Position numbers and translations under genes: made by a program. The notes below the pieces were generated by a model that did no database searches, was not told the DNA's origin, and was given only the letters and a program-made list of their open reading frames with translations. Below are positions 1 to 64,000 of a stretch of DNA of 64,000 nt, piece by piece (positions within the stretch are counted from its first letter, which is position 1; each line of letters begins with the position of its first letter). Source of the stretch: Labrys monachus (GTDB taxonomy: Bacteria; Pseudomonadota; Alphaproteobacteria; Rhizobiales; Labraceae). The stretch lies in the NCBI RefSeq assembly GCF_030814655.1, contig NZ_JAUSVK010000001.1, forward strand, positions 6,021,001 through 6,085,000. The letters run 5' to 3'.

Positions 1-2567
1 TCAAGGGCGCCGCCGGAGACCGTGGTCGCCCCGGTGAAGGTGCTGGCGCCCGACAGGGTCAGCGTGCCCGTGCCCGTTTTCGTTAGGGCCAGCGCCCCGT
101 TGGCGCCGTTGCGGATCACCCCGGCATAAACCGTCGAGCTGTTGTCGCCGCCCGCGGTCAGCCGCGCGCTCCCCGATGCGCCGCTGCTGGTGACGACAGC
201 GCCGGCAGCGCCCGCCAGGGAGCCGATCGCCTGATTGTACCCCGCGAGATCCAGCGTGCCGGAAGCGCCGACGACATGGGCGCTGGATGCGGAGAAGCGG
301 TTTGCCGCGCTCGCCTTCAGTGTGCCGGCCGAGATCGCCGTGCTGCCGGAATAGCTGTTCGTCCCCGACAGCAGGAGCGTGCCCGCCCCGAGCTTCGCCA
401 GGCTGCCGGTGCCCGAAAGATTGCTGCTCACCGTGAAGATATTGCCGGCGGCCGCGATATCGAACCCGCCGCCGCCGCTCATCAGGCTGACCACCCGGCT
501 GCCAAGATTGGTGAAGGACGTGCCCGTCACCTGCAGGATGCCGCCATTCAGATAGAGGTCCGGCGGATTGCCGCTGGTCTGCCCCAGCTGGTTGTTGTTC
601 GAGGCCGACAGCGTACCGCCGAGAAGATAGGTGTCGCCGGTGAAGCTGGTGCTCGACTTGGTCAGCACGAGTGTCCCGGCGCCGGTCTTCGTCAAGCGCC
701 CCGAACCGGAAATGGCGGCGCCGAGGCTCAGGCTGTTCGCCGCATCGGCGATGTCGAAGGTACCGCCGCCCGCCTGTATGGTGACGGCGCGGCTGGTGCT
801 GGTGAAGGCGGTGCCGGTCACGCGCAGCGTGCCGCCGTTGAACGTCAGGCCGCCCGGCGTGCCCGTCGTGCTCCCGAGCTGGCTGTTGCTCGATGCCGAC
901 AGCACGCCGCCCGACAATGTGGTGCCGCCCGAATAGGTATTGGTTCCCGTCAGGGTGGTGACGCCGCCGCCCAGTTGTTCCAGGCCGCCGCTGCCGGAGA
1001 TGCCGCCCGCGAAGGTGACCTCGTCCGAACGGTCGAAGACGAGGCGGGTGCCGGACGACGTCGTCACGTCGCCCGTGATCCAACCGACCGCGCCGCCATT
1101 GCCCAATTGCAGCTTTCCGCCGGTTATCGATGTTCCGCCGGAGAAGGAATTGGCGCCCGTGAGCACCAGCGTCCCGGTTCCGGTCTTGGCGAGGCCGAGC
1201 GCATGGTCGCCGTCTGCGATGGTGCCGGCGAATGTCGAGGTGCCGCTTCCCGCGACGGTCAGCGTGGCCGCGGCGTTGCCGTTGTTGGTGATCCGCGCAC
1301 CGGCGACGCCCGACAGGCGGCCGAGGCTCTGGCTGTAGCCGCCGAGGTCCAGGGTCCCCGCCGCCGCGATGCTGTAGGCGCTGGCGGCCGAGAAGCTGTT
1401 GGCCGCGCCGCCTTTCAGCGTGCCAGCGTTGATTGCCGTCGCCCCGGTATAGGTGCTGGCGCCGGAAAGAACGATGGTCCCCGCCTTCGCCTTGGTGACC
1501 GAGCCGTTGCCCGAGATCGGGCTCGCGAGCGTCACGTCGGTCGCCTGGTCGAGGACGAGCGAGGCCGCGCTCTGGAGCACGATGCCGCCGGTCAGGCCGG
1601 AGGTGGCGTTCAGGAAGGTGAGAGTGTTCGTACCGCCACGAAAGAGCAGGGCGGCACCCTGCACGCCGTCGCCGGAGAGACCGCCGACGATGGTTCCGGC
1701 GGTGATGATCGTCGCATTATAGGCGGAAATGCCGGCACCGCCCCCGCCCGCATAACCGTTACCGCTCGGGTCGTTGCCGAGGCCGCCGGCGCCGCCGGTG
1801 CCGCCCTGCGCCGAGGCGCCGACCGCCAAAGTGAGCTGGGCGCCGGTGATCGAGACGCCGGAAGCACCCGCGCCGCCGCCGCCGCCGGCATACACTGCAT
1901 AAGTGCCCTTGCCGCCGTCTCCGCCCTTGCCGCCGTTACCGCCCTCGGCGCTTCCGGTGAGCTCGTAGCTGCCCGGCGTCTGGATCAGCAGGCCGATACC
2001 ACCACCACCGCCGCCGCCGCCGCCGCCGAGGCGGTCCGTCTCGTCGGCACCGTTTCCGCCGGCGCCGCCATTGCCGCCCTGGATCGCGCCCGAGATCACG
2101 CCCTCCGCGTCGACGGTCAGTCCCGTACCGCCGCCGCCGCCACCGCCGCCGCCCTCGTTCCAGCTGACCGCCGGGCCGGTCCCGCGATAGCCGCCATAGC
2201 CGCCGTCCACGCCGCCAGCGCTGCCGAGAAAGCCTCCCATGCCGCCGCCGCCGCCGCTGCCTTCTCCGCCGCCGCCGCCGCCGCCATTATATCCGGAGCC
2301 GCCATTTCCCCCGCCGGCGCCCCCCGCGCCGCCCGTATCGAGATAAGCCGTCGCGCCGCCGTCATTGCCCGCGCCGCAACCGGCGCCGGGGTAGTAGACT
2401 TGCCCATCGGCGCCATCGAGGCAATCCGCCCGAGCGGGCGAGCCGCCGGCCAGCGGCGCCAGAAAGAGCAACAGAGCGATCCACCAACCCGGCGAGGGGC
2501 GAGCATCGCCGTTCCCCGCGCCGGCGGCGCCCAGGACTGCTCCCGCCGAAGCTTTGCTTTGCGACAC
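1..2567 (-). CDS. Glycine-rich autotransporter-type surface protein, 5' part (runs off left edge)
   Basis: About 855 codons of an exported repeat protein, cut by the window edge so the C-terminal part is not seen. GTG start chosen because GGGGGA lies 5 bases upstream and a signal peptide follows (WWIALLLFLAPLAGG, about residues 32-46, then SPARA before an Ala-Asp-Cys). Residues ~70-240 are almost pure Gly-rich GGX/GGAGG tracts resembling PGRS-like sequence. From ~355 on there are six autotransporter-associated beta-strand repeats of the form L-x-KTGxGTLxLSGxxTYxGxT (near residues 356, 457, 526, 622, 721, 824). These units are typical of type V secreted passengers, so a beta-barrel is expected beyond the edge. 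The usual role is adhesion or surface structure; the ligand is unknown. The frame was read from sequence and stays open from 2567 to base 1. Confidence 0.85.
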   Translation of the reverse strand, partial: MSQSKASAGAVLGAAGAGNGDARPSPGWWIALLLFLAPLAGGSPARADCLDGADGQVYYPGAGCGAGNDGGATAYLDTGGAGGAGGGNGGSGYNGGGGGGGEGSGGGGGMGGFLGSAGGVDGGYGGYRGTGPAVSWNEGGGGGGGGGTGLTVDAEGVISGAIQGGNGGAGGNGADETDRLGGGGGGGGGGIGLLIQTPGSYELTGSAEGGNGGKGGDGGKGTYAVYAGGGGGAGASGVSITGAQLTLAVGASAQGGTGGAGGLGNDPSGNGYAGGGGAGISAYNATIITAGTIVGGLSGDGVQGAALLFRGGTNTLTFLNATSGLTGGIVLQSAASLVLDQATDVTLASPISGNGSVTKAKAGTIVLSGASTYTGATAINAGTLKGGAANSFSAASAYSIAAAGTLDLGGYSQSLGRLSGVAGARITNNGNAAATLTVAGSGTSTFAGTIADGDHALGLAKTGTGTLVLTGANSFSGGTSITGGKLQLGNGGAVGWITGDVTTSSGTRLVFDRSDEVTFAGGISGSGGLEQLGGGVTTLTGTNTYSGGTTLSGGVLSASSNSQLGSTTGTPGGLTFNGGTLRVTGTAFTSTSRAVTIQAGGGTFDIADAANSLSLGAAISGSGRLTKTGAGTLVLTKSSTSFTGDTYLLGGTLSASNNNQLGQTSGNPPDLYLNGGILQVTGTSFTNLGSRVVSLMSGGGGFDIAAAGNIFTVSSNLSGTGSLAKLGAGTLLLSGTNSYSGSTAISAGTLKASAANRFSASSAHVVGASGTLDLAGYNQAIGSLAGAAGAVVTSSGASGSARLTAGGDNSSTVYAGVIRNGANGALALTKTGTGTLTLSGASTFTGATTVSGGAL

Positions 2568-2700
2568 TGTATCCCCCAGCCCGTCTCGACGACCCCGGCG
2601 CACCTTCCGCAGAGGCAGATTCGAACAGGAAACAGATAATCGGGGGGGTTGCCCTGTCCTATCCTCTAGATAGAGGAGAAGAGCACGGGCAGGGACGGGA

Positions 2701-3477
2701 TCATCCGCCCGGATTGAGCCACAGGCTCATCAGCTCGGCGCGGCTGCGCACGCCGAACTTGCGGAAAATGCTGGTAACATGCTGGTGGGCGGTGGACGTG
2801 GCGACGCCGACCTGGCGACCGATCTCCTTCTCAGAAGCCCTGGTGAGCAGGAGTTGCAGAACCTTGCGTTCGGCGGCCGTCAGGGGCGCATTGGCGACCG
2901 TCAGGCCGCTCGCCAGCATGAGATGGCGATGGAACCATTTTATGCCGCGCAGCGCATAAGCGAGCAGCAGGATTTCCTCGTCGGCGAAGGTCCTGCCCGA
3001 ATAGAAGCCGAAATGCGACTCGCAGCCCTCGTTGAGGGGAAAGGCGACGAAGACGGCATCATGCGTGCCGACCGAACCATAGTGACGCTGGTAGAAGGCG
3101 GATTCGAACCATTCGGCGGGCAGTTCCCGCCGGAAGGAATAGGTCCGGAACGTGCCGACGTCCCGAAGCGGCAGCAGGAAGGACGGGTCGATCTCCCTCC
3201 TGTCCCAGATGCGCAGGATTTCCTTGAAGTGGCCTTCATCCGGATGCGGCACCACCGGGTGGAGGGCCTGCACCGCGCCGACGCGCCAGCCCTGAAGCGG
3301 GTCCTTCATATTGTTGGCGTCGAACCGTATCGCGCCGGCCCAGGTGGCGTTGGCCGCCTCCGCAAGACAGCAGAGCCGGCTCATCAGATGGGCGGCGGCC
3401 TTGACGGGCTGGCTCGCCTCGAAATCGGAAAGCTCGTCCCACAGCGGGTGGACCAAGTCCTGTATGGCCGTGCTCAT
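2701..3477 (-). CDS. LuxR-family transcriptional regulator
   Basis: 258 residues from the ATG at 3477, which has GGAA 7 bases upstream; an in-frame ATG at 3507 would add ten residues but lacks a ribosome site. The C-terminus is a GerE/LuxR helix-turn-helix: LTAAERKVLQLLLTRAS, then GVATSTAHQHVTSIFRKFGV. The N-terminal ~180 residues look like the alpha/beta autoinducer-binding or PAS-like sensor half of LuxR solo proteins, but I cannot confirm the ligand residues. No luxI-type synthase is visible in the window, so it would be a solo regulator answering an external or metabolic signal. It lies downstream of the pentapeptide gene's divergent promoter region and upstream (same strand) of the autotransporter gene, which is a plausible but unproven target. 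Confidence 0.8.
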   Translation of the reverse strand: MSTAIQDLVHPLWDELSDFEASQPVKAAAHLMSRLCCLAEAANATWAGAIRFDANNMKDPLQGWRVGAVQALHPVVPHPDEGHFKEILRIWDRREIDPSFLLPLRDVGTFRTYSFRRELPAEWFESAFYQRHYGSVGTHDAVFVAFPLNEGCESHFGFYSGRTFADEEILLLAYALRGIKWFHRHLMLASGLTVANAPLTAAERKVLQLLLTRASEKEIGRQVGVATSTAHQHVTSIFRKFGVRSRAELMSLWLNPGG

Positions 3478-3763
3478 GCGGTATTCCGACAGACCCGGTG
3501 GATGCATTGCCGCGCAACCATGCAGGCAATGCGGAAGCCGAAGCCGACGATGAATACCGGTTTGGTTTTACGGCATGGCGACGAGCGAAAGCGATATTGT
3601 GCCCGAATTCTGTCCAGCGTCCAGCACAGCATCGTGCGACAAAAGGGCTGCGATACCGGCATGATGTTCCTGTCGCGCCGGACCGGCGGCATCCAAAATA
3701 TCCGGACGGCATTGACCGTCGCGAACCGGCGCCAGTAATGTCGCACGGGGGATGCCATCGACC

Positions 3764-5452
3764 ATGGATGAAGCAGGGCGCGAGAGCAAGCTGAAGGCCG
3801 ATCGCACGCTCGGTGCCGTCCTGCTGCTGTTCGCCGCCGTCACGGCCGCCGTCCTGGCGCCGTCGGACGCCGATCTGATCCTGCCGCCTCCGCAAGCCGG
3901 TCCCGGTCCGCTCCTGCGCCCCTTCGGCCTGTGCTATTCCATCGGTCCGTTCCTGATCCTGGGACTGCATGCGGCCGTGCTGCGGCGGCGCGCCTTGCTG
4001 CGGTCGGCCGCGCCCGTCCTGCGCCTGGCGGCCCTCTGGATGCCGCTCGGCATTCTCGCGCTCATCCGCTGGCGCTTTACGCCCTATGTCGCCGCCCGGC
4101 CGGCGCCGCCCTTCGACGGCTCCCTGATCGAGGCCGTCCAGACCGCCGCCCTGGCGGTGGATCTCGCCTTCATCGCCCTGGCGCTGCTGCCGCGCCCTGC
4201 CCCGTCCGGCGGTCCGCGCCGTGCCGATCGGGCCGGCCGGGCCGCGCGCCTCCTGCTGGTGGCGGGCGTGGCGGCGGCGATATGGCTGATCGTCCTCCTC
4301 GCCTGGGAGCCGGCCCGCTCGATCATGGCCACGGCGAGCATGGACATCCCCGGAGGGGTGGCGCTGATCGCCGCCGTCATTCTCGCCGCCGGCCTGCTCG
4401 CCGGGACGCCGTCCCGGCAGCGCGCGCCATCTTCCCCTCTCATGAAGGAAAACCTGACCATGCGGGACCGTCTCGTTTTGCTGATCGCCTTTCTCGCGGG
4501 GGCGGTCGCGCCGGCCTATGGCCGGGCCCTCGATCTCTCCGGCGCGAGGCTCGTCGCCGGGGAGCCGAAAGAAGCCGTGCAGGCCCCGCTAAGGACGGAC
4601 GGGAAGGAGACGCTTCCGCCCCGCGCGCCGGGCAAAGAAGCAGCGGCAGGCACGGTCCGCGGCATTGACCTGTCGAGCTGGCGCCTCCGGCGCGGCAATT
4701 TCGAGCATGCGAGCATGGCGGGCATCCGCATGGTCGGCACCGATCTCAGGAGCGCTTCCTTCGACTATGCCGACCTGTCCGGCGCGGACCTGACGCGGAG
4801 CAGCCTGGCCGATGCCTCGCTGCGTCATGCCGACCTGTCGGGGGCGACGCTGACGGGCGCCCATTTCGCCGGGGCTTCGCTTCAGGGCACGGTCCTTTCC
4901 GGCGCCGAAGGGCGGGCCGGCGCCATCGTGCTCGCGCAGCAGGACACACCGGCGGCCCCGCAGCCGGACAAGCCGTCCGCCCGCACCGACGCGAAGGACC
5001 GGCTCGACATGACGGGCGTCGACCTCACCGGCGCGAATCTCGACGGCGCGAATCTCAGCAACGCCATCCTGAAGGACGCTATCCTGAAGGGTGCGGACCT
5101 GCGCGGCGCGCTGTTCTGCGGCGCGGACCTGCGCAATGTCGACCTCACCGGCGCGAAGAATGTGGGATCGGCGATCTTCACCGGCGCGGACCTGGCCGGC
5201 GCCACCCTGCCGGCGGACATGCCGGGAGGCCATATCCGAAACGCCAACCTCTTCCGTGCCAGGATCGAGACCGCATCCGCGCATGACTGGACCGGGGTGA
5301 TCGGATCCGGCATCCGCAACATCGATTCGCTGACGGGCCCGCCGCCGCACGACGCCGCGCTTGCCGTCGCCGTCAGCACCGTGACCGAACTGGACGGCGG
5401 CAAGCGCCCGGAGCCGTGCTCCGAGCCGCCGGCGGCGCCCGCCACGCCATGA
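3764..5452 (+). CDS. Multi-pass membrane protein with C-terminal pentapeptide repeats
   Basis: 562 residues from the ATG at 3764 (GGGGG 12 bases upstream); an ATG at 3752 lies directly on that G-run and is less likely. The N-terminal ~220 residues hold about six hydrophobic helices (for example GAVLLLFAAVTAAVLAP, LLLVAGVAAAIWLIVLL and GGVALIAAVILAAGLLAG). A hydrophobic segment near 233-253 (LVLLIAFLAGAVAPAYG) looks like a signal peptide. Beyond it two blocks of A(D/N)LxG pentapeptide repeats appear (ADLSGADLTRSSL; then GVDLTGANLDGANLSNAILK onward), separated by a Gln/Pro-rich linker; these fold as right-handed beta-helices. An ATG at 4460 with AAGGAAA about 10 bases upstream sits exactly at the signal-like segment, so a shorter second product is possible. 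The next gene overlaps its stop by ATGA. Function unknown. Confidence 0.75.
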   Translation: MDEAGRESKLKADRTLGAVLLLFAAVTAAVLAPSDADLILPPPQAGPGPLLRPFGLCYSIGPFLILGLHAAVLRRRALLRSAAPVLRLAALWMPLGILALIRWRFTPYVAARPAPPFDGSLIEAVQTAALAVDLAFIALALLPRPAPSGGPRRADRAGRAARLLLVAGVAAAIWLIVLLAWEPARSIMATASMDIPGGVALIAAVILAAGLLAGTPSRQRAPSSPLMKENLTMRDRLVLLIAFLAGAVAPAYGRALDLSGARLVAGEPKEAVQAPLRTDGKETLPPRAPGKEAAAGTVRGIDLSSWRLRRGNFEHASMAGIRMVGTDLRSASFDYADLSGADLTRSSLADASLRHADLSGATLTGAHFAGASLQGTVLSGAEGRAGAIVLAQQDTPAAPQPDKPSARTDAKDRLDMTGVDLTGANLDGANLSNAILKDAILKGADLRGALFCGADLRNVDLTGAKNVGSAIFTGADLAGATLPADMPGGHIRNANLFRARIETASAHDWTGVIGSGIRNIDSLTGPPPHDAALAVAVSTVTELDGGKRPEPCSEPPAAPATP

Positions 5453-6180
5453 CAGGCGGGGACATCCGGCGGTGGCTCCACGACGTGCCGCTGCTGCATT
5501 TCGCAGGCGCGCTGGCGGCGCTCGCCTTCGCGCTCGCCAGCCCCCTGACAGCGCCGCGCGACCATCCCGGCGACGCGCTGTTCTCGCGGATGTATGTCGC
5601 CATCGCCGTCATCCTCGTCGCCGGGGGAGCGGCGGCAGCCCTGGCGACGCGGCGGGTCGCCCGTGCCGTGTTCTTCCCGGAAATCCGCCGCCTGGCGGAG
5701 GATGTCGGGTTTCGGGGCGCGCGGCCGCGGCCCTGGTCCTTCAACGCCGCCCAGCTCCTGATGGTGGCCGTGCTGCTGCTCCTCGCCGGCGAATTCACGC
5801 TTCTCAGCCAGCAGCAAGGCGCGGTCGGGCCGTGGAGCTGGCGCGGTCCGCTCGCGCTCGCCCTCAGCGAGGCGATCTATCTGGCGTGGAAATTCGAGGG
5901 TCTGGCGCTCAAGACCGAACTCGAATTGATCGCGCGGCGCTGGGACCGTCTCCTGAGGCTGGGCCCCCCGAGGCCGGCCCGGCGGCCGATAGGCGCGCGC
6001 GCCATGGCCGCCGCCGGCGCGTCGAAGCCGGTCATGGACGAGGCGTGGTCGGCGCATATACGCCGATTGCTGACGGCGCTGAGCGATCACGGCTTCGACA
6101 TCGCCGAGCCGGCCCTCTCGCCCGACACCGAGCCGCCGGCGAACCGCGCGCCCGCGGCGAACGACATCCGCAAGGATTGA
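5449..6180 (+). CDS. Hypothetical integral membrane protein coupled to the pentapeptide gene
   Basis: 243 residues. The start ATG at 5449 overlaps the TGA of the preceding gene (ATGA), which decides the start and implies translational coupling. Hydrophobic segments: residues ~16-32 (LLHFAGALAALAFALAS), ~48-66 (MYVAIAVILVAGGAAAALA) and ~101-120 (AAQLLMVAVLLLLAGEFTLL), with a possible fourth near PLALALSEAIYLAW. The last ~80 residues are hydrophilic and Pro/Ala-rich and probably cytoplasmic. I do not recognise the family. The overlap suggests it works with the pentapeptide membrane protein, perhaps as a complex. Confidence 0.65.
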   Translation: MTGGDIRRWLHDVPLLHFAGALAALAFALASPLTAPRDHPGDALFSRMYVAIAVILVAGGAAAALATRRVARAVFFPEIRRLAEDVGFRGARPRPWSFNAAQLLMVAVLLLLAGEFTLLSQQQGAVGPWSWRGPLALALSEAIYLAWKFEGLALKTELELIARRWDRLLRLGPPRPARRPIGARAMAAAGASKPVMDEAWSAHIRRLLTALSDHGFDIAEPALSPDTEPPANRAPAANDIRKD

Positions 6181-6260
6181 TGTCGGTGCAGGACGGCGTT
6201 TGCGCACAACCCGCTTTACCCAGCGTAAGTCGGTCGTCGAGGCCCTGTCCGACAGGCGCC

Positions 6261-6291
6261 GGTGAAGCAGCGCTGTCGGTGAAGCAGCGCT
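6261..6291. repeat. 14-base tandem direct repeat upstream of the KaiC-like gene
   Basis: GGTGAAGCAGCGCT occurs at 6261-6274 and again at 6278-6291, a 17-base period. It lies in the 275-base gap between the membrane gene (ends 6180) and the KaiC-like gene (starts 6456). It could be a regulator half-site pair or a small duplication. Confidence 0.5.
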
Positions 6292-6455
6292 TGGCGAAAA
6301 AGGCGCTGCAGTCTAGAACCGAACAAACTTCCGGCCATCAGGGAAGGAACGGATTGAAGCCATGATGTTCATGCAGATCGGACACTGTTCTCGGAGGGGG
6401 CCGGCGCGGCAGCCAAGTCGGACCGGCCCGCCACCTCAGGCGACGGAGAAGGGTC

Positions 6456-7892
6456 GTGGTTGAGCATCTTGCGCGGCTGGCCAGCGGCGTGAGCGGCCTC
6501 GACGCCATTCTGGGCGGGGGCTTCGTCGAGGGCGCCTCCTATATCATCGAGGGCCGGCCCGGGGCGGGCAAGACGATCCTCAGCAATCAGGTCGCCTTTG
6601 CCCAGATCGCAGCGGGAAGACGCGTTCTCTACATCACCCTGCTGGCCGAGACGCATGACCGTTTGTTCCAGTCGCTGTCGACCCTGACGTTCTTCGACCG
6701 GGAGAAGCTCGGCGACGGCATCAAATATGTCAGCGTCTTCCAGTCCCTGAGGGATGAGGGGCTCGACGGCGTCGTCACCCTGCTCCGCAAGGAAATCCAG
6801 CGGCAGGCGGCGACGCTCCTGGTCTTCGACGGCCTGCTCAACGCCAGGGAACGGGCCGAGACCGACCTCGACGTCAAAACCTTCGTCGCGGAGATCCAAA
6901 GCCAGGCCGCGTTCGTAGGATGCACGGTGCTGTTCCTCACCAGCACCCGCACCAAGGACAGCAGTGCCGAACATACGATGGTCGACGGCGTCATAGAACT
7001 TTGCGACGACATCGCCGGCGTGCGGTCCTTTCGGCGATTGCAGGTGCGCAAATCGCGCGGCAGCCGCTCATTGGGCGGCTATCACCAATATGAGATCGGC
7101 GAGGACGGCATCGTCGCGTTTCCGCGCCTCGAAGCCGTGCTCGCGCGCACGTCGGTCGAGGACGCGCCGGCCGCGCTCCGGATGACGAGCGGCGTCGACG
7201 GCCTGGACGAGGCGATGGGAGGCGGGCTTCCCGCCGGATCCATCACGCTCGTGATGGGTCCGCCCGGCAGCGGCAAGACCTCCCTCGGCATCAACTTCCT
7301 GAGCCAGGCGAGCGGCGAGGAGCCGGCGCTTCATTTCGGCTTCTACGAGCCTCCCTCGCGGCTGATGCTCAAGGCGGCATCGCTCGGCCTGGACATGAAG
7401 GACGCGGTCGCCTCCGAGGCGATCGAGCTCGTCTGGCATCCGCTCACCGAAAACATCCTCGACAAGCTGGCGCATCACCTGCTGGAGGCGGTGCGGCGAC
7501 GGGGCGTCAAGCGCCTTTTCATCGACGGCCTCGGCGGTTTCGAGCGGGCGGCGATCCATCCGCTGCGGCTCGTGACATTTTTCGCCGCGTTGACGAACGA
7601 ATTGCGCGCCCTGGGCGTTACGACCGTTGCGACATGGGAATTGCGGGACTTGTCGGGAGCGGGCATGGCCACCCCCATGCCGGATATCTCGAGCGTTCTC
7701 GACAATCTCCTCTTGCTCAATCACGTCGACACGGGTGCGGAGGTGAAGAGATTGATCTCGGTGCTCAAGGTCCGCGACAGCGCCCATAGTTCGCGCAATC
7801 ATGATCTCGTCTTCACCGACAAGGGCCTCGCAGTCGTACCGGACGAAATCGGAGGAAAACTGCCTCACGTAGCGCACCCTCGCGGGGGCTGA
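6456..7892 (+). CDS. Double-domain KaiC-like RecA-fold ATPase
   Basis: 478 residues from a GTG with GGAGAAGGG two bases upstream of it. Two KaiC/RAD55-type domains are in tandem: domain I with Walker A GRPGAGKT near residue 33 and Walker B LLVFDGLL near 120, and domain II with GPPGSGKT near 265 and LFIDGLGG near 350. Each begins with the usual SGVxGLDxxxGGG entry motif. The catalytic Glu pair of cyanobacterial KaiC appears reduced to one Glu per domain (LLAETHDR and GFYEPPSR). No kaiA or kaiB is present here. Non-cyanobacterial KaiC homologues are usually signalling ATPases linked to two-component proteins, and a receiver gene follows by 34 bases, probably in one operon. Confidence is high for family, low for role. 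Confidence 0.85.
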   Translation: MVEHLARLASGVSGLDAILGGGFVEGASYIIEGRPGAGKTILSNQVAFAQIAAGRRVLYITLLAETHDRLFQSLSTLTFFDREKLGDGIKYVSVFQSLRDEGLDGVVTLLRKEIQRQAATLLVFDGLLNARERAETDLDVKTFVAEIQSQAAFVGCTVLFLTSTRTKDSSAEHTMVDGVIELCDDIAGVRSFRRLQVRKSRGSRSLGGYHQYEIGEDGIVAFPRLEAVLARTSVEDAPAALRMTSGVDGLDEAMGGGLPAGSITLVMGPPGSGKTSLGINFLSQASGEEPALHFGFYEPPSRLMLKAASLGLDMKDAVASEAIELVWHPLTENILDKLAHHLLEAVRRRGVKRLFIDGLGGFERAAIHPLRLVTFFAALTNELRALGVTTVATWELRDLSGAGMATPMPDISSVLDNLLLLNHVDTGAEVKRLISVLKVRDSAHSSRNHDLVFTDKGLAVVPDEIGGKLPHVAHPRGG

Positions 7893-7926
7893 GCGTCATG
7901 GATAAGAAATCCGGGGAGGCGGCTGG

Positions 7927-8289
7927 ATGGCACTGATACTGGTCGCCGACGACGAATTCCTGCTCGCCGACATGCTGGCGAACTTTCTGCGGGACGAGGG
8001 TCATGAAGTGGTGACGGCGGCCCACGGCGTCATCGCGCTGCAGATGATCCGCGAGCGGCGGCCCGCGCTGGTGATAACCGACTTCATGATGCCCCTCATG
8101 ACCGGACTGGAGCTGGCGCAGGCGGTCAAGGCGGACGCGGCGCTCGACGGCCTTCCGGTGATCCTGGTCAGCGGAGCTCAAGGCTCGACCGGCCGCGAGC
8201 ACGGCGAACTCTTCGCCGAGGTGTTCGACAAACCCTACGACCTCCAGGCGATGCTGGCCGCGATCAACGGGCTGCTTTCCGCCGGTTGA
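7927..8289 (+). CDS. Single-domain response regulator
   Basis: 120 residues, a CheY-like receiver with no output domain. Acidic pocket D8-D9, phosphoacceptor D52 in the TDFMMP motif, S82 in VSGA and K102 in the DKPYD motif are all present, so it should accept phosphate. The start ATG has GGGGAGG 7 bases upstream. It is 34 bases after the KaiC-like gene on the same strand, so the two are likely co-transcribed; receiver proteins paired with KaiC-like ATPases are common in Alphaproteobacteria. The cognate kinase is not evident nearby. Confidence 0.85.
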   Translation: MALILVADDEFLLADMLANFLRDEGHEVVTAAHGVIALQMIRERRPALVITDFMMPLMTGLELAQAVKADAALDGLPVILVSGAQGSTGREHGELFAEVFDKPYDLQAMLAAINGLLSAG

Positions 8290-8434
8290 TGCTCCGCCGC
8301 ACCACCCTTCCGAATGACGGCTCGCCCCGTCTCCCCTATGCACTGGATCGAAGATCCGCCAATGCCAGGATCGGCCCCGCGACGGAGCCGGACGCCCCGG
8401 CTGCGGCGGCCGAGTTGAGGACCGCGCCCCGACG

Positions 8435-9715
8435 ATGATGGACCTGCAGACCTGGGCGAGAGCCGACAACCTGATCTGGGGCATCGTGGGCCTGTCGACG
8501 GCCGGCGTCATCATGCGCCCCTTCGAGTGGCCGGAGGCCGTCTGGGCGCTCGCCGGGGCGGCGCTGCTGCTGGCGCTCGGGCTGATTCCCGCCGACGTCG
8601 CCTGGACGGGCGTGCTCAAGGGCCTCGACGTCTACCTGTTCCTGACGGGCATGATGCTGCTGTCGGAACTTGCCCGGAAGGAAGGGCTGTTCGACTGGCT
8701 GGCGGCGCTGGCGGTCGCCCATGCCCGCGGCTCGCCCCAGCGCCTCTTCGCCCTGATCTACGCCATCGGCATCGTCGTCACCGTGTTCCTGTCGAACGAC
8801 GCCACCGCCGTGGTGCTGACGCCGGCCGTCTTCGCCGCCACCAGGGCGGCCAAGGTCAAGGACCCCCTGCCCTTCCTGCTGATCTGCGCCTTCATCGCCA
8901 ATGCCGCCAGCTTCGTGCTGCCGATCTCCAACCCGGCCAACCTCGTCGTGTTCGGCGGCGGCCACATGCCGCCGCTGCTCGACTGGTTGCGCCTGTTCAC
9001 GCTTCCCTCGATCCTGGCGATCGGCGTCACCTTCGCCGCCCTGTGGCTGACCCAGCGCCGTTCGCTCGCCGCCGACGCGATCGCGGCGGACGTGCCGCGG
9101 CCCGCGCTGACGCCCGGGGCCAGGCTGGCCGGCGCCGGCATCGTCGCGACCGCGATCCTGCTCGCCGCCGCATCGGCCCTCGACCTCGACCTCGGCCTGC
9201 CGACGCTCGTCGCCGGCGTCGCTACGGCGGTGCTGGTGGTCTGCGTCAACCGGGACAATCCGGCCGAGATCCTGCGCGGCATTTCCTGGGGCGTGCTGCC
9301 GCTCGTCGCCGGGCTGTTCATCCTGGTGGAGGCGATGGCGCAGACGGGCGTGATCGGGTTGCTCGCCTCGGCGCTGCAACAGGCTGCCGCGAACGCTCCG
9401 CGCGAGGCCGGTGTGCTCGCCGGCACGATGACGGCGTTCGGCACCAACCTCGTCAACAACCTGCCCGCCGGGCTCATCGCCGGCAGCGCCATCCAGGCGG
9501 GGCCCCTGCCCGGCCATGTCGCGGCCTCGATCCTGGTGGGCATCGATCTCGGCCCCAATTTGTCGGTGACCGGATCCCTCGCCACCATCCTCTGGCTGGC
9601 GGCGCTGCGCCGGGACGGGCAGAGGGTCGGCGCGTGGCTGTTCCTGCGCCTCGGCATCGTGGTGATGACGCCGGCGCTCGCGGCGGCCCTCGCCGTGCTG
9701 GCCTGGCTCGGATAG
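8435..9715 (+). CDS. ArsB/NhaD-superfamily ion transporter
   Basis: 426 residues with about eleven hydrophobic helices. It has features of the ArsB/citrate ion-transporter superfamily: a TVFLSNDATAVVLTPAV segment near 111-127, and NAASFVLPISNPANLVVFGG near 153-172 with the conserved SNPANL turn. A second similar half ends with GTNLVNNLPAGLIAGSA. These Asn-Pro hairpins line the anion path in the family. The likely activity is efflux of an oxyanion such as arsenite or antimonite, or another anion. No arsC, arsR or arsA is adjacent, so arsenic specificity is unproven. A second start codon directly follows the first (ATGATG); no strong ribosome site is seen. It converges on a Crp/Fnr-type gene. 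Confidence 0.8.
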   Translation: MMDLQTWARADNLIWGIVGLSTAGVIMRPFEWPEAVWALAGAALLLALGLIPADVAWTGVLKGLDVYLFLTGMMLLSELARKEGLFDWLAALAVAHARGSPQRLFALIYAIGIVVTVFLSNDATAVVLTPAVFAATRAAKVKDPLPFLLICAFIANAASFVLPISNPANLVVFGGGHMPPLLDWLRLFTLPSILAIGVTFAALWLTQRRSLAADAIAADVPRPALTPGARLAGAGIVATAILLAAASALDLDLGLPTLVAGVATAVLVVCVNRDNPAEILRGISWGVLPLVAGLFILVEAMAQTGVIGLLASALQQAAANAPREAGVLAGTMTAFGTNLVNNLPAGLIAGSAIQAGPLPGHVAASILVGIDLGPNLSVTGSLATILWLAALRRDGQRVGAWLFLRLGIVVMTPALAAALAVLAWLG

Positions 9716-9735
9716 GCTCGGGACAGCCGGGCGTC

Positions 9736-10464
9736 CTATTCCGGCATGGGGTACACGCCCGGGAGCACCCGCTGATAGTGCCGGCGCAGATAGGCGTAGC
9801 ATTCGCAGGCCTCGCCCTCCAGCCGGCGCCGGTCGCGGATGGTGACCAGGGCCCGGCCGGTCGCGATGATGCCCTTCTTCTCGAGATCGCCGATGATGCG
9901 CGAGGCGTAGCTGCGCTGCACCCCGAGCATTTCGGCGATGAACTGCTGGGTGAGGCGCAAGTCCCGCCCGCCGATGCGGTCCTGGGTGGAGAGCAGCCAG
10001 CGGGCCAGCCTTGCGTCGAGGTCGTGCACCGCATTGCAGGCGACGGACTGCAGCACCTGCGCCAGCAGGCAGTCCGCATAGCGGGCGAAATGGTCGCGCA
10101 GGGTCGGCGAGCGCTGCTTGGCCGCTTCGAGGGCCTCGATCGGCACCCGCAGCGCCGTGCCGGCGACCTGCACGGCGCCCCGCGCGAAGGCCGGCTTGTT
10201 GCCGTCGCTGACGATGCCGCCGACGGCTCCCTCCTGCCCGATCATCGCGGCTTCCGCCGTCGCGCCCTCGCGCAGGTCGAGCAGGAGCGAGGCGATGGAG
10301 CCGGGACCGGGAAAATAGACGTGCAGGACATCCTGCCCGGGTTCGAACAGGATCTCGCCGGCTTCGAGCCCATAGGCTTCGGCATGGTGGGCGAGCAGAC
10401 CGCGGTCATGGGCGGAAAGGGCGTCGAGGAGGCGGTTGCGGACGGGATGCTGCACGCGCTTCAT
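9736..10464 (-). CDS. Crp/Fnr-family transcriptional regulator
   Basis: 242 residues. Residues ~25-120 form a cyclic-nucleotide-binding-type beta-roll (AGEILFEPGQDVLHVYFPGPG). Residues ~165-225 form a winged helix-turn-helix (LRLTQQFIAEMLGVQRSYAS, then RIIGDLEKKGII). There is no N-terminal Cys cluster, so it is not an Fe-S Fnr. The cAMP-type pocket motif is not recognisable, so the signal is unknown. It is a clear paralogue of the next regulator upstream: both share the core RYADCL-x-AQVLQSV-x-C and the ending RVLPG-x-YP. Proteins of this type often respond to redox, CO or general stress. Same strand as its paralogue, 121 bases apart. Confidence 0.85.
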   Translation of the reverse strand: MKRVQHPVRNRLLDALSAHDRGLLAHHAEAYGLEAGEILFEPGQDVLHVYFPGPGSIASLLLDLREGATAEAAMIGQEGAVGGIVSDGNKPAFARGAVQVAGTALRVPIEALEAAKQRSPTLRDHFARYADCLLAQVLQSVACNAVHDLDARLARWLLSTQDRIGGRDLRLTQQFIAEMLGVQRSYASRIIGDLEKKGIIATGRALVTIRDRRRLEGEACECYAYLRRHYQRVLPGVYPMPE

Positions 10465-10585
10465 GCACGCCGACTCCTGTGGATGGCGCGCCCCGACAAG
10501 GAGGGCCGCAGCGACCGGGGCCTTTTCGCGAAGATGTCAAAACAATGCGTCAGAAAAATGCGATTCGACGGGAGTGTGATTTCCC

Positions 10586-11356
10586 TCAGGGTTCGGCCCT
10601 CGGGTAGAGGCCCGGCAGCACGCGTTCGAAATGCCTGCGCACCCGTCCATAGCACTCGCAGCTGATTTCTTCGAGCACCGACCGCGCCTCGATGCACATG
10701 GCCCCGCGCCGCCGCGAGATCGCGCCCCGCTCCTCCAGCAACCTCGCGATGCGCGTCATATAGGTGCGGGCGACGCCGAACATCTCGGCCAACGATTCCT
10801 GGGTGAGCGGCAGTACCGGCTCCTGCAGCCGGTCATGCGTCATCAGGAGCCAGCGCGCGCAGCGCGCCTCGAGCGGGTGCAGGGCGGCGCAGCCCACCGA
10901 CTGCAGCACCTGCGCCGTCAGGCAGTCGGCATAGCGCGAGAAGATGTCGTGCACGCGCGGCGTCGCGCGCTTGGCGTCCTCCAGCCTGGCGATCGGCACC
11001 CGTGCCACCGGCCCGGCTATGCGCACCGCGGCGCGGGCGAAGGCCGGCTTCAGCCCGAGGCTGACGACGCCGCCGACCGCCCCCTCCCGCCCGATCGTCG
11101 CCGCCTCCACCATCCGTCCGTCGCGCATCGGCAGAACGAAGGCGATCACCGTCGGCCCGAGAGGGAAACAGGCATGCGTCACCTCGTCACCGGGCTCGAA
11201 CAGGCTTTCGCCCCGGCGGGTGTCGGCATATTCGACGGCCGGCGACAGGGCCTCCATCGCCGGCGCAGGCAGGGAATTCAGGATCTGGTTGCCGAGGCGC
11301 TGTCGTCCGGGCGTGCCGGTCCCCTCCGCCCCTGAGCGCTTCCCCTTGGCCAACAC
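10586..11356 (-). CDS. Crp/Fnr-family transcriptional regulator, paralogue
   Basis: 256 residues if the GTG at 11356 is used; a GTG at 11395 would add 13 residues with no counterpart in the paralogue, so the shorter form is preferred with moderate certainty. It has an N-terminal effector beta-roll (GESLFEPGDEVTHACFPLGP) and a C-terminal winged helix-turn-helix (LPLTQESLAEMFGVARTYMT, RIARLLEERGAI). Its architecture and long identical stretches show a tandem duplication with the neighbour at 9736. It is divergent from a receiver-domain gene at 11463, leaving about 100 bases for shared control. Effector unknown. Confidence 0.82.
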   Translation of the reverse strand: MLAKGKRSGAEGTGTPGRQRLGNQILNSLPAPAMEALSPAVEYADTRRGESLFEPGDEVTHACFPLGPTVIAFVLPMRDGRMVEAATIGREGAVGGVVSLGLKPAFARAAVRIAGPVARVPIARLEDAKRATPRVHDIFSRYADCLTAQVLQSVGCAALHPLEARCARWLLMTHDRLQEPVLPLTQESLAEMFGVARTYMTRIARLLEERGAISRRRGAMCIEARSVLEEISCECYGRVRRHFERVLPGLYPRAEP

Positions 11357-11462
11357 AGCATCCCGCTCGAAAAAAGTCGCGGAACCGCGTAGCACCGGCG
11401 GGAACCATCGGTCTGTCTACTAGTTGACATAGGGAGTTGGTCGTACGGTCGAGGAGTGTTCC

Positions 11463-11825
11463 ATGAACCTGCAGCGCGGTACTGCGGGCGTGCTGTTGGT
11501 GGAAGATGAACTTCTGATCGCGTGCCTGATGGAAGACATGCTCCGCGAACTCGGCTTCCGGAACATCCATATCGCATCGAGCCTGATGCAGGCGGTGGAG
11601 CTGCTGGTCTCCCGCGTCGTCGACCTCGGCATCCTCGATGTCAATGTCGGCAAGGATCTCGTCTTCCCGCTCGCCTGCGAACTGAAAACCCGGAAAGTGC
11701 CGATCGTCTTCGCCACAGGGCGCGCGCCCTCCGACCTCCCGCCGGAATGGACGACCTGCCCGGTTCTCCCCAAACCGGTGGACATGGCCGTGCTGACGCG
11801 CACGATCGGCGCGTTCGGGTTCTGA
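11463..11825 (+). CDS. Single-domain response regulator
   Basis: 120 residues, receiver domain only. E14-D15 acidic pocket, phosphoacceptor D59 (GILDVNV), T85 (FATG) and K104 (LPKPVD) are in place. The start is set by GAGGAG 7 bases upstream of the ATG. The surrounding sequence (VLLVEDELLIACLMEDML) is typical of stand-alone receivers of the alphaproteobacterial general-stress or phosphorelay type. No kinase is adjacent. A strong hairpin terminator follows. Confidence 0.83.
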   Translation: MNLQRGTAGVLLVEDELLIACLMEDMLRELGFRNIHIASSLMQAVELLVSRVVDLGILDVNVGKDLVFPLACELKTRKVPIVFATGRAPSDLPPEWTTCPVLPKPVDMAVLTRTIGAFGF

Positions 11826-11889
11826 TCGCCCGCCGCCCGCTCTCCGGAGGCAGGCGAGATGCATGGCGGGCCAAGCATTTTGCTTTCGC

Positions 11890-11933
11890 GCCGAGGGGCG
11901 CCGCCGGACTCCGGCGGCGCCCCTCGGCTTTCT
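11890..11933. terminator. Strong hairpin terminator between receiver gene and katG
   Basis: An 18-base-pair perfect stem (GCCGAGGGGCGCCGCCGG at 11890-11907 and its exact complement at 11911-11928) closes a three-base loop and is followed by TTTCT on the plus strand. It sits between the convergent ends of the receiver gene (11825) and katG (11941), so it can serve both directions. Confidence 0.85.
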
Positions 11934-11940
11934 GCGGGCG

Positions 11941-14494
<2,554 letters not shown>

Positions 14495-15433
14495 ATGATC
14501 AACCTGACACTCCGGCAGCTTCGCTATTTCGAGGCGCTGGCACGGCACGGCCATTTCGGACGGGCAGCGGATGCCTGCGCCATCACGCAGCCCGCGCTGT
14601 CGGTGCAGATCAAGGAATTGGAGGAATCGCTGGGCACCGCGCTGTTCGAGCGCGGCGCCCGCCAGGTCCAGCTCACCAATTTCGGCAAGGAATTCGCGCT
14701 GCGCACCCGCGATATCCTGCGTTCGGTCGAAGCGCTGGGAGACCTCGCGCAGGCCTCGCGGGACCGCTTGGTGGGGCCGCTGCGCATCGGCATCATCCCG
14801 ACCGTAGCTCCCTATCTGCTGCCGACCATCATCGGCAATCTCACGCGCCTGCATGACGGCCTCGACATCCACGTGCGCGAGACGCTGACGCCCAAGCTGA
14901 TCCAGGAACTGGCGGACGGCCGGCTTGATACGGCCATCGTCGCCCTGCCGGTATCCGAGCTCTCGTTTACCGAGGTGGCGCTGTTCACCGAGGAGTTCGT
15001 GCTGGTCCGGCCGGGCGAGGACGAGGGCAAGCCGGTGCCCGACCGCGACACGCTGCGCGAGATGCGGCTGCTCCTGCTGGAAGAAGGCCACTGCTTCCGC
15101 GACCAGGCCCTGGCGTTCTGCAACATGCATTCCATGCTGACGCGGGAATTGCTGGACGGCAGCTCGCTGTCCACCCTGGTGCAGATGGTGGGGGCCGGCA
15201 TCGGCGTCACCCTGATTCCGGAAATGGCCGTGGCGATGGAGACACGCTCGGCATCGGTGTCCATCGCCCGCTTCAAGAGCCCGCGGCCCTCGCGGACGAT
15301 CGGCATGATCTGGCGCAAGACGAGTCCGCTGGTCGCCCAGCTCATGCAGATCTCCGAGGTCGTCCGCGACTCCGCCGACATGCTGCGGGAGAGGCACAAG
15401 GCGATGTCGCCGCCATCCGCCGCGCGAGCCTGA
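14495..15433 (+). CDS. oxyR: OxyR, peroxide-sensing LysR-type regulator
   Basis: 312 residues. N-terminal LysR helix-turn-helix (residues ~5-64: LRQLRYFEALARHGHFGRAA, ITQPALSVQIKELE). The effector domain carries the OxyR redox pair: C200 in EEGHCFRDQ and C209 in ALAFCN, matching C199 and C208 of the E. coli protein. Peroxide oxidises these to a disulfide and switches the regulator to activate katG and similar genes. ATG start with AAGGCG about 8 bases upstream. The divergent katG supports the assignment. Confidence 0.95.
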   Translation: MINLTLRQLRYFEALARHGHFGRAADACAITQPALSVQIKELEESLGTALFERGARQVQLTNFGKEFALRTRDILRSVEALGDLAQASRDRLVGPLRIGIIPTVAPYLLPTIIGNLTRLHDGLDIHVRETLTPKLIQELADGRLDTAIVALPVSELSFTEVALFTEEFVLVRPGEDEGKPVPDRDTLREMRLLLLEEGHCFRDQALAFCNMHSMLTRELLDGSSLSTLVQMVGAGIGVTLIPEMAVAMETRSASVSIARFKSPRPSRTIGMIWRKTSPLVAQLMQISEVVRDSADMLRERHKAMSPPSAARA

Positions 15434-15624
15434 CGGCCCCGCACCGTCGAGGCCCGCGAGGGGAGGGACGAGGGTCGCCGCGCCCACGACGCTGCGCGCC
15501 CGCCTCGTCCGCGTCGAGGAAGCCGAGGAGGGGCTGCCGCCTTCTCCGGCGTCCCGCCATTGGCCGGAAACGTCTCCGCTTGCCGGCGCCATGCAGGGTA
15601 CGGCGACCGCGCGGGAAGTCCCCT

Positions 15625-16644
15625 TCACGTGGCCGAGGGCTCGTGGATCACGATACGGTCGCGCCCCGCCATCTTGGCACGGAAAAGCGCCTGGTCGGCG
15701 ATATGGAGAAGTTCGCCGGGCGTATAGCCGACCGCCGGCAGCGTGCTCGCAATGCCGATGCTGATCGTGACGCGCCCCGATCCGTGCGGAATGTTGAGAT
15801 CGCGAACACCCGCCACCATGCGCTCCGCCACATGGGATGCACCGGGATCGGACACGTTGAGAAGGACGGCGACGAATTCCTCGCCGCCGAATCGAGCCGC
15901 CAGATCCGTCCGGCGGCCGAGGCTGTTCTGGATCACCTGCGCGATGCGCTTGAGCGCCTCGTCCCCGGCAAGGTGTCCATAAGTATCATTGTACTTCTTG
16001 AAATTGTCGACGTCGATCATCAGGATGGCGATGGGGATCTGCTTGCGCAGCGACCGCTGCCATTCCAGGCTGAGATATTCGTCGAAATAGCGCCTGTTGC
16101 CCAGCGAGGTCAGCCCGTCGATCCGTGTCAGGCGCTCAAGCTCGAGATTGGCCTTTATCAACTGGCGCTGACTCTCGCGCAAGGCGCGATAGGCCTCGTT
16201 GCGCTGCACGTGATCGAGATAGGCACGCGTGTGATAGCGAATCCGCGCGATGAGCTCGATCTGGTCCGGCAGCTTGACGAGATAGTCGTTCGCGCCGGCG
16301 TTGAACGCCTCGCCCTTGATGGCCGGCTCGTCCTTGGTGGAGAGCACGATGACCGGGACGGCCTGCGTGGAGGGATTCTGGCGATATTGCCGGACGAGGT
16401 CGAGCCCGTCCATGCCGGGCATGACGAGATCCTGCAGGATCACGGTCGGCTTCACCTCGGCGGCGACCCGCACCGCTTCGAGCGGATTGGTGCAGTAGTG
16501 GAAGTCGAGCTCGGGCTGGCCCGCCAGCGCGCGCCGCACCGCCTCGCAGATCATCACCTGGTCGTCGACGAGCAGGACCATCGACAGGTAGTTTTCGGCC
16601 GGAGCCGGAACAATCCCGAAAGCGAGATCGAAATCGTCTGACAT
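15625..16644 (-). CDS. wspR: WspR-type response regulator / diguanylate cyclase
   Basis: 339 residues. The receiver domain (~22-145) has D27-D28, phosphoacceptor D72 in LQDLVMPGMDG and K124. A coiled linker follows (~145-172, YRALRESQRQLIKANLELER). The GGDEF domain has an intact active site GGEEF at 253-257 and an RxxD inhibitory site at 244-247, five residues before it, so it should make cyclic di-GMP with product inhibition. Phosphorylated WspR clusters and is active in the Pseudomonas system. It is the last gene of the wsp operon, 11 bases after wspF, and is the output of the pathway. Confidence 0.93.
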   Translation of the reverse strand: MSDDFDLAFGIVPAPAENYLSMVLLVDDQVMICEAVRRALAGQPELDFHYCTNPLEAVRVAAEVKPTVILQDLVMPGMDGLDLVRQYRQNPSTQAVPVIVLSTKDEPAIKGEAFNAGANDYLVKLPDQIELIARIRYHTRAYLDHVQRNEAYRALRESQRQLIKANLELERLTRIDGLTSLGNRRYFDEYLSLEWQRSLRKQIPIAILMIDVDNFKKYNDTYGHLAGDEALKRIAQVIQNSLGRRTDLAARFGGEEFVAVLLNVSDPGASHVAERMVAGVRDLNIPHGSGRVTISIGIASTLPAVGYTPGELLHIADQALFRAKMAGRDRIVIHEPSAT

Positions 16645-16655
16645 GGGGGTATCCT

Positions 16656-17669
16656 TCAGATCCCATTATAGCAGGCTTGCACCAGGCGTGCCGCGATTGA
16701 ATTGAGCGGTAGAATCTCGGCCGCCGCCCCGATCGCCGCCGCGGCCTTGGGCATGCCGTAAACCGCGCTGGTGGCTTCGTCCTGCGCAATCGTCAGGTGC
16801 CCCTTGTCGCGCAGCGACTTCAGTCCCTTGGCGCCATCGCGCCCCATCCCGGACAGAAGGACGGCGACGACAGGCCCGCGCCAGCGCTGCGCCACGCTCT
16901 CGAAGAACACGTCGACCGAGGGACGATAGTGATTGTTGCGCGGATCGGACGTATAGCCCAGTTCGCCCGTCGGCCTGTAGACGAGGTGATCATTCGTCGC
17001 GGCGACGAGGACCGTTCCCGCCTCCGGGACGTCGCCCTCGACCGCGGCGCGGATGGGCAGCGCCGTGTGCTGGCCGAGCCAGTGCACCAGGCCGGGAACG
17101 AACTGGGCGTCCAGATGCTGGATCACGACGACCGCGGCCGGGAGGTCTCCCGGCAGCTTGCCGAGCACGCCGGCGACGGCGGCCGGGCCGCCGGCCGAGG
17201 CGCCGATCCCGATCAGCCGCTGCGCCGCCGGAGCCTGCACGGCCGCCGCCTTGCGCCGCGTGAGGGAACTGTCCTGGATGAGCCGCGCAATATTGGCGAT
17301 CTTGGCCAGGAAGGGCTGCGTCCTGGCGGATCTCGCCCCGTCGGACGCCATCGTCGGAACTTCGACCGCGTCGAGCGCGCCATAGCCCATGGCGTCATAG
17401 ACCTCGGGCACATTGGCATCGATGCTGGCGGTCACCACCAGGATCGGGCACGGGGTCGCCGCCATGATCCGGCGCGTCGCCTCGACGCCGTTCATCTCCG
17501 GCATGGTCAGATCCATCAGCACGAGGTCCGGCAGATCCAGCGCGCAGGCCTCGACGGCTTCGCGCCCGTTCGTCGCGACCCATGCGACCTGATGGGCCGG
17601 CACGGCGGCGAGGGTGCGGCGAAGCATTTCGACCGCCATGGGCAGATCGTTGACGATGCCGATCCTCAT
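16656..17669 (-). CDS. wspF: WspF, CheB-like receptor methylesterase
   Basis: 337 residues from the ATG giving MRIGIVNDLPMAVE, which matches the start of Pseudomonas WspF and has GGGGA 9 bases upstream; a GTG at 17690 would add seven residues. The receiver domain has Asn in place of one acidic residue (IVND), as WspF proteins do, and phosphoacceptor D53 in LMDLTMPEMNG. The C-terminal methylesterase has the Ser (IGASAGGPAAV), His (VVIQHLDAQF) and Asp (GMGRDGAKG) triad. It removes methyl groups from WspA and adapts the system; loss of WspF locks it on in Pseudomonas. Confidence 0.93.
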   Translation of the reverse strand: MRIGIVNDLPMAVEMLRRTLAAVPAHQVAWVATNGREAVEACALDLPDLVLMDLTMPEMNGVEATRRIMAATPCPILVVTASIDANVPEVYDAMGYGALDAVEVPTMASDGARSARTQPFLAKIANIARLIQDSSLTRRKAAAVQAPAAQRLIGIGASAGGPAAVAGVLGKLPGDLPAAVVVIQHLDAQFVPGLVHWLGQHTALPIRAAVEGDVPEAGTVLVAATNDHLVYRPTGELGYTSDPRNNHYRPSVDVFFESVAQRWRGPVVAVLLSGMGRDGAKGLKSLRDKGHLTIAQDEATSAVYGMPKAAAAIGAAAEILPLNSIAARLVQACYNGI

Positions 17670-17691
17670 GATCGCCGGTCCCCAGAGCACG

Positions 17692-19953
17692 TCATTCGTC
17701 GGCTTCCCCGATCAGGTCGGCGACGGCCCGCACCAGCGTCTCGTCATGGAAGCTGCCCTTGGCCAGGTAATAGTCGGCGCCGGCATCGAGGCCGCGGCGG
17801 CGATCCTCCTCCCGGTCCTTGTAGGAAACGATCATGACGGGTATCCCGCCGAGGCGCACGTCGTTCTTGATCAGCGTGACGAGCTCGATGCCGTCCATGC
17901 GCGGCATGTCGACATCGGTGACCACCAGGTCGAACGGATCGGAGCGGACCGCGTTCCATCCGTCCATGCCGTCGACCGCCACCTCGACATGATAGCCGTG
18001 GTGATCGAGCAGTTTGCGCTCGAGTTCGCGCACGGTGAGCGAATCGTCGACCACCAGCACGCGCTTGCGCCGTTTGCGGTCCGCGGTGTCCGCGGCCCGC
18101 CCGAGCGCGCGCAGACGCCCGGACGAAGCGAGCTTCTCGACCGAGCGGATGAGATCGTCGACGTCGAGGATGAGCACCGGCGAGCCGTCATCCATCAGGG
18201 CCGCGGCACTGACGTCCTTGACCTTGCCCAGGCGCGGGTCGAGCGGCTGCACGACCAGTTCCCGCTCCCCGGCGAAACGATCGACGATCACGCCGTAGCT
18301 CCGCTCGCGCTCGCCGATGACGACGACGGGAAACTCGCCTCCGGCCGGCTTCCATTCAGCCCGCTCCAGCACGTCATGCGCGGTGATCAGGCCGATCTGC
18401 CGGCCGTCGAACCGAAAATGCGGACGCCCTTCGACCAATTCGACGCGCTCACGCGGCAATCTGAGGGCTCGCGCGATGCCCACCAGCGGAAACGCGTAGA
18501 GTTCGCCGTCGATCTCCGCCAGCAGCGTGCGCACCACCGAGAGGGTGAGGGGCAGTTCGAGCTGGAAGGAGGTCCCGACACCAGCCGCAGAGGATACCCT
18601 GACGAGCCCACCGACCTGCCTGGCCATGTCCCTGACGGCATCCAGGCCGACACCGCGGCCGGAGATGTCGCTGACCGTCGTCTTCAGCGAGAAGCCCGGC
18701 AGAAACAGGAATTCGAGCAGTTCCTCCTCGCTGAGGCTGCCGATGGCTTCCGGGCTGGCGAGCCGGCGGCTGCCGATCTGCCGGCGCAGGACGTCGAGGT
18801 CGACGCCCCTGCCGTCGTCGGAGACGATGATCTGCAGCCGGCCCGCGCTATGCCGCGCCTCGATCCGGACGGTGGCCTCCTCCGGCTTGCCGGCCGCGAT
18901 GCGTTCCCCCGGCGTCTCCAGGCCGTGATCGACGGCATTGCGCAGGAGATGCCCGAGCGGCGCATCGAGCTGGTCCAGGATGTCGCGGTCGATGCTCGTC
19001 GACCCGCCCACGATCTCCAGCCGCGCGATCTTGCCGAGCGCCAGGCCGAGATCGCGCACCATGCGCGAATAATGCTTCACGCCGTCCTCGAGCGGCCCCA
19101 TCCGGCTGGCCAGCGTCTCGTCGTAGAGCCGGTTGGCGAGGTCGGTGACGCGCCTGTCGATGCTGTCCAGCTCGCCGAGCCGTTGCGCGAGGAATTCCTG
19201 CATCGCCGCCAGCTTCTGCCCGGCGTCGGCGAGCGCCGGCGCGACGCGCTCGTCATTGCCCGGCTGCGGCAGCTCTGAACGCAGGGCGTCGAAGGATCTG
19301 GCGAGATCGGTCTGCAGGCGCTTGAGCCGGACGAGGCCGCCGGCGAAGGGCTTCAGCCGCCGCGCCTCGATCAACGCCTCGCCGGCGAGCCCGAGCAGCC
19401 GGTTGAGGCTGCCGGCCGTCAGGCGCACGATGCGGTCGGGGCCGCCGGCAACGGCCGCCGTGAAGGCCGGCTCCATCGGCTGCGGCGTCTGCATGGCGGG
19501 CGCCCGGACGGGCACCGGCCCGCCCTCCACGGGCTCCGGGGCCTCCTCCGCCGGGTCAGGCGCCGACGCGTCCGCCAGCGCCTTCAGGAATTTCGCGATC
19601 GCGGGCGCGGTCTGGTCGGTGCCGCCCTCGGGTTGCGCGGCGATCGCCGCCAGCAGATCGACGCCGCCGAAAAGGGCGCTGATATGCGCCCGCTGCAGCC
19701 GCACCTGCCCGCGCTGGGCGGCGACGAAACATTCCTCCATCGCATGCGTGACGGTGACCGCCGGGGTGAGGTCGATGATGCGCGCGGCGCCCTTCAGCGA
19801 GTGGGCGGCCCGCATGCAGGCTTCGAGGTGATCGGCCGCCATGGGCTGGCGCTCCAGCGCGAGAAGTCCCGCGGTCAGCGCGTGGGACTGGGTCTCGAGC
19901 TCGGCTCGAAACAGGTCCAGCATCGAGAACTGGCTGAAATCCTCCCCGCTCAT
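17692..19953 (-). CDS. wspE: WspE, hybrid CheA-type histidine kinase with receiver
   Basis: 753 residues. In order: Hpt domain with phospho-His H51 (AAHSLKGAARI); linker; HATPase with N-box LRNAVDHGLETPGERIA (~residues 335-352) and G-rich loop DDGRGVDLDVL; CheW-like coupling domain (~470-600); and a C-terminal receiver (~625-745) with LVVDDSLTVRELE and phosphoacceptor Asp in VVTDVDMPRMDG. It phosphorylates WspR and WspF on signal from WspA. Start overlaps the wspD stop as ATGA. Confidence 0.93.
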   Translation of the reverse strand: MSGEDFSQFSMLDLFRAELETQSHALTAGLLALERQPMAADHLEACMRAAHSLKGAARIIDLTPAVTVTHAMEECFVAAQRGQVRLQRAHISALFGGVDLLAAIAAQPEGGTDQTAPAIAKFLKALADASAPDPAEEAPEPVEGGPVPVRAPAMQTPQPMEPAFTAAVAGGPDRIVRLTAGSLNRLLGLAGEALIEARRLKPFAGGLVRLKRLQTDLARSFDALRSELPQPGNDERVAPALADAGQKLAAMQEFLAQRLGELDSIDRRVTDLANRLYDETLASRMGPLEDGVKHYSRMVRDLGLALGKIARLEIVGGSTSIDRDILDQLDAPLGHLLRNAVDHGLETPGERIAAGKPEEATVRIEARHSAGRLQIIVSDDGRGVDLDVLRRQIGSRRLASPEAIGSLSEEELLEFLFLPGFSLKTTVSDISGRGVGLDAVRDMARQVGGLVRVSSAAGVGTSFQLELPLTLSVVRTLLAEIDGELYAFPLVGIARALRLPRERVELVEGRPHFRFDGRQIGLITAHDVLERAEWKPAGGEFPVVVIGERERSYGVIVDRFAGERELVVQPLDPRLGKVKDVSAAALMDDGSPVLILDVDDLIRSVEKLASSGRLRALGRAADTADRKRRKRVLVVDDSLTVRELERKLLDHHGYHVEVAVDGMDGWNAVRSDPFDLVVTDVDMPRMDGIELVTLIKNDVRLGGIPVMIVSYKDREEDRRRGLDAGADYYLAKGSFHDETLVRAVADLIGEADE

Positions 19954-20606
19954 GCGAGGCTCCGATCCAGCATCTCCAGCACCATCGCTCCATCGAGGCA
20001 GCCGATCGTCCGCTCTTGCCAGGCCAGCATGGAGGTGGTGAAGGCCGAGGCCGCCAGCCCGATCGTCGCCGGCACGGCCTGGACGGCGCTGCGGTCGTAG
20101 CGGTGAACGCCATGCACCTCGTCGGCGGCGAAGACGAGACGCCTGTCCTTTCTCCCGATCACGACGAGGCGCCGCATGCCGTCTCCCCGTCCGGTCCGGG
20201 GCGCCGCCCCGTCCTGCCCGACATGGAGCAATTCGTGGAGCGACACGCAGACGAGCAACTCGCCGCGGATGTTGACGAGGCCGAGCACGACGGCGTCGCG
20301 GCGGTGGGGAAGCGAGTGGATCGGCCTCGGCTCGACGACGTCATGGAAGATGTCCGTCGGCAGCGCCAGCCATTCCTCGCCGAGGCGGAAGACCATCACC
20401 GTCCCCGCTTTTTCCCAAGCGGCTTCCCGTTCCTCCGCACTGCGTTCGCTGCGCCCGAAATGCTTTGCCCATTCCTCACGATAACCGGGCGGAAGGGGAC
20501 GGTCGAGCAGGTTGCGCGCCGTCTGCGCCGCCGCCTCGCCGTTCTGCCCGGCGCCCGGATGCGCGGGGGAGGACTCGCGGCGTTCGCCCTGGGCTGAGGA
20601 GGCCAT
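19950..20606 (-). CDS. wspD: WspD, CheW-like coupling protein
   Basis: 218 residues with an N-terminal extension of ~80 residues before a CheW fold (WLALPTDIFHDVVEPRPIHSL, VLGLVNIRGELLVCVSLHEL). The longer form compared with WspB is typical of WspD. It couples receptor WspA to kinase WspE. Its ATG overlaps the wspC TAA (TAATG) and its stop overlaps wspE, so the operon is tightly coupled. Confidence 0.88.
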   Translation of the reverse strand: MASSAQGERRESSPAHPGAGQNGEAAAQTARNLLDRPLPPGYREEWAKHFGRSERSAEEREAAWEKAGTVMVFRLGEEWLALPTDIFHDVVEPRPIHSLPHRRDAVVLGLVNIRGELLVCVSLHELLHVGQDGAAPRTGRGDGMRRLVVIGRKDRRLVFAADEVHGVHRYDRSAVQAVPATIGLAASAFTTSMLAWQERTIGCLDGAMVLEMLDRSLA

Positions 20607-21856
20607 TACCGACCGCTCCCTTTCTCGATTCTGGCCAGCCGCCCGCCAAGAGCCTTGGCACCGGCGACGTCACCCTGCCTGCGCAGCAGCAAAGCAAGAT
20701 GGGAAAGCGTCTCGGGATGATCGGGTGCCAGATACAAAGCCTTCCGATAACAGCCGATCGCCTCGGATGCCGCACCGCTGGCATCATGGACCAGCCCCAT
20801 GAGGTAGAAAAGCTCCGGCGAGGGGCCGAATTCCGCAAGATGGGCCGCGGCGGCCTGCTTGGCCTCGCCGATCCTCCCGCTGTCGGCGGCCTGCTGCAGC
20901 GCGGCGAGGCTGGCGGCCCCGCGCTCGGACGCCGGGGCGGCGCCTTCGCCCGGCGCCGTCGTCGCCGCGGCGGCCTGCGGGCGGACCCTGTCCACCGCCG
21001 GCGCGAGCTTGCGCCGGGGCGGGCCGGGCGGCATGGCGGGTTTGCGGGCCGGCGGGGGCACGGCCGCCGGGGGCTGTTCGGCCTTGCGGAAGGCGAAAGC
21101 CCTGGGGGCCCGGAGGGAGACATAGCCGGAACCGGCAGGAAGGCCGGATTCGCCGGGCCCGACCAGCAGGAGGCCGCCGGGCGCCAGCCATCCGCCGAGG
21201 CGGTGCAAGGCGCGGTCCTGCGTCTGGCGGTCGAAATAGATCAGTAGGTTGCGGCAGAAGACGGCGTCATAGGCGTTCGGCCCGGCCGCCGGCGTCCATT
21301 CGAAGAGATTGGCGCGCGTGAAGGAGACCTGCGCACGCACCTTCGCGCTCAGCTGCGCGCCGGATCCGACCTGCTCGAAATAGCGGTCGCGAAAGCCCAG
21401 ATCCGCGCCGCGGAACGAGTTGCGGCCATAGACAGCCCGTTCCGCCTTCATGAGGCTCTGCGCGCTGACGTCGACGGCGTCGATCCTGAAGTCCTGCGGG
21501 CCGAAGCCGGCATCGAAGAGGGACATGGCGATCGAGAACGGTTCCTCCCCGGTCGAGCAGGGCAGGCTCAGGAGACGGCTGGGACGGCCGGCCCGCGCCG
21601 CGGCGCGAAGATGGCCGGCAACGGCGGCGAAGGCCTCCCGGTCACGGAAGAACCACGTCTCCGGAATGACGATCGCATCGATCAGCGCCTGCCGCTCATC
21701 GCCGGACGTCGTCAGGTGCTCCCAATAGAGGCCGGCGTCGGCGATGCCGCAGGCGCTCATGCGCTGCCTCACGGCATGGTCGATCACGCCGGTGCCGACC
21801 GTCTCGACATGCAGCCCGATCGCTTCCTTGAGGAACTGCTCCAGCGCGGCGATCAT
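20606..21856 (-). CDS. wspC: WspC, CheR-like receptor methyltransferase with TPR tail
   Basis: 416 residues. The CheR methyltransferase domain (residues ~1-265) shows the S-adenosylmethionine site LLSLPCSTGEEPFSIAMSL, the ETWFFRD segment and the YDAVFCRNLLIYFD motif. An Ala/Pro-rich linker is followed by tetratricopeptide repeats (~315-410, FYLMGLVHDASGAASEAIGC), as in Pseudomonas WspC. It methylates glutamates of WspA and counters WspF. TGATG overlap with wspB. Confidence 0.92.
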   Translation of the reverse strand: MIAALEQFLKEAIGLHVETVGTGVIDHAVRQRMSACGIADAGLYWEHLTTSGDERQALIDAIVIPETWFFRDREAFAAVAGHLRAAARAGRPSRLLSLPCSTGEEPFSIAMSLFDAGFGPQDFRIDAVDVSAQSLMKAERAVYGRNSFRGADLGFRDRYFEQVGSGAQLSAKVRAQVSFTRANLFEWTPAAGPNAYDAVFCRNLLIYFDRQTQDRALHRLGGWLAPGGLLLVGPGESGLPAGSGYVSLRAPRAFAFRKAEQPPAAVPPPARKPAMPPGPPRRKLAPAVDRVRPQAAAATTAPGEGAAPASERGAASLAALQQAADSGRIGEAKQAAAAHLAEFGPSPELFYLMGLVHDASGAASEAIGCYRKALYLAPDHPETLSHLALLLRRQGDVAGAKALGGRLARIEKGSGR

Positions 21857-22320
21857 CAGGATGCCGCCGCGATCTGCTGAAACAGGGCCTCGCGGATGTC
21901 CGCCGGCAGCAGATCCTCGACGCGGACGCGCTGGATGATGCCGAGATCGTCGGTGGCGACGGGGCCGAGATAGGGCGGCGTGCCCGCATCGATGCCGGAC
22001 GGCCCAAAATCGGCGGCGTCACGGGCCAGGATATCGGTGGCGCGCTCGACGACGAGGCCGAGCAGTCGGGGCGAGGCCGTGCCGGAAGGGTAGCGCAGGA
22101 GGGCGATGCGCGTGCTCATCACCGCGGCCGAGGGCCGCCCGAGCGCCAGCATGGCGAGGTCGATCAGCGGCACGGGCTTGCCGTGATAGTTGATCGCGCC
22201 GGCCACCCCCGCCGGCGCGCCCGGAATGGCCTTGGCCGCCACATAAGGCAGGACTTCCTCGATCTGCGCGACATCGAGGACATAGCGGTCCCTGTCCAGG
22301 TGGAACATCAGGAAGAGCAT
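21856..22320 (-). CDS. wspB: WspB, CheW-like coupling protein
   Basis: 154 residues, a single CheW domain (YVLDVAQIEEVLPYVAAKAI, GAINYHGKPVPLIDLAML). The start has GGAGGAACG directly upstream. It is 28 bases after wspA and overlaps wspC. Together with WspD it would link the receptor array to WspE. Confidence 0.88.
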   Translation of the reverse strand: MLFLMFHLDRDRYVLDVAQIEEVLPYVAAKAIPGAPAGVAGAINYHGKPVPLIDLAMLALGRPSAAVMSTRIALLRYPSGTASPRLLGLVVERATDILARDAADFGPSGIDAGTPPYLGPVATDDLGIIQRVRVEDLLPADIREALFQQIAAAS

Positions 22321-22348
22321 CGTTCCTCCGGCGGCAGGATGAATCGGG

Positions 22349-23986
22349 TCACGCCCTGAGCTTGAAGCGCGAGATGCTGGTGCGCAGCCCGCTGGAGACC
22401 TGGTTCAGTTCGTCGATGGCAAGCGTCGACTGCTGGAGGGATTCGACCGTCTGCTGCGCGGCCTCGCTCAACTGGCCGAGGGCCTCGCTGATCTGCACCG
22501 CGCCCGCCGCCTGGGCCTGCATGCCTTCGTTCGCCGCCTCGAACCGCGGCACCACGTCTTGAACCTGTTCGATGATCTCCGACAGCCGGCCGCCGACTTC
22601 CTGGACCTCCGACATGCCGCGGCGGACCTGCTCGGAAAACTTGTCCATGCCCATCACGCCGGCGGCGACCGCCGACTGGATGTCCCTGACCATCTGCTCG
22701 ATATCGTAGGTCGAGGCGGCGGTCTGGTCGGCGAGGCGGCGGATTTCCGTGGCGACGACGGCGAAGCCGCGCCCATATTGCCCGGCCTTCTCCGCCTCGA
22801 TGGCGGCGTTCAGGGACAGGAGATTGGTCTGGTCGGCCACCTTGGTGATGGTCGTGACCATCTGGTTGATGGTGCCGGCCTTCTCGCTGAGGATGGCGAG
22901 CTTGGCGTTGATGGCGGCTGCGGCGTCGACGACGTGGCGCATGGTGGTCTCCATGCGCGCCAGGCCCGCCTGGCCTCCGCCGGCCAGCGTGGCCGTCTGT
23001 TCCGCCACGGCGGAGACGTCGTTCATGGAACGGGCGAGTTCGTTCGACGTCGCCGCGATCTCCTTGGCCGTCGCGCCGATCTCCGTGGTCGTCGCCGCGA
23101 TCTCGTGCGCCGTCGCCTGCTGCTCCTTCGAGGTGGCCGCGACTTCGGTGATCGAGGTGTTGACCTGGATGCTCGATTTCTGCACCTGTCCGATCAGGCC
23201 GGTGAGATCGTCGGCCATGGCATTGAACCCGGCGCCCAGCGTGCTGAACTCGTCCTGCCGCTCCAGATGGAGGCGCGCGCTGAAATCGCCCTGCCGCATC
23301 GTCTCGACGGCGCCGAGCAGCCGGCCCAGCGGGATCATCACGGCACGGAAGAGGAGATATCCGAACAGGCAGGAGAGGGCGACGGCGGCGAGGAAGCCGA
23401 TGCCGAGCCCGGTCTCGGCCGAACGGACGACAGTCACGATGCGCCGGGTCGACGTGTCGGCCTCGCCCTTGTTGAACTCGAACATCGTCGCGAGCGCTGC
23501 CTGGATCCTGGTGAAGACCGGCTTTGGCCCGTTCCTTACGTCGGCGCGGACATCCGCAACCGCGCCGGACGCATCGCTGGCGCGGCCGCGCTGAAGGACG
23601 GCCTCTTCGGCCGAAGACAGCTGACCGACGAGGTCGTGCACCGCATCGTAATTTCTCTGGTCTTCCTCCGTATCGATCGTCGTCTTGTATTTGGCGAGGC
23701 GCTGGTCGAGGTCGCCGAGGGTGATCTTGATCTCGCTTTCGACGCGGGCCCGATCGGACGGATTGTCCTGCAGCGCAAACTCCTCGATCAGGCTGTAGGA
23801 GTTCATCGCGGCGTTCTGCATTTGCGCGCTGAAGTAGAGAGCAGGCCCGGTGCTGAACCCAATGGTCTTGGCTTCACGCTCGATCTCGGCGAGCCAGAGA
23901 TGGACAACGGCAGCCATGATCGAAATGATCACCAGCACAGCAAAAAAACTCAGCAATATACGGTTTCTGATCGTTAATTTCTTCAT
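22349..23986 (-). CDS. wspA: WspA, methyl-accepting chemoreceptor of the surface-sensing system
   Basis: 545 residues. First membrane helix ~9-30 (ILLSFFAVLVIISIMAAVVHL), a helical periplasmic sensor to ~190, second helix ~193-216 (GLGIGFLAAVALSCLFGYLL), HAMP domain, then a long signalling hairpin with the conserved tip AGQYGRGFAVVATEIRRLAD. Pseudomonas WspA responds to surface contact or envelope stress. GGAGGGAAG lies 9 bases before the ATG. First gene of wspABCDEFR; its 137-base upstream region is shared with the divergent glycosyltransferase gene. Confidence 0.92.
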   Translation of the reverse strand: MKKLTIRNRILLSFFAVLVIISIMAAVVHLWLAEIEREAKTIGFSTGPALYFSAQMQNAAMNSYSLIEEFALQDNPSDRARVESEIKITLGDLDQRLAKYKTTIDTEEDQRNYDAVHDLVGQLSSAEEAVLQRGRASDASGAVADVRADVRNGPKPVFTRIQAALATMFEFNKGEADTSTRRIVTVVRSAETGLGIGFLAAVALSCLFGYLLFRAVMIPLGRLLGAVETMRQGDFSARLHLERQDEFSTLGAGFNAMADDLTGLIGQVQKSSIQVNTSITEVAATSKEQQATAHEIAATTTEIGATAKEIAATSNELARSMNDVSAVAEQTATLAGGGQAGLARMETTMRHVVDAAAAINAKLAILSEKAGTINQMVTTITKVADQTNLLSLNAAIEAEKAGQYGRGFAVVATEIRRLADQTAASTYDIEQMVRDIQSAVAAGVMGMDKFSEQVRRGMSEVQEVGGRLSEIIEQVQDVVPRFEAANEGMQAQAAGAVQISEALGQLSEAAQQTVESLQQSTLAIDELNQVSSGLRTSISRFKLRA

Positions 23987-24159
23987 ATCGCGCGCTTCCC
24001 TCCGGGTTACACCCTTGCAGGCTTATTCATTTCGTCGGGCATGGTTCGAGATCGGGCAGAATCAGAACAGGCTTGCGCCGAATCGATCAGTAGCGAAGAC
24101 TGACAGTCACTGCTTTCCTTTTATTGAAGATCTGCCGCTGCGGATGTGATTTTGCTGGG

Positions 24160-27153
24160 ATGCAATTCTTGAGCGGCCGCCGCGAGGCGCGCCCGACGGC
24201 TTCCGTCGCGACGAGCCGCAGCAGGCCGGCCGGCGAAGGCCGCTGCCCCCTCCTCTATCTGGACATCACGGACCTGCTTTCGCATTTGCGCCTGACCCGG
24301 GCGGTTTCCGGCATCCAGCGCGTTCAATGCGAGCTGATTCGCCATCTGGAGAGCCCGCCCCAGGGGCCCGAAGTCGCGTTCACGGTTTTCGGCGAGGGCG
24401 GTCTGCGTATGGTCGCAAAGCCCCAATTGCTGGGGATCGTCGACCGGATCGGCGCCGGATCCGCTTCGAAGCTGCGCAGCCGGATCCGGACTGTGCTGGA
24501 AGGCACCGTGCCCGTGACGGTCCGTCCCGGCGATCTCTTCCTGGCAACCGGGGCCTTCTGGACGGTCGCCGGCGTAGGACGGCTCGTCGGGCAGCTCCGG
24601 GATTGCGGCGTCACGCTCGGGGTGTTCCTCCACGACATCCTGCCGATATCCCGCCCCGAATATTTCGAGGAGAATACCGGCAATAGGCTGGTGAGGCCGC
24701 TCGTGGAAGTCCTGGCCCTCGCCGACTTCGTCATGACGTCCTCCAATTACAACAGGGAGGCGCTGGCCGCCTATCGTCGGGAACGCGACCTCCCTTCGAT
24801 CCCGATCCATGTCGTCCCGCTCGGACATGACCTGCCGAAGCGACCGGGCCGCGGGACCGAGGCCGGCGACGCCGTGGCGGCTCTCCTGCGTTCGCCGTTC
24901 GTCCTCTGCGTCGGCACCCTCGAGGTTCGCAAGAACCTGCCTTATCTCTTCAACATCTGGAAGCTGATGGCCGACGCCGGCCGCCCCTCAATCCCCACTT
25001 TGGTGCTCGCCCGACGCAAGGGCTGGCTGGTCGACGACATCCTGCGCCAGATCGAGGCCTGCAGCCATCTCGACGGCCGGATCGTCCTCCTGCACGACCT
25101 GTCCGACCGGGCGCTGGACCTGCTCTATCGCCATTGCCTCCTGACGATATTCCCCAGCTTCGACGAAGGCTGGGGCCTGCCGGTCGGGGAGAGCCTGGCC
25201 CATGGCAAGATCTGCCTGGCTTCGGCCGCCGGCGGCGTGCCCGAGGTCGGCGGCGCTTTCGCCGATTACATCGATCCCTACAACGTCCGGGACGGATATG
25301 CCCGGCTCGTCCGCTATCTGGACGAGCCTGAACGGCGGGCGGAGCGCGAAATGGAGATCGCCGAACGGTTCCCGCTCCGGTCCTGGCGGAACTGTGCCGC
25401 CGCGATCATGCTCGGGGTGACGGCCGAGCTGCAGGCACCGCCGAAGCCATCGCTCTCCCCTTCGGCCATCTCGCTGCCGCCCAACATATTCCTGCAGATC
25501 GGCAGGCGGGTGGACGGCAGCGCCCGCGAAGCGGTCCTCGGGCATCTGTCGGGCGATGCGGCCTGCGTGTCGGGATGGGGCGTCCCCCAGGCGGCCGGCA
25601 TCGCCGCTTCCGCTCCTCTCTCCGTCCTGCGGTTCCGAGCAGGCCGGGCGCCCCGTGCCACGGTGGTCATCGTCTTCCGGTTCTCGGCATCGGGCTCGAA
25701 GGCGTGCGGGATCGACATGCGCGCCGCATCGGGGGCGCGGCGGCAGGTTGCGATCGAGCCCGGGGCGGACCGGATCGTGACCCTGTCCTGCGAAAGCGAA
25801 GAGGACGGCCTGGTCACCGTCTTCCTGCAGACGCCGGACCAGGAGGATGTGCGCTCGCCGCCCCGGCGATCGGCATGGAAGCTGAAGGGATTTCTATACA
25901 TCCAGCCGAGCGTGCTGGCGGGGGCGCCCTCGGGGGCCGGGCCGCAAGCGAGCGGCGCGCCGGCGACGCCGGCCCCTGCGCCCGGGGCTGCCGATCGGAC
26001 CTTCGTCGCGGCGGTTTCCTCCTCGGCCCCCGTCCATGGCGTCGGCTCGCTGGCGGCGTTCCTTCGGGTGCCGCATTCGCGATGGCGCTGCGCGAGCGAG
26101 GCCACCCTCTATCGCCGCGAGCCGATCTTCGCCGATTCATCCGACCGGCGGCTTTTCCTGACGCGCTATCGCAACGCCGGCAGCGCCCGGCTGGGTGCCG
26201 TGCCCGACGACCTCGCGCTTCGCCGCCTGCGTGACCCCTATGTCTCGATGTCGCGGTACACGGAAGGCGCGATCTTCGACGGGTCAGGCTTCGCCAAGGA
26301 TGCCGGCTATGTCGAGGTCGCGCCGAAGGATGCGCCGTGGCTGACCAGGACCTCCACGGGCATCCGGGTCCGCAAGGAGGCCCTCGCCGAGGCGCCCCCG
26401 CTCGACGGCGCGTTCGCCATCTTCTTCAACGGCAATCTGCACAATTACTACCATTGGGTGGCCGAGGGCCTGCTGGCGCTGGACGTGCTGACGCAGACGG
26501 TCGGCCAGAGCCTCGGCCTCCGGATCGCGCTGCCGCGCACGATGGACATCGACGCGGCCTTCGACCATCGCGCCTCCCTCGCGGCGCTGGGGTTCGACGC
26601 ATGGCCTGTCGTCGAGGCCCCGCCTCCGATGGCCCGGGTCGGCGAGGCGGTCTGGCTGGAGAGCCACGACATCATGGAGGGCATCCCCGCCGCCCATGTG
26701 AGGCGATTCCAGCGCCGCATCGCCTCCCGATATGCCGAAAGGCGGGGTCCCCGGGACAAGCGCCTTCTCATCAGGCGCCTCGGGCCGACGCGGGCCATCG
26801 ACAATTTCGAAGCGGTCGAAGCCCTGCTTCGCCCGCGCGGCTTCGAAACGGTCCAGCTCGAGGGAACCGACATCGAGGACCAGATCCTGCTGTTCCAGCG
26901 CGCCGAATTCGTGATCGGCGCCCACGGCGCCGGCCTGGCGAACCTGCTTTTCTGCGAGCCCGGCACCAGGGTCATCGAGTTCATGCCGGCCGTGGAGATG
27001 CGGCCGTTCTTCTGGCTGATATCCGAAAAACTCGGCCTCCGCCACGCGATGCAATTCTGTACCGGCCTCGAAGGCACGGGGTTCCAGGCCTCCCTCCACG
27101 TCGACATCGACAGGCTCCGCACGCTCTACGGGCTGCTCGACGGCGATCGCTGA
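24160..27153 (+). CDS. Two-domain glycosyltransferase (GT4-like plus GT61/DUF563-like)
   Basis: About 997 residues from the ATG at 24160; a TTG at 24124 is also in frame and no clear ribosome site settles it. The N-terminal ~390 residues form a GT-B glycosyltransferase of family-4 type, with VLCVGTLEVRKNLPYLFNIW and the nucleotide-sugar motif FPSFDEGWGLPVGESLAHG (Glu-x7-Glu). The middle ~200 residues are Ala/Pro-rich. The last ~330 residues match the DUF563/GT61 type (FFNGNLHNYYHWVAEGLLAL; RRLGPTRAIDNFEAVEALL; AEFVIGAHGAGLANLLFCEPGT). No signal peptide or membrane helix is obvious. It probably adds two sugars in making a surface polysaccharide. Divergent from wspA, so a role in cyclic di-GMP-driven exopolysaccharide is tempting but unproven. 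Confidence 0.8.
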   Translation: MQFLSGRREARPTASVATSRSRPAGEGRCPLLYLDITDLLSHLRLTRAVSGIQRVQCELIRHLESPPQGPEVAFTVFGEGGLRMVAKPQLLGIVDRIGAGSASKLRSRIRTVLEGTVPVTVRPGDLFLATGAFWTVAGVGRLVGQLRDCGVTLGVFLHDILPISRPEYFEENTGNRLVRPLVEVLALADFVMTSSNYNREALAAYRRERDLPSIPIHVVPLGHDLPKRPGRGTEAGDAVAALLRSPFVLCVGTLEVRKNLPYLFNIWKLMADAGRPSIPTLVLARRKGWLVDDILRQIEACSHLDGRIVLLHDLSDRALDLLYRHCLLTIFPSFDEGWGLPVGESLAHGKICLASAAGGVPEVGGAFADYIDPYNVRDGYARLVRYLDEPERRAEREMEIAERFPLRSWRNCAAAIMLGVTAELQAPPKPSLSPSAISLPPNIFLQIGRRVDGSAREAVLGHLSGDAACVSGWGVPQAAGIAASAPLSVLRFRAGRAPRATVVIVFRFSASGSKACGIDMRAASGARRQVAIEPGADRIVTLSCESEEDGLVTVFLQTPDQEDVRSPPRRSAWKLKGFLYIQPSVLAGAPSGAGPQASGAPATPAPAPGAADRTFVAAVSSSAPVHGVGSLAAFLRVPHSRWRCASEATLYRREPIFADSSDRRLFLTRYRNAGSARLGAVPDDLALRRLRDPYVSMSRYTEGAIFDGSGFAKDAGYVEVAPKDAPWLTRTSTGIRVRKEALAEAPPLDGAFAIFFNGNLHNYYHWVAEGLLALDVLTQTVGQSLGLRIALPRTMDIDAAFDHRASLAALGFDAWPVVEAPPPMARVGEAVWLESHDIMEGIPAAHVRRFQRRIASRYAERRGPRDKRLLIRRLGPTRAIDNFEAVEALLRPRGFETVQLEGTDIEDQILLFQRAEFVIGAHGAGLANLLFCEPGTRVIEFMPAVEMRPFFWLISEKLGLRHAMQFCTGLEGTGFQASLHVDIDRLRTLYGLLDGDR

Positions 27154-27507
27154 CCTATTCGGGAAGATCGGAAAATTCCGATCGCGACGAGAGCAGGGAC
27201 CGACGAGACGACGAATGGCGCGTTCGTCGGAAAGGGGCCTGCGACATCCATACGTCGCCTGATCCGCCGAGGGGCCGTTCAGCCAGGCGCAATTCCAGAG
27301 CGGCTTTGTCGCGGCGACTCTGATCGGGCGGCGCCAGAAAGACAGGCGCCCAGCAACAAGTCGAATTTCCGCGCGCGCACGCTGTCGCGCATCGAGGCGC
27401 ACGGCACAGGCCTGCTGGCGACGATCGGCGACGATCCTGTCGCGCGCTGATGAGCGTCATGAACCTCCTGCCGCCGGCGGTTCACGCCTGCGCGGCCGCA
27501 GCCCGTC
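27154..27507. other. 354-base gap with a hairpin after the glycosyltransferase gene
   Basis: GATCGGAA at 27166-27173 pairs with TTCCGATC at 27176-27183, 13 bases after the stop, forming a possible terminator without a T-run. In the rest I see no gene with convincing start, ribosome site or family match, and no repeats. Confidence 0.45.
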
Positions 27508-28437
27508 TCAGGGCCATGCCGCGAAAGAGGGCGGCTCGCGTGTCGTGCGCGCGACCGGACCGCGCTGCCGATAGACGCCGGGTGTCACGCCCGACAAGCG
27601 CTTGAAGAAGCGGTTGAAATAGCTCGGATCGCGGAAACCGAGGCTGTAGCCGATCTGCTCCACCGACAGGTCCGTCTGCTCGAGACGCGATTGGGCCTCC
27701 TCGAGCAGGCGGACATGGATCAGCGCCAAGGGCGTCTCCCGCGTGGCGCGCAGACAGGCGTCGTGGAGATGCGCACGCGTCACGCCGAGCCGGTCGGAAT
27801 ATTCATCGACACTCAGATTCTCGCGATAGTGAAGTTCGATCAGCTGCCGGAACCGCTGGACGGTCGCAACGCCGCTGCCGCGCTGCGTGATGGCCGTTCC
27901 GCGGCCCAATGCGCGCCAGAGGTGAAGCAGGACGACGCCGAGATGAAGCGCCATCATGGCGGCACCTCCGGCCTGCGGCTCGCGCGATTCCCGGACGAGC
28001 GCGTTGAGCGAGGCCTCGATCTCGGCAAGCTGCGGTGCGATCCGCTCGCCCGGCGCCACCGCCGCCCGTTCCAGCATCGGCCTCAGATGCGCGGCGACCG
28101 GGCTGTCGCCGATGACGCGCCAGACGAAATCCTCCGCGATCATCGCCGTGACGCCGTCGCTGCCGGCCTGCAGCCGAAACTCGCCGGCGACCGGCCGCGG
28201 CAGCCAGAGCATGGCCGGTGCGAACAGCTCCATCCCATGCCCGTCCACGCTGGTGAAGACCGCGCGGCCATGGGAAACGAAGAAGAGCTGGCAATGGCGA
28301 CGCCGCTCACGTTCGGCGATCGACCAGCTACGCTCGGCAAGGGCCGTCTCTATTCTCGACGCGATGACGGCTGCGTCGGCGCGCAGGATCCGGTCCGGCT
28401 TCGCCAGGGCCGGCGGCGAAGGATAGGAATTGGGCAT
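27508..28437 (-). CDS. AraC-family transcriptional regulator
   Basis: 309 residues. The N-terminal ~160 residues are an AraC cupin-like ligand domain (CQLFFVSHGRAVFTSVDGHG). The C-terminal ~100 residues contain two helix-turn-helix units: LSVDEYSDRLGVTRAHLHDA and LSVEQIGYSLGFRDPSYFNR, followed by FFKRLSGVTPGVYR. It is divergent from the aldehyde dehydrogenase/ABC importer operon that starts at 28767 and is its likely activator, responding to an aromatic substrate. TATCCAG repeats lie just upstream of its start. Confidence 0.88.
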   Translation of the reverse strand: MPNSYPSPPALAKPDRILRADAAVIASRIETALAERSWSIAERERRRHCQLFFVSHGRAVFTSVDGHGMELFAPAMLWLPRPVAGEFRLQAGSDGVTAMIAEDFVWRVIGDSPVAAHLRPMLERAAVAPGERIAPQLAEIEASLNALVRESREPQAGGAAMMALHLGVVLLHLWRALGRGTAITQRGSGVATVQRFRQLIELHYRENLSVDEYSDRLGVTRAHLHDACLRATRETPLALIHVRLLEEAQSRLEQTDLSVEQIGYSLGFRDPSYFNRFFKRLSGVTPGVYRQRGPVARTTREPPSFAAWP

Positions 28438-28766
28438 TGCAGGCGGGCTCCCCCGGAAACATAGCGATTATCCAGGAAAATACCACTTATATCCAGAATA
28501 ATGCATTCCGCCCACGGTCAGGCTGAGGCTTACTGTCGATCGTCAATCCAGCCAAAGAACTGGATAGTCAGAGGAAACAAGCGATTCGCCTTTCGAGGAG
28601 CAAGCGCGAAGCATCGGTTTTTTCGAAACGAAAGAGACTTCCCCGTCGACGTCGCCACGACGCGAACGGTGAACGACGCGAACGGTCGTTTGCAGCCTTT
28701 CGACGAGCCTGGAGACATTCACTCTCGGGACCGGATTTCCATGGCCTGTCGTCGGAGGAGGACGCC
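28438..28766. promoter_or_regulatory. Divergent promoter region with TATCCAG half-sites
   Basis: 329 bases with no gene. TATCCAG occurs at 28469-28475 and 28490-28496, in the same direction and exactly 21 bases apart (two helical turns), the layout of AraC-family binding sites. A related AATCCAG at 28545-28551 and an inverted copy (CTGGATA) at 28560-28566 follow. The two direct copies are 32-59 bases upstream of the araC-type gene start; the other pair is about 200 bases before the aldehyde dehydrogenase start. Confidence 0.6.
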
Positions 28767-30218
28767 GTGCTCAATGTTCCCCTGCTTCTGCGCGATCACG
28801 ACATGCCAGCCTCGGATGGCAGGGCGTTTGACCGGCTCAATCCCGTCACGGGTGAAATTGCAAGCCGCGCCGCTGCGGCCACGCTGGCCGATGCGGTTGC
28901 GGCGGGGTCCGCGGCTGCCGCCGCCTATCCGGGCTGGTCGGCACTCGGGCCAAGCGAGCGCCGAAGCCGCCTGATGCGGGCCGCCGACCGGATCGAGGGG
29001 AGCCGGGCAGCGTTCATCGCCGTCATGGCGGAGGAAACCGGTGCCACCGCCGCATGGGCGGCGTTCAACGTCACTCTCGGCGCCGAGATGCTGCGCGAGG
29101 CCGCCAGCCTCACCACCTCCGTCGCCGGCACGATGATCCCCACGGACAAGCCCGGCATGATGGCGTTCGGCATCCGCCAGCCCGTCGGCGTCGTGCTGGG
29201 CATGGCACCGTGGAACGCGCCCGTCATTCTCGGGGTGCGCGCCTTGGCGATGCCGCTCGCCTGCGGCAACACCGTCGTCCTCAAGACGTCGGAACTCTGC
29301 CCCGGCACGCATCGGCTGATCGGCGAGGCCTTCCGCGACGCCGAGCTCGGTGAGGGCGTCGTCAACGTCGTCAGCAATGCGCCCGCCGACGCCGCCCGGG
29401 TGGTCGAGACGCTGATCGCGCATCCCGCCGTCCGCCGCATCAATTTCACCGGTTCGACGCGCGTCGGTCGCCTCATTGCGGAGGTCGCGGCACGCCATCT
29501 GAAGCCGATCCTGCTGGAACTGGGCGGCAAGGCGCCGTTCCTGGTTCTCGATGATGCCGATCTCGACGAGGCGGTGGCCGCGGCGGCGTTCGGCGCCTTC
29601 ATGAACCAGGGCCAGACCTGCATGTCGACGGAGCGCATCGTCATCGACGAAGAGGTCGCCGACCTCTTCGTCGACAAGCTGGCGCGCAAGGCCGCGACGC
29701 TCGTGGCCGGCGATCCGCGCCGCGGCACGACGCCGCTCGGCGCCCTGGTCGGGCTCGATGCGGTCGAGCGGATCGATTCGCTGGTCAAGGATGCCCTTTC
29801 CAAAGGCGCCGTGCTGCGCGTCGGGGGCCATGCCAATGGCACGCTGATGGATGCGACCGTCGTCGACCATGTGACGCCGGCCATGCGGATCTATTCGGAG
29901 GAATCGTTCGGGCCGGTCGTCGCCGTGGTTCGGGTCCGCGGCATCGACGAGGCCGTTCGTGTCGCCAACGACACGGAATACGGCTTGTCGTCCGCCATCT
30001 TCAGCCGTGACGTCAAGCGCGCCATCGATGTTGCCAAGCGGCTCGAATCGGGCATCTGCCACATCAACGGCCCGACTGTCCAGGACGAGGCGCAGATGCC
30101 TTTCGGCGGCGTGAAGGCGTCCGGCTATGGCCGTTTCGGCGGCCTCGCCGCCATTCCCGAGTTTACCGAACTACGCTGGATCACGGTGTCGAGCCAGCCG
30201 GGAAGCTACCCCATCTAG
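28767..30218 (+). CDS. Aromatic aldehyde dehydrogenase (salicylaldehyde/vanillin dehydrogenase type)
   Basis: 483 residues from a GTG with GGAGGAGG 6 bases upstream. NAD(P)-dependent aldehyde oxidation to acid in the cytoplasm: catalytic C285 (QGQTCMS), general base E251 (LLELGGKAPF), N150 (APWNAPV) and Lys in VVLKTSEL are all present. Length and motifs (FTGSTRVGRLIAE, CHINGPTVQDEAQMPFGGVK) fit the salicylaldehyde/vanillin/benzaldehyde dehydrogenase group. It is first in an operon with an aromatic-type ABC importer, an SDR and a paralogue at 35959, so it probably oxidises a hydroxy- or methoxy-benzaldehyde. Exact substrate unknown. Confidence 0.87.
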   Translation: MLNVPLLLRDHDMPASDGRAFDRLNPVTGEIASRAAAATLADAVAAGSAAAAAYPGWSALGPSERRSRLMRAADRIEGSRAAFIAVMAEETGATAAWAAFNVTLGAEMLREAASLTTSVAGTMIPTDKPGMMAFGIRQPVGVVLGMAPWNAPVILGVRALAMPLACGNTVVLKTSELCPGTHRLIGEAFRDAELGEGVVNVVSNAPADAARVVETLIAHPAVRRINFTGSTRVGRLIAEVAARHLKPILLELGGKAPFLVLDDADLDEAVAAAAFGAFMNQGQTCMSTERIVIDEEVADLFVDKLARKAATLVAGDPRRGTTPLGALVGLDAVERIDSLVKDALSKGAVLRVGGHANGTLMDATVVDHVTPAMRIYSEESFGPVVAVVRVRGIDEAVRVANDTEYGLSSAIFSRDVKRAIDVAKRLESGICHINGPTVQDEAQMPFGGVKASGYGRFGGLAAIPEFTELRWITVSSQPGSYPI

Positions 30219-30260
30219 TGCCGGACCTCGGCATATCGGGGAACGAAGAGGGAGGAAAAA

Positions 30261-31574
30261 ATGTCCAATCATCCAATCCAATCGACCGGCCTGCGCCCCA
30301 ATCGCCGCCAGGTGATGGCCGGCATCGGCGCCGGCGGTCTGATGCTCGCGACGCAAGGGCGAGCGTTCGCGGCCGGCGCCGAGAATGTCATCAAGGTCGG
30401 CTTCGTCAGCCCGCGCACCGGTGCCCTGTCCGGCTTCGGCCAGACCGACGGCTATGTGCTTGACCTGGCGCGCAAGGCGCTGGCCAAAGGCCTTGCGATC
30501 GGCGGCAAGACCTACGAGATCCAGATCATCGATGTCGACACGCAATCGGATCCCTCGCGCGCCAGCCAATTGGCGAAGTCGCTGATCAACGCCGATCAGG
30601 TCGATCTGATCCTGGCCGTCTCGACGCCGGAGACGATCAATCCGGTCGCCGACGCCGCCGAAGCCGCCGGCGTGCCATGCCTTTCGACCGTCATGCCCTG
30701 GGAGGCCTGGTATTTCGGCCGCGGCGCCAAGCCGGGCGCGCCCTCGCCGTTCAAATGGACCTATCATTTCGGCTTCGGCGTCGGCGAATTCTACAAGATG
30801 TATGTTTCGCAGTTCGCCCTGATCGAGAACAACAAGAAGGTCGGCGTTCTCTATCCCAACGATGCGGACGGCAATGCCATTCGCGCGAACCTCGTCCCCT
30901 TGCTGGAGAAGTCCGGCTATACGATCATCGATCCCGGTGCCTATGAGGACGGGACGACCGATTATTCGTCGCAGATCTCGTTGTTCAGGAAGGAGAAGGT
31001 CCAGATCTTCAATTCCTTCCCGATCCCCCCGGATTTCGCCGCCTTCTGGCGCCAGGCGGCGCAACAGGGCCTGCGCAAGCAGCTGAAGATCGCGCAGCTC
31101 GCCAAGACCGGTCTTTTCCCGGACGGCGTCGAAGCGCTCGGCACGCTCGGCTACAACCTCGGCAACAACGCTTATTGGCACAAGAGCTTCCCCTACGCCT
31201 CCTCGCTCACCGGCATCGGCGGTGAGGCGCTCGCCAGCGGCTATGAGGAGAGCTCGGGCAAACAGTGGACGCAGCAACTGGGCGCCACCCTCTCGCTTCT
31301 CGACGCCGGCTTTGCCGCGCTCAAGGCGAGCACCGACCCCAAGAGCAAGGCGGAGATCGCCAAGGCGATCAGCACGCTCAATACCGTCACCATCTCCGGC
31401 AAGGTCGACTTCACGAGCGGCCCCGTGCCGAACGTATCCCCCGGTCCCATCGTCGGCACGCAATGGGTGAAGGCGGCGCCGGGCTCGAAGTTCAAGCTCG
31501 ACTTCGTCGTCACCGACAATGCGACGGACCCGAACGTGCCGATCGCCACCAAGCTGCAGCCGCTCAACGGCTGA
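30261..31574 (+). CDS. ABC importer substrate-binding protein (LivK type), importer 1
   Basis: 437 residues with a twin-arginine-like export signal (NRRQVMAGIGAGGLMLATQG, then an Ala-Phe-Ala-Ala site near residue 38). The mature part is a periplasmic type-I binding fold (IKVGFVSPRTGALSGFGQTD; GVLYPNDADGNAIRANLVPL) as used for branched-chain amino acids and, in relatives, aromatic acids. GAGGGAGG precedes the ATG. It is followed by livG/F/H/M-type genes; the catabolic context suggests an aromatic ligand. It shares family and motifs with the binding protein at 55919 (NDADGNA). Confidence 0.87.
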   Translation: MSNHPIQSTGLRPNRRQVMAGIGAGGLMLATQGRAFAAGAENVIKVGFVSPRTGALSGFGQTDGYVLDLARKALAKGLAIGGKTYEIQIIDVDTQSDPSRASQLAKSLINADQVDLILAVSTPETINPVADAAEAAGVPCLSTVMPWEAWYFGRGAKPGAPSPFKWTYHFGFGVGEFYKMYVSQFALIENNKKVGVLYPNDADGNAIRANLVPLLEKSGYTIIDPGAYEDGTTDYSSQISLFRKEKVQIFNSFPIPPDFAAFWRQAAQQGLRKQLKIAQLAKTGLFPDGVEALGTLGYNLGNNAYWHKSFPYASSLTGIGGEALASGYEESSGKQWTQQLGATLSLLDAGFAALKASTDPKSKAEIAKAISTLNTVTISGKVDFTSGPVPNVSPGPIVGTQWVKAAPGSKFKLDFVVTDNATDPNVPIATKLQPLNG

Positions 31575-31581
31575 CGCGGCC

Positions 31582-31609
31582 GATCTCCCGCCTTCACATG
31601 CGGGAGATC
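31582..31609 (+). other. Hairpin directly after the importer 1 binding-protein gene
   Basis: GATCTCCCGC (31582-31591) pairs perfectly with GCGGGAGATC (31600-31609) around an 8-base loop, 7 bases after the stop and 41 bases before the next gene. There is no T-run, so it is more likely a transcript stabiliser or partial attenuator than a full terminator, giving more binding protein than ATPase. Confidence 0.65.
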
Positions 31610-31650
31610 CATCCTCTCCCTTTCCTGTCGCGGCGACAGAGCAGACCCGA

Positions 31651-32403
31651 ATGGATCCAAGCGTGAGCGAGGCAACAGACCAGCCGATCATCAATGTCTT
31701 GGGGCTTCGGAAGCGTTTTCGCGCGCTGGTCGTCCTGGACGGGATCGACTTCTCCATGCGCGCCGACGAAGCGGTCGGAATCGTCGGCCCGAACGGCGCC
31801 GGCAAGACGACGTTTCTGAGCGTGCTGGTCGGTGCGCATCCGCCGACCAGCGGCACCATCGGCTTCATCGGCGAGGACGTCACCCATGTCCCGGCGGCGG
31901 AGCGGTGCCGGCGCGGGATCGTCCGGACGCACCAGATCCCCCGCCCCTTCGGCGGCATGACGGTGTTCGAGAATGTCTTCGTGGCGGCGGCGAATGGCGG
32001 CGATTTTCCGCGCGAGGAGGGCTATGAGCGCGCGCTCGATTCCCTGCGCCTCTGCGGCATGTTCCATCTCGCCAACCGCCGCGCCGAGACGCTCGGCCTG
32101 CTCGACCGCAAGCGGCTCGAGCTGGCGCGCGCGCTGGCGACCGATCCCAAATTGCTGCTGCTCGACGAGATCGGCGGCGGACTGACGGACGGCGAGGCGA
32201 ACGAGCTCGTCGCCACGATCCGTGAACTGCGCCGGCGCAACATCGCCATCGTCTGGATCGAGCACATCGTCCACATCCTGCTCGCCGTGGCCGATCGCCT
32301 GATCTGCATGGACCAGGGCCGCATCATCGCCGACGGCGACCCCGCGACGGTGATGAGAACGCCGGCGGTCGTCGAAGCCTATCTCGGGGGGAGCGCCGAA
32401 TGA
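31651..32403 (+). CDS. ABC importer ATPase, LivG type, importer 1
   Basis: 250 residues from the ATG at 31651; an upstream open extension overlaps the binding-protein gene and is ignored. Walker A GPNGAGKTTF near residue 49, Walker B LLLLDEIGGG near 166 and His switch WIEHIVH. The expected LSGGQ signature is replaced by LGLLDRKRLELARA, a variant shared with the LivG of importer 2. It should energise import together with the LivF-type ATPase that overlaps its stop. Confidence 0.88.
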   Translation: MDPSVSEATDQPIINVLGLRKRFRALVVLDGIDFSMRADEAVGIVGPNGAGKTTFLSVLVGAHPPTSGTIGFIGEDVTHVPAAERCRRGIVRTHQIPRPFGGMTVFENVFVAAANGGDFPREEGYERALDSLRLCGMFHLANRRAETLGLLDRKRLELARALATDPKLLLLDEIGGGLTDGEANELVATIRELRRRNIAIVWIEHIVHILLAVADRLICMDQGRIIADGDPATVMRTPAVVEAYLGGSAE

Positions 32404-33125
32404 GCCTCCTCGAGATCAAGAGCCTCGACGTCCGCCACGGCCTGCTCCAGGCGGTGCGCGGTATCGACTTCGCCGTCGAAAAGGGCGAGACGGTCGCGCT
32501 CGTGGGCGCCAACGGCGCGGGCAAGACCACGCTGCTGCGGGCGATCGCGGGCGCGCATATCCCGTTCGGGGGCAGCGTGCATTTCGGCGGCGTGGATATC
32601 ACGCATATTCCCGCTTACAGCCGCGTCGGGCTCGGCGTCGCGCTCGTCCCGGAGGGCCGGCGTCTGTTCAGCCAGATGACGGTCGAGGAAAACCTCATCC
32701 TCGCGCGCTCGGCCGGCCGCAAGGGTCCCTGGACGATCGATCGCGTCTTCGAGGCCTTCCCCAATCTGGTGCCGCGCCGCAAGGCGAAGGCCGGAAATCT
32801 CTCCGGCGGCGAGCAGCAGGCGACGGCGATCGGCCGCGCGCTGATGACGAACCCCGAGATCCTGCTTCTCGACGAGGTCTCGCTCGGCCTGTCGCCGCTC
32901 GCCGTCGACCGCGTCTATGCCTCGCTCGATACGCTCATCCAGGGCGGCACGACGATCATCCTGGTCGAGCAGGATCTGCGCCGGGCGATGCGGGTCGCGG
33001 ACCGGATCGTCTGCATGCTGGAGGGGAAGATCGTGCTGGAAGGCAAGCGCGGCGAGATCACGCGCGAGCAGGTATCCGAAGCCTATTTCGGCCTCGGCAG
33101 CGCCAAGGGGAGGCTGCACGCATGA
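32400..33125 (+). CDS. ABC importer ATPase, LivF type, importer 1
   Basis: 241 residues. Walker A GANGAGKTTL near residue 37, canonical signature LSGGEQQ, Walker B ILLLDEVSLG, and switch region ILVEQDLRRAM in the LivF style (Gln in place of His). ATGA overlaps at both ends with the LivG and LivH genes show tight coupling. It pairs with the LivG-type ATPase. Confidence 0.9.
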   Translation: MSLLEIKSLDVRHGLLQAVRGIDFAVEKGETVALVGANGAGKTTLLRAIAGAHIPFGGSVHFGGVDITHIPAYSRVGLGVALVPEGRRLFSQMTVEENLILARSAGRKGPWTIDRVFEAFPNLVPRRKAKAGNLSGGEQQATAIGRALMTNPEILLLDEVSLGLSPLAVDRVYASLDTLIQGGTTIILVEQDLRRAMRVADRIVCMLEGKIVLEGKRGEITREQVSEAYFGLGSAKGRLHA

Positions 33126-34021
33126 TGATTTGGGTCAACCAGATCGTGCAGGGCATCCTGCTCGGCGGCTACTATGCCGTGATCGCCTGCGGTCTGTCCT
33201 TCATGTTCAGCGTGATGCGCATGATCAATCTGGCGCATGGCAGCCTCGCGATCGTCGCCGCCTTCGCGCTGTTCGTGCTCGCCGACCAATATGGGCTCAA
33301 TCCGTTCACCGGCCTGATCCTGGTGCTGCCCGCCATGGCGGCTCTCGGCTGGGTGTTGCAGCGGACGATCCTGGAGCGGAGCCAGCGCGGCGGCATGCTG
33401 GTGCCGATCCTGTCGACATTCGGCCTGTCGATCGTGCTCGACAATCTCCTGTTCGAGCGGTTCGGCGCCGATACCCGTTCGCTGGCGCCGTTCATCGACG
33501 AGCTTTCCTATGACAGCTGGACGATCACCGACGACATCTACATCGGCAAGCTGGCGGCGCTGACCTTCGTGACGGCGGTCGTGATCCTGGGCGGGCTGCA
33601 ACTCTTCCTGACGAAGACGCAGCTGGGGCGGGCGATCCGCGCCACGGCCGAGGATCCGGATACGGTCGGCCTCATCGGCATCAACGCCAAGCGCATCAAT
33701 GCCGCGGCGGCGGCGATCGCCCTCGTGACCGTCGGCATTGCCGGCGCCTTTCTCGGCATGCGCGCCACCTTCGACGCCTATGCGGGCGGGCCGCAATTGA
33801 TCTTCGCCTTCGAGGCGGCCGTCATCGGCGGCGCCGGCTCGCTCTGGGGAACGCTCATCGGCGGCGTCGTACTCGGCGTCGCCCAGAGCCTCGGCGCCCA
33901 GATCAACCCGCAGGGCTTCCTGATCACCGGTCATGCCGTCTTCCTCGCCGTGCTGTTCGGACGTCTCCAAAGCGAGGCGATCGGCACCAAGTTCCGCAAG
34001 ATCGTGAGGCGTTCCGCATGA
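33122..34021 (+). CDS. ABC importer permease, LivH type, importer 1
   Basis: 299 residues, about eight membrane helices. It shows LivH features: IVQGILLGGYYAVIACGLSF at the start, MRMINLAHGSLAIVAAFA, and the cytoplasmic coupling segment TQLGRAIRATAEDPDTVGLI. It forms the inner-membrane channel with the LivM-type permease, whose gene overlaps its stop. Confidence 0.9.
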   Translation: MMIWVNQIVQGILLGGYYAVIACGLSFMFSVMRMINLAHGSLAIVAAFALFVLADQYGLNPFTGLILVLPAMAALGWVLQRTILERSQRGGMLVPILSTFGLSIVLDNLLFERFGADTRSLAPFIDELSYDSWTITDDIYIGKLAALTFVTAVVILGGLQLFLTKTQLGRAIRATAEDPDTVGLIGINAKRINAAAAAIALVTVGIAGAFLGMRATFDAYAGGPQLIFAFEAAVIGGAGSLWGTLIGGVVLGVAQSLGAQINPQGFLITGHAVFLAVLFGRLQSEAIGTKFRKIVRRSA

Positions 34022-35082
34022 GCCGGGATCCAGCCATCCGGGTCGAGCGATGGACGCCGCTGTCGCGCCTGTCCATCCTCGGCGCGACCCTCCTTCTCGT
34101 CATGCTCGCAGCGGGGCCGTTCTTCTTCGGCAACAACGCGATCGACAAGCTGACGACGCTTTTCATCTATGTCATCCTCGCGGTGACCTGGAACGCGCTC
34201 GCCGGCTATGGCGGTCTCGTCTCCGTGGGGCAGCAGGCCTTCTTCGGGCTTGGCGCCTATGCCGCCGTGCGGCTCGCCGATGCCGGCCTCAACGTCTATG
34301 TGTCGCTCGTCCTCGCGGCCGTCATCATCGCGGCCGTCTCCCTGCCAATCTCCAGCTTCATGCTGCGGCTCAAGGGCGGCGAGTTCGCGATCGGCATGTG
34401 GGTCCTGGCCGAGCTCTGCCACCTCCTGGTCAATCTCGACAGTCTGGTCCAGGGCGAGACCGGCACCTCGCTGATCGCGCTCAACGCCTATGACGCCGAT
34501 CAGCGGCACGCCTTCAACTATTGGGCCGCGCTCGGCTCGATGACGGCCATCCTCGTCATCCTGTTCGTCCTGCTCAGGAGCCGCATCGGCTCGGCGATCC
34601 AGGCGATCCGCGACAATGAGGAGGCCGCCGCCGCCCTGGGCGTGCGCGTGATGGCAACCAAGCGGATCATCTATGTCTTCGCCGCCTTCGGTGCGGCGCT
34701 CGCCGGCGCGCTCTGGCTCTCGACCGCGATCACCTTTCAGCCCAAGACCTATTTCGGCGTCCAGTGGACGGCCTACATGATCTTCATGGTGCTGGTCGGG
34801 GGCCTCGGAACGTTCGAGGGCGCCATCCTCGGTGCGCTGATCTTCTTCCTGATCGAAGCGTGGTTCGGCGGCAGCGGCGTCTGGTACCTGGTCGGGCTCG
34901 GCGCCACCGCGCTCCTTTTCTCGCTCTTCGTGCCGCGCGGCATCTGGGGCTGGCTCGAGCGCCGCTTCGGCCTGAGCCTGCTGCCGCTCGGCTACCGCAT
35001 TCTCGGCATCGAGCCGACGGCCGGAACAAGCCCGCCGGATGACGGCGAAAGGGGCGCGACGCCCTCGGCCGGCACGCCCTGA
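34018..35082 (+). CDS. ABC importer permease, LivM type, importer 1
   Basis: 354 residues, about ten membrane helices. LivM marks: WNALAGYGGLVSVGQQAFFG and the coupling loop SRIGSAIQAIRDNEEAAAAL. The final ~35 residues are hydrophilic (TAGTSPPDDGERGATPSAGT). ATGA overlap with the LivH gene; the SDR gene follows by 30 bases. Confidence 0.9.
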   Translation: MSRDPAIRVERWTPLSRLSILGATLLLVMLAAGPFFFGNNAIDKLTTLFIYVILAVTWNALAGYGGLVSVGQQAFFGLGAYAAVRLADAGLNVYVSLVLAAVIIAAVSLPISSFMLRLKGGEFAIGMWVLAELCHLLVNLDSLVQGETGTSLIALNAYDADQRHAFNYWAALGSMTAILVILFVLLRSRIGSAIQAIRDNEEAAAALGVRVMATKRIIYVFAAFGAALAGALWLSTAITFQPKTYFGVQWTAYMIFMVLVGGLGTFEGAILGALIFFLIEAWFGGSGVWYLVGLGATALLFSLFVPRGIWGWLERRFGLSLLPLGYRILGIEPTAGTSPPDDGERGATPSAGTP

Positions 35083-35112
35083 CCCCTTCCCAACAGAAAC
35101 GAAAGACAGACC

Positions 35113-35898
35113 ATGCTGTTCGGCAAGACCATCCTCATCACCGGCGTCTCGTCCGGCATCGGCGCCCGCACGGCCGAACTCGCCCTGGCTTCCGGTGCCG
35201 ACGTCATCGGCGTCGACCAGCGCGTTCCCGCCACACCGATGGCCTCGTTCATCCAGGCCGACCTGTCGTCACCGGCGTCGATCGCGGATCTCGTCGCCCG
35301 CCTGCCCCAGCGCATCGATGCCCTGGCCAATGTCGCCGGGGTTTCGGGCACGCTCGGCGACGCCAAGACGATCGCGATCAACTTCTATGGTCTCAGGACG
35401 CTCTCCGAGGCCGTCGCTCCGCATATTCGCGAGGGTGGCTCCATCGTCAATGTCGCTTCGATCGCCGGTTATGGCTGGCGGGCCAATCTCGAACGGGCCA
35501 AGGGACTGGTCGGCGTGCAGGGCTTCCCGGACCCGAACGAGATCCTCGAGGAATTCGCCATTGCGAAAGGCGAAGGCTATCCGGTCTCGAAGGAAGCGCT
35601 GCTTCTGTGGACCCAGCGGGCCGCTCATCTCAGCCTGTTCAGGGACCGCGGCATCCGCGTCAACGCCGTCAGCCCCGGCCCGGTCTCGACACCGATCCTC
35701 AAGGAGTTTCGCCAGGTCTTCGGCGATGCGCGGGTCGACAGCGACATCACCCGCGTCGGCCGGGCCGGCAGCGCGCCCGACATCGCGCCGGCGATCCTGT
35801 TCCTGGCTTCCGACGGGGCGCGCTGGATCAACGGCACCAATCTGCCGGTCGACGGCGGACTGGAAGCCTCCATCAATGCGGACGTCCTCGGCTTCTAG
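35113..35898 (+). CDS. Short-chain dehydrogenase, coniferyl/aryl-alcohol dehydrogenase type
   Basis: 261 residues, Rossmann SDR. NAD(P) motif TGVSSGIG at residues 10-17, ANVAGVSG near 94, catalytic Ser in VNVASIAGYGW, and YPVSKEA giving the Tyr-x3-Lys pair near 155. The insertion between Ser and Tyr and the loop after YPVSK resemble coniferyl-alcohol dehydrogenase and 3-alpha-hydroxysteroid dehydrogenase types. With two aromatic aldehyde dehydrogenases in the same operon, the likely job is oxidising an aryl or cinnamyl alcohol to its aldehyde. Substrate not proven. Confidence 0.8.
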   Translation: MLFGKTILITGVSSGIGARTAELALASGADVIGVDQRVPATPMASFIQADLSSPASIADLVARLPQRIDALANVAGVSGTLGDAKTIAINFYGLRTLSEAVAPHIREGGSIVNVASIAGYGWRANLERAKGLVGVQGFPDPNEILEEFAIAKGEGYPVSKEALLLWTQRAAHLSLFRDRGIRVNAVSPGPVSTPILKEFRQVFGDARVDSDITRVGRAGSAPDIAPAILFLASDGARWINGTNLPVDGGLEASINADVLGF

Positions 35899-35958
35899 GC
35901 CGCTGCCGCCATCCATGGCCGGCCCCGTCGCGGCCGGCATCCCGAAAAGGAGAGAACC

Positions 35959-37401
35959 GTGAAAATTGGCTTTATCATCGACGGGGAAGCGGCAGATGCC
36001 GCCTCCGGCGCAACCTTCGACCGCAGGGACCCGGTGACAGGCGCCGTCGCGACCAGCGCCGCCGCGGCAGGCCTCGCCGATGTCGAGGCGATCGTCGCCT
36101 CGGCCGCCAAGGCGTTCGAAAGCTGGTCCGAGACCGGCCCCGGCGAGCGGCGCGCGCTGCTTGTGAAGGCCGCGGACATGCTGGAGAGCCGCGTGGCCGA
36201 TTTCACCCGGCTGATGATGGAGGAGACCGGCGCCACGGCGCCCTGGGCCGGGTTCAACGTCCATCTCGCCGCCGGCATCCTGCGCGAGGCCGGCGCGCTG
36301 ACGACCCAGATCACCGGCGAGGTCATCCCCTCCGACAAGCCCGGCATCCTGTCGCTGGCCATCCGCCAGCCGGCCGGCGTCGTGCTCGGCATGGCGCCCT
36401 GGAACGCGCCGGTCATCCTCGGCGTCCGCGCCATCGCCGCTCCGCTCGCCTGCGGCAATACCGTGATCCTGCGCTCGTCCGAAGCGTGCCCCGGCACGCA
36501 CCATCTGATCGGACAGGTGTTGAACGATGCCGGCTTCCCGAAGGGCGTGGTGAACGTCATCTCCCACGCCCCTGCCGACGCGCCGGCCGTCGTCGAGGCG
36601 CTGATCGCCCATCCTGCGGTTCGACGGGTCAATTTCACGGGATCCTCGAAAGTCGGCAAGATCATCGCCAAGCTCGCGGCCGAGCATCTGAAGCCGGTGC
36701 TGCTCGAACTCGGCGGCAAGGCGCCCGTTATCGTCCTCGACGATGCCGATATCGACCAGGCGGTTTCGGCGGCAGCCTTTGGTTCCTACCTGCATCAGGG
36801 CCAGATCTGCATGGCGACGGACCGCTTGATCGTCGACGAAAAGGTCGCCGATGCGTTTGTCGCCAAGTTCGCCGCCAAGGCGGCCTCGCTGCCGGCCGGT
36901 GATCCGCGCGGCCATGTGGTGCTCGGATCGCTCATCGACCTGAAAGCGGCCGAGCGGATGGACGAACTGATCGCGGATGCCGTTTCAAAGGGCGGCATCG
37001 TCGTGGCCGGCGGCAAGCGGACCGGCACCGTCGTGGAAGCGACCGTGATCGACCGCGTCACACCGAACATGCGCATCTATGTGGAAGAGACTTTCGGTCC
37101 GGTGAAGCCGATCATCCGCGTCAACGGCGTCGACGAAGCCGTGCGGGTCGCCAACGACACCGAATACGGTCTCTCCTCCGCGGTGTTCGGTCAGGACATC
37201 AAGCGGGCGCTCGCGGTCTCCAAGCGGATCGAGAGCGGCATCTGCCATATCAATGGACCCACCGTCGCCGACGAGGCGCAAATGCCGTTCGGCGGCGTAA
37301 AATCCTCCGGCTATGGCCGCTTCGGCGGCAAGGCGGTGATTGCCGAATTCACGGAGCTGCGCTGGGTGACGATCGAGGGCCCGCAGCCCTACCCGTTCTG
37401 A
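35959..37401 (+). CDS. Aromatic aldehyde dehydrogenase, paralogue
   Basis: 480 residues from a GTG with AAGGAG 7 bases upstream. Catalytic C284 (QGQICMA), E250 (LLELGGKAPV) and N149 (APWNAPV) are present; the cofactor-site Lys of the paralogue is Arg here (VILRSSEA), which may change NAD/NADP choice. It is closely similar to the enzyme at 28767 throughout. Last gene of the operon, 60 bases after the SDR. Probably acts on a different aromatic aldehyde from its paralogue. Confidence 0.87.
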   Translation: MKIGFIIDGEAADAASGATFDRRDPVTGAVATSAAAAGLADVEAIVASAAKAFESWSETGPGERRALLVKAADMLESRVADFTRLMMEETGATAPWAGFNVHLAAGILREAGALTTQITGEVIPSDKPGILSLAIRQPAGVVLGMAPWNAPVILGVRAIAAPLACGNTVILRSSEACPGTHHLIGQVLNDAGFPKGVVNVISHAPADAPAVVEALIAHPAVRRVNFTGSSKVGKIIAKLAAEHLKPVLLELGGKAPVIVLDDADIDQAVSAAAFGSYLHQGQICMATDRLIVDEKVADAFVAKFAAKAASLPAGDPRGHVVLGSLIDLKAAERMDELIADAVSKGGIVVAGGKRTGTVVEATVIDRVTPNMRIYVEETFGPVKPIIRVNGVDEAVRVANDTEYGLSSAVFGQDIKRALAVSKRIESGICHINGPTVADEAQMPFGGVKSSGYGRFGGKAVIAEFTELRWVTIEGPQPYPF

Positions 37402-37422
37402 TCGCCAGACGATCGCGCCGGC

Positions 37423-38367
37423 TCAACCGGGGCCGGCGCGATCGGCCACCACATCGCGAACCGACTGGGCGAAAAGCTGCACCGGAAGCGTCGGCGGCGT
37501 GTCGGCGCGGGTGGTGAGGCCGACGGGACCCAGCGTGTCGGCGGTATCGGCCGGCAGCATTGCGAGCAAGCCATGCGCGACATCGTCGATGACGACGCCC
37601 TGCGAGATGATCCAGACGGCATCGGTGGCCCGGACATAGCTGCGCGCGAAGGCGTCCGAAACGGTCTCGATCTCGCCGCCGCGCAAGGGCCCGATCGCAT
37701 TGGCGACGAGAAAGCGGTCGACGATCGGCCGGATGATCGATCCGGGCGGGGGCATCAGCATCTGGAAGCCGCCGATCGCACCCATATCGAAACTCGGCGT
37801 GGCCAGAAGCGGATGACCGGGCCGGACGATCAGCGCGATCGCCTCCGAATAGAGGTGCTCGAAGGCAAATCCGCGCATCGCTTCCGGTTCGGCCATGCGC
37901 CCGATGACGAGATCGACCTCGCCGACGCGAAGCTGGGACATCAGGAAGGCGTTGGGGCCGGTGAGGATGCGGGGCGTCATGTCGAGTTGCCGGGCGGTAA
38001 AATGCATGACCGCGGCCGGCAGGATGCTGGCCGATACGGTCGGCAGGGCTCCGACCGTGAAGATGACGGCGCTGCCGGCTTGCCCGATCGAGCGGACACC
38101 CTGCTTCAGCGAGGTCAGGCTCGCGCCGACATAGCGCTGGAAAACCTCGCCATAGCTGGTGAGGATGAGATTGCGGCGGCTCCGGTCGAACAATTCGACG
38201 CCGAGGATCGCCTCCAGTTCCTGGATCGTCTTCGAAGCAGCCGGCTGGCTGAGGCCGAGCACGGACGATGCCTGCACGACACTCTTCAATCTGGCGACTT
38301 CGAGGAAACAGACGAGATGGCGCAGCTTGATCCGCCCATCGACGATATCGCCGCGTGTCAGATCCAT
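37423..38367 (-). CDS. pcaQ: PcaQ, LysR-type activator of the protocatechuate operon
   Basis: 314 residues. The LysR DNA-binding region is preceded by a short extension (KLRHLVCFLEVARLKSVVQA, LGLSQPAASKTIQELE), as in alphaproteobacterial PcaQ. The effector domain runs ~95-300. It is divergent from pcaDCHGB, the known arrangement, and in Sinorhizobium and Agrobacterium PcaQ activates pcaD onwards in response to 3-carboxy-cis,cis-muconate-type intermediates. The ribosome site GGAG, 8 bases before the ATG, lies inside the operator palindrome at 38371-38388. Confidence 0.92.
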   Translation of the reverse strand: MDLTRGDIVDGRIKLRHLVCFLEVARLKSVVQASSVLGLSQPAASKTIQELEAILGVELFDRSRRNLILTSYGEVFQRYVGASLTSLKQGVRSIGQAGSAVIFTVGALPTVSASILPAAVMHFTARQLDMTPRILTGPNAFLMSQLRVGEVDLVIGRMAEPEAMRGFAFEHLYSEAIALIVRPGHPLLATPSFDMGAIGGFQMLMPPPGSIIRPIVDRFLVANAIGPLRGGEIETVSDAFARSYVRATDAVWIISQGVVIDDVAHGLLAMLPADTADTLGPVGLTTRADTPPTLPVQLFAQSVRDVVADRAGPG

Positions 38368-38370
38368 AGC

Positions 38371-38388
38371 TATAACTCCGGAGTTATA
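38371..38388. promoter_or_regulatory. PcaQ operator, perfect 18-base palindrome
   Basis: TATAACTCCGGAGTTATA is a perfect palindrome and fits the ATAAC-N-GTTA(T) form described for PcaQ sites upstream of pcaD in rhizobia. It begins 4 bases upstream of the pcaQ ATG and contains its GGAG ribosome site. GATAAT at 38398-38403 is a possible -10 box for pcaD, which would place the -35 region in the palindrome, as expected for an activated promoter. Confidence 0.8.
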
Positions 38389-38472
38389 ATAACAGCCGAT
38401 AATCTCATTTTACATGAATATCCGCCACGTCCTATTCTCCCGGAATCGTCATTGAAAGGACCCTGATCTGCC

Positions 38473-39267
38473 ATGGCGTTTGCGCTGCTGAACCATCAGG
38501 TGATCCATTGGACCTCGGTGGGACCGACCGACGCGCCGGCGATCGTCCTGGTGAATTCTCTCGGCACCGATTTCCGCATCTGGGACGACGTCGCCGCGCG
38601 TCTTCGCGATCGCTGGCATATCGTGCTCCATGACAAGCGCGGTCACGGCCTCTCCGATGCTCCCGCCGGGCCCTATTCGATCGACGATCACACGGACGAT
38701 CTGCTCGCCCTCGCCGGCCATCTGAAGCTGGACCGGTTTGCGCTGGTCGGGCTTTCGATCGGCGGGCTGATCGCGCAAAATCTGGCACTCCGCGCGCCGG
38801 AGCGTGTGGCGGCGCTCGTCCTCGCCGATACCGCCGCCAGGATCGGCACGACGGAGGGCTGGAATGCCCGCATCGACGCCGTGCGAAGCGGCGGTCTCGC
38901 CCCGATCGCCGACGCCGTCATGGAGCGCTGGTTCACGCCGAGCTTCCGCGCGGCGCGGCCGGTGGAACTCGCGGGCTGGCGCAACCTGCTGCTGCGGACG
39001 CCGCCGGAGGGCTATGGGGGCAGCTGCGCGGCGCTCCGCGACGCCGACCTGACCGGGCGCGTCGGCGCCCTCTCCGTGCCGACCCTGGTCGTCGCCGGCG
39101 ATCAGGATCTCTCCACGCCCCCGGATCTCGTCCGCGCCACGGCCGATCGCATTCGCGGCGCCCGGTTCGAGACGATTGCATCCTGCGGCCACATCCCGCC
39201 GGTCGAGCAGCCGGCTGCGCTCGCCGCCCTGATCGCCCGCCATCTCGAGGAGAACGGACATGTCTGA
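38473..39267 (+). CDS. pcaD: 3-Oxoadipate enol-lactonase PcaD
   Basis: 264 residues, alpha/beta hydrolase. Nucleophile Ser in VGLSIGGLIAQ (~residue 95), oxyanion region VNSLGTDFRIWD, and catalytic His in SCGHIPPVEQP near the end. It hydrolyses 3-oxoadipate enol-lactone to 3-oxoadipate in the cytoplasm. First gene of pcaDCHGB, 8-base overlap with pcaC. Confidence 0.94.
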   Translation: MAFALLNHQVIHWTSVGPTDAPAIVLVNSLGTDFRIWDDVAARLRDRWHIVLHDKRGHGLSDAPAGPYSIDDHTDDLLALAGHLKLDRFALVGLSIGGLIAQNLALRAPERVAALVLADTAARIGTTEGWNARIDAVRSGGLAPIADAVMERWFTPSFRAARPVELAGWRNLLLRTPPEGYGGSCAALRDADLTGRVGALSVPTLVVAGDQDLSTPPDLVRATADRIRGARFETIASCGHIPPVEQPAALAALIARHLEENGHV

Positions 39268-39661
39268 GCCGACCGAGCGCTACAAGACCGGCCTGGCCAC
39301 GCGACGCGCGGTTCTGGGAGGGCCCTATGTCGACGCCGCCGTCGCCTCGACCACCGCCTTCAACGCGGATTTCCAGACGTTGATCACCGAAAGCGCCTGG
39401 GGCTCGGTCTGGTCGCGCGACACGATCAGCAAGCGCGAGCGCTCGATGCTCACGATCGCGCTTCTGGCCGCGCTCGGCCACCATGACGAGGTGGCGATGC
39501 ATGTCCGCGCCACCGGCAATACCGGCGCGAGCATGGACGACATCAAGGAGGCGCTGTTGCATGTGGCGATCTATGCCGGCGTGCCCGCAGCGAACCACGC
39601 CTTCAAGATTGCCGCAAAAACCTATGCGGAAATGGACGCCGAGGCCAAGACCACGGGCTGA
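39260..39661 (+). CDS. pcaC: 4-Carboxymuconolactone decarboxylase PcaC
   Basis: 133 residues, AhpD-like fold, normal PcaC size. Typical segments: [35 protein letters not shown] and [19 protein letters not shown]. It converts 4-carboxymuconolactone to 3-oxoadipate enol-lactone. GAGGAG precedes the ATG, inside the end of pcaD. Confidence 0.95.
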
Positions 39662-39689
39662 CGGCGGAAGATCGGGAGGAGGTCCCATC

Positions 39690-40433
39690 ATGCGAAACCA
39701 GAATTCATCCTATCAGGACGGCGCATTCTTCCAGCGCGATCGATCCTGGCATCCGCCGGCCTTCACGCCCGACTACAAGACCTCGGTGCTGCGGTCGCCG
39801 AAGCAGGCGCTGCTCTCGCTCGGCAACACGATCTCGGAGATGACCGGCCCGGTATTCGGCCACGACATGCTGGGGCCGCTCGACAACGACCTCATCCGCA
39901 ATTTCGCGACGACGGGCGACCCGATCGGCCCCCGCACCATCGTTTATGGCCGCGTTCTCGACGAGAATGCCCGGCCGGTGGCCGGCGCGCTCGTCGAATT
40001 CTGGCAGGCCAATGCCGGCGGCCGCTATCGCCACAAGAAGGAAACCTATCTGGCGGCGATCGATCCGAATTTCGGCGGCTGCGGACGCGCCATCACCGAC
40101 GAGGAAGGCCGGTACTGGTTCCGCACGATCAAGCCAGGCGCCTATCCCTGGCCGAACGGCGTCAATGACTGGCGGCCGGCGCACATCCATTTCTCGGTCT
40201 TCGGCCATGCCTTCGCGCAGCGCCTGATCACGCAGATGTATTTCGAGGGCGATCCGATGATCTGGCAGTGCCCGATCGTCAGGGGCATACCGAGCCGCGA
40301 AGCTGTCGAGACGCTCATCGCCGCCCTGGACCGGGAGGCTTCGCCGCCGATGGATACGCTCGCCTACAAGTTCGACATCGTGCTGCGTGGGCGCCGCTCG
40401 ACCATGTTCGAGAACCGCAAGGAGGGTAATTGA
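39690..40433 (+). CDS. pcaH: Protocatechuate 3,4-dioxygenase beta subunit PcaH
   Basis: 247 residues from the ATG preceded by GGGAGGAGG; the frame is open further upstream into pcaC but without support. Intradiol dioxygenase subunit that binds the catalytic Fe(III): His pair in [11 protein letters not shown] and Tyr ligands expected in GGRYRHKKE and PGAYPWPNG. With PcaG it cleaves protocatechuate to 3-carboxy-cis,cis-muconate. The stop overlaps the pcaG start by one base (TGATG). Confidence 0.96.
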
Positions 40434-41059
40434 TGGCCCAGAAGCTCGATAGACTGCCAGAGAGCCCGTCGCAGACTGCCGGACCCTATGTCCATATCGG
40501 CACGAACCCGAATTTCATCGGCATCACCGGCGTCTACGCGGCGGATCTGGGCTCAGGGCCGGTTCCAGCCGCGGCAAAGGGGGAACGCATCGTCATCACC
40601 GGCCGTGTGATCGACGGCGGCGGCAACATCCTCAAGGATGCGCTGATCGAAATCTGGCAGGCGGATGCCGACGGCCTCTATCCCGGCCGCGGCGAGCATC
40701 GCGGCACCGCCGATCCGGCCTTCGCCGGCTGGGCGCGCCAACCGGTCGACGGCGTGACAGGCCTTTATCGTTTTGAGACGATCAAGCCCGGCCAGGTCCC
40801 CTATTTCGACGGCCGGCCCATGGCGCCGCACATCACCTTCTGGATCGTCGCCCGCGGCATCAACATAGGCCTGCATACGCGGCTCTATTTCGACGACGAG
40901 GAAGCCGCCAATGCCATCGATCCGGTTCTCGCCCGTATCGAGCATCGCAGCAGGGTTCCGACGCTGATCGCGGCACGGTCCGCCGAAGGAAGCCTGCCGA
41001 CCTATATCTTCGACATCCATCTCCAGGGCGAGACGGAAACCGTCTTCTTCGATATATGA
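40433..41059 (+). CDS. pcaG: Protocatechuate 3,4-dioxygenase alpha subunit PcaG
   Basis: 208 residues from the ATG overlapping the pcaH stop, with AAGGAGG upstream. The fold matches PcaH (QTAGPYVHIGTNPNF; DALIEIWQADADGLYPGRGE; APHITFWIVARGINIGLHTR) but the iron-binding His pair is missing, as normal for the alpha subunit. Partner of PcaH in the oligomeric dioxygenase. Confidence 0.95.
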   Translation: MAQKLDRLPESPSQTAGPYVHIGTNPNFIGITGVYAADLGSGPVPAAAKGERIVITGRVIDGGGNILKDALIEIWQADADGLYPGRGEHRGTADPAFAGWARQPVDGVTGLYRFETIKPGQVPYFDGRPMAPHITFWIVARGINIGLHTRLYFDDEEAANAIDPVLARIEHRSRVPTLIAARSAEGSLPTYIFDIHLQGETETVFFDI

Positions 41060-41138
41060 CGGCGCCGGCGGCATCGGGAGCTGATCCGTCGGCCGCCTCG
41101 CAAGCCTGTCCGTCCTGTGCCCGGAGCGAAGTGAACCG

Positions 41139-42206
41139 ATGAGCTTCCCCCTGCTGCACGCCCTTGCCGGCGACGCCGCGATCGCCGCCTTCTTCGCCGA
41201 AGGCCGCGAGATCGAGGCCATGCTTGCCTTCGAGGCGGCGCTCGCGGGCGCCGAAGCGGAGGCCGGCATCGTGCCGGCCGAGGCTGCCGCCACGATCGAG
41301 ACGGCGTGTCGCGGCTTCCGGCCACCGCTCGACGCGCTGCGCGCCGGCATGGCGAAGGATGGCGTCGTCGGGCCCTCCTTCGTGGCGCTCCTGCGCCAGG
41401 CGGTAGGTGAGCCGCATGGCAAATGGCTGCATTTCGGCGCGACGAGCCAGGACGTCGTCGATACCGGCTTGATCCTGCGGCTGAAGCCGCTCGCTGCCGA
41501 ACTCGATGCGCGCCTTGCGGGGACGATGGAAGCGCTCGAACGCCTGAAGGCGGCGCAGGGGGCGACCGCCCTGATGGCGCAGACGCGGATGCAGCGGGCG
41601 CTCCCTTTCACGGCCGCCGACAAGATCGACACCTGGCTCAGGCCCCTGGAACGCGATCGCGCACGCCTCGCCGAGATCGCGCCGCGTCTTCTCGTCGTCC
41701 AGTTCGGCGGCCCCGTGGGAACCCGCTCGGGTCTCGACGGCAAGGGCGATCTCGTCGCCGAGAGGCTGGCGACGCGGCTCGGCCTCGGCTGCGCGCCGGC
41801 CTGGCACACGGCCCGCGACGGCATCGTCGAGTTTGGAAACTGGCTCTCCCTCGCCAGCGGCACGCTCGGCAAGATCGGCGCCGATGTCGGACTGATGGCG
41901 CAGAACGAAGTCGCCGCCGTCCGGATCGCCGGCGGCGGCAGTTCCTCCGCCATGCCGCACAAGTCGAATCCCGTGGCGGCGGAAGTGCTGATCGCCCTCG
42001 CCCGCTTCAATGCCGGCCTCGCGGGCACGCTTCAGCAGGCGCTCGTGCACGAGAACGAGAGATCCGGCGCGGCCTGGACGCTGGAATGGCTGGTGCTTCC
42101 GCAGATGGCGATCACGACGGGAGCGGCGCTGGGCCACGCCCGGCAGCTGATCGAAGCGCTGCGATTCCTGCCCGATGCGCAAATCGCTCAACCGGCGGCG
42201 CGATAG
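41139..42206 (+). CDS. pcaB: 3-Carboxy-cis,cis-muconate cycloisomerase PcaB
   Basis: 355 residues, fumarase/aspartase superfamily. The signature loop SSAMPHKSNPVAAEVL is at ~270; FGATSQDVVDTGLILRL near 105 is the substrate-binding block. It converts 3-carboxymuconate to 4-carboxymuconolactone. Length fits the shorter alphaproteobacterial PcaB. The last 19 bases overlap the 3' end of the convergent pobR gene. Confidence 0.94.
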   Translation: MSFPLLHALAGDAAIAAFFAEGREIEAMLAFEAALAGAEAEAGIVPAEAAATIETACRGFRPPLDALRAGMAKDGVVGPSFVALLRQAVGEPHGKWLHFGATSQDVVDTGLILRLKPLAAELDARLAGTMEALERLKAAQGATALMAQTRMQRALPFTAADKIDTWLRPLERDRARLAEIAPRLLVVQFGGPVGTRSGLDGKGDLVAERLATRLGLGCAPAWHTARDGIVEFGNWLSLASGTLGKIGADVGLMAQNEVAAVRIAGGGSSSAMPHKSNPVAAEVLIALARFNAGLAGTLQQALVHENERSGAAWTLEWLVLPQMAITTGAALGHARQLIEALRFLPDAQIAQPAAR

Positions 42207-43063
42207 TCCGAAGGCGGCAGACCGGCGCGCGCCGCGAAGAAGCGCGAGAAATAGGCCGGATCGGAAAATCCAAGTCCGAAGGCGATCTGCGATATGCCCA
42301 TGGAGGTGTAGACGAGATGGCGCCTCGCCTCGATCATGAGCCGGTCGTGGATGATCCGGATCGCCGGATGGCCGAGCGTCTCGCGGCAGCAGCGCGTCAG
42401 ATGCGGCACGGACACGCCGAGCTGCCGTGCATAGGCCTCCAGCGGCTGGTGGCTGCGGAAATCGGCCTCGACGCGCGCCACGAAGCGCTGGACCAAGGCG
42501 ATCCGGCCGTCGGCCGAAGGCCCGAGCGAGCGCGACATTTGGCTAGCCGCGCGGGCAAACCAGGTCGCCAGCAAGGCCGCATGGGCTGAAAGCGCGATTT
42601 CGCGCCCGCCGGCGTTCCGCTCGAATTCGGCGAGGGCGGCCTGCATGGCGGCCTGTAGCCCTCCTGTTTCCGAGCGTTCGGGCGACGGATCCACGACGCG
42701 GGGGCTCGCAAGCGCCCGCATCGTCGCCGGCTCGGCCTCGAACAATCGCCGCAGAATCACATCGGCGACGCTGGCGACGTAGCCGACCGTTCCGGCTTCG
42801 AACCAGAACTCGTGAATGACAAAAGGCGTGATCACTATCGCCGTTCCCTGTGCGAGCCGATGATCGATGCCATCGATGCGCGCCCTGCCTCCTCCCGAGA
42901 CGATCAGGAAGAACTGATGCATGTCCTGGTGGCGGTGCGGCTGGATGCGCCAATTGTTGATCGAGCTGCGATCGCCGATCGTCTCGATGTGCAGCGCGTC
43001 GGGAAAGCGATCCCCGCGGCGCTCGCCATAGAGCCAATAGGCCGGGACGGAAGCGGTGGACAT
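42188..43063 (-). CDS. pobR: PobR, AraC-type activator of pobA
   Basis: 291 residues from MSTASVPAYWLYGERRGD; an upstream ATG at 43132 would leave only 56 bases before pobA and has no better ribosome site. The cupin domain has IQPHRHQDMHQFFLIVSGGG; the C-terminal AraC helices are LEAYARQLGVSVPHLTRCCR and ISQIAFGLGFSDPAYFSRFF. Divergent AraC-type PobR next to pobA is the rhizobial pattern, responding to 4-hydroxybenzoate. Confidence 0.9.
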   Translation of the reverse strand: MSTASVPAYWLYGERRGDRFPDALHIETIGDRSSINNWRIQPHRHQDMHQFFLIVSGGGRARIDGIDHRLAQGTAIVITPFVIHEFWFEAGTVGYVASVADVILRRLFEAEPATMRALASPRVVDPSPERSETGGLQAAMQAALAEFERNAGGREIALSAHAALLATWFARAASQMSRSLGPSADGRIALVQRFVARVEADFRSHQPLEAYARQLGVSVPHLTRCCRETLGHPAIRIIHDRLMIEARRHLVYTSMGISQIAFGLGFSDPAYFSRFFAARAGLPPSDYRAAG

Positions 43064-44361
<1,298 letters not shown>

Positions 44362-44394
44362 GCCGCGAACCCATGAATTGCGATGACCGGATGG

Positions 44395-44416
44395 GGCGGA
44401 TTGCCGGCATTCCGCC
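44395..44416. terminator. Possible terminator hairpin after pobA
   Basis: GGCGGA and TCCGCC arms close a ten-pair stem with one mismatch (44395-44416), between the convergent ends of pobA and the TetR gene. No T-run follows, so the role is tentative. Confidence 0.4.
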
Positions 44417-44491
44417 TTGGAGCAATCTGTGCCGATGATCGGACGTCCAATGCAGCGGCCGGCCGTTTTACTGCCTATGAACCCGCGAAAA

Positions 44492-45091
44492 TCAGCGTGA
44501 CGGTGCCGGGTCATGCGCTGATAGATCGTGCACCTCTCTGAATGCCCTCTCAATGTGGATGCTTAGGTCCGTCGATCCGTTCTCGAACCAGGCAGCCACA
44601 GCGTGTCCCATCGCCGCCATGCCCATATGCGCGACGAGATCGGCGGAACGGTCGGCCACGCCGCGCTGGCGAAGCGCCGATGCCAGAGCGGCCATGACGT
44701 CTTGCGTTTTCGTCTGAGCGCGTTCCTGCAAGGTCGGATTGGCCGCAATGATAACGCGGCGCGGCGCCGAGAAGGAACGGTTTTCGATGAACAGCGCTTC
44801 AACTGTCCGACATGCATGCAACAGCGTATCCCACGGCCCGAGGCCCGGTGGAGCGCTCAGGACCCCCTTGGTAAGCACGTCGATGAATTCCGCCTGGCCG
44901 CCGAAGAGCACTTCTCGTTTGTCGGGGAAATGCCGAAAAAAGGTCCGTTGCGTTACCCCGGCCTCAGCCGCGATGTCTGCCGCCGTGGTCTGTTCGTAAC
45001 CGCGCGTCTGGAACAGCGTCAAAGCCGCCTCCTGCAAGCGCCGCCGCACTTTCTGGGCATCCCTCGGCAAAACATCATCCTGTATTGTCAC
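44492..45091 (-). CDS. TetR-family repressor
   Basis: 199 residues from a GTG at 45091; a TTG at 45070 with AGGA 7 bases upstream is an alternative start that would clear the operator. Helix-turn-helix in residues ~15-55 (ALTLFQTRGYEQTTAADIAA, GVTQRTFFRHFPDKREVLFG). The C-terminal ligand domain is unassigned. It is divergent from a quinone-oxidoreductase-like gene, with a 24-base palindrome between, so it most likely represses that gene and itself. The pair splits the pob and pcaIJF genes and may be a later insertion. Confidence 0.88.
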   Translation of the reverse strand: MTIQDDVLPRDAQKVRRRLQEAALTLFQTRGYEQTTAADIAAEAGVTQRTFFRHFPDKREVLFGGQAEFIDVLTKGVLSAPPGLGPWDTLLHACRTVEALFIENRSFSAPRRVIIAANPTLQERAQTKTQDVMAALASALRQRGVADRSADLVAHMGMAAMGHAVAAWFENGSTDLSIHIERAFREVHDLSAHDPAPSR

Positions 45092-45093
45092 AA

Positions 45094-45117
45094 GCTGACT
45101 TTACGGGTAACGTCAGC
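45094..45117. promoter_or_regulatory. TetR-type operator palindrome
   Basis: GCTGACTTTACG (45094-45105) followed by GGTAACGTCAGC (45106-45117) forms a 24-base inverted repeat with 10 of 12 positions paired. It lies 2 bases upstream of the TetR GTG and 91 bases upstream of the divergent oxidoreductase start. Confidence 0.75.
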
Positions 45118-45208
45118 ATATGACGATACGCTATCGCCGATGCCTCGCGATCGCAAGAGCGGGCGTGAGGATGATGTTTCGCAGGCGCGCGCCACCGAGG
45201 AGGACACA

Positions 45209-46177
45209 GTGTCGAGTTCCAACACCGCAACGATGAAGGCGCTTCGCGTCCGCAGCTACGGCGATCCGACTGACGTGCTGCATTTGGACATCGTCCCCAT
45301 CCCGACGCCGGGCCCGGGACAGGTCCGCATTCGCGTCCATGCCTGCGCACTCAATCCCGCCGATTGGGCCGTCTGCCGCGGATTCATTCCCCTCCCTCCA
45401 CCGCGTGGGATTGGGTTCGATGTGTCGGGCACCGTCGATGCCATCGGCGATAGCGTCGCCGGCGTTCGCGTTGGCGATCTTGTCTTCGGTGTCCCCGACT
45501 ATATCGGCTACGCGACCGCAGGGGCTTCGGAATTTGCGGTCCTCAAACTGTGGATTCCGGTCCCGGACGGTTTGGACCTTTTGCACGCCGCATGCCTGCC
45601 GATGGCCGTCGAGACAGCGACGAGGAGTATCGATCTGCTCGGACTGTCCAAGGGCCAGACCATCATGATCAATGGCGGAGGGACGATGACCGGGTTTGCT
45701 GCCGTCCAGATTGCCTTGCGGCGCGGGGCGAATGTGACCACCACGGCCGGAGAGACCTTCGCCGGCCGCCTGCGTGACCTCGGCGCGAAGGTAACGGCTT
45801 ACGGCGACGGCATGGTCGAGCGGGTTCGCGCGCTTTCGGGCGGAACACCTGACTTCGCTTTGCACACGGCCTTGGTCAAAGGCGTGCTGCCTGATCTCAT
45901 TGAGATCGTCGGCGGCGATCCGCGCCGCGTCATGAGTTTCAGTGATTTCGATGAGGGCGGCCTTGGCGTCCGCACGACCGGGCGCGAGAAAGGAGTGGTT
46001 CATCGCTACGACGTTCTTGGAGATTATGCCCAGCTTGCCGCAGAAGGGCGTTTCTCGATCCCGATTGCCCGCATATTCACATGGGATGATTGGCAGGACG
46101 CAGTAGAAATCAGCATGAACGGACGAGCCCACGGCAAGCTTTTGATTGCGGTCGATCCAGCAGCAAAGCGCCAGTAG
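45209..46177 (+). CDS. Quinone oxidoreductase-like medium-chain dehydrogenase
   Basis: 322 residues from a GTG with GAGGAGG 5 bases upstream (the frame is open further upstream without a start signal). Medium-chain dehydrogenase/reductase fold: MKALRVRSYGDPTDVLHLD, ACALNPADWAVCRGFIPLPP, and a nucleotide loop MINGGGTMTGFAAVQIA in place of the usual GAAGGVG. Catalytic zinc ligands are absent, so it is a quinone/enone reductase type using NADPH. Probably protects against quinones or reactive aldehydes. Controlled by the divergent TetR protein. Confidence 0.82.
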   Translation: MSSSNTATMKALRVRSYGDPTDVLHLDIVPIPTPGPGQVRIRVHACALNPADWAVCRGFIPLPPPRGIGFDVSGTVDAIGDSVAGVRVGDLVFGVPDYIGYATAGASEFAVLKLWIPVPDGLDLLHAACLPMAVETATRSIDLLGLSKGQTIMINGGGTMTGFAAVQIALRRGANVTTTAGETFAGRLRDLGAKVTAYGDGMVERVRALSGGTPDFALHTALVKGVLPDLIEIVGGDPRRVMSFSDFDEGGLGVRTTGREKGVVHRYDVLGDYAQLAAEGRFSIPIARIFTWDDWQDAVEISMNGRAHGKLLIAVDPAAKRQ

Positions 46178-46342
46178 CTCGGCCCCGCAGCCGGACAGGC
46201 GCATGACGGGCCGGTCGCCGACACGCTGCGACAAGCTCGCCGCCAACTTCCTCGCCCTGGTCCGACTTGTTTCAATGCGACCCTTGGGGGCCGGGGTTCC
46301 GCGAATCCCCCGTGCCGTCAAGATCGCCGTCGCGGCCGCCTC

Positions 46343-47545
<1,203 letters not shown>

Positions 47546-47546
47546 G

Positions 47547-48218
47547 TCAGAGCTCCGGAACGATCAGATCGGCGACGGGGCCGGAGACGTGCAAGTCGGC
47601 GCCGGTCACCGCCTGGAGCTCGTCGAACGACATGGAAGGCAGCTTCTCCCTGAGGACGAAGTGCCCGCCCTCGATGTCGATCACGGCGAGCGAGGTATAG
47701 ACCCGCGTCACGCAGCCGACGCCGGTCAAGGGCAGGCTGCAGCGCTTCAGAAGCTTCGGCTTGCCGTCCTTGGTGACATGATCGGTGATCACCGCGATCC
47801 GCTTTGCGCCGTGGACCAGATCCATCGCGCCGCCGACGGCCGGAACGCCCTTCGGACCGGTCGACCAATTGGCGAGATCGCCATTCTCGGCGACTTCATA
47901 GGCGCCGAGGATCGCGACATCGAGATGCCCGCCCCGCACCATGGCGAAGCTGTCGGCATGATGAAAAAAGGCGGCGCCCGGCTTCAACGTCACGGCGCGC
48001 TTGCCGGCATTGATCAGATCCCAGTCCTCCTCGCCCTTGGGAGGGGATGGGCCGAAATTCAGGATGCCGTTTTCGGTGTGGAAGATCGCCTCGCGGCCGG
48101 GCGGCTGGTACTGCGCCACCTTTTCCGGGAAGCCGATGCCGAGATTGACATAGGCGCCGTCGTGAATGTCCTGCGCGGCGCGCCAGGCGATCTGGTTGTT
48201 GGAGAGCTTGGCGGTCAT
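47547..48218 (-). CDS. pcaJ: 3-Oxoadipate CoA-transferase beta subunit PcaJ
   Basis: 223 residues from MTAKLSNNQ, one base after the pcaI stop, with GGGAG 9 bases upstream; an earlier ATG inside pcaI is rejected. The catalytic Glu is in HTENGILNFGP, with the family segment AYVNLGIGFPEKVA before it. It transfers CoA from succinyl-CoA to 3-oxoadipate with PcaI. Confidence 0.93.
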   Translation of the reverse strand: MTAKLSNNQIAWRAAQDIHDGAYVNLGIGFPEKVAQYQPPGREAIFHTENGILNFGPSPPKGEEDWDLINAGKRAVTLKPGAAFFHHADSFAMVRGGHLDVAILGAYEVAENGDLANWSTGPKGVPAVGGAMDLVHGAKRIAVITDHVTKDGKPKLLKRCSLPLTGVGCVTRVYTSLAVIDIEGGHFVLREKLPSMSFDELQAVTGADLHVSGPVADLIVPEL

Positions 48219-48219
48219 G

Positions 48220-48951
48220 TCAGGCAACTCCCGGATAGACGGCATTGGCGCGGTTCAGGTCTTCTTCCTGCGCGGGATGGGCGACTTCCACCACCTGCTG
48301 CACGAAGATGCCGGGGGTGACGACGATCTCCGGGTCGATGCCGCCCGCCGGCACGATCCGTCTCGCCTGCACGACGGTGACGGCGGCGGCCATGCACATC
48401 AGCGGATTGAAGTTTCGCGCCGCCGCCCGGTAGGTGAGATTGCCGTGGGTGTCGGCCGTCTCGGCCTTCACCAGCGCCACATCGGCCTTCAGCCAGCGTT
48501 CCCGGACATAGGGCCGCTCGTCGAACTGCTCGACCGGCTTTCCTATGGCGAGATCGGTGCCGTAGGAGGTCGGCGTGTAGAAGGCGGGGATGCCGGCGCC
48601 GCCCGCGCGGATGCGCTCGGCGAGCGTGCCCTGCGGCACCAGCTCCAGCTCGATTTTCCCGGCGAGATAGAGATCGGTGAACACGACCGGATCGGCGGAG
48701 CGCGGGAACGAGCAGATCAGCTTCCTGACCATCCCCGCCTCGATCAGCGCGGCGAGGCCGACATGGCCGTTGCCCGCATTGTTGTTGACGATCGTCAGGT
48801 CCTTCGGCCGGCCGGTCGCGAGGAAACGATCGATGAGGGCATGGATCAGCTCGATCGGCGCACCGGCGCCACCGAAGCCGCCGATCATCACGGTCATGCC
48901 GTCCTCGACCCCCGCCACGGCGGCGGCGAGGTTTGCGACTGTCTTGTCCAT
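48220..48951 (-). CDS. pcaI: 3-Oxoadipate CoA-transferase alpha subunit PcaI
   Basis: 243 residues. Class I CoA-transferase alpha subunit: GMTVMIGGFGGAGAPIELIH, LTIVNNNAGNGHVGLAALIE, and GAGIPAFYTPTSYGTDLA. GAGAGGAAG precedes the ATG. First gene of pcaIJF, divergent from the IclR-type pcaR with a 137-base intergenic region carrying a triple repeat. Confidence 0.93.
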   Translation of the reverse strand: MDKTVANLAAAVAGVEDGMTVMIGGFGGAGAPIELIHALIDRFLATGRPKDLTIVNNNAGNGHVGLAALIEAGMVRKLICSFPRSADPVVFTDLYLAGKIELELVPQGTLAERIRAGGAGIPAFYTPTSYGTDLAIGKPVEQFDERPYVRERWLKADVALVKAETADTHGNLTYRAAARNFNPLMCMAAAVTVVQARRIVPAGGIDPEIVVTPGIFVQQVVEVAHPAQEEDLNRANAVYPGVA

Positions 48952-49030
48952 ACGCGCTTCCTCTCAGCTCCCCGGCGCGAACACCTGGGCGACCCAGAAA
49001 TAGTCCGCCACCTGTTCTTCCGTCCATCTA

Positions 49031-49071
49031 ATTTGTGCGATATCATCCATTTGTGCGTATATCGCTCAAAT
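49031..49071. promoter_or_regulatory. PcaR-type triple-repeat operator
   Basis: Three copies of a 9-base element: ATTTGTGCG at 49031-49039 and 49049-49057 as direct repeats 18 bases apart, and CGCTCAAAT at 49063-49071 as an inverted copy with one mismatch. The last two frame TATAT as a palindrome. A palindrome plus a direct repeat is the architecture described for the IclR-type regulators PcaU and PobR of Acinetobacter. It sits 17 bases before pcaR and 80 before pcaI. Confidence 0.75.
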
Positions 49072-49088
49072 CACCGGTGGGACCCGAC

Positions 49089-49850
49089 ATGGCTGTGATC
49101 GAACGCGATTTCATGAGCGGTCTTGCCAAGGGCCTCTCCGTCATCGAGACCTTCAGCCTCGACCATTCGCGCCAGTCCATTTCCGAGGTCGCAGCCGCCT
49201 CCGGCCTCGATCGCGCGACGGCGCGGCGCTGCCTGCTGACGCTCGCCCATCTGGGCTATGCCGATTATGACGGGAAGTTCTTCACCCTGACGCCGCGCGT
49301 CCTGCGGCTGGGCACGGCATGCCTGGCGACCATGCCCCTGCCGCAACTCGTCCAGCCGCTGCTCGACCAATTGTCCGATGCGATCGGAGAAAGCTCCTCG
49401 GTCTCGATCCTCGACGGCACCGAGATCGTCTATGTCGCCCGGGCCGCGCAGCGCAGGGTGATGACGATCACGCTGATGCCCGGCTCCCGCCTTCCGGCCT
49501 ATTGCACCTCGATGGGCCGGGTATTGCTCGCCGCCCTGCCCGAGGCCGAAGCGCGCGAGCGGCTGGGCGCGGCCGCCCTGCCCCGCCGCACCGAATACAC
49601 GCTGACCGAGCCGGCAGCCGTCCTGGCCGCGCTGGATCGCGTCCGGTCCGACGGCTACGCCGTCATCGACCAGGAGGTCGAGATCGGCCTCCGCTCCATT
49701 GCGGTTCCGCTGATGACGGCACGGCGGGTCACGGTCGCCGCCGTCAATCTCGGCCTGCCGGCGCGGGGCGAGCCCGTCGGCGCGCTCGTCGAGCGCTATC
49801 TTCCCGCCCTTCAGGACGTCCAGAACCGGATGCGGGAGATCCTGCGCTGA
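49089..49850 (+). CDS. pcaR: PcaR, IclR-family regulator of pcaIJF
   Basis: 253 residues from MAVIERDFMSGLAKGLSVIE; an upstream in-frame ATG would run through the operator. IclR winged helix near residues 15-75 (QSISEVAAASGLDRATARRC) and an effector domain with SILDGTEIVYVARAAQRRVM and PAYCTSMGRVLLAALPE. Divergent from pcaIJF and 18 bases from the convergent hydroxyquinol dioxygenase gene. PcaR-type proteins respond to 3-oxoadipate. Confidence 0.9.
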   Translation: MAVIERDFMSGLAKGLSVIETFSLDHSRQSISEVAAASGLDRATARRCLLTLAHLGYADYDGKFFTLTPRVLRLGTACLATMPLPQLVQPLLDQLSDAIGESSSVSILDGTEIVYVARAAQRRVMTITLMPGSRLPAYCTSMGRVLLAALPEAEARERLGAAALPRRTEYTLTEPAAVLAALDRVRSDGYAVIDQEVEIGLRSIAVPLMTARRVTVAAVNLGLPARGEPVGALVERYLPALQDVQNRMREILR

Positions 49851-49868
49851 AGGGCGGCCCACGACGCC

Positions 49869-50759
49869 TCACTTCGGCTTGGCATGCGACAGCACGAAAT
49901 CGAACGCGACGTCGTAGAACGGCGCCTCGACATCGACCGCCGCAGCAGCCTCGGCGTCCTCGACCTTGCGGAACTCCGCGAGCAGGCTCTTCTTCACGCC
50001 GAAGACCGCATCCGAATTGATGTAGGGATCGTCGGGATCGAAGATGTGCGTGGTCAGAGCGTCGAAACCGTCGGCCGAAATGATGTAGTGCAGATGCGCC
50101 GGCCGATTGGGGTGGCGGCCGAGCGCGCCGAGCAGCTTGCCGACCGGGCCGTCATCGGGGATCGGGTAATATTTGGGCTTCACGCCGCGGAACCAATAGC
50201 GCCCGTCCTCGCCGGTCCGGAACACGCCGCGGAGGTTGAAATCGGGCTGGAGGCCCTTCTGCTGCACGTCGTAGAACCCCTCGTCATTCGCCTGCCAGAC
50301 ATCGATCTTGGCGCCGGCGATCGGATGGCCCTCCGTGTCGAGGATGCGGCCATGCACGAACATCGGCTCGCCCTTCCGGTCGAGGCAGATGTCGGCGCCC
50401 ATCGGCAATTCGGGCGCGTCGTCGACATGGAACGGCCCGAGCACCGTCGATTCCGAGGCGCCGGACGGCTTGCGATTATTGATGGCGTCCACCAGCATCG
50501 AGACGCCGAGGATGTCCGACAGCAGGATGTATTCCTGGCGCCATTCGTTGCACATCTGCCCCGTCTCGGTCAGGAACATGATCGCAGCGAACCATTCCTC
50601 CTGGGTCGGCTCGATCTCCTTGACCGCCTCGTGCAGCTTGCGGGTGATGACCTCCATCACCTGTTTGAGCCGTTCGTCCCCGGCGTTCTTGTTGCGCGCG
50701 ACAACGACCTCGGCCGAGTTTTCCTCGGTGAAGTAGCCATATTCGTGCTCGTTGCTCAT
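49869..50759 (-). CDS. Hydroxyquinol 1,2-dioxygenase (copy 1)
   Basis: 296 residues, intradiol dioxygenase of the hydroxyquinol/catechol type, with the N-terminal helical dimerisation domain. Fe(III) ligands: Tyr in NDEGFYDVQQ, Tyr in KPKYYPIPDDGP, and the His pair in RPAHLHYIIS. It cleaves 1,2,4-trihydroxybenzene to maleylacetate; catechol is a possible alternative substrate. Last gene of the eleven-gene operon and 9 bases after the TfdB-like gene. A second enzyme of this family is encoded at the other end of the operon. Confidence 0.88.
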   Translation of the reverse strand: MSNEHEYGYFTEENSAEVVVARNKNAGDERLKQVMEVITRKLHEAVKEIEPTQEEWFAAIMFLTETGQMCNEWRQEYILLSDILGVSMLVDAINNRKPSGASESTVLGPFHVDDAPELPMGADICLDRKGEPMFVHGRILDTEGHPIAGAKIDVWQANDEGFYDVQQKGLQPDFNLRGVFRTGEDGRYWFRGVKPKYYPIPDDGPVGKLLGALGRHPNRPAHLHYIISADGFDALTTHIFDPDDPYINSDAVFGVKKSLLAEFRKVEDAEAAAAVDVEAPFYDVAFDFVLSHAKPK

Positions 50760-50768
50760 GGCCTTGCC

Positions 50769-52523
50769 TCAGCGTGCGAGAATGGATTTGAGGACGCGGC
50801 GCAGTTCGGCCGCCGGCTCGGCGGAAAGCGCCTCCGAGCGCCAGGCGACGTGATGGTCGGGGCGGACCAGCAGGCAGCCGGCGTCGCGGATCTCGCTTGC
50901 CCGCGCCCAGTCGCCGCTATGGTCCTCGATCGGCCGGCGGGGGCCGATGAGGTGCGTGCGGATCGGCAGGCCGAGTTCCGCGCCGACAGCCTCGGCAGCC
51001 GCGACCCATGCCTCGCCGCCGATGCCGGTCAGCAGCGTGAACTCGCCATGGCCGCAGAGGTCGAGCGTCGAGATCTTCTTGCCCGACCGCTCGAAGACCC
51101 AAACATGCGGCAGCCTCGCGCCCGGCCAGGTCGTGGGGGCGTAATGCAGCTCGCTGTCCCTTTCGAAGGCCGGCTCCGCCTGTCCGTCGGTCACGACGGC
51201 GTCCGACTTGTAGCGCTGGTTCATCTCGACGCCATGGGCGTCGAACTCGTATTTCTTGAAGGCGATCGCCTTTCGGAGCGCCTCGCGCTGCGCTTCGGCG
51301 GCCGGGGTCGCGTCGCAGCGCGCCTCCATGTTGCGCTGGATCTTCTCGTGGTCGACGCCGCCATCCATGCCGAGCGCTTCGAAGATCGGACCGAATTCGC
51401 CGATCGACTGGTTGGCGCGCGTCACGATCTGGCGCGCGATCGGCGCACGCTCGGTCGAGTAGCTGTCGAGCAGTCCGAGCCCGGCTTGCCCCTTGACGAC
51501 CTTGGCGAGCTTCCAGGCGAGGTTGAACCCATCCTGGATCGATGTGTTCGAGCCGAGACCATTGGAGGGCGGATGCCGGTGCGCGGCGTCGCCCATGATG
51601 AAGACCCGGCCCTTCGACATCTCTGTCGCGAAGCAGTTGTTCACCGTCCAGGTGTTGGCGCCGAGCAGCTCGATCTCGAGTTCGGGATCGCCGACCAGCT
51701 GGCGTGCGACCTCGGTGGCGAGTTCCGGCGTCACCACGGGCGGCGGCTGGTTGATGTCGTAGCCCCAGACGATCAGCCATTCGTTCCAGGGCCGCACCAT
51801 GCGGACGAGCCCCATGCCGATGCCGCCGACATCGGCGCCGGGCTGCATCACCCAGTAGAGAACGCTCGGGCGGTGGGCGACATATTTGGAGAGGTCGGCC
51901 CGGAACAGGATGTTCATCGATCCGCCCACGCCCATCCTGCCTTCGAAGGGCAGGCCGAGATGTTCGGCGACCAGCGAGTTGCCGCCATCGGCGCCGACCA
52001 GGAACGTCGACCGGACGGTGAACGCCTTGCCCGTCAGCCGGTCGCGGCAGGTGGTGGTGACGCCGTCCGCATCCTGGACATGGCTTACATATTCGGTGCT
52101 CATCCGCGCCTGCGTGCCGCGCGAGCAGGCCGTCTTGAACAGGATCGGCTCCATGAAGGTCTGCGGCAGATCGTTCATGAAGGTGGGCGAGGACAGCAGG
52201 TGCTCCGCCTTGGAGAGCGGGTGCGTGCCCCAGCTCTTCATCCGGCCGATCTCCTCGCCGGCCAGGCTCTCGCAGAACACGTTCTCGCCCATCAATTCCT
52301 GCGGGGAAGCGTGCATCGAAGCCTCGGCTTCGACATCCGTCCCGAGGTCGCGCAACACTTCCATGGTGCGCTGGTTGGTGATGTGGGCGCGCGGCGTATT
52401 CGACAGCCACCGATAGCGGTTGATCACCATATTGGCGACGCCGCAGCTCGACAGCAGCGCCGCCGTCGCCGAGCCAGCCGGGCCCGTTCCGACGATCAGC
52501 ACGTCGGTTTCCATATCGGCCAT
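50769..52523 (-). CDS. TfdB-like FAD-dependent phenol monooxygenase
   Basis: 584 residues from the ATG overlapping the LivM stop (TGATG) with GAGGGAGGA upstream. The frame stays open through the permease gene but that part is not coding in this frame. FAD site IVGTGPAGSATAALL, DG motif VGADGGNSLVA, and GDAAHRHPPSNGLGSNTS. Blocks such as TPRAHITNQRTMEVLRDLG and AHRPSVLYWVMQPG closely resemble 2,4-dichlorophenol 6-monooxygenase. Likely hydroxylates a phenol (resorcinol- or hydroquinone-like) towards hydroxyquinol. Chlorinated substrates are not implied. Confidence 0.87.
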   Translation of the reverse strand: MADMETDVLIVGTGPAGSATAALLSSCGVANMVINRYRWLSNTPRAHITNQRTMEVLRDLGTDVEAEASMHASPQELMGENVFCESLAGEEIGRMKSWGTHPLSKAEHLLSSPTFMNDLPQTFMEPILFKTACSRGTQARMSTEYVSHVQDADGVTTTCRDRLTGKAFTVRSTFLVGADGGNSLVAEHLGLPFEGRMGVGGSMNILFRADLSKYVAHRPSVLYWVMQPGADVGGIGMGLVRMVRPWNEWLIVWGYDINQPPPVVTPELATEVARQLVGDPELEIELLGANTWTVNNCFATEMSKGRVFIMGDAAHRHPPSNGLGSNTSIQDGFNLAWKLAKVVKGQAGLGLLDSYSTERAPIARQIVTRANQSIGEFGPIFEALGMDGGVDHEKIQRNMEARCDATPAAEAQREALRKAIAFKKYEFDAHGVEMNQRYKSDAVVTDGQAEPAFERDSELHYAPTTWPGARLPHVWVFERSGKKISTLDLCGHGEFTLLTGIGGEAWVAAAEAVGAELGLPIRTHLIGPRRPIEDHSGDWARASEIRDAGCLLVRPDHHVAWRSEALSAEPAAELRRVLKSILAR

Positions 52524-53572
52524 CAGAGTCCTCCCTCGATCTTCGGACCGGTCAGCCTGCGGCGGACCGGGAACAGATGCAGCCCGCTGCGGGACGAGAT
52601 CAGCCCCCACAGTCCCTTGGGCGCGAACAGCATGACGGCGATGGCGAGCACGCCGAGCGTCATCAGGTACCAACTGCCGTAATCGGCCAGCGCCGAGCGC
52701 AGCGCGAAGAAGACGAGCACGCCGAGGATGGGACCTTCGATGGTGCCGATGCCGCCGATGACGACGATGAAGATGACGTAGGCCGTCCAGTCGGTGACGG
52801 CGAAGGCGGCATCCGGCGAGATGCGCGCCGTCTGCATAAAGATCAGCGCGCCGCTCAGGCCGGTGGCGGCCGCCGCTATCAGGAACACCGCCCATTTGAG
52901 CCGCCCGGCATCGACCCCGACGGAGCGCGCCGCATCGATGTTGTCGCGCACCGCCGCCAGCGCCAGGCCGAGCCGGCTGCGCAGCAGCCCGTAAATGCCG
53001 CCCGTGACGACAACGACGAGGATCAGCGCCAGCCAATAGGCGAGAATGTCGCGCGCGGCCGCATCGCGGACCCCGAACAGCGCGCGGATGGCGTCCGTTC
53101 CCAGGATATGGCTCGTCGCCTCGCGCGGCAGCGAGGTGCCGGTACCGCCGCCGAGCGTCTTCCACTGCGCGATCGACAGACGCGTCACCTCGGCGATCAC
53201 CCAGGTTCCGATGGCGAAATAGGCACCCTGCAGGCGGAAGGCGAAGTAAGCGGTCGGAATGGCCAGCAACAGCCCGGCAAGGCCGCCGAGCAGGATCGCC
53301 CAGACCGGGTTCCAGCCGAGCAGGATGACCCCGGCGAACATCGCATAGGCACCGATGCCGACAAAGGCCTGCTGGCCGACCGAGACGAGGCCGCCATAAC
53401 CGGCGAGCAGGTTCCACAGCTGCGCCAGGGTCAGCATGGTCAGGATGAAGAACAGATCCTGGATGACGCCGCGCGGCGCCACGGCCGGCAAAGCGAGAGC
53501 GGCCAGGACCAGGACGAGCATGGCGATCGCTGTGGCGGTGCCGGCGCGGGTGCGGGTGGTGAGCTTGTACAT
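52523..53572 (-). CDS. ABC importer permease, LivM type, importer 2
   Basis: 349 residues, about ten membrane helices. LivM marks: WNLLAGYGGLVSVGQQAFVG, AYFAIGTWVIAEVTRLSIAQ and the coupling loop SRLGLALAAVRDNIDAARSV. The stop overlaps the monooxygenase start. It is 7 bases after the LivH-type gene. Forms the channel of the second aromatic-type importer. Confidence 0.9.
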   Translation of the reverse strand: MYKLTTRTRAGTATAIAMLVLVLAALALPAVAPRGVIQDLFFILTMLTLAQLWNLLAGYGGLVSVGQQAFVGIGAYAMFAGVILLGWNPVWAILLGGLAGLLLAIPTAYFAFRLQGAYFAIGTWVIAEVTRLSIAQWKTLGGGTGTSLPREATSHILGTDAIRALFGVRDAAARDILAYWLALILVVVVTGGIYGLLRSRLGLALAAVRDNIDAARSVGVDAGRLKWAVFLIAAAATGLSGALIFMQTARISPDAAFAVTDWTAYVIFIVVIGGIGTIEGPILGVLVFFALRSALADYGSWYLMTLGVLAIAVMLFAPKGLWGLISSRSGLHLFPVRRRLTGPKIEGGL

Positions 53573-53579
53573 GCCGCCC

Positions 53580-54443
53580 TCAATCCACCGCGCGCGGGAA
53601 CAGGCCCCGCGGTTTCAGAAGCATCACCACCAGGAAGGCGACGTGGCCGGCGAGGATCTGCCATTCGGGATTCACCGCGGCGCCGAAGGTCTGCGCCACG
53701 CCGATGATGATCCCGCCGGCGAGCGTCCCCCACAGGCTGCCGAGGCCGCCGATGATCACCGCCTCGAAGGCATAGATCAGCCGCGCCGGCCCGATCGACG
53801 GATCGAAATTCGCGCGCATGCCGAGATAGAGCGCCGCGATCGTCACCACGACCATCGCGATCCCCGTGGCGATGGCGAAGATCCGCTTCGGCTCGATCCC
53901 CATCAAGCCTGCCGTCACGGGGTCGTCGGAGGTGGCGCGGAGCGCCCGGCCGAGTGCGGTGTGATAGAAGAGCCCGTTCAGCGCGAGGATCGCGGCAACC
54001 GCCGAAGCGAAGGTCAGGAGCGGCATGACGCCCACCGTGACGAGGCCGAAATCGAGCGAAGCCCCTTCCAGCGCGCCGGCCGGGATGCGGCGGCTATCGG
54101 CGGAGAACGCCTCCAGCAGTCCGTTCTGCAGGGCGACCGACAGGCCGAAGGTGACGAGGAGCGGCGGCAGGATATCCTTGCCGAGCACCCGGTTCAGCAC
54201 GATCGTCTGCAAAAGCCAGCCGAGGCAAAACATCACCGGCATGGCGATCAGCACCGCGATCCAGGGCGACAGGCCGAGCAGCGTGACGCCCATCAGCACC
54301 AGATAGGCGGCGAACACGATCAGGTCGCCATGGGCGAGGTTGACCAGCCGCATGATGCCGAAGACGAGGCTGAGACCCGCCGCGAACAGCGCATAGAGAC
54401 CGCCGAGCAGAATGCCCTGTACCAGGGTATCGATCCAGATCAT
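53580..54443 (-). CDS. ABC importer permease, LivH type, importer 2
   Basis: 287 residues from MIWIDTLVQGILLGGLYALF, overlapping the LivF stop as ATGA; the longer open frame upstream is antisense-quality sequence inside livF. About eight helices; coupling segment TALGRALRATSDDPVTAGLM. Pairs with the LivM permease. Confidence 0.9.
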   Translation of the reverse strand: MIWIDTLVQGILLGGLYALFAAGLSLVFGIMRLVNLAHGDLIVFAAYLVLMGVTLLGLSPWIAVLIAMPVMFCLGWLLQTIVLNRVLGKDILPPLLVTFGLSVALQNGLLEAFSADSRRIPAGALEGASLDFGLVTVGVMPLLTFASAVAAILALNGLFYHTALGRALRATSDDPVTAGLMGIEPKRIFAIATGIAMVVVTIAALYLGMRANFDPSIGPARLIYAFEAVIIGGLGSLWGTLAGGIIIGVAQTFGAAVNPEWQILAGHVAFLVVMLLKPRGLFPRAVD

Positions 54444-55144
54444 GCCGCCTCCCCGAAATAGGCGGCATGGATCTGCTCGCGTGTGACCTCGGCCGCACCG
54501 GCGACCAGCGTGACGCGGCCCTCCATCATGCAGTAGACGCGGTCGGCGACGGCGAGCGCCTTGCCGATATCCTGTTCGACCACGACGATCGCGGCTCCGG
54601 CGGCGCGGACCTTCGGCAAGGCCGCATAGATGTCGCGGATCACCACCGGCGCCAGGCCGAGGCTGATCTCGTCGCAGAGCAGCAGTTCGGGATTCGACAT
54701 CAGCGCCCGGCCGATCGCCACCATCTGCTGCTGGCCGCCGGAAAGCGCCGTGCCCGGGTTCTTGCGCCGCTCGCGCAGGATCGGAAACAGGTCGTAGACG
54801 GCGCCGAGATCCCACGGACCCGGGACCTTGCGCATCTGGCCGCCGATCAGAAGGTTTTCCTCCACGGTGAGCGAGGCAAACAGCCTGCGGCCCTCGGGTA
54901 CCATGGCGATGCCGCGCTTCATCACCTCGGCCGAGGAGCGCGCGCCGATCGCCTCGCCCCGGTGCAGCACCATGCCGGGCTCGTTGCGCAGAACGCCGGT
55001 GATCGAGCGCATCAGGGTGGATTTTCCGGCACCGTTGGCACCGATGATTGCAATGCATTCGCCTGCGGCGATGCCGACATCGACGCCGAACAAAGCGCGG
55101 AACTGGCCGTAACTGGCGGTGAGATTGCGGGTTTCGAGCAGCAT
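54440..55144 (-). CDS. ABC importer ATPase, LivF type, importer 2
   Basis: 234 residues starting at the ATG overlapping the LivG stop (TGATG). Walker A GANGAGKSTL near 36, canonical signature LSGGQQQM, Walker B LLLCDEISLG and VVVEQDIGKAL. Works with the LivG ATPase. Confidence 0.9.
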   Translation of the reverse strand: MLLETRNLTASYGQFRALFGVDVGIAAGECIAIIGANGAGKSTLMRSITGVLRNEPGMVLHRGEAIGARSSAEVMKRGIAMVPEGRRLFASLTVEENLLIGGQMRKVPGPWDLGAVYDLFPILRERRKNPGTALSGGQQQMVAIGRALMSNPELLLCDEISLGLAPVVIRDIYAALPKVRAAGAAIVVVEQDIGKALAVADRVYCMMEGRVTLVAGAAEVTREQIHAAYFGEAA

Positions 55145-55869
55145 CAGACCTCGAGCCCCAGATAGATTTCGCGGACATCCTTCGAGGCCATGATCGCGGC
55201 CGGCGCGCCGATGCCGATCACGCGCCCGAAGTTCAGCACCAGCAGCCGCTCGACCACGGAATTCAGCGCGTGCAGCACATGCTCGATCCAGATGATCGTC
55301 GTGCCCCGCGCATGGATCGCCCGGATCGTCGCGACCAGCGCCTTGCATTCGCCCTCGGTCAGCCCGCCGGCGATTTCATCGAGCAGCAGAAGCTCCGGCC
55401 CGGTCGCCATCGCGCGGGCGAGTTCCAGCCGTTTGCGGTCGAGCAGGCTGAGCGATCCGGCCACGAGATTGGCTTTCTTCAACAATTCGGTTTCCTCGAG
55501 GATGCGCGCGCAGTCGTCGACCATGGCGGCCTCGCGCCCCCCGCGGCCGAACGCGGCGGCGGTGAGCAGGTTCTCGAACACGGTCAGCCCCTCGAAGGGC
55601 TGCGGGATCTGGAACGAGCGTCCGACGCCCATGCGCACCCGTTCCATCGCGGGGGCGCGCGTCACGTCGCGATCGAGGAATTCGATGCGCCCCGCATTGG
55701 CCAGCACATTGCCGGTGATCAGGTTGAACAGCGTCGACTTGCCGGCCCCGTTCGGCCCGATGATGCCGAGCGCCTCGCCGCGCGGGACCGCGAAGGTCAC
55801 GCCATCGGCGACCTTCAAGGCGCCGAAGGATTTCGAGACGTTTTCGAGCTTCAGGATCATCGTTGCCAT
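55144..55869 (-). CDS. ABC importer ATPase, LivG type, importer 2
   Basis: 241 residues; a second ATG at 55860 could be the true start (GAGA 9 bases upstream). Walker A GPNGAGKSTL near 39, Walker B LLLLDEIAGG, switch WIEHVLH. As in importer 1, the LSGGQ signature is replaced by LSLLDRKRLELARA. Follows the binding-protein gene across a hairpin. Confidence 0.88.
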   Translation of the reverse strand: MATMILKLENVSKSFGALKVADGVTFAVPRGEALGIIGPNGAGKSTLFNLITGNVLANAGRIEFLDRDVTRAPAMERVRMGVGRSFQIPQPFEGLTVFENLLTAAAFGRGGREAAMVDDCARILEETELLKKANLVAGSLSLLDRKRLELARAMATGPELLLLDEIAGGLTEGECKALVATIRAIHARGTTIIWIEHVLHALNSVVERLLVLNFGRVIGIGAPAAIMASKDVREIYLGLEV

Positions 55870-55884
55870 TCTCGGGACGGGTAG

Positions 55885-55911
55885 CGGGGGCGGCGGCGAA
55901 CACCGCCCCCG
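55885..55911 (-). other. Hairpin between importer 2 binding-protein and ATPase genes
   Basis: CGGGGGCGG (55885-55893) pairs with CCGCCCCCG (55903-55911) around a 9-base loop, 7 bases after the binding-protein stop. No T-run. Same position as the hairpin in importer 1, suggesting raised expression of the binding protein relative to the genes after it. Confidence 0.6.
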
Positions 55912-55918
55912 AGGAGCC

Positions 55919-57193
55919 TCAGACCAGGGCTTCCATCTTGCCGGCGGTCGGGATTTGCGACGCGGCGGCGTTTTCGACGATCACCAGATCGAAGCCGCCG
56001 CCCGTCTTCTTCCGCCACTGGCCGCCGACCAGCGGCGTCTTGCAGACGTTCTTCGCCGCGAAGGGCGGCACGCCCGCCCCGTTCCACGCCACCTTGCCGA
56101 CGACCGTCGCCATGTCGGTGGCGGCAATGGCCGCGGCGATCGCGTCCGCGCTGCTCGGGTCGGAAACGCGCGCCATGACATTCGCCGCCACTTCGAACAG
56201 CGAATGGGAGAACCCGATCGGCTGCGTCCAGGGACGCTTGGTCTTCGCCTCGAAATCGGCTGCGAGCTCGGCGGAGCTCTGGCCGGTCAGCGACGACTTG
56301 AACGGATGCGAGGAAGACCACCAGACCTCGGACGAGAGGTTGTGGCCCGCCTCGCCCAGCGTCTCGACCGATTGCGGGAACAGGATGGCTTTTGCGACCG
56401 TCACGGCCTTCGGCTTGAAGCCCTGCTGGCGGGCCTGGTTCCAGAAGGTGGTGAAGTCGGGCGGGATCACCACGCCGGTGACGATCTCGGCATTCGCCGC
56501 CTTGAACGCGTTCACCTGCGCGGTGAAATCGTCCGAGAGGTTCTGGTAGCGACCGGGATCGGTGAGGCTGAAGCCGGCCTTGTCGAAGCCGGGCCTGAGG
56601 CCGTTCTTCGGATCGCCCCAGGCATTGCCGTCGGCATCGTTGGGGAAGAGCCCGCCCACCTTGCCGTTGGTGTCGAGCTGCTTCCACATGCCGGTATAGA
56701 CGGCGATGATGTCCTCGAGGCCCCAGAAATAGTGGAAGGCGAAGTTGAACGGCTTCCAGCTGGCCGGATCGCCCGGATTGCCCTGCTGGCCGATGAACCA
56801 GGGCTGCCAGGGCGCCGTGGTCGAGATGACCGGAACGCCTTCCGCCTCGCAGGTGGTGGCGACCGGATTGGTGTTTTCCGGCGTCGAGCCGACGAGCATC
56901 AGATGGATCTCGTCGTCGACGATCAGGCTCTTCGCCACTTCGGCCGCCCGGTTCGGGTTGGACTGGCTGTCCTTGACGATGACATCGAAATTCTTGCCGG
57001 CCTCGGAGGCCAGGAACGCCTTGATGTTATAGGCGTCGCTCTCGGCGAAGCCCGCGAGCGGGCCGGTCTGCGGCGAGACATAGCCGAGCTTGATCCTGGC
57101 GCCCCGCGCGATGGCCGGAGCGGCAAGCCCCGAAGCGGCGATCGTGAAGCCGGTCGCCGCCGAGGCTTTCAGCAGAGTCCGTCTGGTAATCAT
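55919..57193 (-). CDS. ABC importer substrate-binding protein (LivK type), importer 2
   Basis: 424 residues with a good twin-arginine signal (TRRTLLKASAATGFTIAASG, cleavage near APAIARG ~30). The mature part is a periplasmic type-I binding fold (IKLGYVSPQTGPLAGFAESD; GGLFPNDADGNAWGDPKNGL). Related to the importer 1 protein. In the hydroxyquinol operon between maleylacetate reductase and the ATPases, so the ligand is probably a hydroxylated aromatic. Confidence 0.87.
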   Translation of the reverse strand: MITRRTLLKASAATGFTIAASGLAAPAIARGARIKLGYVSPQTGPLAGFAESDAYNIKAFLASEAGKNFDVIVKDSQSNPNRAAEVAKSLIVDDEIHLMLVGSTPENTNPVATTCEAEGVPVISTTAPWQPWFIGQQGNPGDPASWKPFNFAFHYFWGLEDIIAVYTGMWKQLDTNGKVGGLFPNDADGNAWGDPKNGLRPGFDKAGFSLTDPGRYQNLSDDFTAQVNAFKAANAEIVTGVVIPPDFTTFWNQARQQGFKPKAVTVAKAILFPQSVETLGEAGHNLSSEVWWSSSHPFKSSLTGQSSAELAADFEAKTKRPWTQPIGFSHSLFEVAANVMARVSDPSSADAIAAAIAATDMATVVGKVAWNGAGVPPFAAKNVCKTPLVGGQWRKKTGGGFDLVIVENAAASQIPTAGKMEALV

Positions 57194-57220
57194 GTTTTTC
57201 TCCTCCCTCTTGTTTTGTTC

Positions 57221-58285
57221 TCAGGCCCCCGGGCGACGTCCCTCCCACGCCGCCTGGAGGAGTTCCCGTAGCGATCCCGGGTCGATCGGCCTCGGATTCG
57301 CATAGGCATTCTTGACGGCGATCGCCGTTGCGCGATCGAGATCGGCCTCTTGGATGCCGATGGCCCGGAGGCTGAGCGGCGAGCCGACGCTGCGGGCGAA
57401 ATCCCAGATCCCGCCGCCGGCCGTGCCGCCGCCGAAGGCGTCGGCGATCGGCGCCAGCAGATCGGGCACCGCCTGCTCGTTGAAGGCGGTGGTGTAGGGC
57501 AGCAGGATGGCGTGCGTCTCGGCATGCGGCGTATCGAACGAGCCGCCGAAGACATGGGCGAGCTTGTGATGCAGCGCCATCTGGACGCTGCCGAGCGCCG
57601 CCGAGCAGCACCACGCCGCATAGAGCGCCTCGGCCCGCGCCGTCCGGTCATGCGGATCCGCGATCAAGGCCGGAATGCCCTTGTGAAAGGCGGCAAGAGC
57701 GTCCTTGCACATCAGCACGATCACCGGGTTGCGGTCCGGCGCGTAGAACGCCTCCATCGCATGGGCGATCGCGTTCATCGCCGAGGTGACCGTGAGCCCG
57801 ACCGGCAGGCTGAGCGTCAGGTCGACATCATAGATCACCGTCTCCGGGCGGATGTCCGGCGAGCGACGCGTCGTCTTCTCGCCCGCCGCCGTCTCGCCGA
57901 GAATATCGGTCATCTCCGAGCCGGCATAGGTCGTCGGGATCACCACCTGGTCCGCGCCCGTGCGGACGGCAATGGCCTTGCCGAGCCCCGTCGTCGAGCC
58001 GCCGCCGAGGCTGACGACCGCGGTCGCGCCGCTGCTTCGGAAGGCATCGACCGCCTTCTGCGTTACGTCGAGCGGCGTGTGCATCACCGCGCCGGCAAAA
58101 ATTCCGGCGGAGAGCTCGCCGAGCGTTGCCGCCAGCCTTTCCGCATCGGCCTGCTGATGCGGCGTCGAGAGCACCAGCACCTTGTCATGGCCGAGCCGCC
58201 GGACTTCGTCCCCGGCCCGGGCCGTCGTACCGGAGCCGAACACCACCCGTGTCGTCAGGCCCGGAAAGATGAAGCTCTGCATCAT
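57221..58285 (-). CDS. Maleylacetate reductase
   Basis: 354 residues, the usual size of this iron-alcohol-dehydrogenase-family enzyme. Nucleotide loop VVSLGGGSTTGLGKAIA near 92 and the metal-site-like regions AIAHAMEAFYAP, ALHHKLAHVFGGSFDTPHAE and THAILLPY. It reduces maleylacetate to 3-oxoadipate with NAD(P)H, linking ring cleavage of hydroxyquinol to PcaIJ/PcaF. GGAGGC precedes the ATG; the start overlaps the hydrolase stop. Confidence 0.93.
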   Translation of the reverse strand: MMQSFIFPGLTTRVVFGSGTTARAGDEVRRLGHDKVLVLSTPHQQADAERLAATLGELSAGIFAGAVMHTPLDVTQKAVDAFRSSGATAVVSLGGGSTTGLGKAIAVRTGADQVVIPTTYAGSEMTDILGETAAGEKTTRRSPDIRPETVIYDVDLTLSLPVGLTVTSAMNAIAHAMEAFYAPDRNPVIVLMCKDALAAFHKGIPALIADPHDRTARAEALYAAWCCSAALGSVQMALHHKLAHVFGGSFDTPHAETHAILLPYTTAFNEQAVPDLLAPIADAFGGGTAGGGIWDFARSVGSPLSLRAIGIQEADLDRATAIAVKNAYANPRPIDPGSLRELLQAAWEGRRPGA

Positions 58286-58941
58286 CGTGCTGCCTCCATG
58301 CGCGCAGGGCGGCCCGCCGCCAGGTCGGCCAGGATCGAATCCAGCATGGCGATCTCGGCGTCCGAGACCTCGTGGCCCCGGCCGGGGAACAGATCGGCCC
58401 GGAGCCGCGCGCCGTTCCTGCCGAGCGACTGCGCCGCATCGGCGAAGGCCGAAACCGGGATCCACGGATCGGCGTCGCCGCCGGTCAGATAGACCGGCAC
58501 GCCGGCGGGCGCGGCTTCCGGCCGGCCATCCGCGGCAACGCCGACCCGGCTGCCGGTAAAGGCCACCAGCGCCTCGGGCCGCGGCAGACCGGCGCAGAGA
58601 TATTCGATCGACAGGCAGGCCCCTTGCGAGAAGCCGGCCAGCACCAGCGGCAGGCCCGGCAGTTCGGACCGGACTGCGGCGAGCGCGGCGGACAGATGAT
58701 CGAGCGCATCGGAGAGCTGCGCGCGGGCGACCGCGGTCAGCGGGTCGATGGCGCGCGCCGCCCACCACGCACCGAGCGGGGCGCGCGGCAGGACGAAGGC
58801 CACCGCCGGCGCGCGGACCCGCACCAGCACATGGGACTGCATCTCTTCCGGCGATTGGCCGCGGCCGTGGACGAAGACGCAGATCGCCTTCGCCTCCGAA
58901 CCCCTCGACCCCAGCCGGAGCGGACCGCTGCCCGAATTCAT
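58282..58941 (-). CDS. Phospholipase/carboxylesterase-type alpha/beta hydrolase (MhqD-like)
   Basis: 219 residues. Serine nucleophile in LAGFSQGACLS (~residue 104), Asp in YLTGGDADPWIPVS and His in FPGRGHEVSDAE complete the triad; oxyanion region VFVHGRGQSPEEM. The size and motifs are those of the carboxylesterase group paired with VOC ring-cleaving dioxygenases (MhqD with MhqO in Bacillus). The gene overlaps the VOC gene (ATGA) and maleylacetate reductase. Substrate unknown. Confidence 0.85.
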   Translation of the reverse strand: MNSGSGPLRLGSRGSEAKAICVFVHGRGQSPEEMQSHVLVRVRAPAVAFVLPRAPLGAWWAARAIDPLTAVARAQLSDALDHLSAALAAVRSELPGLPLVLAGFSQGACLSIEYLCAGLPRPEALVAFTGSRVGVAADGRPEAAPAGVPVYLTGGDADPWIPVSAFADAAQSLGRNGARLRADLFPGRGHEVSDAEIAMLDSILADLAAGRPARMEAAR

Positions 58942-59897
58942 GCGAATTCCGCCTCCTCGAGGCCGGCGCGCAGTTCGTCCTCGCGATCCTTGAACCAGGG
59001 TGGGAACACCAGCGTCTTGCCGATCGCGCCGGGCGGCTCGTCCTTGGCCCAGCCTTCCGGCGTGGTCCAGGCAAGCTCGAACAGCGCGCCGCCCGGCGAG
59101 CGGACATAGCAGGACTTGAAGTAGTTGCGGTCCTTCTGCTCGGAAATGTCCGTGAAGCCCAGACCCTCGATATGGGCGCGCAGCTTGAGCTGGTTCTCTT
59201 CGTCGCCGGTGTTGAGGGCGAGATGGTGGATCGTGCCGCCGGCCAGCGTCCAGGTGCCTTGCGCGCTGTCGCGGTCGACGATCACCTCGACGCGCTGGTC
59301 GACGCCGCCCGCATCGGGAACGCGGAACACCAGGCCCTCATGGTTGTCGGCCTCCTTCGTGAGCGGCAGCGCGACGGTCAGGAAGTCGTCCATGGCGGTG
59401 CGGTCCATCACCGCGACGACGGCGCCGTAGATCCCCTTGATGCCGTGCTCCCTGCCGATACCCTGCGCCGCATTGGTGATCGGCTCGCGCGAATCGCTGT
59501 CGCTTTCGACCAGCTCATGCGCAATGCCGCATGGATGCAGGAACGCCGCGCGGTCGGCGCCAAAACGGGTGATCCGGGCGGCTTCGATGCCGCGCGCATT
59601 CAGCCGGTCGACCCAGAACTCGGCCGCGCCCTTGGGAATCGACTGCATGATGGTGCGCGACTGGTTCGTGCCCCGGCGGCCATAGACGGCCGGTTTGCGG
59701 AACGGAAACGTCGTGATGATCGTCGAGGCGTCGCCGCCGGGCGAGCCATAATAGAGGTGGTAGACGGGGATCACGCCGTCGAACAGGACGGTGCGCTTGA
59801 CCGAATGCAGGCCGAGCGCCTTGGTGTAGAAATCGAAGTCCTCCTGAGCGCTGTCGGTCGACATCGTCAGATGGTGGTAGCCGCTGATTCGGGCCAT
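58938..59897 (-). CDS. VOC-family ring-cleaving dioxygenase (MhqO-like)
   Basis: 319 residues, two glyoxalase/VOC modules: residues ~5-130 (GYHHLTMSTDSAQEDFDFYT) and ~150-290 (GIYGAVVAVMDRTAMDDFLT; TIHHLALNTGDEENQLKLRA; GGALFELAW). Likely Fe(II) ligands are His in YHHLT, His in IHHLAL and Glu in LFELAW. Resembles hydroquinone-type extradiol dioxygenases used in quinone/hydroquinone breakdown. GGGAGGAG precedes the start. Confidence 0.85.
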   Translation of the reverse strand: MARISGYHHLTMSTDSAQEDFDFYTKALGLHSVKRTVLFDGVIPVYHLYYGSPGGDASTIITTFPFRKPAVYGRRGTNQSRTIMQSIPKGAAEFWVDRLNARGIEAARITRFGADRAAFLHPCGIAHELVESDSDSREPITNAAQGIGREHGIKGIYGAVVAVMDRTAMDDFLTVALPLTKEADNHEGLVFRVPDAGGVDQRVEVIVDRDSAQGTWTLAGGTIHHLALNTGDEENQLKLRAHIEGLGFTDISEQKDRNYFKSCYVRSPGGALFELAWTTPEGWAKDEPPGAIGKTLVFPPWFKDREDELRAGLEEAEFA

Positions 59898-59900
59898 TGG

Positions 59901-60809
59901 TCATCTCCTCCCAGACGTTCCGGTCCGCTCTGCCGGCGAGGGGCAGAGCACGAGATCGAGATCGAGCGCATATTTCCGCTTTCCTCCCAGCGGCGGCAGC
60001 GCGCGAAACTCGGCCATGAGTTCGGGTTTGACCCCGAAAATCGCATCCCGGCCGATCGCCGCATCCGAGCGATCGAAGATGTGGGTGGTCAGCGTCTCGA
60101 AACCGTCCGCCGAAACGCGGAAATGGATATGGGCGGGGCGTTCAAGACCAAGGCCCAGTGCCGACATCAACCGGCCGACCGGACCGTCGGAAGGCAGCGT
60201 GTAGCCCTTCGGCTTCACCGTCACGAAGCCGAACCGCCCCTGCGGATCGGCACGGAAGCGTCCGCGCAGATTGAATTCGGGCTGTCGGTCCGGCTCCTGG
60301 TTCTCATAGAGCCCCTCGGAATTGGCCTGCCACACCTCGACCGTGGCGCCGCCGATCCCGGCCCCGTCGAGGCCGACGATCCGCCCTTCGACGTCCAGCG
60401 GCTCGCCCTTATGGTCGCGCGAGATATCGGCGCCGAGCGGCGTGTCCGGCACGTCGGACCGATAGAACGGACCCGCCAGCGTGTTCGGCGTCGCGCCGGC
60501 GGGACGCGGGCTGTTCAGGTCCTCGATCAGCGAGGAAACGCCGAGCACGTCGGCGAACAGCACCCATTCCTGCCGCCGCGCATCGGCGTAGTGGCCGACC
60601 TCGGTCAGGAAATCGATCGCGAGCCGGAACTCCTCGACGGAGGGGCGCAATTGCGCGACGAGCGCGTGCAGCCCGTCGACGCTCGCCCGCGCGGCGGCTG
60701 CCAGGCGCGACGGGCCTGCTGCCGTCAGGCGCCGGGAAAACTCCTCCGCCTGCGCCGAGATCGCCTCCGGGATCGGATCCCCCCGCGCACCGTCATGCTG
60801 GCCGTGCAT
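59901..60809 (-). CDS. Hydroxyquinol 1,2-dioxygenase (copy 2)
   Basis: 302 residues. Intradiol dioxygenase with Tyr in NSEGLYENQE, Tyr in KPKGYTLPSDGP and the His pair in RPAHIHFRVS; compared with copy 1 one aromatic at the second Tyr region differs (KGYTLP versus KYYPIP). The helical N-terminal domain is present. First gene of the operon, 92 bases from the divergent LysR gene. GGGAGGGAGG lies 10-20 bases before the ATG. Substrate probably hydroxyquinol or a related catechol. Confidence 0.87.
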   Translation of the reverse strand: MHGQHDGARGDPIPEAISAQAEEFSRRLTAAGPSRLAAAARASVDGLHALVAQLRPSVEEFRLAIDFLTEVGHYADARRQEWVLFADVLGVSSLIEDLNSPRPAGATPNTLAGPFYRSDVPDTPLGADISRDHKGEPLDVEGRIVGLDGAGIGGATVEVWQANSEGLYENQEPDRQPEFNLRGRFRADPQGRFGFVTVKPKGYTLPSDGPVGRLMSALGLGLERPAHIHFRVSADGFETLTTHIFDRSDAAIGRDAIFGVKPELMAEFRALPPLGGKRKYALDLDLVLCPSPAERTGTSGRR

Positions 60810-60864
60810 TCCGCCGGGGCCTCCCTCCCCTTGCCGACAGAGGTAGCACGCTCCGACGCCGGGC

Positions 60865-60903
60865 TTGATGAGTTGTGGGCGCGCTTGTATAGCATTTTGC
60901 TAT
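60865..60903 (+). promoter_or_regulatory. LysR gene promoter with overlapping LysR box
   Basis: TTGATG (60865-60870), 17-base spacer, TATAGC (60888-60893): a good sigma-70-type pair whose start point would fall on or next to the ATG at 60902, so the transcript may be leaderless. A perfect inverted repeat ATAGCATTTTGCTAT at 60889-60903 (T-N11-A, ATAG-N7-CTAT form) overlaps the -10 box and the start codon, fitting a LysR-type autoregulatory site. Confidence 0.65.
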
Positions 60904-61852
60904 GAAGCTGAACGAGCGCCACCTCATGCAGCTCGCCGCCGTGCTGGACTCCGGCGGCGTATCGGAGGGCGCCGCCATGCTGGGCCTGACCCAGCCGGCG
61001 GTCAGCCGATCGCTCGCCATGCTGGAGGCGCGCATCGGCGAGCCGCTTTTCCTGAAGGGCCGCCGGCCGCTGCAGGCAACCCCGCTCGGCGCCCAGCTGG
61101 CGGCGGAGGGCCGCACGATCATCACCGCCTCCCGCAAGGCGTCCGACGCCGTGCAGGGCTTCATGAAGGGCACCAAGGGCATCGTGCGCGTCGGAGGCGT
61201 GCCGTTCTTCATGGATGCGATGATCAGCCGGATGATCGGCGAGTTCCAGAACCTGGAGCCCGAAGTGACCATCCAGCAGAGCTATCTGAACCTGCCTGAA
61301 ATGGTCGCGGCGCTCGAAGGCAACCAGATCGACCTCGGCATCGTGCCGATCGGCGTGCTCGGCCTCGGGCCCGGCTTCGAATTCACCGAGATCCTGCCCG
61401 GCCGCAACATCGTGGCGTGCCGGCCCGACCATCCCCTGCTGCGGAACCGCCGTCTGGTCGGGCGCGACCTGACCCGCTTTCCCTGGGTGGCGCCGCTCCC
61501 CGGCTCGCCGCTGATGTCGGATCTCCAGATGATCCTGATGAGCATCGGCATGTCGGACCTGAACATCCGCTATTCGGGCAGCTCGCTGATGGGCGTCATC
61601 AACTATCTGGTCGAAACCGACGCGCTGGCCGTGCTCCCCTTCTCCGTCGTCTTCGCGCAGCGCAAGGAGAACCGCGTCACCGTGCTCCCCTATGAGATCC
61701 CGCAGCCGAACCGATCCCTGGGCATCCTACGCCGCGTCGGCGCCCCGCGCTCCCCGGCCGCGGAACGCTTCGCCGGCCACGTCACCACCGCCTTCGAGAA
61801 CCTGAAACACATCATCAAGCGCCACGAGAACGCCGTCGTCTGGGGACGATAG
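60902..61852 (+). CDS. LysR-type regulator of the hydroxyquinol operon
   Basis: 316 residues. Helix-turn-helix in residues 3-62 (LNERHLMQLAAVLDSGGVSE, GLTQPAVSRSLAMLE); effector domain ~95-300 (VRVGGVPFFMDAMISRMIGE). No ribosome site precedes the ATG, which lies inside a perfect LysR-type palindrome, so leaderless expression is likely. Divergent from the eleven-gene operon it probably controls, with the inducer expected to be a pathway intermediate. Confidence 0.88.
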   Translation: MKLNERHLMQLAAVLDSGGVSEGAAMLGLTQPAVSRSLAMLEARIGEPLFLKGRRPLQATPLGAQLAAEGRTIITASRKASDAVQGFMKGTKGIVRVGGVPFFMDAMISRMIGEFQNLEPEVTIQQSYLNLPEMVAALEGNQIDLGIVPIGVLGLGPGFEFTEILPGRNIVACRPDHPLLRNRRLVGRDLTRFPWVAPLPGSPLMSDLQMILMSIGMSDLNIRYSGSSLMGVINYLVETDALAVLPFSVVFAQRKENRVTVLPYEIPQPNRSLGILRRVGAPRSPAAERFAGHVTTAFENLKHIIKRHENAVVWGR

Positions 61853-62250
61853 AGCGGGCGTGGCAGGAATTTCGCGGGCGGGCGGGTGGGCCTGACCGCT
61901 CCCTCGAGGCGGCGTAAAGTTGCATGCCGATCATCTGCTTCTGCTGTTCGGCGATCATCACTGGGATTGCGAAGTAGACCACCGCACGATCGCCGCAGGT
62001 TTCGCGTCAAGTAAAAAACTGTCGCATTATTACCGCAATGTGTCGCATGCGATCGTTTCCGGCCGACGCAAAACCGTCTTCACTCACCGGGTTTACCCGT
62101 TTCCCGATCCGGGCGCGTGGCCGGCGAAATCCCAACCACACGGCCTGAAAACAGCAGGCATTCACCATCCATCAAGCCATCCATCTCCTGGACGGGGAGC
62201 GAAGCCTTGGCTGCGCTCTTTGGGCAGGCCTGATTTGAAGAGGGACTTTC
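61853..62250. promoter_or_regulatory. 398-base gap upstream of the SMP-30-like gene with direct repeats
   Basis: TGTCGCAT occurs at 62020-62027 and 62041-62048, exactly 21 bases apart, the second copy overlapping the palindrome TCGCATGCGA (62043-62052). These may be regulator sites for the gene at 62251, about 200 bases downstream. I see no convincing gene in the gap. Confidence 0.4.
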
Positions 62251-63150
62251 ATGAAATCAGTCATTCTTGCGTATGCCCTGGCGGCGGTATTGACCGCACC
62301 GGCTTTCGCCGCCGACGTCAAGGTGGTCAATCCCGACGCCTACTTTCCCGAAGGACCGATCTGGCACGACGGCAAGCTCTTCTATGTCGAGTATGGCCGA
62401 AATACCGTCATGACCTGGGACGGCAACAAAAACGAGGTGTTCTGGCGCCAGGATGGCTGTGGCCCTTCGGCGGTGGTGCCGACCGCGTCTGGCGAGTTCC
62501 TGGTGACATGCTATGATTCCAACATGATCGGCCACATCTCGGCCGACGGCAAGACGCTGCCGCCCTACGACAAGGACAGCGACGGCAACCCCTTCATCGG
62601 GCCGAATGATTTCGCGCCGGACAGGAAAGGCGGCATCTATTTCACCGGTTCCGGCCATGAAGGACCGGCGATCGATGCTTCGGCGTATTATCTCACTGGG
62701 GATGGCAAGGTAACCAAGGTCGCGGACAATTTGCACAACGCCAACGGACTTGCAGTGTCCAACGACGGCAAGCTGCTCTACCTGATCGAGACGGAGGACA
62801 ACCGCCTGATCGAGTTCGATATCAAGCCGGACGGGACCCTGTCGAACCGCCGCGTTTTCCTGCGCCTCGACGACCTCTTCCCGAATGCGCCGCATATCTG
62901 GCCCGACGGCGTGAAGATCGATGCGAAGGGTGAACTCTATATCGGCCAAAGCCCGCGCTCGCTCGACGCGCCCGGAAAGATCATCGTGGTGGACGGGGAC
63001 GCCAAGCTGCTGCGCACGATAGCAGTCCCCTCGGTCTCGATGCCAAATCTCGCCTTCGGGCCGGAGGAGAAGGTGATTTACGTCATGGCGCTCGACCAAA
63101 TCGACAAAGCGCCATGGCACGGGAAAGTCTACGAGGTCCCCAACCCGTAG
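62251..63150 (+). CDS. Secreted SMP-30/gluconolactonase-like beta-propeller protein
   Basis: 299 residues with a Sec signal peptide (VILAYALAAVLTAPAFAA, cleavage after AFA ~residue 20). The mature part is a six-bladed propeller of the SMP-30/lactonase type: FPEGPIWHDGKLFYVEYGRN, IGPNDFAPDRKGGIYFTGSG (metal-binding Asn-Asp region), NGLAVSNDGKLLYLIETEDN and WPDGVKIDAKGELYIG. Glu in PEGP, Asn in the NGLA turn and Asp in PDGVK are the usual metal ligands. Likely a periplasmic lactonase; substrate unknown. GAAGAGGGA lies 6 bases before the ATG. Confidence 0.87.
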   Translation: MKSVILAYALAAVLTAPAFAADVKVVNPDAYFPEGPIWHDGKLFYVEYGRNTVMTWDGNKNEVFWRQDGCGPSAVVPTASGEFLVTCYDSNMIGHISADGKTLPPYDKDSDGNPFIGPNDFAPDRKGGIYFTGSGHEGPAIDASAYYLTGDGKVTKVADNLHNANGLAVSNDGKLLYLIETEDNRLIEFDIKPDGTLSNRRVFLRLDDLFPNAPHIWPDGVKIDAKGELYIGQSPRSLDAPGKIIVVDGDAKLLRTIAVPSVSMPNLAFGPEEKVIYVMALDQIDKAPWHGKVYEVPNP

Positions 63151-63190
63151 ACGCCCTATGACCCAGCCGAGCCGACTTGAAAGCGGCTTG

Positions 63191-63216
63191 GCCGGCCCCC
63201 TCCTATGCGGGCCGGC
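63191..63216. terminator. Possible hairpin terminator between convergent genes
   Basis: GCCGGCCC (63191-63198) pairs with GGGCCGGC (63209-63216) around a 10-base loop, with a second shorter hairpin just before it. It lies between the SMP-30-like gene and the convergent dehydrogenase gene. No T-run. Confidence 0.45.
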
Positions 63217-63244
63217 ACCGCCGAAAGGACGTCCGGGACCCCCG

Positions 63245-64000
63245 TCAGGCCTGCTGCGCGACGTCGATCACGAGCTTGCCCTTGGCCGCGCCCGCCTCGT
63301 ATTTGCGGTGCGCGTCGGCTGCCTGTGCGAGGGTGAAGCGCTCGGGGTCGAGGCGCGGCTTCAATCGGCCCTCCTCGGCCATCGCCGCGACGATCTCGAG
63401 GATCTCGCCATGCCGCTCGATGCCGATGCCCTTCATGATCGGCAGCAGGACCAGGACCATGTGCAGATTGCCGCCCCTGAGATAGAGCGGGGCGAGGTTG
63501 TGGGATGCGGCGCCGACGACGGTGACCACATCGCCGGTCGGCCGGACCATCTGGAAGGCCGCGTCGAGCGCCGCGCCGCCGACGGTGTCGAAAATGACGT
63601 CGAAGCCGCGGCCCCCTGTATGCTTGCCGATCACATCCGCCGCGGTCTCGACCGAAAGATCGACGCTGGCGCAGGCCCCGGCGCCGAGCGCCAGCGCGGC
63701 GCTCTCCTCGGACCGGGTGCCGGCGACGACATAGGCGCCCGCCGCGGCCGCCATTTGCACCGCCATATAGCCGACGCCGCCGGCGCCGCCCGATATGAAG
63801 ACCTTGCTGGCGGGCGTGACGCTCGCCTTGTCGAACAGCGCCTTCCAGGCGGTCGCTGCCGTCAGCGGCAGGGCGGACGCGGCGCGGAAATCGAGATTTG
63901 CGGGTTTGCGGGCAACCAGCGCGGCATCATAGACGGCATATTCGGCAAGCGCGCCCGGCACATCGCCGGCCGGCCCCTTGAAGCCGCCGGCAAAGCCGAA
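63245..64000 (-). CDS. Zinc-independent quinone oxidoreductase-type dehydrogenase, 3' part (runs off right edge)
   Basis: 252 codons reach the window edge (first codon seen encodes Phe at 64000); the N-terminus lies outside. Medium-chain dehydrogenase: nucleotide site KVFISGGAGGVGYMAVQMAA, substrate-domain segment LPLTAATAWKALFDKASVTP and RGFDVIFDTVGGAALDAAFQ. Glu/Cys zinc ligands are not visible in the part seen, so quinone or enone reductase activity with NADPH is most likely. An internal GTG at 63961 is not the true start because coding continues past it. Confidence 0.85.
   Translation of the reverse strand, partial: FGFAGGFKGPAGDVPGALAEYAVYDAALVARKPANLDFRAASALPLTAATAWKALFDKASVTPASKVFISGGAGGVGYMAVQMAAAAGAYVVAGTRSEESAALALGAGACASVDLSVETAADVIGKHTGGRGFDVIFDTVGGAALDAAFQMVRPTGDVVTVVGAASHNLAPLYLRGGNLHMVLVLLPIMKGIGIERHGEILEIVAAMAEEGRLKPRLDPERFTLAQAADAHRKYEAGAAKGKLVIDVAQQA

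Follow-up and report, generated by a model that had tools for sequence, protein, structure and literature searches.

Bacterial operons for hydroxyquinol catabolism, such as gra of Rhizobium sp. MTP-10005, the resorcinol genes of C. glutamicum and the hydroxyquinol genes of R. jostii and Agrobacterium, encode a hydroxylase, a hydroxyquinol dioxygenase and a maleylacetate reductase (MAR), as does the operon described here; to our knowledge, they are without its VOC-esterase arm. Substituted hydroquinones are cleaved by enzymes such as MnpC, for which the authors propose, from similarity to LinE, cleavage at C1-C2 to an amide, and whose cluster has amidase and MAR genes (PMC5604080). In Aspergillus niger, the methoxyhydroquinone dioxygenase gene (mhdA) adjoins a carboxylesterase gene (omeA); ring opening was found to yield a methyl ester, an esterase mutant accumulates a methyl ester, and a maleylacetate reductase homolog is a candidate member of the route, in which reduction is thought to precede the esterase step (PMC8336404). 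An 'mhqO' gene of Agrobacterium also adjoins a MAR gene, and is described at 15-17% identity to other mhqO (PMC12673573).

The window (the whole stretch of Labrys monachus DNA that was analyzed, 64,000 nucleotides) contains 11 co-directional genes that run on the minus strand from 60809 to 49869 with intergenic gaps of at most 49 bp, together with a divergent gene for a LysR-type regulator (lysR, 60902..61852, plus strand; PF00126, PF03466). The unit that a sequence-only reading of this DNA had described is therefore real. Its first gene, idoA (59901..60809), encodes a hydroxyquinol-type intradiol dioxygenase (PF00775/PF04444; best solved match 8r2x, 210 bits) and is followed after 3 bp by voc (58938..59897), which encodes a predicted LinE/PcpA-type hydroquinone ring-cleaving dioxygenase of the Glyoxalase/VOC group. 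Next come est (58282..58941), for an Abhydrolase_2 esterase (PF02230), and mar (57221..58285), for maleylacetate reductase (3w5s, 429 bits; 3hl0, 416 bits), each overlapping the preceding gene by 4 bp. The importer genes comprise sbp, encoding the periplasmic binding protein (55919..57193; PF13458; 27 bp after mar), livG and livF, encoding ABC ATPases (55144..55869, 49 bp after sbp; 54440..55144, overlapping livG by 1 bp), and livH and livM, encoding ABC permeases (53580..54443, overlapping livF by 4 bp; 52523..53572, 7 bp after livH; PF02653 for livM). The operon ends with fmo (50769..52523; PF01494), which overlaps livM by 1 bp and encodes a group A, HbpA-like flavin monooxygenase (FMO), and, 9 bp further on, idoB (49869..50759), encoding another hydroxyquinol-type intradiol dioxygenase (best solved match again 8r2x, 328 bits). 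Outside the operon, pcaI, pcaJ and pcaF-like genes recognized from their translations (46343..48951, minus strand) are a likely onward route for 3-oxoadipate; their homologs adjoin the operon in two related loci (L036 and L060). Sequence comparison supports these gene identities and this layout, as it does the kept active-site residues, the conserved predicted operator and the LinE/PcpA placement described below.

The earlier claim of two hydroxyquinol-type intradiol dioxygenases at the operon ends, accompanied by MAR, is supported by their best solved matches, which are of the hydroxyquinol type. IdoB and IdoA are 50% identical over 249 amino acids, and the combination of such a dioxygenase with MAR identifies, by homology only, a hydroxyquinol pathway operon. 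The hydroxylase had been called TfdB-like, but it is nearer to 2-hydroxybiphenyl 3-monooxygenase (4cy6, 608 bits) than to 2,4-dichlorophenol 6-monooxygenase (6u0p, 458 bits); the genome contains no other match to it at E<=1e-20. HbpA is an ortho-hydroxylase, a point that counts against formation of a methoxyhydroquinone by Fmo. Pfam places Sbp and LivM in Liv-type importer families, and LivG, LivF and LivH match Liv/Urt subunits below curated cut-offs. A structure model of Sbp (pLDDT 85) leaves the ligand unsettled, with Foldseek ranking aromatic-acid binders first and VIA-align a pyroglutamate binder. When ten of the proteins were scanned against NCBIfam, Voc had no match and the other nine had none above cut-off among the matches listed.

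In a 55-row tree, for which the program warned of long branches (among them MnpC, G066, MhqO and PcpA), Voc groups with LinE, PcpA and MnpC, and its split from MhqO is supported at 100/99. Its best solved matches likewise favor PcpA (4huz, 221 bits) over MhqO (145 bits), and its structure has the PcpA fold (TM 0.89 to 4huz, versus about 0.35 to catechol-type extradiol enzymes). Residues H9, H225 and E274 align with His11, His218 and Glu266 of 3OAJ, which are named as ligands in PMC12673573; this metal site and the PcpA fold are common to MhqO too, so neither separates Voc from it. PF00903 (Glyoxalase) was the sole Pfam match at E<=0.001, which places Voc outside the homogentisate dioxygenase family. 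Voc is thus predicted to be a hydroquinone dioxygenase of the LinE/PcpA type. The suggestion that voc and est form an MhqO/MhqD-like couple holds to the extent that the two genes overlap, but not for the identity of Voc. We rejected membership in that group, as the tree places Voc elsewhere and the genome carries a second, MhqO-clade pair about 1.8 Mb from the operon. The regulator adjacent to the operon is of the LysR type rather than an MhqR-type MarR protein, and a BLASTP comparison of Est with the MhqD-like protein of this genome, itself no more than a stand-in for MhqD, gave nothing significant.

We compared 83 related loci; those from contigs are the best 80 of 243, so that all counts from this set are biased toward close relatives. 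In the set so composed, voc and est are adjacent in 81 loci, divergent lysR adjoins voc in 75, sbp directly follows est in 27, and the same 11-gene order with divergent lysR recurs in 26; the arrangement is therefore not due to chance. That reading did not know this exact combination, yet the gene set proved common in Alphaproteobacteria; no published description of the 11-gene operon was found in the literature searched, outside which most subscription papers lie. The predicted LysR operator, a palindrome (ATAGCA-N3-TGCTAT, 60889..60903) overlapping the start of lysR, recurs at an identical offset, with no more than two mismatches, in 70 of the 75 loci and was reached in 0.3% of mononucleotide shuffles, although the motif was picked from the same data, the shuffles preserved base composition only, and shared ancestry inflates the 70/75 count. 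The VOC marker was detected in 24 of 397 sampled genomes of the host's order; the VOC gene is rare both in sampled Pseudomonadota (5 of 398, own genome included) and in the order of G155 (1 of 390 genomes, G155 itself). Bearers of the operon include soil bacteria and legume symbionts. Several extra neighbors were also seen: an SDR gene that recurs across related loci, a regulator cluster that recurs in six loci and has one member with XylR_N and V4R domains, an HsaA-like monooxygenase below cut-off (L122), and a gene pair annotated as acyl-CoA dehydrogenase and flavin reductase (L140). An attempt to read the substrate from these conserved neighbors was abandoned, as none of them names one.

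The catalytic residues Ser105, Asp158 and His190 of Est are kept in 86, 85 and 85 of 88 rows, respectively, the remaining rows being gaps. There are exceptions to a simple VOC-esterase pair: one locus (L106) lacks an esterase match altogether; two short contigs (L041, L114) give partial esterase matches only; the esterase of L037, not adjacent by the first count, was placed beside the VOC gene using a Rhodococcus query; a split VOC gene beside MAR (L141) has no esterase match by query but an annotated esterase 2.7 kb away; and in L163 the match lies 6.3 kb from the VOC gene. Three loci of the MnpC lineage have an amidase and no esterase match, and an amidase match was found in 0 of the 83 alphaproteobacterial loci (contig loci being the best 80 of 243). 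These three represent one lineage, with VOC proteins 78-82% identical, so the esterase-to-amidase swap counts as one event. The linE operon, whose enzyme acts on chlorohydroquinone, also has an esterase related to Est (29% identical), and an esterase alone is therefore no proof of an alkoxy substrate. MhqO-clade genes likewise have hydrolase neighbors (PMC12673573; also seen in this analysis).

MAR, which shares 26-34% identity with the other FeADH matches in the genome, is linked to this pair beyond the operon itself. In all 19 tested genomes in which the VOC locus itself gave no MAR, FMO or IdoB match, MAR was found elsewhere (all E<=3.3e-113), compared with 62 of 394 genomes of two orders (35/199 and 27/195) at E<=1e-80; the thresholds differ (1e-40 in the 19-genome search, 1e-80 for the base rate), and the comparison is confounded by transfer and by shared ancestry, the latter inflating it. 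MAR adjoins an FMO 79-82% identical to that of the operon in 15 of the 19. As far as sequence can tell, the VOC-esterase pair is linked genome-wide with MAR and mostly with FMO. One locus (L164) has a VOC-esterase-MAR unit and no intradiol match in its stretch, and two MhqO-clade loci (L165, L166) have MAR nearby, which shows that linkage to MAR extends outside the LinE clade.

Together, these observations lead us to propose, tentatively and as something short of probable, that this is a forked catabolic operon serving the breakdown of a phenolic compound after its import, in which the VOC-esterase arm acts on an alkoxy-hydroquinone and the arms meet at maleylacetate. The ABC importer would take up the phenolic compound and the HbpA-like monooxygenase would hydroxylate it; IdoA and IdoB would open products with adjacent hydroxyls, namely hydroxyquinol or a derivative. 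Where the product is a hydroquinone with an alkoxy substituent next to one of its hydroxyls (2-methoxyhydroquinone being the likeliest), Voc would break the ring between the hydroxyl-bearing carbon and the one that carries OR, in the manner of LinE on chlorohydroquinone. The resulting maleylacetate ester would be hydrolyzed by the translationally coupled Est, either ahead of the MAR reduction or following it. Maleylacetate would be the end point of both arms, and MAR would convert it to 3-oxoadipate for PcaIJ and PcaF. The substrates, products and cleavage position are all ones that we infer, the alkoxy assignment being the least certain step; the methoxyhydroquinone step is predicted because of the voc-est gene pairing and the hydrolase swap. 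As context for the alkoxy reading, an SDR protein in the window scores above the cut-off for coniferyl-alcohol dehydrogenase, and a VanA match is absent from the genome, where other demethylases are still possible. LinE cleaves beside an electron-withdrawing chlorine, but the hydroquinone dioxygenase of Sphingomonas sp. TTNP3 cuts 2-methylhydroquinone beside the ring hydrogen and not beside the electron-donating methyl group (PMC3222310). Methoxy is electron-donating and, on the TTNP3 precedent, the cut made by Voc might fall away from it, which argues against the alkoxy reading.

The same forked operon might also work with no alkoxy substrate, a possibility that we take seriously while doubting it somewhat: Voc would cleave hydroxyquinol, hydroquinone or a chloro- or alkyl-hydroquinone, and Est would remove a side product (a lactone or acyl derivative) or, working as a C-C hydrolase, split a beta-diketone. 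The placement of Voc in the LinE/PcpA clade, the related esterase of the linE operon and the MAR linkage are consistent with this, as is the cleavage of hydroquinone and chlorohydroquinone in vitro by MnpC of strain CNP-8 (PMC5604080). It offers no account, however, of why an esterase lies beside the VOC gene in 81 of the 83 loci (contig loci again the best 80 of 243) yet an amidase in the MnpC lineage.

Hydroxyquinol autoxidises to quinones, and the VOC-esterase pair could protect against those arising in its catabolism, as proposed for the Mhq proteins of Bacillus and Staphylococcus. In S. aureus, mhqRED gives quinone resistance (PMC6798810). We consider such detoxification improbable here, as Voc falls outside the MhqO clade, the regulator is LysR and not MarR, and another MhqO-clade pair is present in the genome. 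The sequence-only reading had raised self-protection from quinones, and as a main role it is disfavored by the link with importer proteins (sbp directly after est in the 27 loci noted above), MAR and FMO. More improbable still is a meta-cleavage route, in which Voc would cut a catechol-type product of the FMO (e.g., a biaryl) and Est would be a C-C hydrolase. The resemblance of Fmo to 2-hydroxybiphenyl 3-monooxygenase suits this route, and in Paenibacillus the mhqO-mhqD products have been proposed to handle dehydrodivanillate (DDVA), MhqO as the extradiol dioxygenase and MhqD as the C-C hydrolase, with MhqO inactive in that study (PMC12673573), but the fold of Voc is that of PcpA rather than of catechol-type extradiol enzymes, and MAR, present in all 19 tested genomes, would be unneeded. 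That the operon handles both hydroxyquinol and hydroquinone-type products, as originally suggested, is still the best reading of its gene content and sequences.

If so, the operon would join two ring-cleavage chemistries at one intermediate. A broader idea, which we regard as rather unlikely, is a bacterial methoxyhydroquinone route independent of the fungal one, in which a LinE-type VOC enzyme, by cutting next to the O-methyl group, turns an ether into a methyl ester, the esterase demethylates it with no O-demethylase, and the coupled hydrolase (esterase or amidase) reports the substituent (OR or NH2). Bacterial VOC-type methoxyhydroquinone cleavage was not found in the literature searched, which leaves most subscription papers outside. 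Were the esterase arm to act on methoxyhydroquinones, bacteria could remove lignin-type O-methyl groups by this means, releasing methanol, which would matter for lignin carbon flow and engineering. The hydrolase rule, if true, would make substrates readable from gene neighborhoods and allow testable predictions of what many 'VOC family' dioxygenases, as yet unassigned, act on.

Among known systems, MhqO/MhqE-MhqD quinone-resistance couples share a VOC dioxygenase and an alpha/beta hydrolase with voc-est but differ in clade, regulator and partners. The fungal mhdA-omeA pair resembles voc-est in its adjacent ring-cleaving dioxygenase and esterase genes and in a candidate MAR homolog, although the voc-est substrate is only predicted; MhdA resembles homogentisate dioxygenase and not VOC, and the pair is a demonstrated but unrelated precedent. 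Plasmid pACHL02 of Pseudarthrobacter chlorophenolicus A6 has the order FMO-VOC-phospholipase-YceI-MAR-thiolase-CoA transferase, a VOC-esterase-MAR unit with thiolase and CoA transferase genes next and no intradiol match in its stretch; about 23-27 kb upstream are two intradiol dioxygenase genes, accompanied by two MAR genes and by monooxygenase genes. It differs in that its genes form two separate groups and that the annotation of the stretches examined includes no Liv-type importer, and its VOC and esterase are 44% and 31-32% identical to those of this operon. LinE, PcpA and MnpC, the hydroquinone 1,2-dioxygenases of the lindane, pentachlorophenol and m-nitrophenol pathways, match Voc in clade, fold and aligned metal-ligand positions, and their loci are also similar in the MAR gene beside mnpC and the related esterase of the linE operon. 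Voc is only 35-39% identical to them, and its operon, without a dechlorinase or nitroreductase gene, is unlike theirs in combining an importer, an HbpA-like FMO and two intradiol dioxygenases.

The operon lies in a genome of 6.92 Mb on a single contig, that of Labrys monachus, and comprises eleven co-directional genes on the minus strand, from 60809 to 49869, in the order idoA, voc, est, mar, sbp, livG, livF, livH, livM, fmo and idoB. Gaps do not exceed 49 bp, five junctions overlap, and a lysR gene (60902-61852) diverges from the unit, confirming the single operon described in the sequence-only reading. An IclR-like gene (49035-49850) adjoins the operon and pcaI-, pcaJ- and pcaF-like genes (48951-46343) lie near it, all named from their translations. 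Because pcaQ-, pcaD-, pcaH/G-, pcaB- and pobA-like genes occupy 37423-44361 (names read from sequence; pcaH/G match PF00775), the window as a whole is, judged by gene content, an aromatic-catabolism supercluster. A gene for an SMP-30/gluconolactonase-like protein with a signal-like N-terminus follows lysR (62251-63150, plus strand).

The two intradiol dioxygenases, IdoA and IdoB, share 50% identity across 249 aa. Both find their best solved-structure matches among hydroxyquinol-type dioxygenases, and in each the Tyr and His residues that align with what we take to be the iron ligands of 1tmx are retained. The maleylacetate reductase (MAR) matches two solved maleylacetate reductases with 429 and 416 bits, and the genome's remaining FeADH matches share 26-34% identity with it. 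The flavin monooxygenase (FMO) is nearest to 2-hydroxybiphenyl 3-monooxygenase (608 bits), followed by 2,4-dichlorophenol 6-monooxygenase (458 bits). For the importer subunits the matches are to Liv/Urt and periplasmic-binding-protein families; the predicted structure of the binding protein, SBP, did not discriminate between candidate ligands. Est belongs to the Abhydrolase_2 family; of 88 aligned sequences, 86 keep its Ser105, 85 its Asp158 and 85 its His190, and the others have gaps there.

The operon VOC dioxygenase scores higher against PcpA (221 bits) than against MhqO (145 bits). In a 55-row maximum-likelihood tree, in which PcpA and MhqO are represented by the alignment stretches matched in the VOC similarity search, one split (100/99) sets 27 rows, comprising the VOC, LinE, PcpA, MnpC and relatives of actinobacterial and alphaproteobacterial origin, apart from the 28 rows that include MhqO. 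The structure model (mean pLDDT 90.3) resembles PcpA (TM 0.89) and MhqO (0.88) about equally, and catechol-type extradiol enzymes far less (about 0.35). Near 4.23 Mb (about 4228569-4230199; L038:8569-10199) the genome has a second VOC gene, this one of the MhqO clade, with a further alpha/beta hydrolase gene after it; its MhqO/MhqD-like couple therefore lies outside the operon. The earlier interpretation is supported in part, for the combination of intradiol and predicted ring-cleaving VOC enzymes, the latter here of LinE type, but not for a VOC of MhqO type within the unit. Elsewhere, MhqO-clade VOC genes at two loci (L165, L166) lie about 0.7-1 kb from a maleylacetate reductase gene with no esterase match, possibly a second catabolic group of these dioxygenases.

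A scan of genome contigs found 243 VOC relatives. The best 80 were kept, and their labels point to alphaproteobacteria, among them Mesorhizobium, Kaistia, Devosia, Paracoccus and Rhizobium (one is labelled just Proteobacteria); with L035, L036 and L037, from the same order as Labrys monachus, they make 83 loci, several of which end at contig borders. Of these, 81 have voc next to est and 75 have a divergent lysR beside the pair; sbp occurs in 77, idoA and mar in 58 each, fmo in 55 and idoB in 52, and 26 loci show the complete eleven-gene order with divergent lysR. Mesorhizobium ciceri WSM1271 and Kaistia dalseonensis B6-8 are strains that carry this operon too. Many Rhizobium loci have voc and est with a lysR of their own, adjoining a mar-sbp-livGFHM-fmo-idoB operon, and loci of the Paracoccus and Tabrizicola types have idoA-voc-est-sbp as a separate unit. 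At E<=1e-55 the VOC occurs in 24 of 397 sampled genomes of the order and, among five of the genus, in Labrys monachus alone. A palindrome, ATAGCA-N3-TGCTAT, overlaps the lysR start (60889-60903), and 70 of 75 of these loci have it at the identical offset with two mismatches or fewer (against 0.3% of mononucleotide shuffles), whether idoA or voc is the first gene; the motif was picked from the loci on which it was scored, and shared ancestry adds to this count.

Several variants were also seen. An SDR gene follows idoB in L048 (20102-20920) and a similar one follows sbp in L060 (14907-15752); their similarity cluster spans 33 loci, in varying positions. Plasmid pLN1 of A. tumefaciens LN-1 carries lysR/idoA-voc-est-mar, then genes for an alpha/beta hydrolase, an HsaA-like oxygenase and a flavin reductase (L122:12002-19342), with IS elements close by. 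On pISP0 of Sphingomonas sp. MM-1 the VOC match extends across two CDS annotated 'hypothetical', next to MAR and LysR genes (L141:8986-9924).

Genomes whose VOC locus lacks a MAR bear on whether the VOC-esterase arm would feed maleylacetate. Twenty-two of the 83 loci have no MAR, FMO or IdoB match. When 19 of them were searched genome-wide (the short contigs L097, L107 and L114 being excluded), all 19 genomes had a MAR elsewhere, with best matches at E<=3.3e-113. Base rates at E<=1e-80, from samples that include VOC-bearing genomes, are 35 of 199 in the order of Labrys monachus and 27 of 195 in that of genome G409. In 15 of the 19 a MAR adjoins an FMO 79-82% identical to that of the operon, so that in these genomes the same pathway seems, on gene content, to be divided between two units.

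The hydrolase offers a clue to the ring substituent. Cleavage of chlorohydroquinone between C1 and C2 is reported for LinE-like enzymes, and in the same account MnpC is proposed by similarity to convert aminohydroquinone to 6-amino-4-hydroxy-6-oxohexa-2,4-dienoate, its cluster including amidase and MAR genes (PMC5604080). Three MnpC-lineage loci (L124, L137, L139), whose VOCs are mutually 78-82% identical, have an amidase, an mnp-type MAR and no esterase match, a swap that represents one lineage. The 83 alphaproteobacterial loci (the best 80 of 243 plus three) have no amidase match, and 80 have an esterase match above 50 bits over more than half the query. If the hydrolase fits the bond formed by ring opening, the esterase points to an alkoxy group on the VOC substrate. 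A methoxyhydroquinone dioxygenase is reported to cleave the aromatic ring with no demethylation beforehand (PMC12915361), and in Sphingomonas sp. TTNP3 the hydroquinone dioxygenase is reported to convert 2-methoxyhydroquinone at 59% of the hydroquinone rate (PMC3222310). In the window, a second Liv-type importer lies with two aldehyde-dehydrogenase-like genes and an SDR that passes the NCBIfam cut-off for coniferyl-alcohol dehydrogenase (28767-37401, plus strand). The set looks suited to taking up and oxidising alcohols or aldehydes of lignin type; together with the lack of a VanA match in the genome, these predicted functions fit guaiacyl-type substrates without proving them. On Rhodococcus plasmids (L138, L123) esterase-VOC is accompanied by P450, PDR/VanB-type reductase and MAR genes, and on L138 also by a formaldehyde dehydrogenase gene, such as an O-demethylation route would need.

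A bacterial alkoxy-hydroquinone route, with the esterase performing the demethylation, is the boldest reading, proposed tentatively and less likely than not. Methoxy, like methyl, is electron-donating. Since the TTNP3 enzyme is described as cleaving 2-methylhydroquinone beside the ring hydrogen (PMC3222310), it is seriously in doubt on which side the VOC would cut. The linE operon of the lindane pathway, between linE and linD, encodes an est-related esterase (29% identical; L121:2841-3557, L125:8779-9495), another alpha/beta hydrolase and a YciI protein; its substrate is chlorinated, and therefore the esterase of our operon could have another purpose.

Among known systems, Aspergillus niger provides a case of ring opening to an ester by a dioxygenase unrelated to the operon VOC: mhdA adjoins the carboxylesterase gene omeA, a methyl-ester ring-opening product was detected, and an omeA mutant accumulates a methyl ester (PMC8336404). 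Pseudarthrobacter pACHL02 has the order FMO-VOC-phospholipase-YceI-MAR-thiolase-CoA transferase with no intradiol match within that stretch, two intradiol dioxygenases lying about 23-27 kb upstream with other MARs, and L164, from outside the class of Labrys monachus, has VOC-esterase-MAR with no intradiol match. By its gene complement, the Labrys monachus operon would encode a forked route through maleylacetate, one arm intradiol and the other of LinE type, whose substrates we infer; it is a widespread variant of the known maleylacetate-pathway kind.
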